Shown piece after piece: positions 1-64,000 of a stretch of DNA of 64,000 bases. This stretch comes from Isoetes taiwanensis (lineage: Eukaryota > Streptophyta > Lycopodiopsida > Isoetales > Isoetaceae): positions 5,461,012 through 5,525,011 of the forward strand of contig JAJEKV010000046.1 in the NCBI GenBank assembly GCA_021234155.1, read 5' to 3'. The notes beneath the pieces were generated by a model. That model made no database searches. It was not told the DNA's origin and saw only the letters and a list, made by a program, of their open reading frames with translations. Made by a program: the position numbers and the translations under genes. Each line of letters begins with the position of its first letter. The stretch's first letter is position 1.

Positions 1-715
1 AAGTTGTTATAAGCTAGAGGCCAGTGTCTTATATTACCCAACGCCATCATATTTTAATCCCTGCTGTTGTCCAAACATATGGTTGACTCATATTTGTTTT
101 GTCCTGCAAGTGATATTTGGAATTTTTCTTAAACAAAACTTTGCGAATGATCTTTATACCTTTATGTCAGCATAGCATTGTTCAATTCAAAAGATGATGG
201 CTCTGCAGTGGATGTTATATATGCAGTTTGTGCAGCCTCAAGACCTTGCAATAAGTTTCCAGAAGAAGAAAGAGGGAAACAGATTTCAAATTGTTTGCCA
301 ATTGGAAACATAAATTTGTGCAGTTGCTTCACAACCATGTTCCAAGGTGCTTGCTGATCCTTAGACACAACATCTAAACCAAGTTTCAATTTGATAAGCG
401 TTCTGCTTTCTGCTGCTTAGATAGAACTGGACTGTTGCAGCAAGCTTAAATGTGTCCACAGAATTTACGTTTGCTCTACTGATCATCTACAAACTAGCAA
501 TTGCTGTACATGGGCATATCAGACATCGAGCTGCGTTCATGTCTACTAAATATTTTTAATGACCATCAGGATGTTGGCTGCTCCATTCCTTCACATAGGA
601 ATATGAGAAATTGGTTTATCAGATTTGTGATCTGCCACAAAATTGCAGAACAATCACATTATTTTTCATTTCATAATTTATGTTTATTTAACTTCCTCAG
701 TTGTTGTAGAACATT
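1..715. other. Intergenic, no gene seen
   Basis: Short AT-rich open frames are present on both strands, but none has a recognisable motif, a splice-supported extension or a family resemblance. I see no repeat longer than a few bases. Confidence 0.5.
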
Positions 716-724
716 GCTTTCCTG

Positions 725-960
725 CAAGGGGGATTCACTGTAAGTGCCATACAATGTGCCTAAGTGACTTGTAGGGGGGTTTTTTCGACCCATTTCCATA
801 CGTATACGAAAGAGGTAGGGGGGTTTTTTTGCCACTACTTGGGGTAAACTTTGTACGGAAGGGGTCGAATTTGCCTTTCAAGAAATCGTATACGGGGGTG
901 TTTTTGATCACCCTATGCACGCACATGGCATACCCCCCTTACTATAAGTGAACCCCCCGG
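725..960. mobile_element. Mutator-like MITE, 236 bp, with 9-bp TSD
   Basis: The ends are imperfect inverted repeats: the left begins CAAGGGGGATTCACT and the reverse complement of the right begins CCGGGGGGTTCACT. The element is flanked on both sides by the same 9 bases GCTTTCCTG (716-724 and 961-969). A 9-bp duplication with TIRs is typical of Mutator-like elements. The interior is rich in G-runs and T-runs and has no coding capacity, so it is a non-autonomous element. Family assignment rests on TSD length only. Confidence 0.75.
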
Positions 961-1740
961 GCTTTCCTGATGCTGAATTGGTGTTTGGTGTAGGCAGAAA
1001 CTTCACATTGTCCTCCTCACATTCTCTCAGCAATTCTCTCAACAACGATCTCAAATGGTAATGTGACATTGTTGACATCGTTTATTCATTTTCTTATAAT
1101 TATGCTGGATACAAGTTTTAGGAGGAAACCCAGTCAACTCCAACTTCAAGGCTGACCTTTTGGATGATGCCCATAATTTGGATTCTTTATTTTTTTAATA
1201 AAAGTGTCAAGACAATGCTCTATAAACGATGAAGGGTTCTCTATAACTTGCAGGTGAATATAAAGTTGTTTATGCATGTTTTCATAAGAACATAAGTAAT
1301 ATAAACATTTGAGCAGCGTGAGGTAAGTTGTACTGCATCAGGGTTTACTGATTTTGTTTGTGGAAATAATATGCGAGGCATTTTAAAGTTAATATTGAGG
1401 CTCAAGGAAAATGCCTAAATGGATCATTTGAGTATCCTGTTGGTTATTGATGAAGTTCTGTCAGGTAAGTATGAGTTTTTATCAATCAGAAGAAGTTGAT
1501 GATGATTTCAACAAGAAGATTCAAGTCTCAGAATATATTTGGATGGAAGTTTTGCATTTACAGAAGCAGCATTGTAGCAAATGGATATGTTGATCATTCA
1601 CTCTCATGTTATTATTCCATTGTAGATAAAGAACAAAAGTGATACAAGATTGGACATTTGTCACATGCAGTGCATGCTTATTAAAAGATACCTGATGTTA
1701 TAAAACAACATATAAGTGAGTATAACTTCAAACCATTGAT

Positions 1741-1942
1741 TTTGTTGATGTCAATGTTTTGTAGAAATGTCAAATTTAGCCTCTACAACTTTATTTTTAT
1801 CCAATTAGCTTCATTTAATGACATGTGCAATTTCCCAATTTTTTGTTGATGTCAACGTTTTGTAGAAATGTCAAATTTAGCCTCTACAACTTTATTTTTA
1901 TCCAATTAGCTTCATTTAATGACATGTGCAATTTTCCAATTT
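1741..1942. repeat. 101-bp tandem duplication, 2 copies
   Basis: Two head-to-tail copies (1741-1841 and 1842-1942) start at TTTGTTGATGTCAA and differ at only a couple of bases. This is a recent local duplication with no coding content. Confidence 0.9.
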
Positions 1943-2740
1943 TATACAATGTGGCTCGGGTATGTCCATAAGGAAATCTTGTGTGTAAATGGTTTTGATG
2001 TGGCTGGGATGTGCAAAAGGAAATTTTGTTGCGTAAATGGTTTTGATACTTTGTTAATTATATTGTAAGTACTTTGTACTTCTCCAGTTGTGATGTCTTA
2101 AATTTCGCTACACTTTTTATAGAGTCAAAACTATTTGAGTCAAAAGCAAAAAAAAGGGATGGAAAATTATTTTGCTCACGGGATTTTCACGTGTTCCTCA
2201 ATGTTATCTTCTTATTTAAAATGGGATGGCTTTGATTTTTGAGCATGCAGCGTTCCCTTCGGCAATAACTCTTTCATGTAATATTGTCATGTAGTATTCG
2301 TCTTAGTTGAAGTTAATTGTTTTGAACATAAAATTGTTCATATGTGCAGTTTTTAGAAAGCTTCTCAACATCTTCCATTTGGAGAGCATTTTGCAGCAAG
2401 AGGTGCATGTGGAGGGCAAGTAGAGACGGCCGATTTGGAAACCATAATGCTACTTATGTCTACGCAAATTAATTAACTACAGTCTCGCAAGAAATCTTAA
2501 CTTCCAATTCAGTATGTTTGTGACATATAAGAGGAGAAAAACCTAAGAATCTCATGCATAAATTCTACTTGCACTTGCAAATTAAAGAGACTTTAACGTT
2601 GACGACTTGAATTATGAAGGCACTCCAAAGGTGCAAGGTTGCTGTAATGATTCTGATAGTTTTGCGACGTTCCCCTAAAATACACGATATAAATACATAT
2701 ATTTTAAGGCCACATCACACGTTTCTAGTACCATTTTAAA

Positions 2741-2789
2741 GCTACTAGACACAAATACAAACTACTAGACACAAATACAAGCTACTAGA
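2741..2789. repeat. 20-bp tandem repeat, about 2.5 copies
   Basis: The unit CTACTAGACACAAATACAA repeats with 20-bp spacing and a partial third copy. Confidence 0.8.
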
Positions 2790-3374
2790 TCAAATAGAAC
2801 TCAAGCGACCTCATTAAGTATGCAATGATAACGACCAAGGCATATGCAAAGCCCACCACAGAGAACAAATGTGAAACTAAACGGAGCTAAGATTGCCATG
2901 CAAAAGAATTGTAATCTAAATGCATTTTTTCAAAAAAAAAAAAACTCAATTAATAGTCAAGCAAAGTAAACAATGTGGTAGAAAGCTCCATTTCTAAATT
3001 GCAAAATATTTCTGCTGTACCAATGGCAGCGTGCATCAATTTGCATGTAATTTGACATGAAACAACCATTTCGATTTACATGGTTAAGTGTTGTACCTGA
3101 TAGAACACGACCATGAACTTTAGCAAAGCTTCCATGGGTCTAAGCACAATATTGGGGGCAATTTTTGTCGCCATATAGGGTGTCTTTGGGGTGCTTTATG
3201 CCTTTTTCCTAATTTTAGGGTCCATTAACGAAGAAACGACATCGGCCTTAAAAAACTTCGAGCAAATTAAGGAGAGATCGGTAGCCCGCCAAGAATCTCT
3301 TCCCAAAATGTGGCTATCCCTCAAATTCCAGTTTGCATTTGTCAGATTATCTTTCCTTCTTTTTTTCAAAACAG

Positions 3375-6096
3375 ATGGATTTGGTTGAGCGGTATCTTTG
3401 CCAATTTCAAGCAAAGTTTGGGGATTCGGATCACGGAACTTATAGCAAAAGAGCTGGATTCGATCTTGAAGCTGATATACCAGAAATCTTGTTACAAGAA
3501 TTTGGGGCATCGAGTGTTGTGGTTGGAAAAGAATTTTCAATTTTAGGAGAGCGACCTTGAGTTCTTCCTTGTGATCATGTAGTTTCCCCAGAATTGCAAA
3601 GAAAGTCCTGGCGGCCATGCAAAGAAAGTCCCTGGCGGCCATAATCATTGTCCATGTATTCAAAGTGAAATGCAAATGTATCTCACCAAATATAGCTTGC
3701 GGGGAAAATAATGTACGCCAAAAAAGGATCTTGAGGAGGAAAAGAAGAGCGAGAAAGATTAGCACTTGAATCGATCCAGTCCTCACAGATTGGCCACTTC
3801 GAACCAAACAAAAGTTGGCAAAAGGTATTCGGATAATATTCATAATGTATGTAAGAATTTATTTCAAGATGATAGGGATGAAATCTTGGCAAAAACGGTC
3901 GGGGATTGCCGAAATTGGCATAATGGGACACAAGGAATTGTTTGCGATTAGGCAAGTTGTTGATAATGTGAAGAGCAGTCTTCAAACTAATAAGCTAAGA
4001 AGGAACGAGGATATGACACAAAGCGAGGTCATCTACTCTTGTAATGGTACATTAATAATGCTAGCAATAAGTCACGGAGTTGCAAAGACTTTAAACATAA
4101 AGAGAAGGACGTATCTTTGCTTTGGACAAGAGGAAAGCAAATTTGCAATTGGTGGGCCACGGTCCATGTTTAAGAGAAAGGATAGAAGTGACAAGCTCTC
4201 TTTTAAAGATCGGCGAAGATATATAGTTCTTGGGTTTGTAACACAAGAGTATCTCCCAACAAGAAACAAGTTGTGAAGCTTAGGAGAACCTCTGAAGGAG
4301 TCAAGAATTTCAAGCCATATAGGTTGCATCCCATCCACTTTTGGAAGAATCTCGGGGTTAGTGAACTTTGATATTAGTTTTGAAGTTCCTAGAATTGTCA
4401 ATTTACTTGCCACATTTGAAGATCGGACATATTTATTGAAGTCTAAATGTTATAAAAGTTTTTTGTGTTGGCTTGACGATGCGGGTTGTCTTCTACAAAA
4501 AAAGTTTGAGAAAGAAATCCCCGACATCAAAGTAGGTTTGAGAAGGTTTGAGTGCTTGAAACCTTTGTTTGTTAGGAGACTAAAAGATCGTGAAACTTGC
4601 ATGTGCATTTATCACATGAAGATGGTATTTGTGAGACAGGCATTGAATAGAATTAGAAGAGACATGAACACACATGGAACAAATTGTAAGTGCAAGTGTT
4701 CAATTTGTGGTGCTGGAGATCTTTGTGAAGTAAAGGAGAAGACTTTCAATAGTGTTAGTGAATTATGGAGGTCAACGGTATGTTCTAAGGCAGATGAGGA
4801 TCTTTGGCACAAAGCAAATTGTCTACAACTTGATTGCAGCTCATGTGGAATAAGAAAATTCAAAAGATGTCCACGGGAGAAGAGCGCTATTCGGACAATC
4901 GATTGGAAAAACTTTGAGAAGGTATGTACATTGTTTTCGCATTTGTATTCAATATTTGAAATAACATCTAACTTATTTAAACTAAATCAAAACTATGAAT
5001 CTGAGGCTAGCTGCAGTTAAAGAGACAATAAAAAGGAATGTGGGAAAGGATGGCTCCATCAAAGAGAAGACCAAGGATATCATGAGGCTAGTCTACAAAA
5101 CAACAACATTGAAAAGAATTCATGTCTCATGCTGATTACGTCACATGCGAGTTCATTCCACATAATTACACAAACTAGGTGGCAAGCGTAACAATTTAAA
5201 AATTGTCTTCAAACATTTCCAAAAGGTATCTTGTGGTTTTACGTTATAGATTTTGCCGAAATTTCTCCTTCAAAGTTCAACAAGAAATCCAAAGTATGCA
5301 TTGGCATAATGACCAATGTTCCATCCTAGTTCATATCACTTACGGACATGCCCAAGAATCGAAAATCCCACACATCAAGATTGGTGACATAAAATAGTGA
5401 AAAGAGACACATTTCTATATATCGGACGATAAGAAACATGACAGGTTTATTTGTCGGCATTGTTCGCAAAAAACCATCACGCGAGTTTTTGTTGAGCGAG
5501 GGAGTTAATTTGGCAAAACATGTGTTCAGTCTGATGGATGTGCCGCCGCAGTTCAAATCTTCTAGAGCTTTCTACTTCTTGGGAAGATTCTACAAGCTCA
5601 AGGGGATTAAGTTCTGTGGAACTTCTTTGCCACATCACATGGTAAAGGGGAGCATGATGGGGCCGGAGTCGTCATCAAAAGAATATTGACGAGTGAAATG
5701 CTTAAAAGGGACAGCACACCCTTAAGGGAATTAGAAGATGTTGTCAACTTTCTCAATTCCTATTTCAGAACAAAACAAACTTCAAAGGGATCAAACAAAC
5801 TTCAAAGGACCGCAACATACAAAGGTATTAGTTTTATTCCATAGTGTTGAGTCATTTAATATTGAAATTATTTCTTACACCCACAACCGTTTATTTTAGG
5901 TTCTTCTCGGCTTGTTAAGTTGGGTGATGTGAACGAGATTTGCCATATGAATGTGATACTTTAGCAGTACAAAAAGATTCACACAATTAGGCCTTACTGC
6001 CAAGACAAAGCCAACCGAAATGGCACATAGGCATCTATCATGCTTTTGCAGATTTTGTTGGAGAATTATGGTCTAAATGTAGACATGCATCTCGGC
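3375..6096 (+). pseudogene. Transposase-like gene, HGKG/DG family, decayed
   Basis: Fragments lie in order but in several frames. An N-terminal piece runs from ATG 3375 (MDLVERYLCQFQAKFG...) to 3560, followed by basic pieces at 3815-4276 and 4361-4920. The last contains a Cys/His cluster: TCMCIYHMK, then CKCKCSICGAGDLC about 30 residues on. A plausible intron starts at GTATGT 4921 and ends near CTGCAG about 5016. Further on are SDGCAA (5529 on), QFKS in another frame and HGKGEHDGAG (5638-5667). A second intron with GT...TTTTAG runs from about 5824 to 5898, followed by a tail containing LVKLGDVNEIC. The same motif order occurs at 55569-58596. I infer a DDE-like transposase whose conserved acids are the D of SDGC and the DG after HGKG; the superfamily name is unknown to me. 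Frameshifts near 5545 and 5620 and several stops make it non-functional as written. Confidence 0.65.
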
Positions 6097-6634
6097 TTGG
6101 AGATTATTCATTGTCAACCCCGTTCCTATGGTTTTGAGCGGGAATCACCCGGGCCCACCATGTACGCAGTATGAGGGGACAATCAATGAAAAGCGTAAAA
6201 ATGGTTGAAGTAGGTGATAACTTTGTTGTGAATGCAGAGGGAAGGAAATGATGAGAATGTGGATTTACGGGATAATCAAGTGCAATGAACCTAAACACAT
6301 TGTCCAAAGATGCATTTAAGGACTATTGGGGCTCTAAGTTCAACAAAGCAGGAGGTTGTCTTATCGGTAAATATTACAAGTTCATCCGGAGATGGTAAGT
6401 ATGAGTGTTAGACAATATGCCCGATGTAACTTTGCTATACACACCTTGTAGTTTGTGCAAAGGTTGAATTGCGGGCTGCACATGGTGAGAAGGGTGTGTT
6501 ACGCCTCTCGGGGCGATGCACATGAGCGGTTTATTGAGTATTTGCCTCCTCCCTCATCCCAGGGCACTTGCCGCTAGCCCCAAGATGAGAGGAGGATTGA
6601 TGCAGTGAAGTGAATCCATGCATAAATGTTAATA

Positions 6635-6712
6635 ATAACATTGTAAACTTGGGCATGTAATAGCCTTGTAAACTTGGGCATGTAACAGCCTTGTAAACTT
6701 GGGCATGTAACC
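6635..6712. repeat. About 26-bp tandem repeat, 3 copies
   Basis: The phrase TTGTAAACTTGGGCATGTAA occurs three times in succession, the second and third followed by related 6-7 base spacers. It lies between the converging genes of the element. Confidence 0.85.
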
Positions 6713-7056
6713 TGTTCATATGTTGTTTCAGACATTTTCTTCCATCAGTAGTAACAGAACCACATTGTAACCATTGGTTCAACCATTGTAACCATATTGT
6801 CAACAAAATTCAAAGTGTTTTAATATCAAGTGAATCTGGTTGTTCAAGTGTCTTTTTTCTATTGTTTTTCTTGTTGGGTGCCCGGATTGTCAACTGCCTG
6901 TATGGAGCAGCTGTATGAATTGAACAAGTGTTTAAGTAATGAAATTTTACAAGTAAACAAGTCCATTATTTCCTATCATCTTTGATCACTTGTATAATGT
7001 TTAAGTGTGTTTTGTGTTAATGTTTAAGTGTCTTCATTATTTCATGAAGTGAAATA

Positions 7057-7235
7057 ACTTGTGTTTTTCTATTGAGTTCAATAACTTGTGTTTTTTACTT
7101 GTGTTCAATAACTTGTATTATTTCGAGTTCAATAACTTCTGTTTGAGTTCAATAACTTGTATTATTTCGAGTTCAATAACTTGTGTTTGAGTTCAATAAC
7201 TTGTATTATTTCGTGTTTGTATTTGAGTTCAATAA
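7057..7235. repeat. Minisatellite based on GAGTTCAATAACTTGT
   Basis: About eight imperfect units of 20-27 bp, each containing GTTCAATAACTT followed by GTGTTT or GTATTATTTC. The array sits in the spacer where the two genes of the element converge and could contribute to transcript 3' ends, but no function is shown. Confidence 0.85.
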
Positions 7236-7701
7236 GTTGTGTGTTTCTATTGTCTTCTTTGTGTTTGTGTTTGTGTAATGTTTTAATTGCATTTTCAAAT
7301 TGTTCAATTCAATATTTGTCTGGTCTCGTGTTTCAAGTATTCCATATTCAAGTATTGCTAGCTCTCAAAGTTTCAATACATTTAACCTGTTGCAAACCAC
7401 ATTTTCATGAGGAAGACTGCAAACCACATATTCATGCAAAAAATGCTCACAAGTTTGACAACCATAAATATTTCATTCATTTGGAAGGCATTTACATTGT
7501 GAGATGTTCAAATTTGCTGCCTTTACAAAATAGGCAGTGCAAAAACATTGACATCGTGTCAATGGTTTGACATTCATCCTGTACAAAAAAAACATTGTAG
7601 TTCATGTCATTTGAAAAGGGATCTTCACTCTGCATAATAGTAACATGAAACTGAATTAACATACAAAGTTACAAACCTGGCAAGTTGCAAATATCAATAA
7701 G

Positions 7702-9520
7702 TTACAAACCTGGCAAGTGTAAAGAGATCTTCTTGTGTTTAACAAACTGTTCCAGTGTCATGGCTTCTTCATCACTGTCATCATCACGAGCATCAGCATC
7801 TTTGGCAGCAACAGATGGAATTGAAGATACTGCAACTTGGACAGGAACAGGTAGAGATGGAATTGGAGGTGCTTGAGCTGAAGGGGCTTCAACTAATGGT
7901 ATTACAACTTCGAGAGGAACATGAGGATATTCAAATGAAGGAGCCTGCACCATAGGAACATTGGCTTCCACCTGTGCTGAAAATGAAGGTGCTGGAACTA
8001 GAGGTGCTGAAGTTATAGGTGCTTCAAAGGTCTTTGGAACTAGAGGTGCCTGCGATTCTGAGGGCTTCGAAGGTCTTTGCGATTCTGGGGGCTTCAAAAG
8101 GTGCTTTGGAACTAGAGGAGTCTTTACATTTTCTGAGGGGCTTCAACGTGTCGCTGCGATTCTGAGGGCATCAACAATTGAAGGTTGCATAGCAAAGAAT
8201 TGTAGATCTTTGCTGGTTCAAACCACAAATTTGCAATCTGGCTAGAGTTGAAGGACTCAGCTTGGTTGCTTAAAGTATCATCTAACAACAGAAAATGATA
8301 ATTAGTATCTGCAATTTAGTAACACAACATTCTTTGAAATGAAATGTAGCACATGTATACACATTGGGGCATCATCTGTTGTAGGTTCTTCAAAGAATCC
8401 TTTGGTGTATTCTCCCCACATTTTTTCTTGGTAACCTCACGGCTGCTTACCTTTTGGTCCAGCCTTCTTTGTACTCTTTGGCTTATCGTAAGGTAAGTAA
8501 GTTAAAAATACAAACATAAATGACATTATTTTATAGCTAGTATATGCACTCACGAGAAAACTGCGGTATATGCTCACGTGCATTCCATTTCCTAGGTCTA
8601 CCTTTCTGAAATATTAGGGAGTTTCTTTTTGTCCACCTTCTTACGCAATTGGTAAGGATTCTATTACTATTGGTGCGGGTTCAGCCTCGAAAATCTGGAC
8701 TGTTTGATCCTTAGCGGTACAAGATTAGCATGTTCTTCTCCCTTCTTTTTCCTCTTGGCAGCAACTGCAAAAAACACAAGGCTGTAAGATTTATAAACTG
8801 CAATTAATAAAGACATTTATCAACATACTAACCTTTCTTGGGTGATGTCATAGACCTTGTTACACGTCTCTTGACCTTCACAGGTTCAGGTTCAGAGACT
8901 TGATCTTCCTCCATGTCTTCATCATCTTCTTCATGAGCAACAAGTTCTTCCTTACACTTGTTGGTAGGTAAAAGAATCCGGTAACCAAGCTCAACATATA
9001 ATCATGTGGGCACTTCACTCTTGCAAACTATGCAAAGAAGGTTCTCCATACAAACTTGGAAACAAAACAAGTGATACTTGTGTCCACATTTTAATTCAAC
9101 ACTAAATGTATAATCTGGATTGAATTCAAACCCACATACTTGACAACCAGAAACAAGATTAATCACTGTCAACTTACCAGAACTCGGTCTAATAATGCTT
9201 CTGCTAGCATAGTGCTCACGTAGGTGCTGCAAATGTTTAGCCTTCTCTTTGTATTCAGAAAAATCCAACATTTTGGCCTGCAAGGCATTGTTCAAACCTG
9301 ATAACTTCTCCTCCATTGCTTTACTGTTGTCAGCCTGTTTTTTCCTTTTCAAAATTGTGAGCAAAGACAAACCAAGATTAAATTCATCATCACAAAGCTT
9401 AGCAATACCAATATCCTCATCTGGAAAGTCTTCAACCATAAAAATTTTGAATATCACGTTTAACAATTTTAATACTCTTGGAAACAGAGGTTGCAGCCTC
9501 ATCAAAAACCTCGCAAGCAA
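7702..9520 (-). pseudogene. RING-like, acidic/proline-rich protein of transposon copy 1
   Basis: The 5' exon (9520 to 9002) encodes a coiled-coil-like stretch (KRKKQADNSKAMEEKLSGL...) and then a zinc-binding pattern: CQVCGFEF, about a dozen residues, CGHKYHLFCFQVC, LLCIVC. This resembles a RING finger (E3-ligase-type fold). The frame stops at TGA 9001-9003 but continues in the same frame through an acidic block (HEEDDEDMEEDQ) and a basic block (KVKRRVTRSM) to a clean donor (AAG|GTTAGT, about 8832), so this is a single nonsense change, possibly CGA to TGA. After an intron of about 67 bp come a Lys-rich exon and a Pro/Val/Ala-rich segment (8097-7702) ending in an acidic patch (DARDDDSDEE). The gene converges on 3375-6096 (+). 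The role in transposition is unknown; the homologue is at 59.5-64 kb. Confidence 0.6.
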
Positions 9521-10484
9521 GCCCTCATTTCTAATTTTCTCAATTTCAACCTCTTTGATTTCTTTACTGCTGAGAGACTTGATGGAATCTTCAAAGCTAA
9601 ATATTCAGCTTCTAAATAAGAGACACCCATATTAATATTCTCCAAAGTGTTTTATGCCTTTTGTTCCTATTTGAAATCTCAATTCTTTCAAAAGCAAAGG
9701 TAGCCCAATCCAACAAATACTTACTTGGGTTCGATTCGGCTCTTCTAGTGTCTTTGCCAAGCAAATGCAGGGCAAAATAGTTCGGCCTCATTGTTTTTCA
9801 AACCATCTTGATAAACCACGTTAATTAAATCCTTGAGGCGATGTTCAAACTCGGCCTAATTCTTGATACTTTTATCTTGTTGTCTTTCTTCACTTCCCAG
9901 TCCAAGCGTCAAGAAATCACCCACAGTGCAATCTGCCCAAGTTATAGTGCTTGGATCCTTGCCCTCAATTGCACAAGCCACGATATTCGACAAAGCTTCT
10001 TTGGGCTGTGTAAGCTTTCCTCATCACGCAAAGCAAGCATCATAAAAGTTAAATGCGATTCAAATTAAAAAGAAGAACAAAACAAATAAGTCTTGAATCT
10101 TGAATCTTTCTTAACTTCAAAGACAAACAGAAAAATCAGGAAGGATGACCACGGAGACATGGATTTTTACCTCTTGTATGGTAGGCGGCTTGCTTGGTTC
10201 TTTCTTGAGGCCGATCTTCAAATAAAACCTCTACGAGGGTTTGTACCAGTGTGCAACATCGAGGCGGGGCATGGCAATTATGATAAAGCACCGGTGATTC
10301 ATTGGCGACAAAAGATCATAGCTCGGGCCTCAAATCATAGCATGAAATCATAGGTCCCGCTTCACGCTGAAAATGTGCGCCAAAAGGATTTTAGGGTAAA
10401 GCAAGAACGCAATTGAAAAAAAAAAAAAAAAAAAAAAAAAAACTTCTTTAGGGGTCTTTGAAGGGTGCTTGCCATGCGCATTTT
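9521..10484 (-). other. Upstream part of the RING-like gene and TIR-proximal region
   Basis: No single frame stays open. The minus strand has short Lys/Arg-rich pieces that may be eroded 5' exons of the RING-like gene. A 25-base A-run (10417-10441) lies next to the right TIR. Confidence 0.35.
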
Positions 10485-10515
10485 TGCCCCCCAATATTGT
10501 GCTTAGACCCCCATG

Positions 10516-11587
10516 TCAAACCAATCCAATGATGTCACAATCATTGTTCTTTGATTTTGCTTTTGCTTTCTGGCTTATTGGAGCACCTGACTCAATTGAG
10601 TGCAGTCCACATAAAATGCTGTCAATAGTTAAATTCCTTCTCCTTCTAATGGACTCCACAGTGTAAGGACGAGGGACAACTACCTTCTTTATTCCCATAA
10701 ACTTTAGAGCTTCTTGAAATGACCTAAACAAAGCTCTATACCCTTGTCTACTAATGCCTGATGTATCACAATTAACTTGCACTTCGTCTGCATCAATCTT
10801 AGAAGATACTTCTTTTAAAACAATTTCTATGACGCTTTTTCGTAGGGAGAGATTGGTTGGATCATCCAACATGGACAAAATTTCTTCTTTCGTTGCAATA
10901 GTTTTGACAAGCTTCCCAATGTTGCTCCTCACTCCCTTCTTCTCTTTCTTGGTGTTAAGCACTCTCTTGATTGCATAAATCCTTCTCCTCGGATTCAATG
11001 ATTCAATTGGCTTTGTTTTCCTTTCCCTCTCTCTTGGACCTAAAGGTGTTTTATTTAAACGTTGCAATCTTTTCTCCAAAGTCTTCATCTTTCGGTCAGC
11101 TGCGTTGTACTTGCTTGCTAAATTTTTTAGTTCTCTATTAGTTTGATTCAAGATGAAATTTTTCAAGATAGAATCTTGCTGCATATGCAAGATTTCCTTC
11201 TCCAGCTTTTCTTTTTCAGATGCTAATTTCTTTTTCTCATCTGCCACTACGCTCATTTGCTGCTCTCTCTCTAAAATAATTCTTTGTGAATCTTGCAATC
11301 TACAACACAATTGTTGTATGTAATTCATCATGTTCTCACAATATTCTAACAAACCTGATTTTCCTTCACACACAAATTTTACAAGACTTGCCACTGAATT
11401 GAAATCTAGAAACTGACCTGTCATAGGATCTCTCGGATATATATCTCCCCTGTGCCCATATATCTGCATGCTTTGCACCCATGATTCTCAGAAGGTTCTC
11501 ATCCAATTTGGGCTTCGGTCCACCTTGTCTTCTTGACCAGCTTGGTGCATACTCCTTAGATGGTAAGGTGACCCGAAAATCTGCCAT
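10516..11587 (-). pseudogene. Coiled-coil protein of unknown function, frameshifted
   Basis: The likely start is ATG 11587 (MADFRVTLPSKEYAPSW); an in-frame ATG at 11698 gives a longer form. The first frame runs to 11366 and the second covers 11478 to 10516. They share sense across one shift near the GGGG run at about 11449-11453 (HADIWAQG then DIYPRDPMTGQF). Visible parts in order are a basic/Gly-Pro N-terminus, a Cys-containing middle, a long coiled coil (REQQMSVVADEKKKLASEKE...), a basic segment (GPRERERKTKP) and a helical C-terminal domain with SRQGYRALFRSF and ESIRRRRN. Total length is about 355 residues from the nearer ATG. The TGA stop is immediately outside the transposon TIR. The C-terminal domain looks transposon-associated, but I do not recognise the family. 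Indel error is a real alternative to pseudogenisation. Confidence 0.5.
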
Positions 11588-11699
11588 TGAATGTTTGCCG
11601 TAGAATGCAACCAAGAGCAAAAATCCTTTGGAGAAAAAATACTCTCCAAAGGAACAAAACTTGAAATGCGTAGAGGGAAAGGAAGGGGATGGCGCCATT

Positions 11700-13537
11700 A
11701 AATTGAATAGATTCTAAATTGGTTAGTTTTCAAAGGAATTTTTGGAGCCAAAAGACGGATTCCATGGAGGATGGAGGGGTACATGATCTCTGCCTTTGCC
11801 GTGTCCAAACCAACATATAAACCGTTAGCCGACAATGGGCCAGCATGGCATTAGTTGAAGTTTAATTTAAATTGCGTGACCATTCTACAATTATTTCGTG
11901 GTAGTTAAGTGACCATGGTGCAATTATTTTGTGTTGGTTAAGGTTGTTGAGGAGGGTGGTTGAGTTGTTGAGTGGTTGTTGATGCTAAATATGATGACAT
12001 GGAAAAATGGGCAATGTGATGTGGCATATCTCTTACGGGGATAGAATGAGATCTCAAATGGCCTCTAATGTTTGATGGAGTAGTGACACTGACGCCCCTC
12101 TTCATGCTTGTTATTGAGATGTGTTATTGAAATTGGTGTGTTTGCTTCTTTCTTACTGCTGTATATGTACTTGGTTGACTTGGATGGAATAGTTGTAGTG
12201 CACCTTAGGATGACGTGGAAATTGAGGTTTGACCCCATCTTGACTTGCAAGGGACGGCCACATTTTGTGCATTGGGAATATGACATGGAATATTCACATA
12301 ATCAATGGTCAGGATTGAGCGATTAATACTATTCGCTTTAACAAATTGTCATATGCAAACGATGTCATATGCATTGATTTGTTAAACAAAAACAAACCTT
12401 AATATTATGTCACAATTCACAGCGTGATATCAAGAAGCCGATATTAGTTTTAATAAACCAATGTAGTACACGTGCAAAGATCTTATAAATTGCAAGCAAT
12501 ATTTAAAAACTGCTACGGCATTGATAACCATAAGTAATAACCGTGTTCTAAACTGAACAAACTACTATAGCATGTGGTTTCTTTCTATCAATACAATTCA
12601 TACATAAAAACCATATATACCATAGCTTTTAGAAGATTTTGTATTGGTTAAATAAAGTAGTTCACTTTTAGGGCCTTGTGCTAAACAAACCCATTTCTTA
12701 CATCATCATTAGCATTATCATTATCTTTATCATTAACATTAGTATTATCTTTTTCTTTATATTTTTTGGGTTTCCATACCCCTTTTGTTGTTTGGGTCCT
12801 ATGACCAATTTGGTCTCCATGGATGTTAAAAATCTATTTATCTATCTATCTATCTCTACATGAAAACACACTCTCGGCCACTAAATGGCAACCCCTCGTG
12901 CGCAGCACCTTGTTTTTTAAGGAGCTTTCCCTTCTCTTATTACAATTAACAATTTTGTAGGATGTGAGGTTAACCTCACTTTTTCTTAACCTTCCAACAT
13001 AAAATTGAAATAATACAATATAACTAAGGCCGGATTTCCACTGAAGGCAGTGGCAATAATCATTTAAAATAGAAGCCAATAGGAAATATGCATGTCATAT
13101 TCTGTCGTTCATTCTTCTTTCCATTGGGTGCGGTAGGTGCATAGCTGGCATTTTTTTGTTGTTGTCGTTGAATTTTTATTAGCAATATTTGAATGGCAAA
13201 ACAAAGAAGAATAACTAAAAATAGCTAAAAAATAGTGATCATTGTTTCTGCATTGCCGTTAATGGAAGGCTTATGAGTAGAAAATGCCGGCAATTCTAAA
13301 TTTTTTTATGTTACCGCCTGGAAAGGATGGGGCCACATCAATTTGAAACCTGCCGCTAGTGGAAATCCGGCCTTAGGTAAGTTTCACCAATAGCATTATT
13401 GAATCTATAGGCTTTCTGTGAAGTTCCGAGAAACTGTATAATAAACGTGCAAAACAAGAAGCAAGTTGAAAAGGAAGTCCAACAAAAAGCAACTCCGGCT
13501 GTATGCTTTGAACGGTCAAATACAACGTGGCCATTAA
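11700..13537. other. Intergenic with a LINE tail
   Basis: No gene seen. Around 12335-12390 a short inverted pair (TTTAACAAAT / ATTTGTTAAA) encloses two copies of GTCATATGCA. The LINE-tail relic at 12762-12862 is listed separately. Confidence 0.5.
12762..12862 (+). mobile_element. LINE 3'-tail relic with TATC repeats
   Basis: The segment GGGTCCTATGACCAATTTGG followed by TCTCCATGGATG matches the tails at 15646 and 22634, and ends in a TATC microsatellite as expected for a LINE with short tandem repeats at its 3' end. No coding part remains. Confidence 0.65.
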
Positions 13538-13542
13538 GTGGC

Positions 13543-13550
13543 TATAAAAA
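13543..13550 (+). promoter_or_regulatory. TATA box of the 13638 gene
   Basis: TATAAAAA lies 88 bp upstream of the ATG at 13638. Transcription would be expected to start near 13575, giving a 5' UTR of about 60 bases. Confidence 0.6.
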
Positions 13551-13637
13551 AGACCATTTGGAAGCGAAGAGGAGAACTACTTGCATTTCCCTCATACCGC
13601 AACAACCAAGCGACCGGAAATCCCCCTACATCCGTCG

Positions 13638-14066
13638 ATGGCTGGCTTTGCTTTATTTTCTGGCTCCAGGTTCTCTCGCAGTGCAGCCAGGCGCAAATAC
13701 GAGAAGCTTGCAAAAGAGGGCTCCCCTCCTAGACGCCGGACTAAAGCCCTCCAATTGGGCTCTGCTAAAAAGAGGAAATTTGTGTGCAAAATCCGGATCT
13801 TGCCCAAGCTCAGCCTTCTTCGTTTTCTGTCTCCAAAGAATTTGCTGATGAGGGTGAGGGATGCTTATATTAATATGATGATGGGCGTTGCTTCAAAAGG
13901 CGGAATTAGTATGCTTGCCACTGGAAAAGACAGCTCTGCATTTTCTGCTAACAACCAATTGCAATATGGGCAGATGCAGGCAGTTTATTGGAACTACTTG
14001 CAGCGGTCTATCCGAGAAGGCAGAATAATGATCACACTTGACCAGACTGAAAACAAAACTCTGTGA
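13638..14066 (+). CDS. Small basic plant protein, paralogue of 43020-43322
   Basis: Intronless, 142 residues. I chose ATG 13638 (MAGFALFSG) because it follows a TATA box and matches the MAG start of the second family member; the frame is open further upstream but has no earlier ATG after the TATA box. The N-terminal half is highly basic, with RRKYEKLAKEG, RRRTKALQL and KKRKF. The middle has LPKLSLLRFLSPKN followed by LMRVRDAYINMM, and the C-terminal part has QMQAVYWNYLQRSIREGRI. The 43 kb gene shares Y-x-KL-x-K-x-G-x-P-x-RR...LQ...KK, an LS-x-x-K block and the terminal Y-x2-YL-x4-x2-EGR motif. There is no signal peptide or membrane segment. I do not recognise a named family and give no function; nuclear location is possible from the basic clusters. 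It looks intact. Confidence 0.75.
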   Translation: MAGFALFSGSRFSRSAARRKYEKLAKEGSPPRRRTKALQLGSAKKRKFVCKIRILPKLSLLRFLSPKNLLMRVRDAYINMMMGVASKGGISMLATGKDSSAFSANNQLQYGQMQAVYWNYLQRSIREGRIMITLDQTENKTL

Positions 14067-14940
14067 TCAGCTCCGTTTTCTAAATGCAGAAGATTACAGT
14101 GGTTTTTACAATGAATGAATCTTTGTTTCTTTTGCGAAGAGGCATAGTTTTTGAGAAGTCACCGGCAGTGAGAATTGTACTATAGCATAAGAGGAGCAAT
14201 TGCCCTGTTCTATCCGGGAATATAAGCAAGTTCCATCTCAAGTAATTGATTGTATACATTTATCAAATCAAATTGGTCTTTACTTTGTTGAATTCCAAAC
14301 ACAGGATCATTACGTCCATGCGGTCTTATGTGAAATTTCTGCATTCATAAGCTTATAGTAATTGTGAATTAATTAGTTGAATTTAATTTTTAGTATTTTA
14401 TTGAAATGCTTGGTGTTGACAAACTGCATAGATATCTTCAGCCTAATGTCTTTGCAAATCTAAATTTATATTTTTCGCACTAGATGTTTAATAGATGTTG
14501 AGATATATTTGACCATTGCAAGAATTGAAGTCGAGCATTTTGATGATGCAGGAACTTCATAATCACTAAGGTCTAGGAATAATAGAGCATTTGTTGCACA
14601 AACAGCATACAGATGGCCATTTTTTGTCTTCTAAGTTGGAGCAATGTTCTGCCTCTCAACAAGCAGCAGCATGAGACACCTATTAAGCTACCACTCGAGT
14701 CGTCTATGCCTTGTTTATGGAAATTAGACTATGCTTGCAATAGCAGTTTACCACATCTTTCTATCCTCCTACTTACTATGTATTTCTATGCCAGCCTGCA
14801 TGGCAACACGTTTATTTATCAGGGATCCGTATTCTTGGCATTGCTCCAATGGTTGCAATTCTCCATGTCTGCGAACAACAAGATGCAGAATTTTCAAAAT
14901 TTAGTTGTTTCTTGCACTATAAGGGCTAATGAGGGTTTGT

Positions 14941-15145
14941 AGCGTGGCAATTTGTGACGCATATTGATTTGCTACACAATTTTTGATTTGTGTCACGTGA
15001 CAAAAAACATTAATGTTTGTAACAGGCAACAAATATTTATTACTTGCAACGCATTACCAAAATTTGTATGAACATGTTTATAACGTGTGACAAATATTAA
15101 AATTCGTAATGCGTTACAAATACAATTTGTAACGTGTGGACACAC
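14941..15145. repeat. MITE-like block of inverted TTTGTAACGC motifs
   Basis: Variants of TTTGTRACGC and its reverse complement GCGTTACAAA recur about six times in 200 bp, with opposing copies near the two edges (TTTGTGACGCAT at left; ATGCGTTACAAA at right). This suggests a non-autonomous inverted-repeat element. No clear target duplication was found. Confidence 0.4.
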
Positions 15146-15423
15146 GTAAATTAGGGGTGCCACCTATAGGCTAGGACTTCCTATAGGCTCCATGGTCCTG
15201 CATTCAGAAACACATTATGCACTCTGAGATGACTTGGCAAGTTCAATCGATAAGCTTGGGGTTCAATGCAACCAGTAAATTCAAATGTCTCGGCAAACCA
15301 TGGAGCTAAATTCTTAGCTTTAAGAATTTTAAAGAACTAGGGATTATCTTAAAAAATAATCTCTTATTAGAAATTGCCATGCAATAAAATACTTCTCTAA
15401 GCTACTGAGCACGGCCTCTGTAG

Positions 15424-15697
15424 GCTTGTTGGGATCGTACCTCCGGGAGGTAATGGATCTGTGTTCTTCGGTTATGCCCCCTGTCCGGCATTAACCTCAC
15501 CATTGTACTTGTGATTATGTATATAAGCATGCGGTATGTCGGCATCCTTTTTGCTACTAAGGTTTTCCCAGAAACCCTTGGTGAGGGGTTTTTAATCCTG
15601 GTAGTAATACGCCTGCTGCTCTCTCTTTGTACTTGGGTCCCATAGGCCAGTTGGTCTCCGTGGACGATAAAATCATATTCTATTCTATTCTATTCTA
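15424..15697 (+). mobile_element. 5'-truncated LINE tail ending in TTCTA repeats
   Basis: This segment parallels the 3' end of the LINE at 21290-22711. Shared parts are GGGATCGTACCTCCGGGAGG against GGGGTCATACCTCCAGGAGG, a GGTTTTCCCAGAAACCCTTGG hairpin region followed by GGGGTTTTTAATCC, the GGGTCCCATAGGCCAGTTGG block, and a terminal (TTCTA)n. Only the 3' end inserted. Confidence 0.75.
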
Positions 15698-15842
15698 AGC
15701 CAATGTGCATGTCATAAACCACTCTCAATGAATCTAGCTTAACTTCATTTGGATCATATGCATATTTGAACACTTTTCTCTCCTATGTAACAAATAGCAA
15801 TCCCTGGACTTTACAAAATGCATGCAAAAGTTGGACATGCTT

Positions 15843-15971
15843 GGGAACTTAGACAAAAATGGGCTTACCTCATAATCTTATTCCTTTAACATCCATATTA
15901 TGGCTTAGGGAACTTAGACAAAAATGGGCTTACCTCATAATCTTATTCCTTTAACATCCATATTATGGCTT
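15843..15971. repeat. 65-bp tandem duplication beside a LINE
   Basis: GGGAACTTAGACAAAAATGG and the following bases are repeated perfectly with a 65-bp offset (15843 and 15908). The second copy ends exactly at the 5' edge of the LINE at 15972. The sequence ATTATGGCTTAGGGAA recurs beyond the LINE's 3' end. Confidence 0.9.
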
Positions 15972-18023
15972 TGGTTTTGGTGCACAATTCACAGCTGATG
16001 TCATGAGGCTTCATTATTCTGCTCGCTCTTCTATTCTCTTCCAAGGGGAACCCTCAGCATTCTTTCAGGTGGGTCGTGGCATCCGTCTGGGCTGCCCTTT
16101 AGCTCCATTGTTATTTACAGTTGTGGCTGAGGTTCTTGCAGAGGTCTTCTCTCTTGCCGCACAGGAGGGAATCTTGCATGGACTTCCTATGAACAATGGG
16201 TCGCAAGAGATCTGTAATCAATATGCGGATGACACTTTCCTTTTTCTGAGGGCAGATGAGCAAAATTTGCAGAATGCCATTTCCTTGTTGGATTCCTTTT
16301 CCCTAGCATCTGGTATTTTTGTGGGTTGGCAGAAGGCTTTGGACTCTCCAGTTCCACCATGTGTAGCTACCTTTCCATGGAAGATCCTTCCCCATGGTAA
16401 AGCAACCAAACTTCTCGGTATCCCTGTAGGTGTTCATATCTCATCAGGAGATGCGTGGGAGGCAGTGATTAAGGGCTTGGAAAAGCACCTTTTTTGGTGG
16501 TCCACAGCGAAGCTTTCCATGGCAGGACGAATTGTTGTGGCTAAGTCAGTTTTAAGCAGCACTCATGTGTATATGGCTTCGTTCATGTTGGCTCCACAGT
16601 CAAAGATACAACTTCTCATCAGGGTTGTCAGGAACTTCATTTGGGGGGGAACAGAGGAGGGTGCTGCTGTCAAAGTCAGTTGGGAAAAGTGCATGTTGCC
16701 AAAGCATTTTGGTGGCCTTGGAATGATTAATTTTCTTTTGCAGAGCAAGGTGATGATTTCTAAGTTCATTTGGAGAATTTTGAATAATGTGGATGAGTCC
16801 CCGGTTCCCCGCCTTGTTTATCGATCTTTGCAAATGTGCATTTCTTTTTTGGTCTCGGTCTCTTAGGCCACTTCTCCCCTGGGCTCTGTTCTATCCACTG
16901 ACGGCATACCCTAATGCATCCCCATTTCTTAGAGGATTGCTAGTTGCATGGGAGACTGTACAATCTCTGTTTCATTTTCACCATCTTGCGCACATCAGCA
17001 TGACTGCAAGTTGTTGGTGGATTCCATTGGATGGTGGTCCTCTGGTTGCTTCAGTCCATCCATTGACGCAGCGTCGATGGAGAGCAGCAGGCGTGCATAT
17101 GATATCCGATTAGTATAATAATCAAAGGCAGTTGCTGACATGGGAGGAGTTTAGAGCTAAGTTCCTCCTTTTAAGGTGGGATCGAGCTATTTGGCAGACG
17201 GTGTCTTCAATTCTTCCCCCAGTAGCACAAATGGATGATCCCCAGCCGTGGGTAGTTCATGAGCATGTCAAAGCAGATAAGTTGGTGAATTCCATGTACA
17301 AGGTCTTGCTTGATGCTGACGTCTTGCCTCCTTCGTCCAAGTGGCCTTTGGTCATTCCCAGGGATCGGCAGAAAGCAGTGTGGAAGTGGGTATGGGATAA
17401 ACTACTCCATCCCAAAGTATCTGTTTTATGGTGGCAAGTCACTCATCGTTATCTGCGCGTTAATATTCTGGTGCACAGATTTCGTCCAGAGGTGTCTGCA
17501 CTTTGTCCCTTATGTGCACAGAGGGACGAGACAATTGAGCATTGCTTCTTCCTATGTAGACATGTCAGACATGCTTGGTTGTGGCTTCAAGGCCTTTTTC
17601 ATTGCAATTTGAATAGCCAGCAGGTGTTATTAGCAGTTTATCCAAGTAGGTGGGATAATTTGGCAAAAAGGGCCTTTCATTTGGCTTCTGCATGGATCAT
17701 CTGGTCCATTTGGAAAAGAAGGAATCTTCTCATATTCAAAGGTCTTGCTTGTTCAGATGCACAGGTCCTTCTTGATGCCCAACAACGAATTGTCAAAGCA
17801 TTCAGGTGCTCATCAATTGCTAATGAGGTGAAGAGCCGTATTTGGGAGCACTATCTTCAGATTCATACTTACTTATGAGTTTTTGCTTGCTCTTCATATT
17901 GTTTAGATGTTGTATTTGAGTGGGGTGGTTTTGCTCTGGTGGACATTCTCTCCACTGAGTTATTAGTCCCCATTATACTCTGTAACTTTCTCTGGATAAT
18001 AAAGGCTCAAGTCCTTCAAAAAA
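15972..18023 (+). mobile_element. 5'-truncated L1-type LINE with TSD
   Basis: The insert is flanked by the 12-base duplication ATATTATGGCTT (15960-15971 and 18024-18035). It starts inside the reverse transcriptase and ends with an A-rich tail after a TACTCTGTAACTTTC...AATAAAGGCTC stretch that includes AATAAA. The structure is that of target-primed reverse transcription with 5' truncation. Confidence 0.85.
16003..17878 (+). pseudogene. LINE ORF2 remnant: reverse transcriptase and zf-RVT
   Basis: The first frame (16003-16866) gives the C-terminal half of an L1-type reverse transcriptase: GIRLGCPLAPLLF, then QYADDTFLF with the YADD catalytic box, then the thumb region with KLLGIPVG and LSMAGRIVVAKSVLSS. 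The frame shifts near 16800-16860 into 16787-17113 and again into 17132-17878. The last has WWQVTHRYLRVN and a zinc-binding stretch CPLCAQRDETIEHCFFLC, typical of the zf-RVT domain at the end of plant LINE ORF2. The endonuclease and palm N-terminus are missing through 5' truncation. It is not functional as written. Confidence 0.85.
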
Positions 18024-18035
18024 ATATTATGGCTT

Positions 18036-19674
18036 AGGGAAATTAAGTTGAAATTCTAAGTTCGGTCTTGTAGAATGTAGTGTTCTCCATTACAGACTCT
18101 GTTCTTATGTCTCAAAATGGCTTGAAATATAGTAAATTCCACAAATTAGATTTATTAGGCTACTCAAAGAGAAATGCTTAGATTGGACAGGCATCGCATG
18201 GCACAAAACAATTGGTTGGGTTCCTTTGACCATGGCAGGCATACAATATTCAAGTTTTAAAGTAGTAGTATTGGTTGAATTATCTAATTGAAAACATCGA
18301 GCAAAGGTTAAAGCACTCAAGAAGCATTTGAAAGATGTGGCCAAAACTTGAGTGATCTAGTATTGAACTTGGTGTTGGGTCTTCTTTGCATTGAAAACCT
18401 ACTGCAATTGAGAGTTGAGGTGTTTAGGGCTTTGCCAAGACATTGAACCTGTATCACAGTGGAGCAAATTGAGCACCTCTAAAAACTCACGACATTCTAT
18501 CCTATGCCAAACTTTTGGAGTTAAAGGTAAAAACTTGAATAAGATAGTTGTGAAGGCTAAGTTGAAGCATCCTATGCCAAAATTAAAAAAAAAAACAAAT
18601 ACTAAATTTTATAACACATCACAAGTGGGGTTGATGCATCACAAAATTTTTCCGAAATTGTTCCCCCTTTCTTGATTCTCGCCAATTCTTGATTCCGTCG
18701 AATCTTGTAGTGCGAATGATCTATAGGCACTCCTCCATGTGTTTCTATGTTCTTCAGCAGTTAGCTTCTAATTCTTAAGTTTGGTTTTAAGCAGTGGCAT
18801 ACTTATTCTTCCAAAGCTATAAGATCTGGTGGCTTGCAATTATATATTCTTTGGCCTCCAGAAAATTGTGTCCGTATGATCATCCTTCCAGGTATTTTTG
18901 ATCATTTTCAATCTAAATTTATGCATGCACCCTTGTCTCTATTTTTATCTAATTTATTTTATTGCTCTTAGATTTGGACCTCTGTAATGCAGGCCTATTC
19001 AGGTAGAGATCCCTGCATTAGGAGGTTCCTTGGCAGTTGTTTGCAATCCTCGGTATGGTAAATTTTCTATTCGAAGTTGCATATAAAATCTCATAAGTTA
19101 TCTTATGAATCAACACAAAAAGTGTTGTCAACTATACAGAACCTAAAGTACAAGGTCCAAGCATTTGCAAAATCGATGGAGTATCATGCGCTTATTTCTG
19201 AAAAGGGTATGTGAGTATAATTTTGAGAAACTTTAAAAATGCCTTTGTGTATTTGTTCAAATATCCCTGCATAAGACCTATGCAATTAAATTGAAAAAAA
19301 AACCACTTCCTATTTTTTAAATTTGTAGACTAAGTTTAGCATTATTTGTTTTATAATTTGTCTACCATTGGAGTTTTGCCGACTAAGTTTGATATTATTT
19401 GTTATATGATTTATGCGCCATTAGAGTAGGCATTATTAGTTTTATATAATTTGTGTGTCATTGGAGTTTAGCATACTAAGCTTTGCATTGGCATTGTTCC
19501 ATATGAAAGAAAAATCATTATCTAAACTTCTTTTAATAGTCAATTTAGCAGACTGAGCTTATTATTGGCATTGCAAAAATTGAGAAGGAAATAGACTTTT
19601 ACTTATATTTTATAGAAGTGAACATAATACAACATAAAATTCCATGATATTATAGCGCATTTCACACAACTAAC
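18036..19674. other. AT-rich intergenic
   Basis: No gene supported. Between 19327 and 19490 an imperfect ~55-65 bp unit built on GACTAAGTTT...ATTATTTGTTTTATAATTTG...CATTGGAGTTT is repeated about three times. Confidence 0.45.
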
Positions 19675-20068
19675 ATTATTAACACAAACCATTGCATTTG
19701 ACACATTTAAATTAAAATCCCCCTTAAACCCCCTTTGGTTTGGGTGCATATTCACACGGGGGGTTACTTGGCAACGAGAGAGTCGATGGGCATATTTGCC
19801 CTTTTATTCCAAGATCTGGACTGTACATAGCGATCCTCGTTTGTGGGGTATGCATGTACAAGTTTTTGTATACTGTATATTAAGGTTTGCAAAATACTAT
19901 AAGGTTTGAGAGAATGTACTTAATGGTGTTAATTTTATACACGTATTGTAAATTTTTTGAGGCTCTCGCCCCCTCGTAACCCCTCGTGGTGAATATGCAC
20001 CCAAACCAAAGGGGTTTAAGGGGGATTTTAATTTAAATGTGTCAAATGCAATGGTTTGTGTTAATAAT
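19675..20068. mobile_element. MITE with ~80-bp terminal inverted repeats
   Basis: The left arm 19675-19754 and right arm 19989-20068 are nearly perfect reverse complements, starting ATTATTAACACAAACC and including CCCTTTGGTTTGGGTGCAT. The ~234 bp interior is non-coding. The flanks are AT-rich and palindromic (ATTATTAA/TTAATAAT), so the true end and a 2-3 bp TSD cannot be fixed. A partial copy in opposite orientation lies at 32636-32912. Confidence 0.8.
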
Positions 20069-20074
20069 ATTAGT

Positions 20075-20498
20075 TGTGTGTTAATGGTTTGTGTTAACTA
20101 GGTAGGAACCGCAACAACTGCAAGATTCTACAAGAATCAGCCTGAACAATCCGTCAAACCACGTGCCACAGTCCTCCTGCATAGGTTTGCACAGAAACTT
20201 TTAAAAACACAGATTTTGACACCGCTGAGTTGGGTTTCAGCTTTGGGCACGGACTGTCTGTATGTGCTGCAATAACATGAAGTCCATTTCCGATTTGGTA
20301 TCTGTTTTATAAATGGCACAATACATGTTAACATTCTATCTCCAAAGAGAAAAGGAAAAAAAGATTTATTAACGTACACTAAAGACCACAAAGACTTCGA
20401 ATCACCCAGATCTTCGAAGTTGCCCATGCTGAATCAGGACTTCCCATGCCCAATTCGGCACTTCCCAAGCTGTTTCGGCATGTTTTCACATGAACCCA
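20075..20498. other. Spacer, no gene seen
   Basis: A second GTTAATGGTTTGTGTTAAC segment follows the MITE. The open frame at 20137-20427 (-) has no motif or homologue in the window. Confidence 0.4.
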
Positions 20499-21289
20499 AG
20501 CCCATCCAGATAGCTCCAAAGATCGTTTCATGAGATCCTTCATTCAGCCCAAAATGCCCCTTTACCATTGAATCCGATCCTTTTATATACAAATACATCA
20601 TATCCCTCTCTGCTTCTCTTCAACTAAACTAGCTTAGGCTTTGCAAATCTCGCCAAAAAGGCCTCTATACACCTCTAAGGCAGCATTGATCGCTATCTTT
20701 TGAAGAAGCCCAATGCAAATCGCCCCTGCACAAGCAATTTCAACGCATTCTGATCCAATTTCGACCTATTCCTCTACCTCTTTTGATATTGGATTCTCTA
20801 TAAAACTTCTTGATCATACCAGAAGATCTTAATTCAGCAATAACGGCATTCCAGCAGCAAATCAGCCATTTCTAGCTATGCCCAAATGCTAAAAAAGAAC
20901 CCATATGCATCAATTCAGCTTTTCTCAATTAGATCCCATGCCATCTGCTTAAGCAAAGCCTAAACGACCCTAAAACAAACCTTAAGTCCATCCTGATAGC
21001 TCCAAAAATCGTTTCATGAGATCCTTCATCCAGCCCAAAATGCCCCTTTACCATTGAATCCGATCCTTTTATATACAAATACATCATATCCTTCTCTGCT
21101 TCTCTTGAACTAAACTAGCTTAGGCTTTGCAAATCTCGCCAAAAAGGCCTCTATACACCTCTAAGGCGGCATTGATCGCTATCTTTTGAAGAAGCCCAAT
21201 GCAAATCTGCCCTGCACAAGCAATTTCAACGCAATCCAATTTCGACCTATTCCTCTGCCTCTTTTGATATTATGGATTCTCTATAAAAC

Positions 21290-22509
21290 ATGCATCACAC
21301 AATCCGGCAACTCATATATGCTGATGATGTCAACCTCATGGCCTATACTCCAAAGGACATGCAACGTCACCTGGATGCTCTTGACACTTTTTGCCAATTC
21401 ACCGGCATGCGAGTTAACTTGGCCAAAACTAGGGTGTTGCTAGTTGCATCATCTCGTCAGCCAAGGCTTCCCACATTCACTTACCAGGGGCAAGAGGTAG
21501 AGGTGGCTCCGACCTACAATTACTTGGGGATTGAGTTCTTAACTACCACCCATTGGGATGCGACTATCGTTTGCGGTCACGCGGCGGGTTGGAAAGCACT
21601 ATATGCCATGTAGAACAACAACCCACAAGGCGAGTTGTATGCACAGGGCCACCAGTCCACATTTGTTTGGGGCCTTGGTTGAGCTGGTCCTTCAGATGGG
21701 GCGAAGTGTGGTCCGATGATATCCCTCGGACTGAATGACCTCGAAGCGGTGCGTATAAGGCCCAGCTCTTGGCATGGGCCCCGGGGGTCAAGTCCACCGC
21801 CCGTGCCGGATCCTACTCCAGAGACAGCTTTCTACCCCTTCAACGGGCTGCATTGGAATGCCATATCGTTTACTTCCAAAAGGTGGTCGCTATGGCTGAT
21901 ACACGCGATGCCCCACCTTGCTTTGGCCCGCGGCGATGGGTCCCCAACGCCTGAAATCTCTTTGAAAGACAAGCAAGCTTGGTTCTCACGGCGGGGTATG
22001 CAGGCAAAACAGATGCGTCCGTGTCGGGACAAAGAAAGATCGCGAGGCACTTAAACCGTACCTAGATGCTACTTTCCTTCGCCAAGCTCACGGGATCACC
22101 CGAGAGGCTCGACGCCGCGTTAAGGCGGGCACACTATCAGCACAAGTCAATCCTAGGCTCACAAGAGGCCCACACCAAGACTTGTACACCCGGTGCCCAT
22201 GAAGAGGCGGACTTATAGCTTCCATTCGCGCGGGTGCACATCGCCTCCGCATTGAAGCGAGGTGTTGGGCTCGGGAAGCACGAGCAAAGGCTTTGCCAGT
22301 GTTGCCACCAGGGCGCGATTGAGGATGAATGTCATATCCTCCATATCTGCCCAGAATTTGCCCATATCCGAGAGAGATATGTTCGATTGCTAGTGCCTGG
22401 CCAGCCGTTGCATCATCTATTGACTACGGCGTCAGTGGGTTTGCTGGGGTCATACCTCCAGGAGGTTATGGATGCACGGACTCATTTGTGTCCTACGGGA
22501 CGGTATTGA
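21290..22509 (+). pseudogene. Reverse transcriptase fragment of the TTCTA-tailed LINE
   Basis: 21290-21613 encodes IRQLIYADDVNLMA (YADD box), then FCQFTGMRVNLAKTRVLL and YNYLGIEF, the expected palm-to-thumb order. The frame is then lost; pieces at 21716-22054 and 22234-22509 include a C-terminal zinc-binding pattern (CQCCHQGAIEDECHILHICPEF). Stops at 21611 and later, plus the missing N-terminal half, make it inactive. Confidence 0.8.
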
Positions 22510-22711
22510 ACTGTCCTATGCAATTATACAGTGTGCCAGCATGCTTATTACTGCTAAGTTTTTCCCCTCGAAAACCCTTCGGGGCGGGGGTTTTTTAATC
22601 CCATCGATAAACTTGCTGCTCTCTTTTTGTTTGGGTCCCATAGGCCAATTGGTCTCCGTGGACGCTAAAACCCTATTCTATTCTATTCTATTCTATTCTA
22701 TTCTATTCTAT
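21290..22711 (+). mobile_element. 5'-truncated LINE with TTCTA tail and 10-bp TSD
   Basis: TCTATAAAAC occurs at both edges (21280-21289 and 22712-22721). The 3' end has a GC hairpin (AAAACCCTTCGGGGCGGGGG), the GGGTCCCATAGGCCAATTGG block and about eight TTCTA repeats (22675-22713). It is a different family from the poly(A) LINE at 15972: this one ends in pentanucleotide repeats. Confidence 0.85.
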
Positions 22712-22906
22712 TCTATAAAACTTCTTCATCATACCAGAATATCTTAATTCAGCAATAACGGCATTCCAGCAGCAAATTGGCCACTTCTAGCTATGCCCAA
22801 ATGTTTAAAAAAGAACCCATATGCATCAATTCAGCTTTTCTCAATTAGATCCCATGCCATCTGCTTAAGCAAAGCCTAAACGACCCTAAAACAAACCTTT
22901 GATTCT

Positions 22907-23490
22907 GAATATGATGTAGCATTATAACAGGAACACACGGAAAACAGAATCCAGAAAACACACGAAACCTCGAACCCGCAGCACCTGCATACCTGAGACA
23001 GAGAATGCTTCAGCTAACCCTAAAATAACCCTAAAGTGAAACATCTCGATGCTTGCATGTATGGCTTATTAAAAAGAAATATAGGAATAAAAATAAAAGG
23101 GAGTAAACCATTGGGGATATGGAATTTAGACAATAAAAATGCGGAGTGCACTCTAGATATACTGATTAGTATGCCTCGTGCAATAGGCTCATGAAATCAT
23201 ATGAAAACCATGCCAAAAAGCGTATAAAATCACAAAAAAACCTCCTGTTATAATGCTAGATATTTATTACAACATACGTCCATGTCCATCAATAGACATA
23301 GAGATAGACTTCATAAAAGTGAATATAATGCAAATAAAATTTCATGGTATTATAGCATGGTTATTACAACATAAATCCATGTCCATCATACACATACACA
23401 TAGAGATAGACTCTTGTATGAAAATCTAATCATGCTCATGTATATTAAACGACCTTCTATCCAGAATCTCTATCACATCAGCATCATCGG
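22907..23490. other. Intergenic with dispersed repeat pieces
   Basis: 23140-23280 is similar to 34755-34870 (shared CACTCTAGA-ATACT-ATTAGTA and CCTGTTATWATGCTA). 23300-23360 resembles 19605-19665 (GTGAAYATAATRCAA, ATGRTATTATAGC). CATGTCCATCA plus ATAGAGATAGACT recurs within about 120 bp. No gene. Confidence 0.5.
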
Positions 23491-23493
23491 GAG

Positions 23494-26400
23494 TTATCTT
23501 CTCATTTCTGGAAAAGATGCCAAAGCATTCACAAGGTTTTCTAATGCACTTACGATCTGTAACTTTGGCAACAACTCGCCCATCAGATAATCATCTGCCA
23601 TACATACCAAATATGCTTCTACAAACCAAGCATTATTCAACTCATAGTAGCACTTATAAGCATAGGTATCAACTATAAATGTATTTTCTGAGTTATATTT
23701 ACTAAAATGCTTATCGTAAACCTTTTCCAAGGTCTTAATAAATAAAGATGTCTTTCCATACTTACGAAGGGTAATAGAGGATAAAACACACTCTGTCCGT
23801 GACCAAATAAAAGCAAAGAATTTCATGACTGAATCTCGAAGAAATGTAGTTAGAGTTGATATGATACTTTCCAAATCTTGATCTGACCAAATAACCACAT
23901 CAAAAACTTTTAAACACGACTGAATAAAGTCAACAACTCGAGGATGAAGAAATATGTGCCTGGTTTTTGTCTCGATCGGCGTCACAGTCACAGAGTTGAT
24001 AGGCGTACGTCCTTTCTGGCACGAATAGAGAAGAACTCCATTAAGGCTTCTTGTGTCTCTAACTTGCTTCCATCTGGTCTATTATATTCGTCTAAATTAT
24101 TTGCATCATTTCCAACTTCCTCTATATCATTCCTGTCATCCCCATCTCATGATTTAACTCAACCCGATGCAAATCTTTAGGTTCTTGGAGGCCATCCGGA
24201 TGGTCCACCTCCTCAATGGGAGTATCTTCTAAAATTCTAGATTGATGAAGGCCATCCCCGTCAGTTTCTGACTGAAACCTAAAGAGTACAAAAATTAATT
24301 AGAATAATTCATTATTGAGTTCACGGACTTGAATCCGACACAAACTACCACTTTTAAGGACATGAAAAAAGAGAAAAGATGGGAGGATCTGACTCAAACC
24401 TAAGGAGTACAAAAATTTACGAAAAAAATTCATTAGTAAAAGTTCACAGACTTGAGTCCGACCCATCAACATCCCAAACCACCAATTTTGACATGGAAAA
24501 AGAAAAGATAGGAGGATCCCCAATCACCATGTTTTAAGGATATGAAAAAAGTAAAGATATATGAAAGAGAGAACATGGAAAAGGAGGAGAATGAGAGAAG
24601 ATATCCTTACAGTATTTGTTGCCTAGCAAGTAAGATTATTGCTGCCCTTGCATTGCTATCAAGTGGCTTTGGTAAAATGCCAACTTGATTAGTATCACCA
24701 AATTGGATGGCATCTTCAATGGCTTGCTTTTCCATAATATTTTCGTCATTGTTTAGAGGATCTTCATCTTCAATTTCGTTATGGCTCCCATTCTTTATAA
24801 AATTTACAACATCATATAAAAACTTATCGCAAAATATTCTCTCCGACTCCCTTGCTACGATAGAGATAGCTTTATAACCAGAGCAAAGAGTTGCTTGAGT
24901 CAGTGTACCATGAAGATACCATTCACATACCATAGTTTGTTTCTCACAAAAAGCGTTTATAAAATATTTTGCCACTTGAGACCTCAACGGCAGTAACTTC
25001 ACTGGCCCTCCATTCATACCAACATCTGCATAAAAGGGCTTTCAGAAACATACTTTTTGCTTCCCAATCAAGTTCCATTTTTTTGTCCATTGTAAAGCAC
25101 ACTTCCATAGAATCTTTTCCAAGATAATACTATTTAGATTGCAGATCACATACTCCTGGTTTTGAAATCATAACTATAAGAAGACAAGAGATACCACTAG
25201 AAGTCATATCTGATTTTGATATCACTTGATGTTCATAAATTGCATTCACAATTTGCTTATCACCTTCAATTGAATGAGCTGATGATATGGCAACACAACA
25301 TTGAGGACCCATTGGAGACAAGATGCATATAGTATACATGTTTAACAATGTCATATCTGAACAACTTCTCCAAAGCGCACAAAATCGTTGGTATCCCATA
25401 TTTCCTTGCTTTGACTGGAGTGCAAAAAAATAAACTTATTGGTGCTTTTGGAAGATCCTTACCATCTATGCCTTTGCAACCTATAGATAATTCAAAAAAC
25501 TGTACATCTTCAGGACTGAATGTTCGGGATTGCATTCCCAATTTTTTCCTAAGTGAATCCTTTACTGTAGCTAGCAACTCAACAGTCTTTGTATTCTTCT
25601 GCAATAATGTTTTAAGATACCATGATGACATCGAGATATATGTCTTGAGATCCTCTTCACTTATACTGTAAGACTTTGCATGCTCTTCATAATCACTATT
25701 CAAATCTCTCACTGTGTTTATATATTGGGCGATGCCTTCTTTTATTGCTCTCTTCCTCTTATAAGTAGTTGCCCAATCAGCCACATCAACTAGATTGTTT
25801 CTTCCCTTTGGTTTTTTTAATGACACCTCATCACTTAATATTTTTTCTGTTAGTAGGAGCATGTCATCACCAAGTCCCTGTGCCAGCCTCATAAAAGGAA
25901 TGTTGAAGAATGTAAGGCTTGGCTATTTAGGGGGATTACCTACCCAATCATTTAAATCCTTATCCATCCACATATCCCAAATTAGATTCCAATTCTTCCA
26001 TGCTTGATCAGGAAGGTTAATAAATTCATAGTGTTCACCCAGCCTTGGTTTGTTTGACTCATTCCTCTTTGCCGATTTATTTATAATAGTATATTTGGCT
26101 AATTCTTCAAATTCCTATATTGCATCCAATGAGATTTAACACAAATCTAACAACTCCAAAAGTTCAATTATAAAATGTAAATACGTATCTGCCAAGCAGT
26201 GCCTTTTCCAGAATTCTTGGGTGTCCTCTCTGGTCGTCCAATAGCAATCCACTGATTTCTAGCATGCTTCAATTGATCAACATATGGGCTTCATTAAAGA
26301 AAGAAGTAAGTCAGTAAGTCGTTAGCAAATAACAAATTACAAGAAATAGCAAAAACAAGAAATAGCACGATTATCTTTCATAATGTGAGACAATATTAAT

Positions 26401-27306
26401 GTTATTCTAGACATGGCTGAGCAAGGCTAAAGTGCTACTTTTTGTTTCCCCTGATAATATTCTACATTTTCTCATCTCCTAAAGTTTTTTCATATCATTG
26501 GAGATTTTATCAGATGGTAGCTTGAGTAAAACTTGAGCAACCATTGCTCAATGTTGTCCTTCTATAACGTAGAAGAGAACATCCTGCTTATTCAAGTCCT
26601 ATTTAAATTTTCAAATTATTGGATATCTATAGTTCCATCCAATTCTTATAACTTTGACGCACTTTATCGGCTTCTTATACCTGTTTTAACTGATCATCCT
26701 CTGAAAATTTATATACCATTAAAGACATATCTATATTATCATTGATGTCCTCTGTTGCATCCACTATAACTAGTGCCTTTGCATTATCCCATTCTCCCTC
26801 CTCTTGTCCATTATCCTCTAATGAGTTTGGGAGCTCCTGTAAAGGGTTTGGAGGCATTGTTGGTGAGTGCTTCATGGGGTTACCCTTCATGATGTTTTTC
26901 TTCAACCGTGTAAAAAATGTAGAGGCAATGACCTCTTCGTTGTACATATTTCTAGGTACAATAGATATTCTCTCTGCAAGTGCTTGTGTATCTTTAGCCC
27001 ACTTTCCAATAAGCTCTTGTATGAAGCTAATTTCCAGCCAAAACCTGCACATGAAAGATCTAATCCATTTTTACTACTTTCCATCAATTGTGGTGCAAAG
27101 TGAAGAAAATTTAAATCCCTGAAAATAACTAGTTTTTTCTTGGGATCCTCAACCAACAAATCCAAACTTGCAACGGCATGAATGCCTAGAACAATACCAT
27201 CTCTTTGTGCTTTTTCCAATTGTGTTCCTTTATAAAGGAATACAAGGTCATCTTCTGCCCACACTGTTGAACCTCCACAGTTTTCTCTGTTGGCGCCATA
27301 CCACAA
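23494..27306 (-). pseudogene. Multi-exon HAD/FCP1-like gene remnant, transposon-like
   Basis: Reading on the minus strand, pieces lie at 27306-27052 (GIVLGIHAVASLDLL), 27052-26675, about 26300-26200 (IAIGRPERTPKNSGKG), about 26130-25935 (EFEELAKY...WKNWNLIWDMW, then a donor-like GTAATC), 25892-25266 (long helical region), 25017-24607 and 23991-23494. The last piece resembles FCP1-type HAD phosphatases: LHPRVVDFIQSCLKVFDVVIWS, then KTLEKVYDKH and SENTFIVD. Just upstream, at about 24036-24052, SLNGVLL stands where the catalytic D-x-D/N-G motif should be, with Ser for the first Asp. This predicts no phosphatase activity. The other exons are unrecognised. A similar (E)IQGVLGYF segment occurs at 60.07 kb in the second transposon copy, so I infer a mobile-element gene rather than a host phosphatase. 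Exon borders are approximate. Confidence 0.5.
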
Positions 27307-27719
27307 ATATCTACCTAAAACAATTTATCATCAATGATGAAGGGTTCCACCTTTCCCCTTCAAAGATTTATCCCCACCTAATATATATTGTACATTGGCC
27401 AGTGTCAAAAGAAATCTACAGTTTTTGCTTCATCAAATCCTTAGCAAAAACCATCAAGCCTCTTAGAAACTTGAGAGCAAAAAACCACGTTAGTGGCTTA
27501 CCAGCAAGACCACAAAAGACCGCCTTACAAGCAGCTCCAAAATTGATTTCCGAACATTCTTTGGAGGGCAAAATCTGTTGAATCTAGAAGCAACACCTCT
27601 ATTAGCATCTGGAGCAAAGAAAAAGATCAAGGGATGCTGCAACAGTGTCGAAAAAAGAGAGAGGAAAGGACGGATCTCCCTCTCTGCCACCGCCCTAGCC
27701 GCAGGCACCAAGAAAGCCG

Positions 27720-28731
27720 TTCAACCCCTTCATCTCTAACCAACATCTTTAACCTTCCCTGCAGTTCTTAAAAATTCATCTGCCATTCCTTGATAAATGC
27801 TTTCTTGAGTCTGGGTCGACCTGGGAAGGATGGAGATTGCAGTTTAAGCCTTACAAATTGTTGCAGTCTAGATTTTGGTTTTCCTGAGGAGTTTTTCTGC
27901 AGTAGAAGCATCATGGATCTTTCTTGAAATTTTTTGCTGGTATATTCTTATCCTTTCTTACTAGCGGAAAGTCTAAATATGTGGTTCAGATAAAGATCAG
28001 GTACCCAAGCAGTTTTGGTTTCTTTATCTTGTAATGCAAGTAGGTTGAATGGATTAGACTGGATTGGATTGCTGAGCTAGGGATAAGTTGATACTTATAT
28101 ATCTTGCACCGGGCTTTAAGAGAGAAGTTTGGTGGCTAGGCATGTTCTTTGTCCAGTCAGCTTCAAGCTTCATATTGAATGCCTAATCCGACAATGCAGC
28201 ATTTAATTCAATATAATTTACAGGTTGATGTGCTTGGTCATAAGGTGAGAAACTAGAACTCATGAAACAATGGCAGTTTCTATGAGCAAAGTGCCAGGCT
28301 GCTCTTCTAACACTGATTCTTTTTTCTCTACCATTCATTTAGCATGGTAAGAGTAAGAAGAGGTAGCTTGGTGATAGGAAATCTGCCTATCTTACATCAA
28401 AAGATATAATGATGTTTGTTCTGACTTCACGGTGTCTGATGTACAAATCGAGGATGTATGGGCTCTTGATGGACGAAGAAGTATGGGCTCCTTTCAGAAG
28501 ACATTGAGAATCAGGCCAAGTATCTGGTGACCTCTATCTTATATCTCTTTGGTGTTATGCTTCTCAATCAAATAAGTTTCAGTTTGAAAGAGGATGAAGA
28601 TGTTGAGGTTACTCTTATAGTAATCCTCAATGAAATTTGAAACATTGTACCCTATCATTGTACTCTGTACTTTTTTATTCTATAAATACAAAATACAACC
28701 TTGCACCCCAAAAAAAAAAAAAAAAAAAAAA
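27720..28731 (+). other. Retroposed non-coding sequence ending in poly(A)
   Basis: No open frame of note. The segment ends TACTCTGTACTTTTTTATTC, then ATAAATACAAAATAC and a run of about 21 A (28709-28731), the look of an inserted transcript 3' end or a LINE-mobilised copy. The tail resembles the L1-type LINE end at 17970-18023. No clear target duplication was found, so the 5' limit is arbitrary. Confidence 0.35.
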
Positions 28732-29129
28732 CCTTATATGTGAACCTAATTTTAATGAAATCCGTTACGTTAGCCATTAATAATTATTGGTGTGAACCAC
28801 CTTTTAACTGAATTTATTATGTTAGTAAAGTAACTTAAGCGTTTGTATACATAAATGCAATTTTTATCAAATCCATTATGTTAAATTTTTAACGCCATGG
28901 TTGGTGTGAACTGCAAAAGAATTTAGTCATATAACGAGTAAGGTGTTAAAAGTTAAATTTTACCATAACATAACAGTAAGTGTGAATCTACCCTAGGTTA
29001 CATAAACACCAGCAAAAACGACGAAATTCTGGTTAAGTGAAATTCTAAATTAGAGGCGTGGCCACCTCCACGAGGGCAACCTTATGTGCGACGAGTATGT
29101 GGGGCAGCACCTATGATAAGACTAACATA
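28732..29129. other. AT-rich spacer
   Basis: No gene. An imperfect repeat built on AATCCRTTAYGTTA and TTGGTGTGAACY occurs at about 28755-28800 and 28865-28915. Confidence 0.4.
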
Positions 29130-29360
29130 TAAAGACTAAAAAAATTTGCGAAGTCCACAGATGTATTTTTCTTGTTCAAACATGATGGGTGGTTGATAAA
29201 TAAGACGCTAGATAGTGGGGACAGAAGACTTTTATTAATGGCACTTATCCTCCTGCTTGGATCACTGCTCTGTGTTGTAGGGAAGGCCCTTTCTGCCCGC
29301 TTGCTTCCCCTCATGGCGGAACCCATGCTCTTATATATCTTCATAATTTAGTGAGCAAAT
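29130..29360 (+). pseudogene. Deletion derivative of the lipase gene, with intact signal peptide
   Basis: ATG 29238 opens a 37-residue frame, MALILLLGSLLCVVGKALSA, then a piece matching an out-of-frame reading of the lipase, ending at a TAG about 29351. At DNA level, 29130-29165 matches 38325-38362, 29215-29294 matches 39583-39660 and 29295-29350 matches 39820-39880. Two internal stretches present at the 39 kb locus are absent here. It keeps four bases in the signal-peptide region that the longer gene lacks, so it shows what the ancestral start looked like. Confidence 0.75.
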
Positions 29361-29390
29361 GGTATATCTTCAAAGAATTGGCACATCAGT

Positions 29391-30361
29391 ATGGATAGGT
29401 TTGATGATTCTCATTTCTACCCGCCGATTTGGAGTTATGAAACAGACTTTGTCGAGACGTACAAGCAATATGTTAGGCATTTTCTGGACAAGGATAATGA
29501 TCAGCCATGGGCTTTTTTCCGGCAAACAATTTGTAATCCAAGATATAACATAAGTGTTTTAACTTTATTGTATTTCTATTCCCTTCTTTTTTTTAATAAC
29601 AGTCTTCGATATTTATGTTGTTGCAGGCATGGTACCAAAAGGTACCAATGGATGTCAACAAAATTTGTACTTGGTTGCAATTTATGGGCAATTTAATGAG
29701 TGATGTAGAAATAACAAACAAGAGTGGTCGTGTGCCGCTGGTTTTGAGTTAGGAATGGCTGGAGTTCCACCTAAATCGGGATACTGATAACTGGTCATTG
29801 AAATGTGGATTCATATAAAAAGTAAGTGGTTTTGTTTTATTTGACTTTTTTGTTGCTTTTGTCTACTGTTCTTAACTGGTTTTTGTGTATTTTAGGTATG
29901 ACAGAGCTAAAGAGATGCAGGTTGATACTGCAATGAACATTCTAGGATGTCCCTATAATGATGACGGTTCTTTGAAGGTATATAGTGATGTTCTTCAGCA
30001 GCAAAAGACTAAGAAGAGTGCAATGATGACATCATTTAATGCTGGAGCAAGTTCTAGTGGTGAGAAAATTGGATTACCCGCTAGTAAACCTACAGGTTTT
30101 GCGACTGTTGATGACAAGAAAGGAAACGTTGCAACTGAGGTATGTTCTTACCTTATTTTCTATGTTTAGTTTAACTATTTAGTTTAGTAACTCTTCTTTA
30201 TTTGCAGGTCCCGATTGTTCTTCCTGCTGGTTCAGTTACTCAAGTTGCTACTAAGAATGTTGTCATTGTTGAAGATGATATTGCTGTCACAAATTTGAGG
30301 CAGCTTGATATCACTAACGATGTCTGGGAGAAGTGTGTTTAGTCTTGTCCTCAGCTGGAAG
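29391..30361 (+). pseudogene. Spliced gene fragment of unknown function
   Basis: Four exon-like blocks have matching introns. Exon 1 (29391-29549) encodes MDRFDDSHFYPPIWSYETDF and on to NPRYN. The intron at 29550-29626 ends TTGCAG but starts ATAAGT where GTAAGT is expected. Exon 2 (29627-29821) has WYQKVPMDVNKICTWLQFM with an in-frame TAG and then TAA near its GTAAGT donor. Exon 3 (29896-30139) encodes YDRAKEMQVDTAMNILG and a Ser/Lys-rich stretch and ends at GAG|GTATGT. Exon 4 (30208-30361) encodes VPIVLPAGSVTQVATKNVV and stops at a TAG (30339-30341) before a GTGAGA donor. I do not recognise the family. The left edge abuts the lipase derivative, so the gene is 5'-truncated. Confidence 0.55.
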
Positions 30362-30739
30362 GTGAGAGTTATATTATGAACTCAACAATGAGTAACAATG
30401 GTGGACAAGCAAAAGCTGCGTGTTTCTTTCTATTTCAATATGTAATCCTTTGCAGGATGGAGCAATAGTCGAGAACGTATTCGCTGCTATACTAATAGTC
30501 CCATGATTTCTGATATGAAAAATCTGAACTTTAGTTGCTGATTTAGTTGCTGATGTGAAAACCTTTGTTTCTATGCTAGGGAACCCACGGGCAGTCGAGG
30601 ATTTCTGGTGGGAAACTAGCAGGCGACAACGCCGCTCGGGGCACAGGTAGGGGGAATTCCGTCGATTAGCTTGTAGAGGCGATTCAAGCTGATTCAATGC
30701 AGATTCAAGCTCTCTCTTTTTTTTTTTTTTTTTTTTTTA

Positions 30740-32536
30740 TTGTGATTAAATGATATCCCAAGATGGCTCTTATTGTGGCAAAATGACATTCCATGATGTA
30801 AAGAATAGCTCTGATGATCCGCAAGTATAGGCTTGAGAATATTATTAAAATGCATGTTGCATAAGGATCTTTTATAGAACAAAGATGTTTAATGAATATC
30901 ATTATGGTTTCTAGACCTTATGGTTGAGAGCTTTGGTGTAAGAATAATGTTATATTCGCACAAGTTCAAAGGTTCAAATCTGTATAAGAACAACTAGTTC
31001 AAAAAGTTAAAATTTGTTCTTTATAAGCGGCCGATAACGGAGGTTGTTATCAGCCTGTTATCTTTGGCGTTATAGGGTTTCATTTTGCGGCCATGGCCCG
31101 GATTGGCGCCAATACAGATGTAGTGCCGCTTCCATCTCGCAAAACCGATGGCTCCATCCTTTTAGCCTGCTCGAAAAGGAAAGGTGTTGATTTTCTCAGA
31201 TGATTTAGAAGCATGGACTCATAGCAAGATATCATTCAGCCATTCTTCACTTTCTAGTAACAAAGACATGCTTTTAGAATTCGTCTGCAAAAGATATTAG
31301 AGAAGCCAACTTATGCCTTCATTTGATACATGAACACAAATGATGGAGCGTAGGGCGATGGCATGATCGATTTTGTGCATTTCTCATGGGATTTGTTCAA
31401 CCTCGGCAATGGAGCCGCAAATAATCACATGGAGCACCCGCCATATCAGGTTTTTCATGTTTGATATAAGAAGATTATTATTCTAAAATGCTCTCTTGGA
31501 GCAAATCAATAGACATCTATTATGAAAATATCTTTGAATAGTGACATTCTAGATTCTCGCCTTATCCATTCGAATGGCCAAAAACGCGGTTTTTTTATGT
31601 ATTCTAAACATATTGGGCGTGGATTAGCCATGTTGGAAATATTTTTAGAATATGTAAAACATGTTATTTTCCATAATCTGCATGTTTTTGTAAAACCATG
31701 TATGTGTGATCGGTTGGACTGGTGTTTGTTTTGAACAAAGATACTTTATGTACCAAGTAACATTGCAATAGTCAAACAAAATTTCATGAGAAATGCATTA
31801 TCATATGAAATGCATTGTCTAATCTGTAACATTTCTTAGACCCTTGTGGTCTTCCTCATTGATATTTTTATAATATCTTTTAGGTGAAGGGCGAAAAGCC
31901 ATGAAGTCTTACTGCTTACCTGTCATCCCTTGTCCGATTCTGAAGTTTATTGCTAACTTTGGCATGTTTGGGTGCAGTAACCAAGACTTCATCTCTTAGA
32001 AGTATTATTTCAAAATTGATGACTTGAAGATACGATTATAGATAATCACTCTTATACTTTGTGGGGGAATTACATATTGGTGAGATCCTTCCTGTTTGGT
32101 TTATACATATATAAAAGGCATTCGGTTGAAGTAAAACTTGGACACATGTTTAAACGATTAGCCTGCATAGTTTTAGGTTGATGCTTGAATGATAAGCCTG
32201 CATGGTTTGTGGGCTAATGATGTACTTGCGAAGAAATAGCTTAAAACATGTATTGACCTGTATGAACAGGCACAGTTCTGTAAAAACATACTAAAGGTCT
32301 TTATTAAATTTATTATTTTGGTCTTTTAATTCATAAAAGAGTCATTTTTGTTGTTCAAGGCTTATAAGATTAGGCTAGTTTTGTATGCCTTGATAAGTAT
32401 CATGGACCATGGATGTGGAGTACCATCTTGGATTAGCCTAGTCCATGTATGGCTGGATAAGTCTACCAAGGGATTGACCGAGGTAGATGGTCATGCTAGT
32501 ATGGCTTTTGTCTGAAGCTAGTTTGGGCGGGTTTTT
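30740..32536. repeat. 1.8-kb dispersed repeat, copy A
   Basis: This copy aligns with 35480-37270 in the same orientation. Sequence begins ATTGTGATTAAATGATATCC and ends at GCTAGTTTGGGCGGG. Copy A is preceded by about 22 T (30718-30738). Long stretches, for example about 31860-32500, are almost identical. No convincing coding frame. It may be a large retroposed or non-autonomous element; homopolymer T lies at one or both edges of both copies. Confidence 0.9.
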
Positions 32537-32635
32537 TTTAGATACTTCCATTCATTGGTTTTACCAATGTTGCTCTTACCCATTGGTCAATGGTACAACA
32601 AGCAGACTCTTATTCTTTCTCTACATTATGATCTA

Positions 32636-32912
32636 CATGTACAAAATTAACACCATTAAGTACATTCGCTGAAACCTTATAGTATTTAACAAACTTTAAT
32701 ATACAGTATACAAAAACTTGTACATGCATACCCCACAAACGAGGATCGCTGCGTACGGTCCAGATCAAGGAATAAAGGGCAAATATGCCCATCCGACAGC
32801 TCTCGCTGCCCGGAGTAACCCCCCGTGTGTGAATATGCACCCAAACCAAAGGGGGTTTTAGGGGGATTTAAATTTAAAACCATTGAATGTAATGGTTTAT
32901 GTTAACTAATAT
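32636..32912. mobile_element. Partial inverted copy of the long-TIR MITE
   Basis: 32636-32828 matches the reverse complement of the interior of 19675-20068 (for example CAACAAACTTTAATATACAG-like and CATGCATACCCCACAAACGA). 32829-32912 matches its arm (GAATATGCACCCAAACCAAA). The opposite arm is missing. The copy lies about 100 bp from the end of repeat copy A. Confidence 0.75.
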
Positions 32913-34904
32913 TCATGGTAGTTATTTATTGGAAAAAAAATTTTGGGCCCTTCGGGCCCTAACGAATAGAACACAAACACATATTGCATGAAATTTGTTT
33001 GAATATGTTGTTGAACCAATAGTTGTTTTTCATTCAATAAATATTAGCAAGGTTTGTTATTAGGAGGAAAAACATATGAGATTCCAGAGAATGACATGTT
33101 CCATTGGAAGCATTGCTCTGTCAAATAATGTAGATTGTATTAAATTACACATGAATAAGCAAGCTTGTTATAGGTGCTTCATATCTTAAAACTTAGAACC
33201 AACAAGAAGTCGTTTTGTCATGCCATCTTCCATGGAATCTTGTGAAGCTGTTTCCTAACAGCCCTAAGTATCCAAATGCTTGGCAGCACAATATGGCGGT
33301 GGAGAGATAAGACGCCAGCTGTTCCCTCAATAAACAGACCTGAGTATCCAAATGCTTGGTAGCAGGATGGCACTTGGGATCCTTTGTTAGCTTAATGGCA
33401 CCTGAGTCATTAACATATATGGGAATTTGTAACTTGAAGACCTTGATACAAATGATGCAGCCAGAGCATTTCTTTTGTTAGCAATGTTGGTTAATGGAAT
33501 ATATAATCTTTTGGTCGGTGCTGTTATCTGCGTCTCTTCTTCTCTCCACTAATTAACATCTTTCATTCCATGCACAAAGCTTTGAATTCAGCTTCTATAG
33601 TATGGAGACTGACAGTGGCTTACTTTTTGTGATTATGAAACATACCGTGCAGTTAAACTTCTATTAGAATCGGTCCCGCAAAGTCCCAGATCAATGTCTT
33701 TGAGATTTACGATATCTCAGACCCTCTGTCTAGTGCCTTTAAAATAGGCGAGGATTCTTGGCTGCTGTCCAGTGAAGTCCAGTACGATGTTGCATGAATA
33801 TACTACTGCAAACGCAATGCCTGGTCATGTGAGTGTGAGATGGATGAGTGATCCTACCAACCGCTCTATAAAGTGGGCTCGAACTTGAAGCCGACTCCAT
33901 ACCTACTCAAATGGTAGCAAATAGCTATCATATCTTCAACATATCTCCTCATGTGCTAAACCCTATTAAACCATTTGTATGCTCAAATTCAAGCAAGAGC
34001 TGCAGCGAGGAGATAAGAGATTATACAATTCCAGATAGGGAATGATGATGGCCATGCATCCGCAACAATAGATTCTCCAAGCGTTGCGGACCCAACAACT
34101 CGCACAATGACCACTAATGCTTCTTTGCAAACCGCTATTTCGATGAGATACGGTCTATAAAACTGGACATGTTAAATTATCTCCTTCACTCGCTCGCTCG
34201 AATTGATCCAATCCAAAACTCGAAGAGAGAAGTAGGCTTCATGTTGGGCATGGAAACCAAAAAAGAATGAAGCAAGGTTTAGGTTTGAAGCCTCTTACCG
34301 GTTCGAAACCATCGCTATATGTTTAAGCTCTCGCCATTTAGAAACGCCCAAGACTTCAAAAACGGTGTGTACGGAGGATCCGGATAGGTTTCTCCCCTTT
34401 AGCTATGCCCACTCCGAGTAAAAGAAGACTCGAACCTCCTTGAGCAGAAGAAACCTGCTGAGGAAAAAAAACGGCAACTAAAATTGAGACTTCGCAGCTA
34501 TGATAAAAATCGATGATGTCCCATCCTCCATCCGACAAGACCAACACAGGCCCGGCCTGCCACTCTGCAGCTCTTCCTGTCATGGGCCCTCTTCCGTAGA
34601 AGCCACGAAGGGGTCGGCCTTGCCTCGAACCCTAAAATATGCCCTTTCGACTCCTGCATGCAAAGGGAGGGTTGTACATATATTTTTCTTGTACATCTAG
34701 ACAAATACATGGGTGCTAACCATTAAAAAAGAGCAAAAAATCAATGCAGCAGGTATGCGCACTCTAGAAATACTTATTAGTACACTCCATCGGATACATT
34801 CACCAAATCATAGCAAAACCATAGGAAAAATAGTATAAAAATACAAAAGAAACCCCCTGTTATTATGCTACATATATCTCATACATGTTTACATGTTGTG
34901 GATT
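32913..34904. other. Intergenic, no gene seen
   Basis: Open frames near 34356-34710 on both strands lack motifs. A GGGCCCTTCGGGCCC palindrome (about 32945-32959) is present. 34755-34870 matches 23140-23280. Confidence 0.45.
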
Positions 34905-35190
34905 TACATTTGTACAGGTAAATCAAATATTTCAGATGGTTTTTTGTAATGAAGTGCCATTCGGCCTCATTTCAAGTAAATCAAATGTTCCAAAATGGTG
35001 TTGGTAATGATGTGCTCTTGGCCTCCTTTCCGGAACATCTTTTGAATTATGATGAACAAGAGCATAGAGCTCATACATATATGGGATAATTTCCCTTGAA
35101 GGCCATTTGGCCTAAAACACTCAAGAGCATAGTGCTCAGACATACAAGGGATAATTTTCCTTTAAGGCCATTTGTCCTAAAACTCTCAGT
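34905..35190. repeat. Two adjacent imperfect tandem duplications (~65 and ~69 bp)
   Basis: The first pair starts at GTAAATCAAAT (34918 and about 34976). The second starts at CAAGAGCATAG-GCTCA (about 35050 and 35119) and contains GGATAATTTYCCTTKAAGGC. Confidence 0.8.
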
Positions 35191-35479
35191 AGCCATTTAC
35201 GGACCGAGATACAGGAAATTTCAACTTGCTCTAAGTAGCAGGAATTGAGTACAACAAATATTCTTCAAAGCTTAAATGAGCCTATGAAGGTTTACAAGAA
35301 ATCGAAGCGCATATACAGAGGTATTTTTGTGCATTTTTCAATTATTCATATTTAAGTTAATTGTAATTATAGGGTAAGACATGACCCCTGCTGTAATAGT
35401 AGGGTCATGTCCACCCTATGATTACAGTATGACAAGCAGTGGTATGTCTTATCCTACGGTTGGAGGTAGGATTTTTTTT

Positions 35480-37269
35480 ATTGTGATTAAATGATATCCC
35501 AAGATGGCTCTTATTGTGGCAAAATGACATTCCATGATGTAAAGAATAGCTCTGATGATCCGCAAGTATAGGCTTGAGAACATTATTAAAATGCATGTTG
35601 CATAAGGATCTTTTATAGAACAAAGATGTCTAATGAATATCATTATGGTTTCTAGACCTTATGGTTGAGAGCTTTGGTGTAAGAATAATGTTATATTCGC
35701 ACAAGTTCAAAGGTTCAAATCTGTATAAGAACAACTAGTTCAAAAAGTTAAAATTTGTTCTTTATAAGCGGCTGATAACGGAGGTTGTTATCAGCCTGTT
35801 ATCTTTTGGCAGTATAGGGTTTCATTTTGCGGCCATGGCCTGGATTGCGGCCAATACAGATGTAGTGCCGCTTCCATCTGCAAACCGATGGCTCCATCCT
35901 TTTAGCCTGTTCGAAAAGGAAAGGTGTTGATTTTCTGTATGATTTAGAAGCATGGACTCATAGCAGTATATCATTCAGCCATTCTTCAGCTTCTAGTAAC
36001 AAAGACATGCTTTTAGAATTCGTCTGCAGCATATTAGAGAAGCCAACTTGCGTCTTCATTTGATACATGAACACAAATGATGGAGCAGACGATGGCATGA
36101 TCAGATTTTGTGCATTTCTCATGGGATTTGTTCAACCTCAGCAATGGAGCTGCAAATAATCACATGGAGCACCCGCCATATCAGGTTTTTCATGTTTGAT
36201 ATAAGAAGATTATTATTCTAAAATGCTCTCTTGGAGCAAATCAATAGACATCTATTATGAAAATATGCTGAATAGTGACATTCTAGATTCTGTCTTATCC
36301 ATTCTGGAATGGCCAAAAAACGGTTTTTTTATGTATTCTAAACATATTGGGCAGGATTAGCCATGTTGGAAATATTTTTAGAATATGTAAAGCATGTTAT
36401 TTTCCATAATCTGCATGTTTTTTGTAAAAAACCATGTATGTGTGATCAGGTTGGACTGGTGTTTGTTTTGAACAAAGATACTTTATGTACCTGTTAACAT
36501 TGCAATAGTCAAACAAAATTTCATGAGAAATGCATTATCATATGAAATGCATTGTCTAATCTGTAACATTTCTTAGACCCTTGTGGTCTTCCTCATTGAT
36601 ATTTTTATAATATCTTTTAGGTGAAGGGCGAAAAGCCATGAAGTCTTACTGCTTACCTGTCATCCCTTGTCCAGTTACCGAGTTTATTGCTAACTTTGGC
36701 ATGTTTGGGTGCAGGTAACCAAGACTTCATCTCTTAGAAGTATTATTTCAAAATTGATGACTTGAAGATACGATTATAGATAATCACTCTTATACTTTGT
36801 GGGGGAATTACATATTGGTGAGATCCTTCCTGTTTGGTTTATACATATATAAAAGGCATTCGGTTGAAGTAAAACTTGGACACATGTTTAAACGATTAGC
36901 CTGCATAGTTTTAGGTTGATGCTTGAATGATAAGCCTGCATGGTTTGTGGGCTAATGATGTACTTGCGAAGAAATAGCTTAAAACATGTATTGACCTGTA
37001 TGAACAGGCACAGTTCTGTAAAAACATACTAAAGGTCTTTATTAAATTTATTATTTTGGTCTTTTAATTCATAAAAGAGTCATTTTTGCTGTTCAAGGCT
37101 TATAAGATTAGGCTAGTTTTGTATGCCTTGATAAGTATCATGGACCATGGATGTGGAGTACCATCTTGGATTAGCCTAGTCCATGTATGGCTGGATAAGT
37201 CAACCAAGGGATTGACCGAGGTAGATGGTCATGCTAGTATGGCTTTTGTCTGAAGCTAGTTTGGGCGGG

Positions 37270-37270
<1 letters not shown>
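35480..37270. repeat. 1.8-kb dispersed repeat, copy B
   Basis: Direct repeat of 30740-32536, about 4.74 kb downstream. The right edge is followed by about 27 T (37269-37295). The sequence differs from copy A mainly at clustered small indels in the first kilobase. Confidence 0.9.
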
Positions 37271-37300
<30 letters not shown>

Positions 37301-39582
37301 CTTGTGATTTGAGCAAGCAAATGAAGTTTGGAAGCACGTACAAGGTTCTTCTCCAGCTTACAGGAGTTCTTCCCCTATTTCTTATTTTTTTTCCTCTGTT
37401 TCCTCAAATGGAAGCAGACAAGCGTTCGTTCTGAGCTGATCTGGCATTAAAAGAAAAAAACAAATGCCTGAATCCACCTCCAAGAGTTATCCATTCCGAT
37501 GGCTCAGTATCTAGCAAAGAATAAGGCGGCGATCCTGGAAAAATAGAGGATTCTGGCAGAGCAGAAAAGGAAAACAGAGCAAAACAATCTGCCTAGCGAA
37601 TCATGCAGCTGAACAGCAAATAAAAAAAATGGCAGGAGGAGCTGTGGCTTCGAACTTGCTGCTCTGTGCACTTCTTATTTGGACCTAGAAGCTGCCACAG
37701 CCAGAGCTTAAAGAAGCCATAGCTCAAAGACTCCATAACGAAGCTTGAAGACGCCATAGCTGCATCGAAGCAAGAAAGAATCGAGGCTGTAGAAAAGAAA
37801 AATTACTTCTTGGCAGTGTTATGGCGGCGCCGCTTAAGCTTCTTATTAGATTACTAAAAAGGAACAACTCGTATAATTACCAGGAATTCTCCCTACCTGG
37901 GGTTTACGTATACAGGAATGGCAATCTACTTGCCATTCTTGTAATGTGGAAACACTTAGTAAGCATTCTGCCAGGAGTGAAAACAGTCGGAATGCTGGGT
38001 AAATGATCTGGAATGCTAGGTAAATGCTTCCGAATGCTGGTAAATAAGCCGGAATGCAGGGTAAAATGCTGCAATAGAAGCTCGAAGCTGCCGGAGTAGA
38101 AGCTCATCGCAGCAAATTTTTTTCTGTTAAGTTTCTTGATTTTTCTGTTAAGTTTCTTGATTTGAAACAGTGCCACGTCGCATGATACTAGTGGTGGACA
38201 CGGCACAATGTTTTTTACCATGTGATAACTTTTATATCACGTGCATTTTGGTTTTGGTAAGATGGAAGTGATCCATTTTTGAAATGTAACTCTTCTTTTC
38301 TATAATACCAACATGAAAGACAGAAAAAAATCGAAGTCCACATATGTATTTTTCTTGTTCATTAAGTTTACCCAATCCGTTTGGTATTGCGGGAGGGCCT
38401 TCTCGCAATGGTTAGGACTATGATTCTTGATGCGTATTGTATGAAAAAGGGTATATTTTGGCATGTTTGAGCAGCTTGTTATTATTTAGTGGTCACGTAT
38501 TTTGGGTTGTTATGGATGTTTTCTTTTTGCTATTGTTAGGAAGAAGGAAATGCGTGAGTCTAATTTCTAGGACGTGGATAAGTCTTCACGCCACTGTCTA
38601 TTTTTAGTGCAGAGCAGGGGCGAATTTTGAAGAGCATGGGCGACGGCTTGGGCTTCATTCTTTGTATCTGTGTTCAGACTGCCGGTTCTTGGAGCCGAAT
38701 AGGAAAGATGCAGCTCCGGAAGTCATGTATGCAATGCATTGGTAGGCATCAAAGGCCGAAATGTACAGAGTAGGGTGACCGATTTGAATCCAGATGAAAC
38801 AGAGCAAAGCTTCTTGGTTTTGAATAGGGATTGCAAAGCTTCTTGTGGTGAGGCAGGGATTGTGGAGAGTAGCGTAGATTGTTTAATAGGGCAGCCGTGG
38901 TTGTAGAGGAGGCAGCAAATACCTGAAATCGGAGGCGCCCAAGAAGATCTGATATTTTGAATGCCACCAGATTGAGATAGATTTGCCGAAATAGAGAGAT
39001 TTCCTTTCATTCAGTGGCTTGGAGTCACCGAATCCTATTCTTTTCTGATGCAGGGACAATTTTAGTAATGTTGAGTGGTTCTAAAATCGGCCTTGAACAT
39101 CCCACCAAGCTCCAGACGCTGGCTATGGGAGTGATTATGTTTTGTCAAAATTCTTTAAAACTACTCTGGTTATGATTGATTGCTGGAGGCAGAGGATTCA
39201 GCGATCCAGCAGCAGCCTTGTTGAACAGAGGCTTCATTCTGACTATTGGTTATTGGGTGTTCGAAGAATAGGAATTGTGTATTGTAATCTGTTGTATTAG
39301 AATGTGAATATCTGTTGTAATTGAGTTTACCCAATTTCTGTTGTAACTATCTGAGTTATTGTGAAACAGCAATGTAAATCTGAGAGAGCAATATGAATAT
39401 AGTTTTTGTCCACTGCAATTCCGCTTCACATAACGCCAATGGTCATGTGTTTTAATTCTGCACCTTTGAAATTTGTATGGGTTGCGGCCTGCAAAAAAAC
39501 AGAGGGCCCTTCATCTGACATAAAAGGAGGAATATTCCTCCCATGAAGGCCCAATTGAAAAATGAAAACATCCCATAAAGAT
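37271..39582. other. Intergenic upstream of the lipase
   Basis: No supported gene. 37960-38080 carries about five degenerate GGAATGCTGGGTAAATG units. TTTTTCTGTTAAGTTTCTTGA is repeated at about 38119-38162. 38325-38362 matches sequence before the lipase derivative at 29130, so the lipase locus homology starts here. Confidence 0.5.
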
Positions 39583-39606
39583 AGTGGGGACGGAAGAGTT
39601 TTATTA

Positions 39607-40415
39607 ATGGCGCTTCCCTGCTTGGATCGCTGCTCTGTGTTGCAGGGAAGGCCCTTTCTGCTCCACATTCAGCATGGAATTTCATCACACATTTGGATCA
39701 ACAAGAAGCTTTGGCCTTCCAACAAATCGTATCCCCTTTGGTGGACATGTCTGCAAATGCCTACACACACCCACGTCTTCAAAACATCTCCGGCTGGAGC
39801 CTGGCCACTAAACTCCCTCCGCTTGCTCCCCCTCATGGCGGAGCCCATGCTCTTGTATATCTTCATGATTTTAGTGAGCGAATGGTTGTCGCGTTTCGAG
39901 GCACCGCTAACTTTACTTCAGAAGACGGAATGGCTGATCTTTGCGCAGATCAGAACATGTTCGGTCAATTATTTCCAGGTATTCCCTCTGCACCCTCTAG
40001 CATATGCTCCATGTTTGCCAATGAAACCCTAGATTATTATTCCCAGGCAGTGAAATATACAGAGCAGGCTTTGGCAGCCTATCCTTGCAGATCTTTGTTG
40101 CTCACAGGTCATAGTTTGGGTGCTGGACTGGCCCTTTTAGTTTGTGCGAATTTTTCTGAGAAATTAGTACTCCCTGTTGTTGGATTCGGAGCCCCTGGTT
40201 TATCAGAGTTATTTAAAAGATGGAATTTGGAACTTAAGGCTGCTAAAGAGCATATGGTCTTTGTAATAGGGGATGAATGGGATGTAGTCATGAGATATGC
40301 TTGGAACAGTCAGGGCACAAGCTTAGCGAATGTATCATCTACATGCTATGAGATAGTAAGAAAATCATCATTTTTAGGGAGTTTCAAATCTTTGATGCTG
40401 CCAAAAGATTGGTAG
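39607..40415 (+). pseudogene. Class-3-lipase-like gene with frameshifted signal peptide
   Basis: The main frame encodes a lipase_3-like alpha/beta hydrolase: WNFITHLDQQEALAFQQIV, VVAFRGTAN (the oxyanion-type RGT motif), TGHSLGAGLALLV with the nucleophile elbow GHSLG (about 40107-40121, catalytic Ser), VGFGAPG, and FVIGDEWDVV as the likely acid region. It ends LMLPKDW at 40415. The expected C-terminal catalytic His is not evident. Upstream the same frame reads LLGSLLCVAGKALSA, a secretion signal core, but the only suitable ATG (39607) is out of frame. The derivative at 29238 has four more bases there and reads through as MALILLLGSLLCVVGKAL. Hence the gene is frameshifted or contains a 4-base assembly error. 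If the error is artefactual, the product would be a secreted lipase of about 265 residues. Confidence 0.7.
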
Positions 40416-40623
40416 TGCACAATGGCTTTAGTCAGCATGTCTGCAACCACAAGAAACAAATATAGTGCAGAAACAAATATAGTGCAAGAGGGCAGCCGTG
40501 CAAAACTCCACATATTGGAAGCAACATGAACCTAGAAGAACTAAATCTAGCAACTATATTAGGAAATGGAGAATATAGTGGAACAATAGGTGGTGGAACT
40601 TGAGCTGTTATGTTACAGTAGAA

Positions 40624-40690
40624 ACATTAGACATAGGATACATTGCAAGTAGAAGACATTAGACATAGGATGCATTGCAAGTAGAAGACA
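40624..40690. repeat. 32-bp tandem duplication
   Basis: ACATTAGACATAGGATRCAT followed by TGCAAGTAGAAG occurs twice head-to-tail, with one base difference. Confidence 0.85.
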
Positions 40691-40833
40691 AGAAAATGGA
40701 ACTAGAGACAATGGAAGAAGAAAATGTTAAGAGGGGAGAAATATAATAACTTGTAGTCACAGGGTAAGGGGAAAATGGGATGTCTAAAACATTTGAAAGT
40801 AAAGAGGGATTTAAAGTAAAATTTCTATAATTA

Positions 40834-41149
40834 ATGGGTTTTTCCATGTCTAAAGGAAAAATGAGGGACATCATAATAAGTCAGTGGTATCAGAACCAGT
40901 CAGATTTTCCCAAACAATTGGCATTAACATATCTCAATAGTGCTGAAGTTTCTGAAGGAGACATTGGGTTTCAACTTTTTATGCAAGCTCTCAAGGTAGA
41001 CAAACTATGGGATTTGGTTGATCCAACCAAGACAAAGGTGACATTGCTCAAGGTGATGGTGAAAGCGGAAGCGTTGGATCCGAGGAGACTACGGAAGAAA
41101 TGGTCCTGGATGAACACTAAGTCTTATTTTCAAGGACCAAGTGTTATGC
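40834..41149 (+). other. Open frame of unknown origin before a Copia scrap
   Basis: ATG 40834 opens a frame that runs to 41175 and encodes a Lys/Gln-rich polypeptide (MRDIIISQWYQNQSDF, EALDPRRLRKKWSW) with no motif I recognise. Its position before an integrase fragment suggests retroelement debris. Coding status is doubtful. Confidence 0.3.
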
Positions 41150-41331
41150 ATTTAAATTGTATGTTGCGGAAATAGAAATAGAAAGGGAGACATCATTGCA
41201 AGTTAGATGTTTAAGGTCTGACCTTGGTGGAGAATATAGGGCATCAGAGTCTTGCAGATATTGTCAGACATGCGGGATGCTTAGACAATTTATTTGCAGA
41301 TACACGCCACAGGAAAAAAGGGTAGCAGAAT
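41150..41331 (+). pseudogene. Copia-type integrase fragment
   Basis: One frame reads FKLYVAEIEIERETSLQVRC, then LRSDLGGEYRASE, RQFICRYTPQEKRVAE and a stop. This matches the Ty1/Copia integrase core with the second catalytic Asp in LRSD-x-GGEY and the terminal TPQ-x4-AER region. It is about 60 residues long with no LTRs nearby, so it is a relic. Confidence 0.8.
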
Positions 41332-43010
41332 GAAAAATCGCATCTGATCTGGGCCTCATTTCTTTATCTTGTCTCATCGAATATGTTGGGATGCTAATAT
41401 TTCACATGGTCTGTGATGGTTTTTGTAACTATTGAGGAGGGAAGTTGGACCTCACTTGCCCAATTTAAAAGCCATGTCCTCCCCATGAATGTTCCCAAAG
41501 CACGTTGCAATGTTTTTGGAACTTGAATGTTCAGTCCTTAATATCTGGAATCATCGTAGATTTTGGGATTTGATCTCTCCCATGTTCCTAGGAGAGAAAG
41601 ATTAGCCTGTTACTGAGCTGAGCTCATTAGTTTTGCTGGCAATCTGCTTAGAAAATGTAACTCTGAACAAATTTGAGCTGTTTGCAATTTCCAATTCATT
41701 TCTGGACAAGGTGATCAATTCAACAAAATCTCAAATAGCAAAATCCAATTTCTAGTTCATTTAACCTTAGCTAATTTGTATTACAAGCATTACAAGGTGT
41801 AATTCTTGGATGTTTTTTCCCATTGTACCATGTAACGTAATTGGCAATTTATAAACCAATATATCATGGAGCATCAACGATGCATATCTGTTGGCAGAAT
41901 ACCATGCCTGGAAGTTCAATTGTCGTTGCTCTTAAAATGGACAAATGGTATTCAAATTTGCAAAAGTAACGAATGTGCATAGCTGAAGAAATGGAAGTTG
42001 CAGAGTACTGAGTGCTTTTGGTACTGGAAAATACGTGTCTTAAAATGACCCAGAGGTCATTCAACATATGGGGACATGGGGACTAAGAAGGAAAAAATAA
42101 GTGACTTTGAGTATGAAAATATTCGAGGAGCAGAAGTCCAAAGAAATTTCAAGTGGCAATTATGTAAAGGAGAGAAAAGTTGAGAAGTCTACCTTTGGCA
42201 GAAAGGAAAATGCTGAAATATACAGGAAATAATCAAATTATTAATGGCTTAAGATTTTTTGTCATTAGAAGTCGGAAGTCGTGTCTACATCATGCCCCTT
42301 TAAATGTTAGATGTTGGAAATCGTGTACATGATCATGCCTTTAAATGCTAGAAGTATGTTTTGAGATAGAACTCCAATTTATCCAATTTTTAGGAGTCCG
42401 TCAGTCAATCTCAGACAGACAAAAATGAATTTATAGTGGTGGTTAGATGTCCTCCTCAATCTTTGTTTATAGAGGATAGGCAAAATATCTCCGGCGAGCA
42501 AAACAGGGCCCCTCTCCGGCGATGGCGATGGTTGCATGTGAACCCAGATAGGCGCTATTATGCTGTGAGACTTAATGATATCCTGCCACGTTCCATATCT
42601 TCAGTCCAGGAATCATGTCTGAGCTTTTTGCTGGTGGATTTTTACTGTTTCTGGAGCAATGTGCCCGGAATCAGGGGCCGGACTCACGCTCAGATTTCTG
42701 TATATAGAAGGCAGCTAATATTCCAAACGAATCCCCACGAGAACAGACAGAACATTGAAGATTTTAGAATGATCATAGCATATAAAATATGCAGCGCCTC
42801 AATGGTACCAATTTCCTGTTCATACTATTTTCTTCAAATTCCATAAATTACTCAACAACTTAGAGCTATGAAACGGCAACAAGCTTCATTGCATCAGATA
42901 CTAAACGCCATTTATACAAACGGAATTAAGGCATAAGGCAACGCATGCTTCCCATATATTACAAATCATAAATACAAACATATATGGGTAAATTGTACAA
43001 GAAAATACCT
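41332..43010. other. Intergenic; one unassigned frame
   Basis: The frame at 42436-42846 (+) encodes 136 residues with RRWRWLHVNPDRRYYAVRL but has no recognisable domain, and I do not call it a gene. GTCGGAAGTCGTGTCTACAT and GTTGGAAATCGTGTACATGA form a short imperfect repeat near 42270-42330. Confidence 0.35.
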
Positions 43011-43019
43011 CAAGAAAGC

Positions 43020-43322
43020 TTAATATCTACCTTCTGCGACCAATTGGCGCAGATAAATCATGTAAAGGCGCTGCAATTCAAGGTAATCAGCGTCGGAGCA
43101 ACCAACCAAAGCCCGGTCAATTCTATTCACTTTTGGAGTAGACAAAGTGCCGATAGATGCATTTTTCAGACTGCTAAAAAGCCTCCGTAAAAAAGAGCTT
43201 AGTTTGAACAAAATAACCACGCTTTTCTTCTTCTTCACAGAGAATTGGAGCGGTTTACTACGGCGAGGAAGGCCCTGTTTCTCGAGCTTGTGATACCTAT
43301 GCATCGCGCCTAATCCGGCCAT
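43020..43322 (-). CDS. Small basic plant protein, paralogue of 13638-14066
   Basis: Intronless, 100 residues, start ATG 43322 (MAGLGAMHRYHKLEKQG). The start is fixed by a TATA box about 50 bp upstream; the same frame is open further 5' but that lies in the promoter. The N-terminal part has RYHKLEKQGLPRRSKPLQF and KKKKS, followed by SSFLRRLFSSLKNAS, VNRIDRALVG and YLELQRLYMIYLRQLVAEGR. It shares with the 13.6 kb gene the motifs Y-x-KL-x-K-x-G-x-P-x-RR, LQ, a Leu-rich basic middle and the closing Y-x2-YLRQ/YLQR...EGR. The family and function are not recognised. No membrane or secretion signal is seen. It appears intact. Confidence 0.75.
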   Translation of the reverse strand: MAGLGAMHRYHKLEKQGLPRRSKPLQFSVKKKKSVVILFKLSSFLRRLFSSLKNASIGTLSTPKVNRIDRALVGCSDADYLELQRLYMIYLRQLVAEGRY

Positions 43323-43370
43323 ATTTTGGAACGAACCTTTGAGCGCTGACACTAGGGCTGGAGGCGCTCT

Positions 43371-43378
43371 TTTATATA
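43371..43378 (-). promoter_or_regulatory. TATA box of the 43322 gene
   Basis: TATATAAA on the minus strand lies about 50 bp from the ATG, implying a short 5' UTR of 20-25 bases. ACGT (CACGTATATAAA) directly precedes it. Confidence 0.6.
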
Positions 43379-44632
43379 CGTGGATTTCTTTTTGACCCCT
43401 TCTAGATTCCACTCGCGTTTGGGTGGGTGTTCTCCATCGCTTCGCTGTAAATGTGGGACTACGATATAGCCAGCCTTAAATGGCAAAACATTAGATTGTT
43501 GAGTCCAAAAAATGCCTTGTATTTTTTTTTTTTGGCGTCGCTATAACATGTGAAAGACACGGATATACTATAGATATTCCTGTTGCTATACATGACACAT
43601 ACAACGCTCCAGAAAAAAGAAAACGCTCTGGGTGCTTGTGATGAGACATTTTTTATTTTCCAATCGAAAGCTACTAAGTGGCATGACCTAAGGTCAGGCG
43701 CAATGTTGGGCAAAGTTCGGGGAACACTATAAATCAACTTGAAATTGAAAACAAGTCGATATTGCAGAAATTTTCCTGGCAAGTTTCCTTATGGTTTTCT
43801 ATCAGTCATGAAATGTTCCAGCTTTAAACAAAAGATATCTTGGCCAAAGTAGCTATAGGAATCTTTCTGATGGGACATAAAAAGTTTGTCCAACACTGGT
43901 CACAGGTTCAACGTCTCGTTCTGAAAGTGGCCTTGACCATTGTAAAGCTAGTGGGAAAGGACTCATTTCACCCCATGTAAGTGATCTGGGCATGTGTCTC
44001 ATAAGTTTTGACTTCTTATGGACATTAAAAACTCTATCTATCTCGTATGTTAAATAATCTTTTTGTCGCGGCTATTCTTTCCACTGACGAATTTGGTTGA
44101 TGTCATGGTAGAGAATATGACCTTGCATCTTGCCAAACCCTAGTTACCCCTGCAAAATCTTGTTGTGCCGAATGGCGCTCTCAGATTTTTCAACAACAGG
44201 GCCAAGTTTTGCAGACAGTTGAAGTGGGTGAAAAATGGCATTTCATCTTCCCTTCCACATTACATCACGTATACTAATATCTAAATGATGAGTTTTCAAG
44301 TAGAGCATGCTCCTAACTACCGTGACCTTGATATTAAATTGCATTGCAACATGTCCTTTGTCTGAAGAGAAAATATTATAATTGCGGTAAAGAATTGCTA
44401 GAATTTTCCCACTAGCATCACATGTCCCATCTATTTAGAATTCTCATATATAAAGTGAGCAACCTATCAATATCTTTAATAAAAGATTGAGAATGTAAAT
44501 GAAGATGATGCTCTTTTTGTTTGTCATTGAGTTGATTGTGAACTTGCTTGGAAGCCCTATACTTACTCCTAGATATTTAGGCATTATGTTGATAAATCTC
44601 TTATATTATATTGTTATCATGTACATCATGCA
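43379..44632. other. Intergenic, no gene seen
   Basis: The frame at 43459-43782 (-) is Ser/Phe-rich without motifs. 44005-44045 (TTATGGACATTAAAAACTC followed by TATCTATCTC) may be a very eroded LINE tail. Confidence 0.4.
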
Positions 44633-45002
44633 ACAAACCCTAGATTGCCACGTCATCAAATCCTAGATTGTAAGTTATCATGTATGTCATGCATCAAACC
44701 TTAGATTGCCACGTCATTTAAAGTGACACATCATCAAACCCTAGATTGTGTGTGCCACATCATCAAACCCTAGATTGTGCATCATGTATGTCATGCATCA
44801 AACCCTAGATTGCCACGTCATCTACAGTGCCACGTCCTCAAACCCTAGATTGTGTATGCCATATCGTCAAACCCTAGATTGTGTCATGTGGCATTTACAA
44901 TCTAGGGTTTGATGATGCGGCATGCACGACCTAAGGTTTGATGATGTGACACGCAAAATGCCATGTTGCATAATCTATAGTTTGATGACGTGGCATGTTG
45001 CC
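44633..45002. repeat. Direct then inverted array of AAACCCTAGATTG units
   Basis: About eight units of CATCAAACCCTAGATTG with spacers such as CCACGTCAT and TGTATGCCACAT run to about 44885. From about 44896, three units are reversed (CAATCTAGGGTTTGATGATG, then degenerate versions). The whole can fold into a long hairpin. AAACCCTA resembles the plant telomere unit but the period is about 25-40 bp, so it is not telomeric. Confidence 0.85.
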
Positions 45003-45299
45003 TCCTTGTACATGATCCATGGGTTATCGTTATTTTCTCCCTCTCTCTTTTTTGGGTTGCCTGAAGGGCAAACTTTGGGAGGTGGGCTGATAAAATATTA
45101 TTTTTGTACTGTGAATAGAATACAACTCTAACTGGTTTCAGGTAAACAATTTTATCCCTTTGCTCATTTGCAAGTTTGAAATCCTTCATTTGTTCTTGTT
45201 GGCAGGTAGGAAGAGAAATATTAGACTTAAAACTTTTGTGTCCTTAGGGATCATTATTGTCTTCATTTCAGTAATAGAAAACAAGGTATTTCTATTGCC

Positions 45300-45826
45300 A
45301 TGGATGCTGCATTACACCTATTGCAGGGATTCGAGAAAAGAAAAGATCTTCAGAGTGTTAAATGGGTGCAAACTTTTATTGGCACTAGTGACCATCTCAG
45401 TCGTCTATTTTTCCAACATGGACACTTGGTTGAAGTATTTAATAGATTGCTAAAGCAAGTGCATGTACATGGTCTTCTGTAGCGTGAACAACTCTTGAAT
45501 TATACTACAGAATGAAATTGTCAGGTGTGAAAGCTAATAGACATTTTATATTGCCATCTTAAATTCATGGCAATAACTTCAGCCCTCGTTGATGAAAGAC
45601 TTCTACATGAAGAGATTATTTAGCAAGAAATTCATTCAGATGTTGCTATTAGCAATCCTCTTATTGACTTAAATGTGGAGACAAGTGTTATATCCTTGGG
45701 AATACTCTTCTAAAGTTATATGCAGAATTGGAACATACACATGGCTATAAAGGTGTTTGAGAAGTTGCAGATGGAAGGTGTTCTGCAAGCATGCACTAGC
45801 ACAAAAGCAATCAACATGGTATGTTC
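45300..45826 (+). pseudogene. PPR-protein pseudogene, 5' part
   Basis: From ATG 45300: MDAALHLLQGFEKRKDLQSV, then KWVQTFIGTSDHL and HGHLVEVFNRLLKQ, typical of the first repeats of plant PLS-type PPR proteins (organellar RNA binding). Stops and shifts follow, but later pieces fit: HSDVAISNPLIDL about 45620-45670 and MAIKVFEKLQMEGVLQACTS, then TKAINM about 45740-45818. The sequence breaks off at GTATGTTCATTGA and resumes at 54474. Confidence 0.65.
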
Positions 45827-46194
45827 ATTGATAGCATCGATCCGACGGTGCTTCGATCGGCTCCCGAAACTAAGTTGAGCCGCCAACTGGGTTCGCCCAA
45901 GCGAACCCCAAAAATTCGCCCAGGCGAACCCGTCGGATTCGCCAGGCCCGAACCCAAATGGCGTGGCGGGGCGCCGACGGGATACTGCGTGGCGTTGCTA
46001 CCGGGTTAAGCCCTGCGAATCCCAAACCCCGTTACTCGACATATGGCGGATCTATCTTTAAGATGGCGGTCTGTGATTTGTCGCCACGGGTTTAGCCAGC
46101 CCACCCAGCGGGAACCACCGCAAGCGTCTTGCGTAATGGCGAGCATTATGGCGAGCATTGATTGTGCCCGTTCGCCAGGCGAACCCACCGACGA

Positions 46195-47260
46195 ACCAAA
46201 GACATCAATTTTTTCTGTTCAATCCAACACGAATCGCCTCTTGGCCATTGCTCGTTTTTACCCTCACGAGCCCAAAGTCTGCAATTTTAGCATTCAATCC
46301 TTGATCCAACAACACATTCTTGGGCTTCACATCGCAGTTGAATCACTGGCGGATCGCATTTTGAATGCAAAAATCAAGCGCTTGTGCCAAATCAAGCATA
46401 ATCCCAAATCGGTCTCCCAATTTAAGGCCCGATACAAATCGCCCACATCAAACAACAATTCCTGCAGCTACGGCGATCCATATATTCATAAACCAAAGCA
46501 ATTTCTTATCATTTGAATCCTCGGAAGAGCAAAATCTGATCAAACCCACAACGAATTTTGAAGTCCCAATTCTTTGCTGTAACGGGCCCATGGTAGACCG
46601 CTCGAGTATTCGAACCTTGAATGTGCCTGTGGGGCGTTCCCGAGACACCGGCATAAATGGGTAGAAGCGACTACTCATAAACGTCTAGACGGTTTTGCCC
46701 AGTTGGTTAAGGGCATGTCGGTTAGGAACGTCACAGTTGGTATCAGAGCAGGTCTCGAGTTCGAGTCTCCATGGGTGCCTATATGCATGGGTAATTTGCA
46801 AAGACTTGGTAATCATTGTGACATGGTATGACATAGCCTTGGATGCTCGAGGACGAGCATAGTTCTAGTGGGAGAGATCAGAATCGGCCCATGGTAGACC
46901 GCCGAGTATTCAACCTTGAATGTGCACAATAGGCGTTCGAGACACCGGCATAAATGGGTAGAAGCGACTACTCATAAACGTCTAGACGGTTTTGCCCAGT
47001 TGGTTAAGGGCATGTCGGTTAGGAACGTTACATTTGCATGATAGAAAGTTCGTTTTGGAACTCTCTTTCGCCCTGAATCGAGCTTGCATCAAGCTTCTTT
47101 ACTGCTACAAGCTCACGTTTGGAAGAATCCCTTTATATACACACCCAAATCCGCCACCTTGAGCTTCCCGGCGCTAAATCACTTGGTAATTTTTAATTCT
47201 CTCTGAATCGAATTTTACGATCCGAACAAATGGATTCAAAGGAGTAGGATGATCCAAAGG
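46195..47260 (-). pseudogene. Receptor-like kinase fragment, interrupted by a TRIM
   Basis: On the minus strand, the region before the TRIM (47260-47033) gives GGGFGCVYKGILPN (P-loop, about 47128-47158) and, across frames, LVAVKKLDA (catalytic Lys). The region after it (46577-46195) gives IGTSKFVVGLI, KKLL, MLDLAQALDF, then CDVKPKNVLLDQGLNAKIAD followed by FG (catalytic loop about 46300-46340, DFG 46271-46279). CD-VKPKN in place of RD marks a non-RD plant kinase. Several frameshifts and stops are present, and the activation segment ends at about 46200 in the GC-rich palindrome region. It looks like a captured host gene piece within the larger insertion. Confidence 0.75.
46578..47032 (+). mobile_element. 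TRIM retrotransposon, 455 bp, complete with TSD
   Basis: 5' LTR 46578-46735 starts TGTAACG and ends CGTCACA. The primer-binding site TGGTATCAGAGC (46738-46749) is complementary to plant initiator-Met tRNA. The internal part is about 130 bp. The polypurine tract AGTGGGAGAGAT (46868-46879) directly precedes the 3' LTR, about 46880-47032, ending CGTTACA. Target duplication TTTGC at 46573-46577 and 47033-47037. Removal of the element plus one TSD restores an in-frame kinase (SIM-QRIGTS). LTRs differ by small indels. It is non-autonomous. Confidence 0.9.
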
Positions 47261-47397
47261 GGTGGTTTTATGAAGATTTATACTTGAAATAGAGTGCCGA
47301 ATCATAGAAATTAGGATCATAAAAAGCCCGGGTGGTTTTATGAGATTTATACTTGAAATAGAGTGCCGAACGATAGAAATTAGGATCATAACAGCGC
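47261..47397. repeat. ~70-bp tandem duplication
   Basis: GGTGGTTTTATGARGATTTA followed by TACTTGAAATAGAGTGCCGAA occurs at 47261 and 47331 with 1-3 base changes, just upstream of the antisense kinase fragment. Confidence 0.9.
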
Positions 47398-47786
47398 CAA
47401 AACCTCGCAATAGAGAGCCGACATCGAGCGCTTGTTTGAATGATGAACCGATGGGCGCAATAACTGCTGCATCAGATATCGCGAAAAATCTCCGTGGGTT
47501 CGCCATGCAACCGGTAGGGCGCTATCCATCGACACTTCCACTTTGCCATCCGCCGCCATCCGCCGCCAATCGACGCCAGAGCATAACCCCGTTAGGGTTC
47601 GCGGGCGAACCCCGGCAGCAATGCCAAGTAACCAAGACCGCCACGCCTTTCAACCGTTCGCCCGGGGTTCGCCTTAGGGCGCCTCTTTTTAAGCCCGCCA
47701 TAACCCAATTGGTTCGCCAATTTAAGCCGGAGCCACAGTGCGGTCGATCCGAAATATCGATCGCCATTCCGAAAGGACGAGCTGCC

Positions 47787-47793
47787 ATATAAG
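47787..47793 (+). promoter_or_regulatory. TATA box of the long unit
   Basis: ATATAAGGCTATTTCCTCTT matches the short unit's promoter at 54042-54061. The following stretch TTCTTCTATTCTCGTTGCTT is also shared (about 47840 and 54100), so the initiation region is conserved between units. Confidence 0.55.
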
Positions 47794-47999
47794 GCTATTT
47801 CCTCTTTTTCGCGACCGGTATCTTCTCCGCTCACAGCTCTTCTTCTATTCTCGTTGCTTCCCATCTTCCTCTTTCAATCCTTTTCCTCATACTCTCCCAT
47901 GATCCCATCTTCTTTTCTACTCTATTCTCGTTGCTTTCTATTTTCCTCTTTCAATCCTTTTCTTCATACTCTACCATCCCATCTCTCTTTTCTAATCCT

Positions 48000-50900
48000 T
48001 TTATCCATGACTCTAGCATTCACCGCCGGATATGGCTTTCACATGTTTGAAGCGATTTGGAGCACTCAATCTGGCGAGATTTCGTGGGCATTTGATCGGG
48101 ACTCGATGATTGAACTTCAGTTATGCAGATTGTTTTTGTTTCTTATTATACGTTTTTCTAAGTCATGCATGATTCATCCTATCGGTTACGGTTTTTTGGC
48201 TAGGTGGTTCGACATATCCTTATCTAGGATTGGTTACGATGGCTAGCGGGGATTCGATCTGACTTTGGATCATGTGATAGCAGCATGGGCAGGAAGTGAT
48301 TCTCTGTCTCTTCTTTGTGTTTCTCAGATTTTTTGTGCGAGTCGTTTTTTAAAGACCGGAAGGGCGGCTTGATTCCCCTGATTACGGTTTAGGCCCATTG
48401 GTGCCCGAGGCGGGAGCTCGAGTCGCAGATCCACATCCCGAATCCACCATCCAATTATCCGGCATCCAGCGCGACACGCCGCCATCCGTTGGCTTTCGGG
48501 GAATCTACAATCTTTTCACCTACTCATGGGCTGTTCCCGCCATGCGGATCCGAGCTATGGTTCGGGGCCATCTCGGATTCGATCCTATGCACCATCATCG
48601 GGTTAGCAGCTCATGGCATGATAGGTTCTAGCTTCGGATCCCCTATTCTTGGACAGCCGTCACGGCCATCCGTTTGGATTGCCACGGGAAGCTCCTCAGT
48701 TCTCTCTTCTTCCGCCTCTCCACCGTTTCCCCACCTTTCGACCTGCCTGCCCATCTCTCTCGCCTTTGGCTTCTACCTGCCTACCGTTTTTCAATCATGT
48801 AGTAGCTTCCGGCCTGCCTCCTGTGACAGGCCGTCGCCCTTCTCTGGTTGCAAGCTCCTGCCCATGGCAGGGCCACGTGGCCGCAGGATAATCCTGCCGG
48901 TTAATGTGCAAACTCAAATATTGCAAACGGCTTCGTAAAAAATAGAGGAGGAAGATCTCTCTTTCACAAGACACTCTGAAGGTAATGTTAGCAACCCGTG
49001 GAGCAGAGGTGGCATCCCCGATTTAAGAGGTGCTCACCTTTTAACGCACCATGGTTTTATTGAACTCTTGATCTAATTTCCTAGTTGTAGTCATCGCATA
49101 CCACGTTAGAATTTGACATGCATTTTCTTTTCACCCTTTTCTATCCATAATGCATTTGATGCTTCGATCCATGCATTATTTATGCCATCAATGGTTGAAT
49201 TCTTGGTGCCTCATTTTCATAACCTTTGAACGGTTATATTCATAAGCACAGAACATGTAAGAATAGTAGCCATCTTATCTGTCTCCCCTTACCTTAGCTC
49301 ACTTTTTTCTTTTTTACCCTAGCTATCTATCAGTTTTATGCGTTTTTGAATGCTTTTCATGTTTAATGGTTTTTTCATATTATGCATTCTTCGTAACGGG
49401 CGCGTGATCCATTGTGGAATAGCGTTTTTCGACATTATTCTCCATGAGGTATCTCCTCACTATGCATGCCAGGTATCTGCTCGCAGCTCGGCTTTACATG
49501 CTGCTGGCTCTTAAGTCACACTGTTATACAGGTTTTTTGCACATGCAAGTTTTTTCGCACTTTCTCTATATTTTCAATCAGGTTCCTATATTGATGTATT
49601 TGAATTTCTGTTGGGTTAGTGCCGTATTACCTTCTACACTATGGTGTTGTCCATTCAAGTTGTTGTTTTAGCTGTGATGTAAGGCGGGGCTTTATTATCA
49701 TCTACATCAGGGTTGAGTCATGTTGATTTGTTACTTTAGCTTTGAATTGGTCATGTTCGACGTTCTTGCTCACTTCTGTTTCTTATTTTTTCTTTGTATA
49801 TTCCCAAGTTCAAGGGTGATATATTCTTTTCATTTTTGCACAACCTGTAGTTCAATCCATCGGCTCATATACATTCATTCATTTATTCTTAGCGGTCATA
49901 TGTCATCTTCACACTTGGGACATTCAATTTCTTTCTCTATTAATCCTCTACATTTCATCCTTCTTGGCACCATGGCTCCGTTACATGGTTGCCTATATTC
50001 ATTGGATCATCTCATTTATCTGCCGTTTGTTCTTCTTTTCAACATATTTCTCCATCGGTTACTATTTGTCTTATGCGCCCTATTTTACTTATCATGGCCT
50101 TTTCATAGCCTTTGGTTTTTATAATGGTTACATAGGTTATCTTATGCTTCCTTTACATATACCTTCGGAGGGAATTACGAGTCACATTTACATTATATTT
50201 TCTATAATTTGGGTGTCCCTTTTCTTTTTCTTATGCGGGGTTTTCGATTGTTATGTTGTTCTCATGTCTTATTCATAATTGCATTAGAATATGAGACATC
50301 TAGGGGCTTTTGTTTTAGGGGGTGGTTTTTCCCTCCCATGTTATCTCTTTCGTATGTTACCTTTTTCAAGTTGATGGACCTCTAGTTTTTATATATGTGA
50401 CATTATCCTTTGAATTTGAGGCTTTTTCATGGTTGTTTTCGGATTTTTCTTCTTTGCACTTGTGTTTTTATCGTGGATTCGATGCACCATACTATTTAAA
50501 TGGGTCTATGCTCTCCTCGCGCTGTTTTTCTCTTGTTTATGTTCTGGCTCACTTTTTACCTCGTTTTCATCTTGTGGTCGTTTACTTGGGATGTTGTCTT
50601 GTTTTCATAATTCTACGCTGCAGTCTCTTGGTTTATTATCTTTTTATTGCCTATAGATTTGTGGCCACCATCTTCCGTGTTGCATTTGTCTTTTTTACAT
50701 TGATGCATTCCATTTCCATGGTCGGTTCTTGATGGCCTCAATTGCGTGTTATTTCTCCAACATGTATCTCTTTTGTATGTTATTTTTTATATTGTGGTTC
50801 CCATGTGGTTATGTGGCATTCTTTTCTGTGTTTAGGTTTTCCCCATGGTGGTTTGGGTTTTATCTTTTGCACCTGTGTTTGTATCTTATGTGTGATGCAC

Positions 50901-53900
50901 TACACTTGGCTCAGGTGGTATACGTTATCTTCTACATTCTAGGTTATTTTTTGCACTTGTGGTTTATCTTGTTTTTTGATGCACCGCACTCTTCAACAGT
51001 TGTTTGGGTTATTCCGGTTGTTTATGTTCTGGCCCGCATTTTTACGACAACTTCTCATCTCTTTTGTATGTTATTTTTTATATTGTGGTTCCCATGTGGT
51101 TATATGTGGCATTCTTTTCTGTGTTTAGGATTTCCCCATGGTGGGTTGGGTTTTATCTTTTGCACTTGTGTTTGTATCTTATGTGTGATGCACTACACTT
51201 GGCTCAGGTGGTATACGTTATTCGGGTGGTACTATCTTCTACATTCTAGGTTTCCCATAGTTGTTGTGGTTTATCTTGTTTTTCTTCCACCCGCTGGGTG
51301 ATGCTTTTCTCCACCCCCTGGGTGATGCTGTCCTCTCTTTTTTCCGGAATCGTTTCTAATCGCTCACCTCCTTTTGAGTGCTTGTCGTTTTGCAGTTTGC
51401 CGCTTCGCCATTATGCACGTTCTTGTTCTCCTTAATCGCTCGTGGGTGCATTCTACATGTTCCATTTCTTCTCGCGCTTGGTCGTTGGCGCTCCTCTTCG
51501 TCTCACCCTCGCTACGTGCTTCGTGCCCGACTCGACCCCTAGAGTTTTTCGTGGCGGCTGGGCTTATAGTTTATGCAGTTCGCCTCATTTTATTGTTGCG
51601 CTCCATTCGCTACGTGCTTCGTGACCCAACTCAACGCTTGGAGGTTTCGCGGCGACTCTCTCTCTCTCCCTCCCTCCCTCCCTCCTCTTTTTTCTTCTTT
51701 TTTGGCATGATCATCGGGGAGCTCTAATGTTTGTTGGTTCCCTTGTTCACTTTATTAGCGCACTTATTTGTTGCTTCATGAAGTTATATTTTCTATTCTT
51801 GAACATGGGTGTGGTGAGATTGTTCGGTATTACCAATTTTATGGATTTGGGAGCTTCTTTGTTTTCGTTAAGCGCCACTTTGTCATGTTCGCGATGAGGG
51901 CTGATTTTTCGTGCATAGCTTTGCTCCCTATATATGATATTACATACTCATTCTGCAAGTTTCGAGACGTTGCTTTATTAAACATGATTGACTTTTCATG
52001 TTCTTTTAGCCCCTAGTTTTTATCATTCTTCCTTGTTTCCTCCGTTTTTTGCTCGATATGCAGGGTCCACATGTTGAGGTTCGTCCTCACGGTTGCTGGC
52101 GGTCCTCGTCCTCTCGTGCTCGCTACGTGGTGTGCGACTCTACTCAACATCTCCACGTTTCTCGTTCGATCTTTATGTCTATGCATTTTTGCATTCCTAT
52201 GCGTAAGTTTTTCATCTTTGCCTTATTATCTCGGTTACTTTAAGTTTTTCATCTTTGCCTTATTATCTCGGTTACTTGTTATTCTTCCTTCTTAATTATC
52301 GTTATTGTTTATTCTTTTTGGGGATCCATGATGAGGGGTTCCTTTGTTGACTTATCTCCATCTAGATATTGGCCACAGGTTCGAAAGGGATAATAGCCAC
52401 ATTCTTGGACTTCGGTCCGTAGCCCCATTCACAGACTTCGGTCCGGCATTTGTATTCACATCAGTCAGCTATGCCGGGCCCTTCCTTCGATTCATCATCG
52501 TGGCGGCGTCCTTTTCTTTTCATTGTTTTTGTTCTCTAATGTTCCTCCCTTTTTCAGGTCATTGAGCTGATGCCGTCCATAGCGGACGTTTTCGGCTCTT
52601 CTTCTTCAACTTCGCTTTTCTCTCCACGGCTCGCTCGCACTACTGGTTCTCATCGTCAACGCGAAGCTTCCCTCGCGCTTGAACCAGACTCTTCAGACCC
52701 TGGTTCCCTTTCTCCCCCTGCCACTCCAAACGAGACCCACTTGCCCGCGCTCATATGATTTCTTTAGCTCGCTTGCCTTCGTTCGCATGCCTGGCCCGTC
52801 ACTATCCTTCAGCGCCTCCGGCGGCCCTCTTTTTCGCTCCTCTCCTTCCTCTCTACGTCCTTTATCCTATCTGATTGCTTGGGTGGTGGTGGCCCTCCTT
52901 TTCCTCTCCTCCCGCTATGTGCTTTGCGACCCAACTCCACACCTGGCGGTTCTAGCTGTCTATTGCGGGTTTTTGCACTTGTAGCGGGTCTTTTTCTATT
53001 TGGTATGCTCATTACATATCTTTGGCATCTTTGCTATTTGGCTTTATCTAGATAGGATGCATATTGCGTTTGGCACTGCATTGAGATTTTCTGACATGGG
53101 GTTTATAGTGGATTATCTTTCATTTTTATGCTTCTCTTTATTTAGATATGGGGTGTCCTACGTTGTTGTCCACAAGGTATTGTATTGGGCACATTCTAAT
53201 TTGTGCAGGGTGTTCCTATTTAACTTTATCTGGATATCACATTGAGATTTTGCGACATGGTCTATTGGATCATTTTTTCCTTTTTTTTGCTTCTCTTTAT
53301 CTAGACATGGCACATTTTAATGGCCACTTTTAGTTTGTTTTGTGTTCTTGATGTTCTTTTTTATGGTTTCACATTGAGGCTTATCTTTCTCTAGATGTCG
53401 CGTTTTTTATGGACCGTTTTTTTGTTGGGTGGTGCTGTTTTTTTTCCACCGTGATGGTGACATTCATGTCTATTTATCATCTTTAGTGATGTTGTAGATA
53501 ACATTGTCTAGCATTATTTTTGCAGTGCATATTTCTTTTTACATGATTGTTATCCACCCGTTGGGTGACGCTTTTTTCCACCATGGTGGTGATGCTATTT
53601 CCACCTGCGAGGGATGCTGTTTATTTCTACCTCCAGGGTGACGCATATTTCTTTTTACGTAATTGTTTTCCACCCGTTGGGTGATGCATAATTGTTTTCC
53701 ACCCGTTGGGTGATGTTATCTCCACCTGCGAGTGATGCTGTTTATTTCCACCTCGAGGGTGACGCATATTTCTTTCTACGTAATTGTTTTCCACCCGTTG
53801 GGTGCTGCTGTTCTCCACCCTATTGGGGTAATGCTCTCTTTTTTTTTTGCTTCATGTTGAATTTGCTCCCAACCATTCCGCGGGTGTTTTTCGAGTTCTT

Positions 53901-53991
53901 TGTGTTGCTTGCGGGTTTTACGCCTTGGCTTATAGTTAAGGAAGTTCTTTGGTAGTCGGCGGTTTTGTGTCTCTTATGAGTCCTTTCCCGA
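48000..53991 (+). other. T-rich, A-poor non-coding body of the insertion
   Basis: Over about 6 kb the plus strand is dominated by T, with C and G next and A scarce. The plus-strand frames are therefore long and hydrophobic (Phe/Leu/Cys/Tyr-rich) but have no domains and shift constantly, so I do not treat them as genes. A ~165-bp segment (GTATGTTATTTTTTATATTG...GGTGGTATACGTTAT) occurs at about 50772-50932 and 51063-51222. A 38-bp unit repeats at 52204-52279. A ~45-bp phrase around CGCTACGTGCTTCGTGACCC recurs about four times (near 51510, 51605, 52115, 52910). Confidence 0.6.
53432..53835 (+). repeat. Array of small hairpins, CCACCC-n-GGGTGATGC type
   Basis: About nine short palindromic units: CCACCGTGATGGTGA, CCACCCGTTGGGTGA (several), CCACCATGGTGGTGATG, CCACCTGCGAGGGATG, CTACCTCCAGGGTGACG, CCACCTCGAGGGTGACG and CCACCCTATTGGGGTAATG. 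Arms change but stay largely complementary. Two further units lie at 51288-51332 (CCACCCGCTGGGTGATGC, CCACCCCCTGGGTGATGC). Confidence 0.75.
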
Positions 53992-54468
53992 ATAGCATCG
54001 ATCCGAGCCATCGGATCGCCATTAGGAAAGGACGAAATGCTATATAAGGCTATTTCCTCTTCGCCGCCGGTTATTATCGGCGTCTTCTCACAGCGGCTCT
54101 TCTTCTATTCTCGTTGCTTCCCTCCCTTCCCTTCCTTTGCTTGAGGGCATGAGTTTGCTTTTTCTCTAACCATTCCGGGGTATTTTTAGGGGTTTTGTGT
54201 TGCTTGCAAAGCTTCCGCTCTCTTACGGGGGTCCTGCTATATTTTGTGTTCGCCATCAACTCATCTCTTTTCGGTTTTCAGGCAACACATTCAAGGTTGT
54301 TGGCGACCATTTCTCATTAGGGTTTTCCTCGAAAACCCGAAAGGGCGGGGTTTTTTATCCCGATGAGAAGTTGTCGCCATTACCCTTTTATATTGCCTGT
54401 GCACATTTCTTTTTACGGGGTAGTCCGATATTGGGCCGGTTTTGTGTCTCTTGCGAGTCCTTTCCCAG
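53992..54468 (+). repeat. Short head-to-tail unit of the insertion
   Basis: This 477-bp unit joins the 5' end of the long unit (ATAGCATCGATCCGA, TATATAAGG at 54041-54049, TTCTTCTATTCTCGTTGCTT) to a version of its 3' end (AACCATTCCGGGGT, TTTTGTGTTGCTTGC, GTGTCTCTTGCGAGTCCTTT), as if the middle were deleted. It also holds a hairpin CTCGAAAACCCGAAAGGGCG like that in the LINE tail at 22567. Confidence 0.65.
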
Positions 54469-54473
54469 AATGA

Positions 54474-55120
54474 CCAAATTATAAAAAGAAATGTTCAATT
54501 GGATATTCTCATGGGTAATAACTTGGTTTATATGTATGCCAAATGTGCATCGTAAGAAGAGGCTCATGAAATATTTGTGTGATTCTTTTTATTAGAATGT
54601 TTTGTGGTAATGCAAGAGGCAGCCATAGAACCCGACTCTACCACATTTCTTAATGCATTGGAAGCATGTGCATGCATAAGAGCTTTACAAAGAGGGAGGT
54701 TTATTCATGATCAGAGTAGTAGCTATGGGTTTGAAAGTGATGTTGCTTGGAGGTTTGAAAGCGGTGTTTCTTGGGGAGTATATATGCCAAGTGCGAAAGC
54801 ATGAATGGGGCAGATAAGGTTTTCAAAAAGTTGTAGAATTGATGTGGCATCATGGAACACAACAATTTCGGGATATGCTGACCATGCTAACACTTCGAGC
54901 CATTTTCAATGGCAAATCAATGTGCATGCATATTATTGAAATTGGGTTGATAAGGATGTTATTGTGTAGAATACACTGATAGATATGTATGAAAAAGCGT
55001 GGCAAGGTGAGATCTGTAGCAGAAATATTTGCAAATGCAAATTGTAAAAATTTTGTGCCATAGACAGTCATGATTGCTGCATATGCTCAAAATGGCTAGT
55101 TGAAAGATGCACTTTAGGGT
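54474..55120 (+). pseudogene. PPR-protein pseudogene, 3' part
   Basis: Continues the frame interrupted at 45.83 kb: DQIIKRNVQLDILMGNNLVY, then MYAKCAS and EEAHEIF; IEPDSTTFLNALEACACIRA with LQRGRFIHDQ at about 54620-54720; WNTTISGY about 54860; and NTLIDMY about 54970. These are P-, L- and S-type PPR repeat signatures. Several stops and shifts. Function would have been organellar RNA processing or editing; now inactive. Confidence 0.7.
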
Positions 55121-55568
55121 AAAAGCATGCTAGGGTGTCATACATTAGTTCTAAATTCATGTACTATTTTGCACTAGAAAACCCGTTTTTTATGTAATTT
55201 TGAATGTATGGTAGGAGGCCACGTGCTTGTCGTTATATATTTAAAAAAGGAATATATTTGATTGTTTGTCATCATGACATGAAGTGGCCGGCGGTTGGTT
55301 GTTGAAAAATTTGGGCACAATCCATTGGATTCCCTCCGATCCAAGCAAATTCCCTCCAATCCATCCGAAGCAAGCCAATTCCCTCCAATCTACGGCCTAA
55401 GAATCTAAAACAAAGAAAAGAATTTCAAATTCTTGCCGGATCTTTGCATGCATATCAGTTTTTAGTAGTAGTAGGAACACGGCACAAGAAAATCAAAGTA
55501 TGAAATTAATTACTCGGTGATGTCCAAAATGAGGACGGTGATACGAAATTGACAAAGGGAAGCGTAAA
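55121..55568. other. Spacer between PPR pseudogene and transposon copy 2
   Basis: No gene. TCCCTCCRATCCA is repeated three times near 55330-55390. The left TIR of transposon copy 2 should lie here but was not identified; copy 1's TIR sequence is not found. Confidence 0.4.
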
Positions 55569-58500
55569 ATGGTTGAACAAGATACTCTAAATGACATCTT
55601 TGAATGAAGTGACGGTGATATCGTCAACAAAGTGAGAATGGCGGATCATATTCGAGTACTTTCACCAAAAAATCAGGAAAAGAGCGAGAAAAGTTTGTTG
55701 AATGCTTTAGAAATGAAGCCGCCTTCTCTATCTTCCGTGAAAGAGAGGTATTGGTTGCGAGGATCTTGCAAGATAACAGGGCTCTTGGGGTTGTTTAAAC
55801 ACAGTGATTGGGCTACCTTGAGGAAGGTGGGTGAAACATTCATTGTTACAAAATCTCAAAGATGGATTAGAAGAGGTTAAATCTTCTAATAGCAAAGACA
55901 AGTTAGCGACCAAGCACTCTGTTTTATCCATGATTGTTGGGAAAAATGGGGAATTGAAGCAAAAAGGAGTTGCTTCAAAAATATTGAACCGCCATCCTCG
56001 AAATTTGTCATATCTTTGCGGTAAGAAAAAGAGAATAAAAATTGCGTGTCCAACTATATGGGCATTAGCGGTAAAGAGAAGATCTGATTGTTTGGACGAA
56101 GATACAAAGCAATTAGTCATCCAATTTTGGTTAAACAACACCAAGGTTTCACCTAAATACAGGGATGTAAGAAAGAAAAGGCATCAGGCAATCCAGTTTC
56201 TTGATATACCACAGGTATTTCATTCTGCTTTTGATCCCTCATGTATATGTTCACTTTTATTGGAATTTATAGTATCTTCTTTGTTTTGATGTATGAATGC
56301 TTTCTAATGACTGATCTATCATTTATGTATTCACTTTTATTTACTTTTACATATGCAATCACCTTTGTTGGTTTGCTTACATTTATTGACCATGTATATT
56401 ATACTAAATCTTCCTTTCTTATTTATGCAGTGACCCCAAAATTCTTAACCAATGTACAGATTAGATATTTGCATAATATTGTATGTTATACATGTCTATA
56501 GAGTACATATCTTGTACTCAGACTTTCAGATAGTGCCTATGGACTTCAAGAATTTACTCTAGAACATTAATATGCTCTAGGGTACAGTAATGTACCCACA
56601 CTGCTACTTTACCCTTACACATGTATTTAATGTATATGTGTAATGTGTATTCTGTTGTCCTTATGTACATTGTAAGTACATGTGAGTACATTGTGAGTAT
56701 ATCTGAGTACATGTTAGTACATTTTGACTCCGCATGTACTCAATTGCACATACAAAATCTTTTATTAACTATGATGATTTGAATGCACAAAATGAAATGC
56801 ACGAACTTTGTGGAGCAACACCCGTGAGGCGGACATTGGCATCGATTGTTCGAATACCTCAAACCTGATTGTGTAAGGAAGCTAAAGGAAAGAAACACAT
56901 GTTGTTGTGTCAAGCATGAGCAAGCAGAGAACTTCAGGAAGGCATTTAATTCTATGAGGGCTAAGCTCCACATCAATTATAGCCGCAATTGTGAAGTTTG
57001 TCTTTGCTAACAAAATGATGGATCACAAGCATACATACCAGTAATGTCGACACTCTATGGAGGAGTATGGTTTGTCCAAAACAGGGATAGTGACGAGTGG
57101 CACAAATTAAATTGTATTACAAGTGATTGCAAGAACGTAGTAAGCGTAACATTATCTTGTGTCCAAAAGAAACCGAAAATGACATTGAAAATAAAGTCAA
57201 TTGGCAAATATACTCTTATGTGGATGAGAGGTCTAAAAAAGGAGTCTCAAGAAGGCTCAGTTGGTGGACAAGACAACAAATGCACATGTAATGCCGGATG
57301 CCATGTTTGGTCACATGAAAACATTTATCCATCATAACTTTGACTCAGCTCACCGCAAAAGCAAAAGAATTGAAAGATGTGTTCAAAACACGAGAGATGA
57401 TTCGGTGATATCGGTGGTTGACTTTGCGCGAAAATTATACATTGAAGCCTTTCAAAGAGGTTCATCGAGAACATTGGAATCTGAGACCAAATTACTATAA
57501 TGGTACAGATTACCATGCTAAAGGTAAATGGCATCTTGAAAAAGACTTTCACTTGTATATTTACGATGGCCAAAATCATGATACACATTTTGTACAACAT
57601 GCATTTAAGTTTCATCTGAAATGGCTGAAAGAGAATGGTGGATCTCGTATGCGATATCATATTGTGTGGTCTGATGGTTGTCTTTGCACAATACAAGTCG
57701 GAAAAAGAAATTTATATTTCATTACCGGTACCATGTTGAATATGGCATTCATTTACAATGGAACTACTTTGGTTCTGGGCATGGAAAAGGTGAACATGAT
57801 GGAGAGTGCGCCAAGGCCAAGCGGTACTACGGTAGAGCGATTCTGAGAACATGGAGCAGAGATTAGAGGTGCACATGATGCTTGTGTTGTCTTGAGGAGC
57901 AAGCAATCTAATGTTAACAGTATCTTGGGAAGTGAAGGAGTCGGATATTGATAGAACCAATGCATTGGATGTGCAACCTCTTCACGGTATTGAAATTGCA
58001 TACTCTGACTTTTATAAGTCCAACCCGACCCCACCTTAGTAATGGTGAGACCATTGTCTTGCTACGCAATGCTTGCATTAACTTTGAATGGGATGCTTGT
58101 GAGTCCATTTCATTACGTGGGAAGTGGCAATTAAAGAAACTAGTACCCAAGTAAGTACTCATTGTGAAGTAGAGAATGAGGAAACCTGCTTTTGCAAATG
58201 AAAATGAAGAGCTAGAAGATCTAGTACAGGGTGGGTGATATGTTTGCTTCTTTTGCTGCACCAGAAAATGAAGAAAATGTGCCATACTATATCCTTCTTT
58301 GCAAGAAAACAAAATTTGTTTTGCAAGATAATGTTATTGACGATTACAAAAATTATCACCATACATGTGAAACAGTCATATCCGCGTATTACTATCAAAA
58401 ATTGCCTGGTTGTCACCACAAGTATAAGTTATTGGATGACAAAGAAGTTCTTGTACCTGCAGAGTCTGTTATTGGAGCAAAGTTTGCAATGCCAAAAGTA

Positions 58501-58596
58501 AAGCATAAGGTGAAGGGTGCTTCTTTATGCATTGTCTACCATGTGCATGAGATGCTACTGGGAAGTTTGCCTGAAATGCTACATGATCTGGAGTAG
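55569..58596 (+). pseudogene. Transposase-like gene, HGKG/DG family, copy 2
   Basis: ATG 55569 (MVEQDTLNDIFE) is followed by an in-frame TGA and then RMADHIRVLSPKNQEKSEK. 55831-56212 encodes a basic segment ending DTKQLVIQFWLNNTKVSPKY and a donor-like CAG|GTATTT; an intron of about 220 bp ends TTTATGCAG near 56431. 56800-57010 gives, across frames, RKLKERNTCCCVKHEQ and CEVC, parallel to copy 1's Cys/His cluster. 57418-57846 carries LYIYDGQNHDTHFVQHAFKF, HLKWLKENGG and VWSDGC. HGKGEHDGECA (57780-57812) is in a shifted frame. 58231-58596 is an intact-looking C-terminal piece (MGDMFASFAAPENEENVPYY) ending at a TAG. I infer a DDE-type transposase with candidate acids in the DGQNHD, SDGC and HDG motifs. 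Not functional as written. Confidence 0.65.
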
Positions 58597-59513
58597 CTTG
58601 AACAGATTATATGTTGGACAGATTATATGTTGGAGAGAAGTAATCTGAAAAGAGAAAAGTGCTGGTGAAACATGATTTATATTACATTGTAATTGAGTAC
58701 ATAAACTTATTTCAAAACATGTTTCTTGTTATTGATAACTTTACAGAATATATCAACTTCTTTTATGCCTAACTATTACATCCCGTGGTGGCTGAAATCT
58801 CATAGGTATTGCATCCATTCTCCTAAGATTTACGGATAAAGCCATATAATGTTAGGACTAGGCGTGGCGAGAGGCCATTCTTTGCTTCTCTTACAATTGG
58901 AAACCCACTCCGACCCTCCGCGGCCACAGTTGACTTCGTGTGCACTTGGCAACCGATTCCTTCCCCAAGGATGGGGATCATAGATCTTGTGAATTGCCCA
59001 AAGTATTATTAGCATCTCATCCACGGTGCTTACATCTTCGATCTGTTCGGGACTGTTCCCATAATCCGAACCAAGCTGGTAAGGAATCTTGCTTCATACC
59101 CTAAGCCACAAGAGAATGGTACATCTGGAACATATTACGCTTCGAGTCCTTAAAGTAGATGGTGGTTCATCCGGTTCAACCTACGCTCCATGTACATGTA
59201 CAAGTTCCTTTTGTTACGGTTCAACCTACGCTCCATGTATAAATTCCTCTTCAATTTCATTTTCCTCAACTTCTAATCCAATAATAAAAGTTAAAAATTA
59301 TTAGCATTTATAAAGTATTAAATCTAAAACTTCCTCAACCTTAAATATTAATAATAGATATAATTTAACAAGTACTCAAAAGAGTTATGAAAGCAAATCC
59401 ACATCTAGAAAAGTTCTGATGAAAGATTCGGTTTATCAAAGGCATTGTACATAGGGCCTTTATTACATTCATATCTTAGCCCATATTCATCCACTATAGC
59501 CACGATGATAATG
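58597..59513. other. Spacer between converging genes of copy 2
   Basis: No gene supported. A phrase CGGTTCAACCTACGCTCCATGTA occurs twice (about 59170 and 59218). Confidence 0.4.
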
Positions 59514-62500
59514 TCACCATATATGTCCCAAAGAGTCATCCAACTTATGCTCCTTTATGTAATTGGTAAAATTTGGTGCATATTTCAACCCTACCAACCA
59601 ATCAAATAAGAAGGACAGATGGTTGTCGCGTTCTATCAAAGGTGTCCATAGTGGCACACAAACATAACTTTCTTTGTTGAAAAGAGCTTTGTGCTTAGAC
59701 TCAAACGCACCACAGAGTCGACCATTGTATTTAGGATATTCAATGACAAGACTATCCATAGGTACTACTTGAGGGGTTATACCAACTGAATTTGTGTAAG
59801 GAAGTCCCCAACATCTCTCTTTTCCATAAACATGTTTAAATTTTGGGATGCCATCTTCATAGAGCTTGTCCAAAATTGATGTTATGATATCTAAGGGAAT
59901 AGTTGACCATATGGCCAAATCCCAATGAAAGGAGGCATATTGAAGCATTGCTTTCATTGTTGGTCTGCAGTAGAAAACTCCATGTTCTGTAATTATGGGC
60001 TTGTAAGAGGAAATATTGATTCCTGGAGTTCTATAAAAGTAACCCAAAACACCTTGGATCTCAAATATTAGGAGTCCTGTAAGGAAGCAAAATATAATTA
60101 ACATACAGTAGCACTAGGATTGCAACCATTCATTGATTACATTATCAAGATTACATAAAGCCAAATGGCTTAGTGTTGTTTCCAATAAGAAAAAAGCCAA
60201 TTGGCCTCATTTGATAAAGAGTTATGAAAGAAGTTAAGCACTACCATACTTCTCTTGCGAGGTGCTAGTAGTGCATGTTTCGATGAGATGGCTCTTATAA
60301 TTAATCATAGTCTTAATGAGCACATGTCTCCTGGGGTATTGCATACTCACTTATCAAACCAATCTGAAGAGAACTGAAAGAATGAAAAAAAAATAGTTTT
60401 CAGAATTAATTATTGATATGTTATCTCACCATGCTCTTAGCACGCACTGGGCATCCACAAAGGCTTGCATATAAGCCATAACATAAAGACCACGGGGAGG
60501 CCGGTCACCTTGTTGTGGAACCTCGGTCTAATTTCTTTACACCTTTGAATTCTTCACATAAATATCAATCTTACGAGAACTGGAATTAGTCAATCTTTGT
60601 AATGATATCTTTATGAAGCACGCAATAGAAAATAACATCAAATTATCTTTGCATTACACTCAATTTATAGTGAGTGCACTTACATCATAACCATCCTCGT
60701 GTCAACACGCACATTCTTTAGCGAGTTGAGAATAAGGATAGCTGGAGAAGACAAAGGGAGTGCTTTGCTTTCTGATTCTTGGCCTTATCTAAAACAATGA
60801 TGACCCGATTACATGGTGCATAGGATCCTCAATCTAGATTGGAATCATAATGTCTTGGCATTTGGTTAATATGATTCCACACGAAGCCCTTTTTGAACTT
60901 CTGACCAATCCGTTTGTACCATCGAAGTTGCATCGGATGACGGTTTGTTAAAGGCGTTCAGAGTAGGCTAAAAAAATTCTCAAGGGAAGAAATAAAATGC
61001 ATCACGCCATTTGTCGGGCATAATGCTAATCGGATACCTATTCACAAAGCAAGTGAGGTTAGATGTTCATGGTTAACCATAATGCAAAAAGAATCGATCA
61101 AGTTACCTTCCAAATATATCTATATGCACATTGGACATGTGCCCGTTTGTCTGCAAAGACCTTCCACACAATATTTAGTCACCTTGATTAGAGGCTTTTC
61201 TTTGGAAAGGGTAGCATGGAACTATTTTCAACAAGCTCTCGGTCTCACGTAAACCAAACTTGCATTATTGAGAGACAAATGAATTGCAACTTCTATGAGA
61301 ATCTTACTTACTCTCTGTCTTTGTCATCTCCGGATCGAGCACTTTCGGATGATGTTTGGCTTCTAGTCCTGCAAAAGTCATCATAAAATTGTTCATATAT
61401 TACACTTTAACGACTTCAACTAACATAATAAATATTCACCTTTTTGGTTGAAGTTGTATTTTGCATAGACTCCTTCCTTTTTTCTTGTCGCTTCTCCTCT
61501 GTTTAACAACCTTGGTCTCCTCAACCTTGGTTTCCTCTATGTCATCAACCTTAGTTGCCTTAACCTTTGTTTCCTCAACCTTTGTTTCCTCAACCCTGGT
61601 TTCCTCCACTGCCACATCATCCTTTTGGACCTCCACCATCTCTTCCTCTCCCTTAATATGGCTACTATCCTCTATCTTTTCAATAGTTGCCTGAACAAAG
61701 GCTGCAGAAGATTCACCAAGTTCCAACACTTCTGCATAAATTAGTCACCAAAGTTAATCAGTATTGTGAATCCTAATTTTAAGTTAATGGTATACCTGTT
61801 GAATCATCACTCAACAGCATTCTAATTTCCTGCTGAAATGATGGCATTGGCGTAATAGGTTTCCAAATTGGTTTCTCTAGAAATTTATATTGTGAAGAAA
61901 GACCTGAGGAATCTGGAACTTTATACTGTGAAGAAAAACTTGAAGAACCTACAAAAAATGGTGTTTAATAATTGCGATCTGAGATATGCAAATAGAAGAT
62001 GCAACATACCACGGTATTAACTCATATTACGCTTTAACTTCTCAACCTCTGCTGCATAATCTACAAATGTTCGAATCGGTATGCTCATGACTATATGGAA
62101 TTCCAAGTGACATATCAAGCTCATATGACATGAAAATTAAATTCCAGGGATTGTAAATCAATCAAATGTGATATTTACTTACATGTATCTGAGGACTTCA
62201 CTGGTACCTCAAGCTCTTCCTCAAAAGACTTTACAAGGTTTACAGGTGATGCCCATGTAGAAGTATTTCCCAAATCCTCCTGACCATCTGTCAAATCCAA
62301 TACCTTGGAAGAAAGTGTTGTTGGCTTTTTGCTATCATCTACAGTAGAGAGTAGAAAAAGACTTGAGATAAGAAAAGAAATATGCATGATTAACAAGACT
62401 ACAATATCATACCCTTTTCTGGTTTCCTTATGCTACCAAAATCACCTGCATCAGTCAAACATTGAGTATATCAGATCATCAACTAAGAAATGTATTCTTA

Positions 62501-64000
62501 ATGTAGTCTACAAGTACAGTCAATGAAAAAAAAATTAACTGACAATGTACTCCAATGTATCCATCGATAATGTACTCACGATTTATCATGTAAATGTACT
62601 CAATGTCTTGTTGAAATGTCTTGAATGTACTCACGAAATTCATTGTTACGAAGTACAATCAATGTAAACAAAGCTAGGCGATATTGTACTCGCCTTGCTT
62701 GATGAGTCATGAAGTATTCAATAATAACTCAAAATGTAATTTTGACAGCAACAATAGCAATGTATCTGTTAATTGCTACATTATACAGTTCTCAATAACA
62801 AGTAATTAGCTACCTACATTACTGAGCTGATGTGCACATGAAATTAAAAACTCATCTTTAAAAATAAGTAGTCTATTTGGCAGATTATACATGACTGAAC
62901 CCACATTATCCAACTACAAAAACTAAATCTAAATACTCAATGTAAATGCAAGCCTAAAACCTTCATGCAAAAAAGAATCTAACTATTAAAATAAGAAAAG
63001 AAATCTTAATTCAAATGTACATGTACTAACCTTTTGTTGAGGCAGGTCCAAGTGCTACTGAGGCAAATTGCTATTCCATGGCGTCGGCATCAACACATGA
63101 AATCTTTGTGCTAGCAAGATGGGATATACACAGGAGACAATAAGGGTGTCTGCAGGGTGCCAGAACCACTAGATTCCCACCAAAAGATTGCTCACAATAT
63201 GTACATGAAGAAAAAGGCTGAACAATAATCAGATCTGCAAGAATTGTAGACTGGAGAGGAGGGGGCTGTAAAGTAAGGATCGAGGAATGTTCTAAAAATT
63301 TCCTGAGTTCCATAATTTTTTGTCTCACCTCGGTGAGCTCATATCAATAGATGTAGCTTCAATCTTTGCATCTACATGTTTCAATTTGGTGAGATTCATG
63401 TCAATATGTTTACGGAGCTCGGCTGATCCTGCATTCTTGATTTTTTTTTCGATAGCATCCTCAACTTTCCATTTTAGATGCTGAAATCTTATGGCACTTC
63501 GGATGTTTGGTCCGGTTTTGATTGTTGATCCTCCAATGCCGCCATTTTGCTTCAACATTCCTCTACGCTTCTGGACCAACCTAATATAAACTTCTCTCTC
63601 CCCTTCCTTGTGCTTCAATGTATCAAGGATCTCTTGCTTTCTTTCACCGTAACTTCGGTTAATTTCTTGCTTAAAGATGTTTTCACATTAGATCTGGCCA
63701 TCTAAGAAGTTCTTGATAACTTCTAATTGCTCCTTTGTGTAACTCTTAGCTGAAGTTCTTGGGGCTTTTGCATTTGCATTGCTAGATTTCACTTTGTCAC
63801 CACCTCAATAGATAGATCGAATCCTTTTCCTTCGATCGGCCCATGCTTTGACATCTTCCCGGTCCATACGCACCTTTCGGATGCAATGCAAATGTCCTTT
63901 CAAGTCTGAGAGGGACATAATGATTCATAACATCTTTTCTTCCAAAAGCAAATTCATACTATTTGCGAAATTCTTCATCCCACTTCATATCAATTACGTC
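59514..64000 (-). pseudogene. RING-like plus FCP1/HAD-like gene of transposon copy 2 (5' end outside window)
   Basis: Reading right to left: a basic N-terminal region (63.9-63.62 kb, with stops); KRRGMLKQNGGIGGSTIKTG and a helical stretch (63618-63325); and a RING-like half pattern CTYCEQSF-x-CRHPYCLLC (63328-63071) that lacks the last Cys pair. Next come intron-rich DNA and a Glu/Val/Lys repeat of EETKV units (61729-61436) closed by a basic KKKGR block. The last exon (60076 to 59514, acceptor CTTACAG) encodes LLIFEIQGVLGYF, then FYCRPTMKAMLQYASFHWDL, AIWSTIP, and a Trp/Tyr-rich tail. That exon resembles FCP1-type HAD phosphatases, but E-I-Q-G replaces D-x-D/N-G, so catalysis is doubtful. The role in transposition is unknown. 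Confidence 0.5.

Follow-up and report, generated by a model that had tools for sequence, protein, structure and literature searches.

The 64,000-nucleotide stretch of Isoetes taiwanensis DNA analyzed here (the window) holds a complete transposon of 7,375 bp, referred to as family 1, in which a forward transposase gene faces a converging gene with a RING finger, and a second, related locus, referred to as family 2 (Table 1). The sequence-only reading had placed a mobile element at 3133–10515; the element stands, and its exact limits were corrected to 3136–10510, with CCAT flanking each side. In the 1.66-Gb assembly searched for copies (1,658,258,908 bases in 1,110 contigs), more than 30 copies, 83–92% identical to the ends of the window copy and dispersed over many contigs, break off sharply at the same positions. 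The element and the anatomy described below can be regarded as firmly established.

Table 1. Positions of the family 1 and family 2 features in the window.
Feature	Position	Strand	Basis
Left target-site duplication CCAT	3132–3135		Matches 10511–10514 exactly
Complete transposon, family 1 (7,375 bp)	3136–10510		Sharply defined ends, common to more than 30 genomic copies; alignment with 14 full copies
5′ terminal inverted repeat GGGTCTAAGCACAATATTGGGGGCAA	3136–3161	+	End comparison; genome pattern search
Transposase exon 1 (decayed in the window copy), encoding a Cys-rich cluster plus an HTH-like segment	3375–4356	+	362-aa ORF in 15-copy majority; GT-AG boundary
Transposase exon 2: F..LKP..V..L..RETCMCIYH and Cys-rich CKCKCSIC segment (Cys/His)	4485–4921	+	Homologue at 56807–57130
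Transposase exon 3, catalytic core	5017–5824	+	15-copy comparison; conserved motifs
Transposase exon 4, C-terminal domain	5900–6597	+	15-copy comparison; homologue at 58231–58572
Converging accessory gene	7705–10046	-	Main ORF 8831–10046; additional exons, with a Pro-rich tail, reach about 7705
RING-H2 finger C-x2-C-x15-C-x-H-x2-H-x2-C-x9-C-x2-C (majority reading)	9020–9148	-	All eight zinc ligands present
3′ terminal inverted repeat	10484–10510	-	End comparison
Right target-site duplication CCAT	10511–10514		Flank comparison
5′ end of family 2 element, GGGTAAAAGCATGCTAGGGTG	55117–55137	+	Genomic copies start at 55116–55118
Family 2 transposase, four collinear blocks	55843–58572	+	Match to all four family 1 exons
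Family 2 NIF/FCP1-like phosphatase domain	59514–60113	-	Pfam PF03031, E 5e-4, just under cut-off
Family 2 acidic repeat hinge (VEETKVEETKV...)	61436–61744	-	Sequence
Family 2 RING finger CTYC..CRHPYCLLC..C	63095–63208	-	zf-RING_2, E 0.0012, below Pfam cut-off
Family 2 coiled-coil-like segment, upstream of RING	63325–63687	-	Sequence

The inverted repeats of about 30 bp that had been proposed were recovered as terminal inverted repeats (TIRs) of 26/27 bp, with GGGTCTAAGCACAATATTGGGGG(G)CAA at both element ends. This TIR pattern matched the genome 117 times (52 + 65), compared with 0 for a control pattern, and neighbouring matches formed 21 inward-facing pairs, 6.5–32 kb apart, and no outward-facing pair. 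For the copy comparison, 14 genomic stretches were used, making 15 copies with that of the window. The expected fixed length of the target-site duplication proved to be 4 bp, exact but varied in sequence in 13 of the 14 complete copies with both ends readable, the window copy included (CCAT in the window; TGGT, TATA, TGCA, AACA, GTTA, TTCT, AAGA, GTTA, TTTT, ACTA, ACAT and TATA elsewhere); a given pair of 4-mers would match by chance at about 1/256. The complete copies with readable duplications span 6.6–8.7 kb.

One copy (L019) is inserted in a LINE-tail repeat, and joining its flanks minus one TGGT restores an uninterrupted repeat, of which related uninterrupted copies lie in the window at 15621 and 22619 as an empty-site paralogue. 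As the family 1 copies diverge by 2–8% from their majority, the burst was not very recent, and no copy with both genes fully open was found among those examined. The sharp-ended copies, the exact duplications and the conserved gene pair support the earlier claim that the locus represents a real family.

The forward gene of family 1 has four exons and encodes about 900 aa, as derived from the 15-copy comparison, which was used only for locating exons; GT-AG introns, with boundaries read from the sequence, join the four ORFs. The window copy of this gene is frameshifted, and the open exons were seen in the 15-copy comparison. The HTH-like segment of exon 1 gave weak matches to HTH_8 and HTH_30. 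Exon 3 reads VSVIDFAENY...SDGC...HGKGEHDG, with (I)DFAEN beginning at 5249, SDGC at 5530 and HGKGEHDG at 5638–5661, and the order of Cys cluster, SDGC and HGKGEHDG previously noticed at the 3.1–10.5 kb locus was confirmed. Animal proteins with a similar motif, FFATSHGKGxxDG, are known.

The catalytic core is of the DDE/D type, either D94D39E or D94D41D. The D, D and E/D residues are invariant in 14 sequences from several subfamilies, in which the spacing from the first to the second D is 92–94 residues, and the E and D come 39 and 41 residues after the second. HGKGEHDG supplies the invariant E and D beside the two upstream D residues, an arrangement that fits DDD or DDE alike. The catalytic exon is under strong purifying selection, with a dN/dS of 0.04–0.06 in the subfamily pairs with computable dS (most pairs show saturation at synonymous sites); therefore, the transposase protein has been maintained by selection. 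The forward-gene protein is predicted to adopt an RNase H-like fold and to be catalytic. The AlphaFold2 model of the core with 14 relatives (mean pLDDT 45, pTM 0.32) was too poor to confirm that fold, and the order of its secondary-structure elements would suit an RNase H-like core, at a confidence too low to count as evidence.

No transposase model of Pfam or NCBIfam matched the forward gene, a profile search of PDB sequences gave no match, and the viral and prokaryotic collections scanned yielded pattern matches and no true relative. In 3 of 19 members, Pfam gave a weak match to the IFT80 beta-propeller that stayed under the cut-off (best E 4e-5). It was rejected as the identity of the core, since the segment spans the conserved core of the transposase, arranged as would be expected of a DDE enzyme.

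The converging gene of family 1 has a 425-aa ORF in the majority sequence, and intact frames of 402 and 445 aa were present in copies. Its product starts with an N-terminal domain, followed by a coiled coil, the RING-H2 finger, an acidic hinge and a stretch of basic residues, and then by smaller Pro-rich exons, in agreement with the coiled coil, RING-like finger and acidic hinge described earlier. The finger gave weak matches to zf-RING_2 and zf-RING_11 (E 0.007–0.03, below the Pfam cut-offs), and among solved structures it is closest to RING E3 ligases (RLIM, E 0.02). Linkage was counted between 95 scored RING-gene matches and 141 scored transposase matches at most 20 kb apart. All 39 RING matches near a scored transposase match were convergent with it, compared with 0.3 expected by chance genome-wide, and 18 of the 39 were only 36–50% identical to the query. 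The other 56 of the 95 matches stood without a listed transposase nearby; as only 141 of 9,239 transposase candidates were scored, these may be linked as well.

By sequence comparison, the second locus is a diverged sister of family 1, homologous exon by exon and with the same domain order. The blocks at 55843–56181 (E 4e-7), 56807–57130 (E 4e-12), 57258–57848 (E 2e-16) and 58231–58572 (E 6e-9) match the family 1 exons collinearly, and the second reverse gene matches RING models (zf-RING_2; Table 1), which upholds the proposal of two diverged loci with one gene order. About 35 genomic copies of the family 2 5′ region begin at 55116–55118, and a GGGT start is common to both families. The terminus GGGTAAAAGCATGCTAGGGTG matched the genome 3235 + 3187 times (about 6,400; control 0), and a first look gave 9,239 and 4,225 candidates, mostly unscored, for two transposase queries. 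Family 2 is more abundant than family 1. Within the window plus 1.6 kb (to window-equivalent 65600), a search for the 3′ end or TIR of the second element gave no result. The locus C1025:14771510–14781488 is bounded on either side by the terminus and encloses RING, NIF and transposase in the expected order and on the expected strands.

The reverse genes of the two families show no pairwise similarity, and their matches to RING models are independent. The family 2 RING, whose last Cys is changed in the window copy, was convergent with the transposase in 60 of 63 linked matches; thus, in both families the RING gene is linked to the transposase in other copies. The reverse strand of family 2 additionally encodes a NIF/FCP1-like domain, and PF03031 also matches at 23.5 kb in the window (E 8e-10). 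The sequence-only reading did not mention this domain. Of 68 NIF matches linked to a family 2 transposase, 67 were convergent with it, mostly at a distance of 1.7–2.0 kb, which also holds at a NIF identity of only 38–50%, and RING and NIF lay on the same strand in all 55 linked cases, about 3.1 kb apart. In a shortened list of 31 family 1 RING matches, none was linked to NIF. Therefore, NIF is a feature of family 2. Motif I of the window copy reads FEIQGVL, without the DxDx(T/V) nucleophile motif, and since the catalytic aspartates are missing from this copy, the NIF-like domain may serve for binding.

We interpret the finding as a clade of cut-and-paste DNA transposons with a convergent RING gene, with a probability of about 0.8. 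In the mechanism proposed, the N-terminal HTH and zinc-binding segments of the transposase would probably recognize the 27-bp GGGT... TIRs, and the enzyme would pair both TIRs, as is known of DDE transposases. The RNase H-like core (D94D39E or D94D41D) would then excise the element, which would be joined to the target at cuts staggered by 4 bp, giving the 4-bp duplication. The coiled-coil RING protein, inherited with the transposase, is probably a ubiquitin-ligase-type regulator or a partner in the transpososome; since it was retained through long divergence in both families, its most likely roles would be to regulate transposase stability or to join the transpososome. The reverse-strand genes are predicted to have RING and phosphatase activities.

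An unlikely but serious alternative is that the RING/NIF reverse gene stands outside the transposition machinery, having been captured from the host as a passenger, as might be suggested by the presence of NIF in family 2 with no linkage seen to family 1, and by the window-copy motif I without its catalytic Asp. However, both families have a RING gene converging with the transposase, and family 1 RING matches at 36–50% identity are still linked; therefore, the gene has been kept through long divergence.

Concerning the superfamily, the earlier decision to leave the element unassigned to hAT, MULE or CACTA stood insofar as their signatures are absent and no Pfam or NCBIfam transposase model matches; Sola, which had not been listed, fits by description. 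Sola elements are described with a 4-bp duplication, a DDD transposase, a length of 2–9 kb and TIRs of 11–1124 bp, and occur in Physcomitrella (PMC10741241, PMC9033089). The present elements resemble Sola (Sola1/2/3, and Sola1 of Physcomitrella) in the 4-bp duplication, the 26/27-bp TIRs, the size of 6.6–8.7 kb and the seed-free plant host; the DDD/E-type transposase may be the DDD enzyme of Sola, its third catalytic residue being ambiguous. They differ in the convergent RING and the family 2 NIF-like domain, which are absent from the published Sola accounts consulted for comparison, and, relative to Sola2, whose duplications are described as AT-rich (AWWT), in also having GC-containing ones (CCAT, TGGT, TGCA). 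To our knowledge, no Pfam model exists for Sola itself, so that the absence of a Pfam match says little against it. As the duplication, size and TIRs fit the published descriptions, a Sola-like lineage is the most likely assignment, which we hold at slightly better than even odds.

The elements could instead form a new superfamily, a DDE/D lineage with the same cut-and-paste chemistry and unrelated to Sola beyond the 4-bp duplication. We consider this rather unlikely. In its favour, the searches of Pfam, NCBIfam and PDB sequences gave no match, the viral and prokaryotic collections scanned gave no relatives, and the motifs fit none of the superfamilies with testable signatures; against it, every quantitative feature falls within the range published for Sola. 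The broadest version, an undescribed lycophyte superfamily that has a transposase lineage of its own and always a convergent partner, RING or in one branch RING with NIF, so that transposition would be controlled in part by ubiquitin signalling and by dephosphorylation or binding of a polymerase-CTD-like kind, is offered as a doubtful extension. In the literature searched, no description of a RING-partner and phosphatase-like anatomy was found for plant transposons, and the search for NIF domains in DNA transposons gave nothing relevant, which is weak evidence of absence.

An Academ (AcademX-like) transposon is quite improbable, since the likeness is only in duplication length: AcademX makes duplications of 3–4 bp, but Academ lineages encode a nuclease or helicase (helicase in AcademH) (PMC10045372), and the accessory gene here encodes a RING and coiled coil, joined in family 2 by NIF. 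The main ORFs gave no sign of an integrase, nuclease or helicase domain. Ginger1 and Ginger2 were rejected, as they have a retroviral-type integrase core and no Pfam integrase model matched here. The C/DxxH motif between the second D and the last E of hAT, MuDR, Kolobok, P and Dada is absent in all 14 sequences. Kolobok and piggyBac share the 4-bp duplication, and Kolobok lineages also carry varied accessory genes, whereas the target here is not TTAA. MuDR includes two-gene elements and makes duplications of 4–10 bp, but the TIRs here are short and no Pfam MULE model matched. The CMCT group (EnSpm/CACTA, Mirage, Chapaev, Transib, Plavaka) makes 2–5 bp duplications and also includes two-gene elements, but the termini here are GGG rather than CA, and no C(2)C with H(3-4)H (CxxC and HxxxH) lies between the second D and the last E.

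Finally, an ordinary pair of host genes, or a segmental duplication, that spread by other means and has incidental inverted repeats would account for a gene order conserved over large divergence and for the long open frames persisting at some loci, but is made extremely improbable by exact 4-bp duplications of varied sequence in 13 of 14 copies, the empty-site paralogue and the sharp-ended copies dispersed on many contigs.

The transposons of this clade are very numerous in the Isoetes taiwanensis genome, and since no Pfam or NCBIfam model covers them, automatic annotation probably leaves them unclassified or counts them as genes. In RAG1, the known precedent, an enzyme derived from a transposase likewise has a RING attached. 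The retention of RING across strong divergence, along with the linked NIF-like domain, suggests element-encoded ubiquitin- or phosphatase-type functions in the transposon life cycle.

The NIF/FCP1-like phosphatase domain of family 2, the diverged sister of the family-1 transposon, is accompanied in the window by a second NIF-like domain near 23.5 kb, and pairwise comparison of the two gave 28% identity across 92 aa. No transposase was found adjoining the 23.5-kb domain, which is possibly the remnant of a third element. The two ORFs beside it, for which no convincing match was obtained in Pfam, are possibly pieces of one fossil gene that included this domain. The family-2 domain had been absent from the sequence-only reading.

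Features of the window by position
Feature	Position	Strand	Details
323-aa ORF	10516-11487	-	coiled coil; immediately adjacent to family-1 element
LINE-tail repeats	15621 and 22619		TCTATTCTA
LINE-like reverse transcriptase ORF	15955-17878	+
Second NIF-like domain	23494-24078	-	PF03031, E 8e-10
ORFs adjoining second NIF-like domain	24607-25041 and 25266-25922	-
Direct repeats	30731-32276 and 35472-37014		spacing ~4.74 kb; identity 97-100%
Class-3 lipase-like ORF	39559-40415	+	GHSLGAGLA motif
NIF/FCP1-like phosphatase domain, family 2	59514-60113	-	genome-wide linkage to family-2 transposase

The 323-aa ORF, which showed no strong match to Pfam, may be a gene of the host; alternatively, it may represent an older element that received the family-1 insertion. 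Elsewhere in the genome, one TIR pair encloses 32 kb (G000:C1007:15449537-15481531) in which the 5' region of family 1 recurs as several incomplete copies, perhaps nested or tandem. The direct repeats could be the two LTRs of a young retroelement or could have arisen through recent duplication, and the lipase-like ORF is probably a host gene. The LINE-tail repeats also serve as the empty-site paralogue of the insertion of L019, a genomic family-1 copy.
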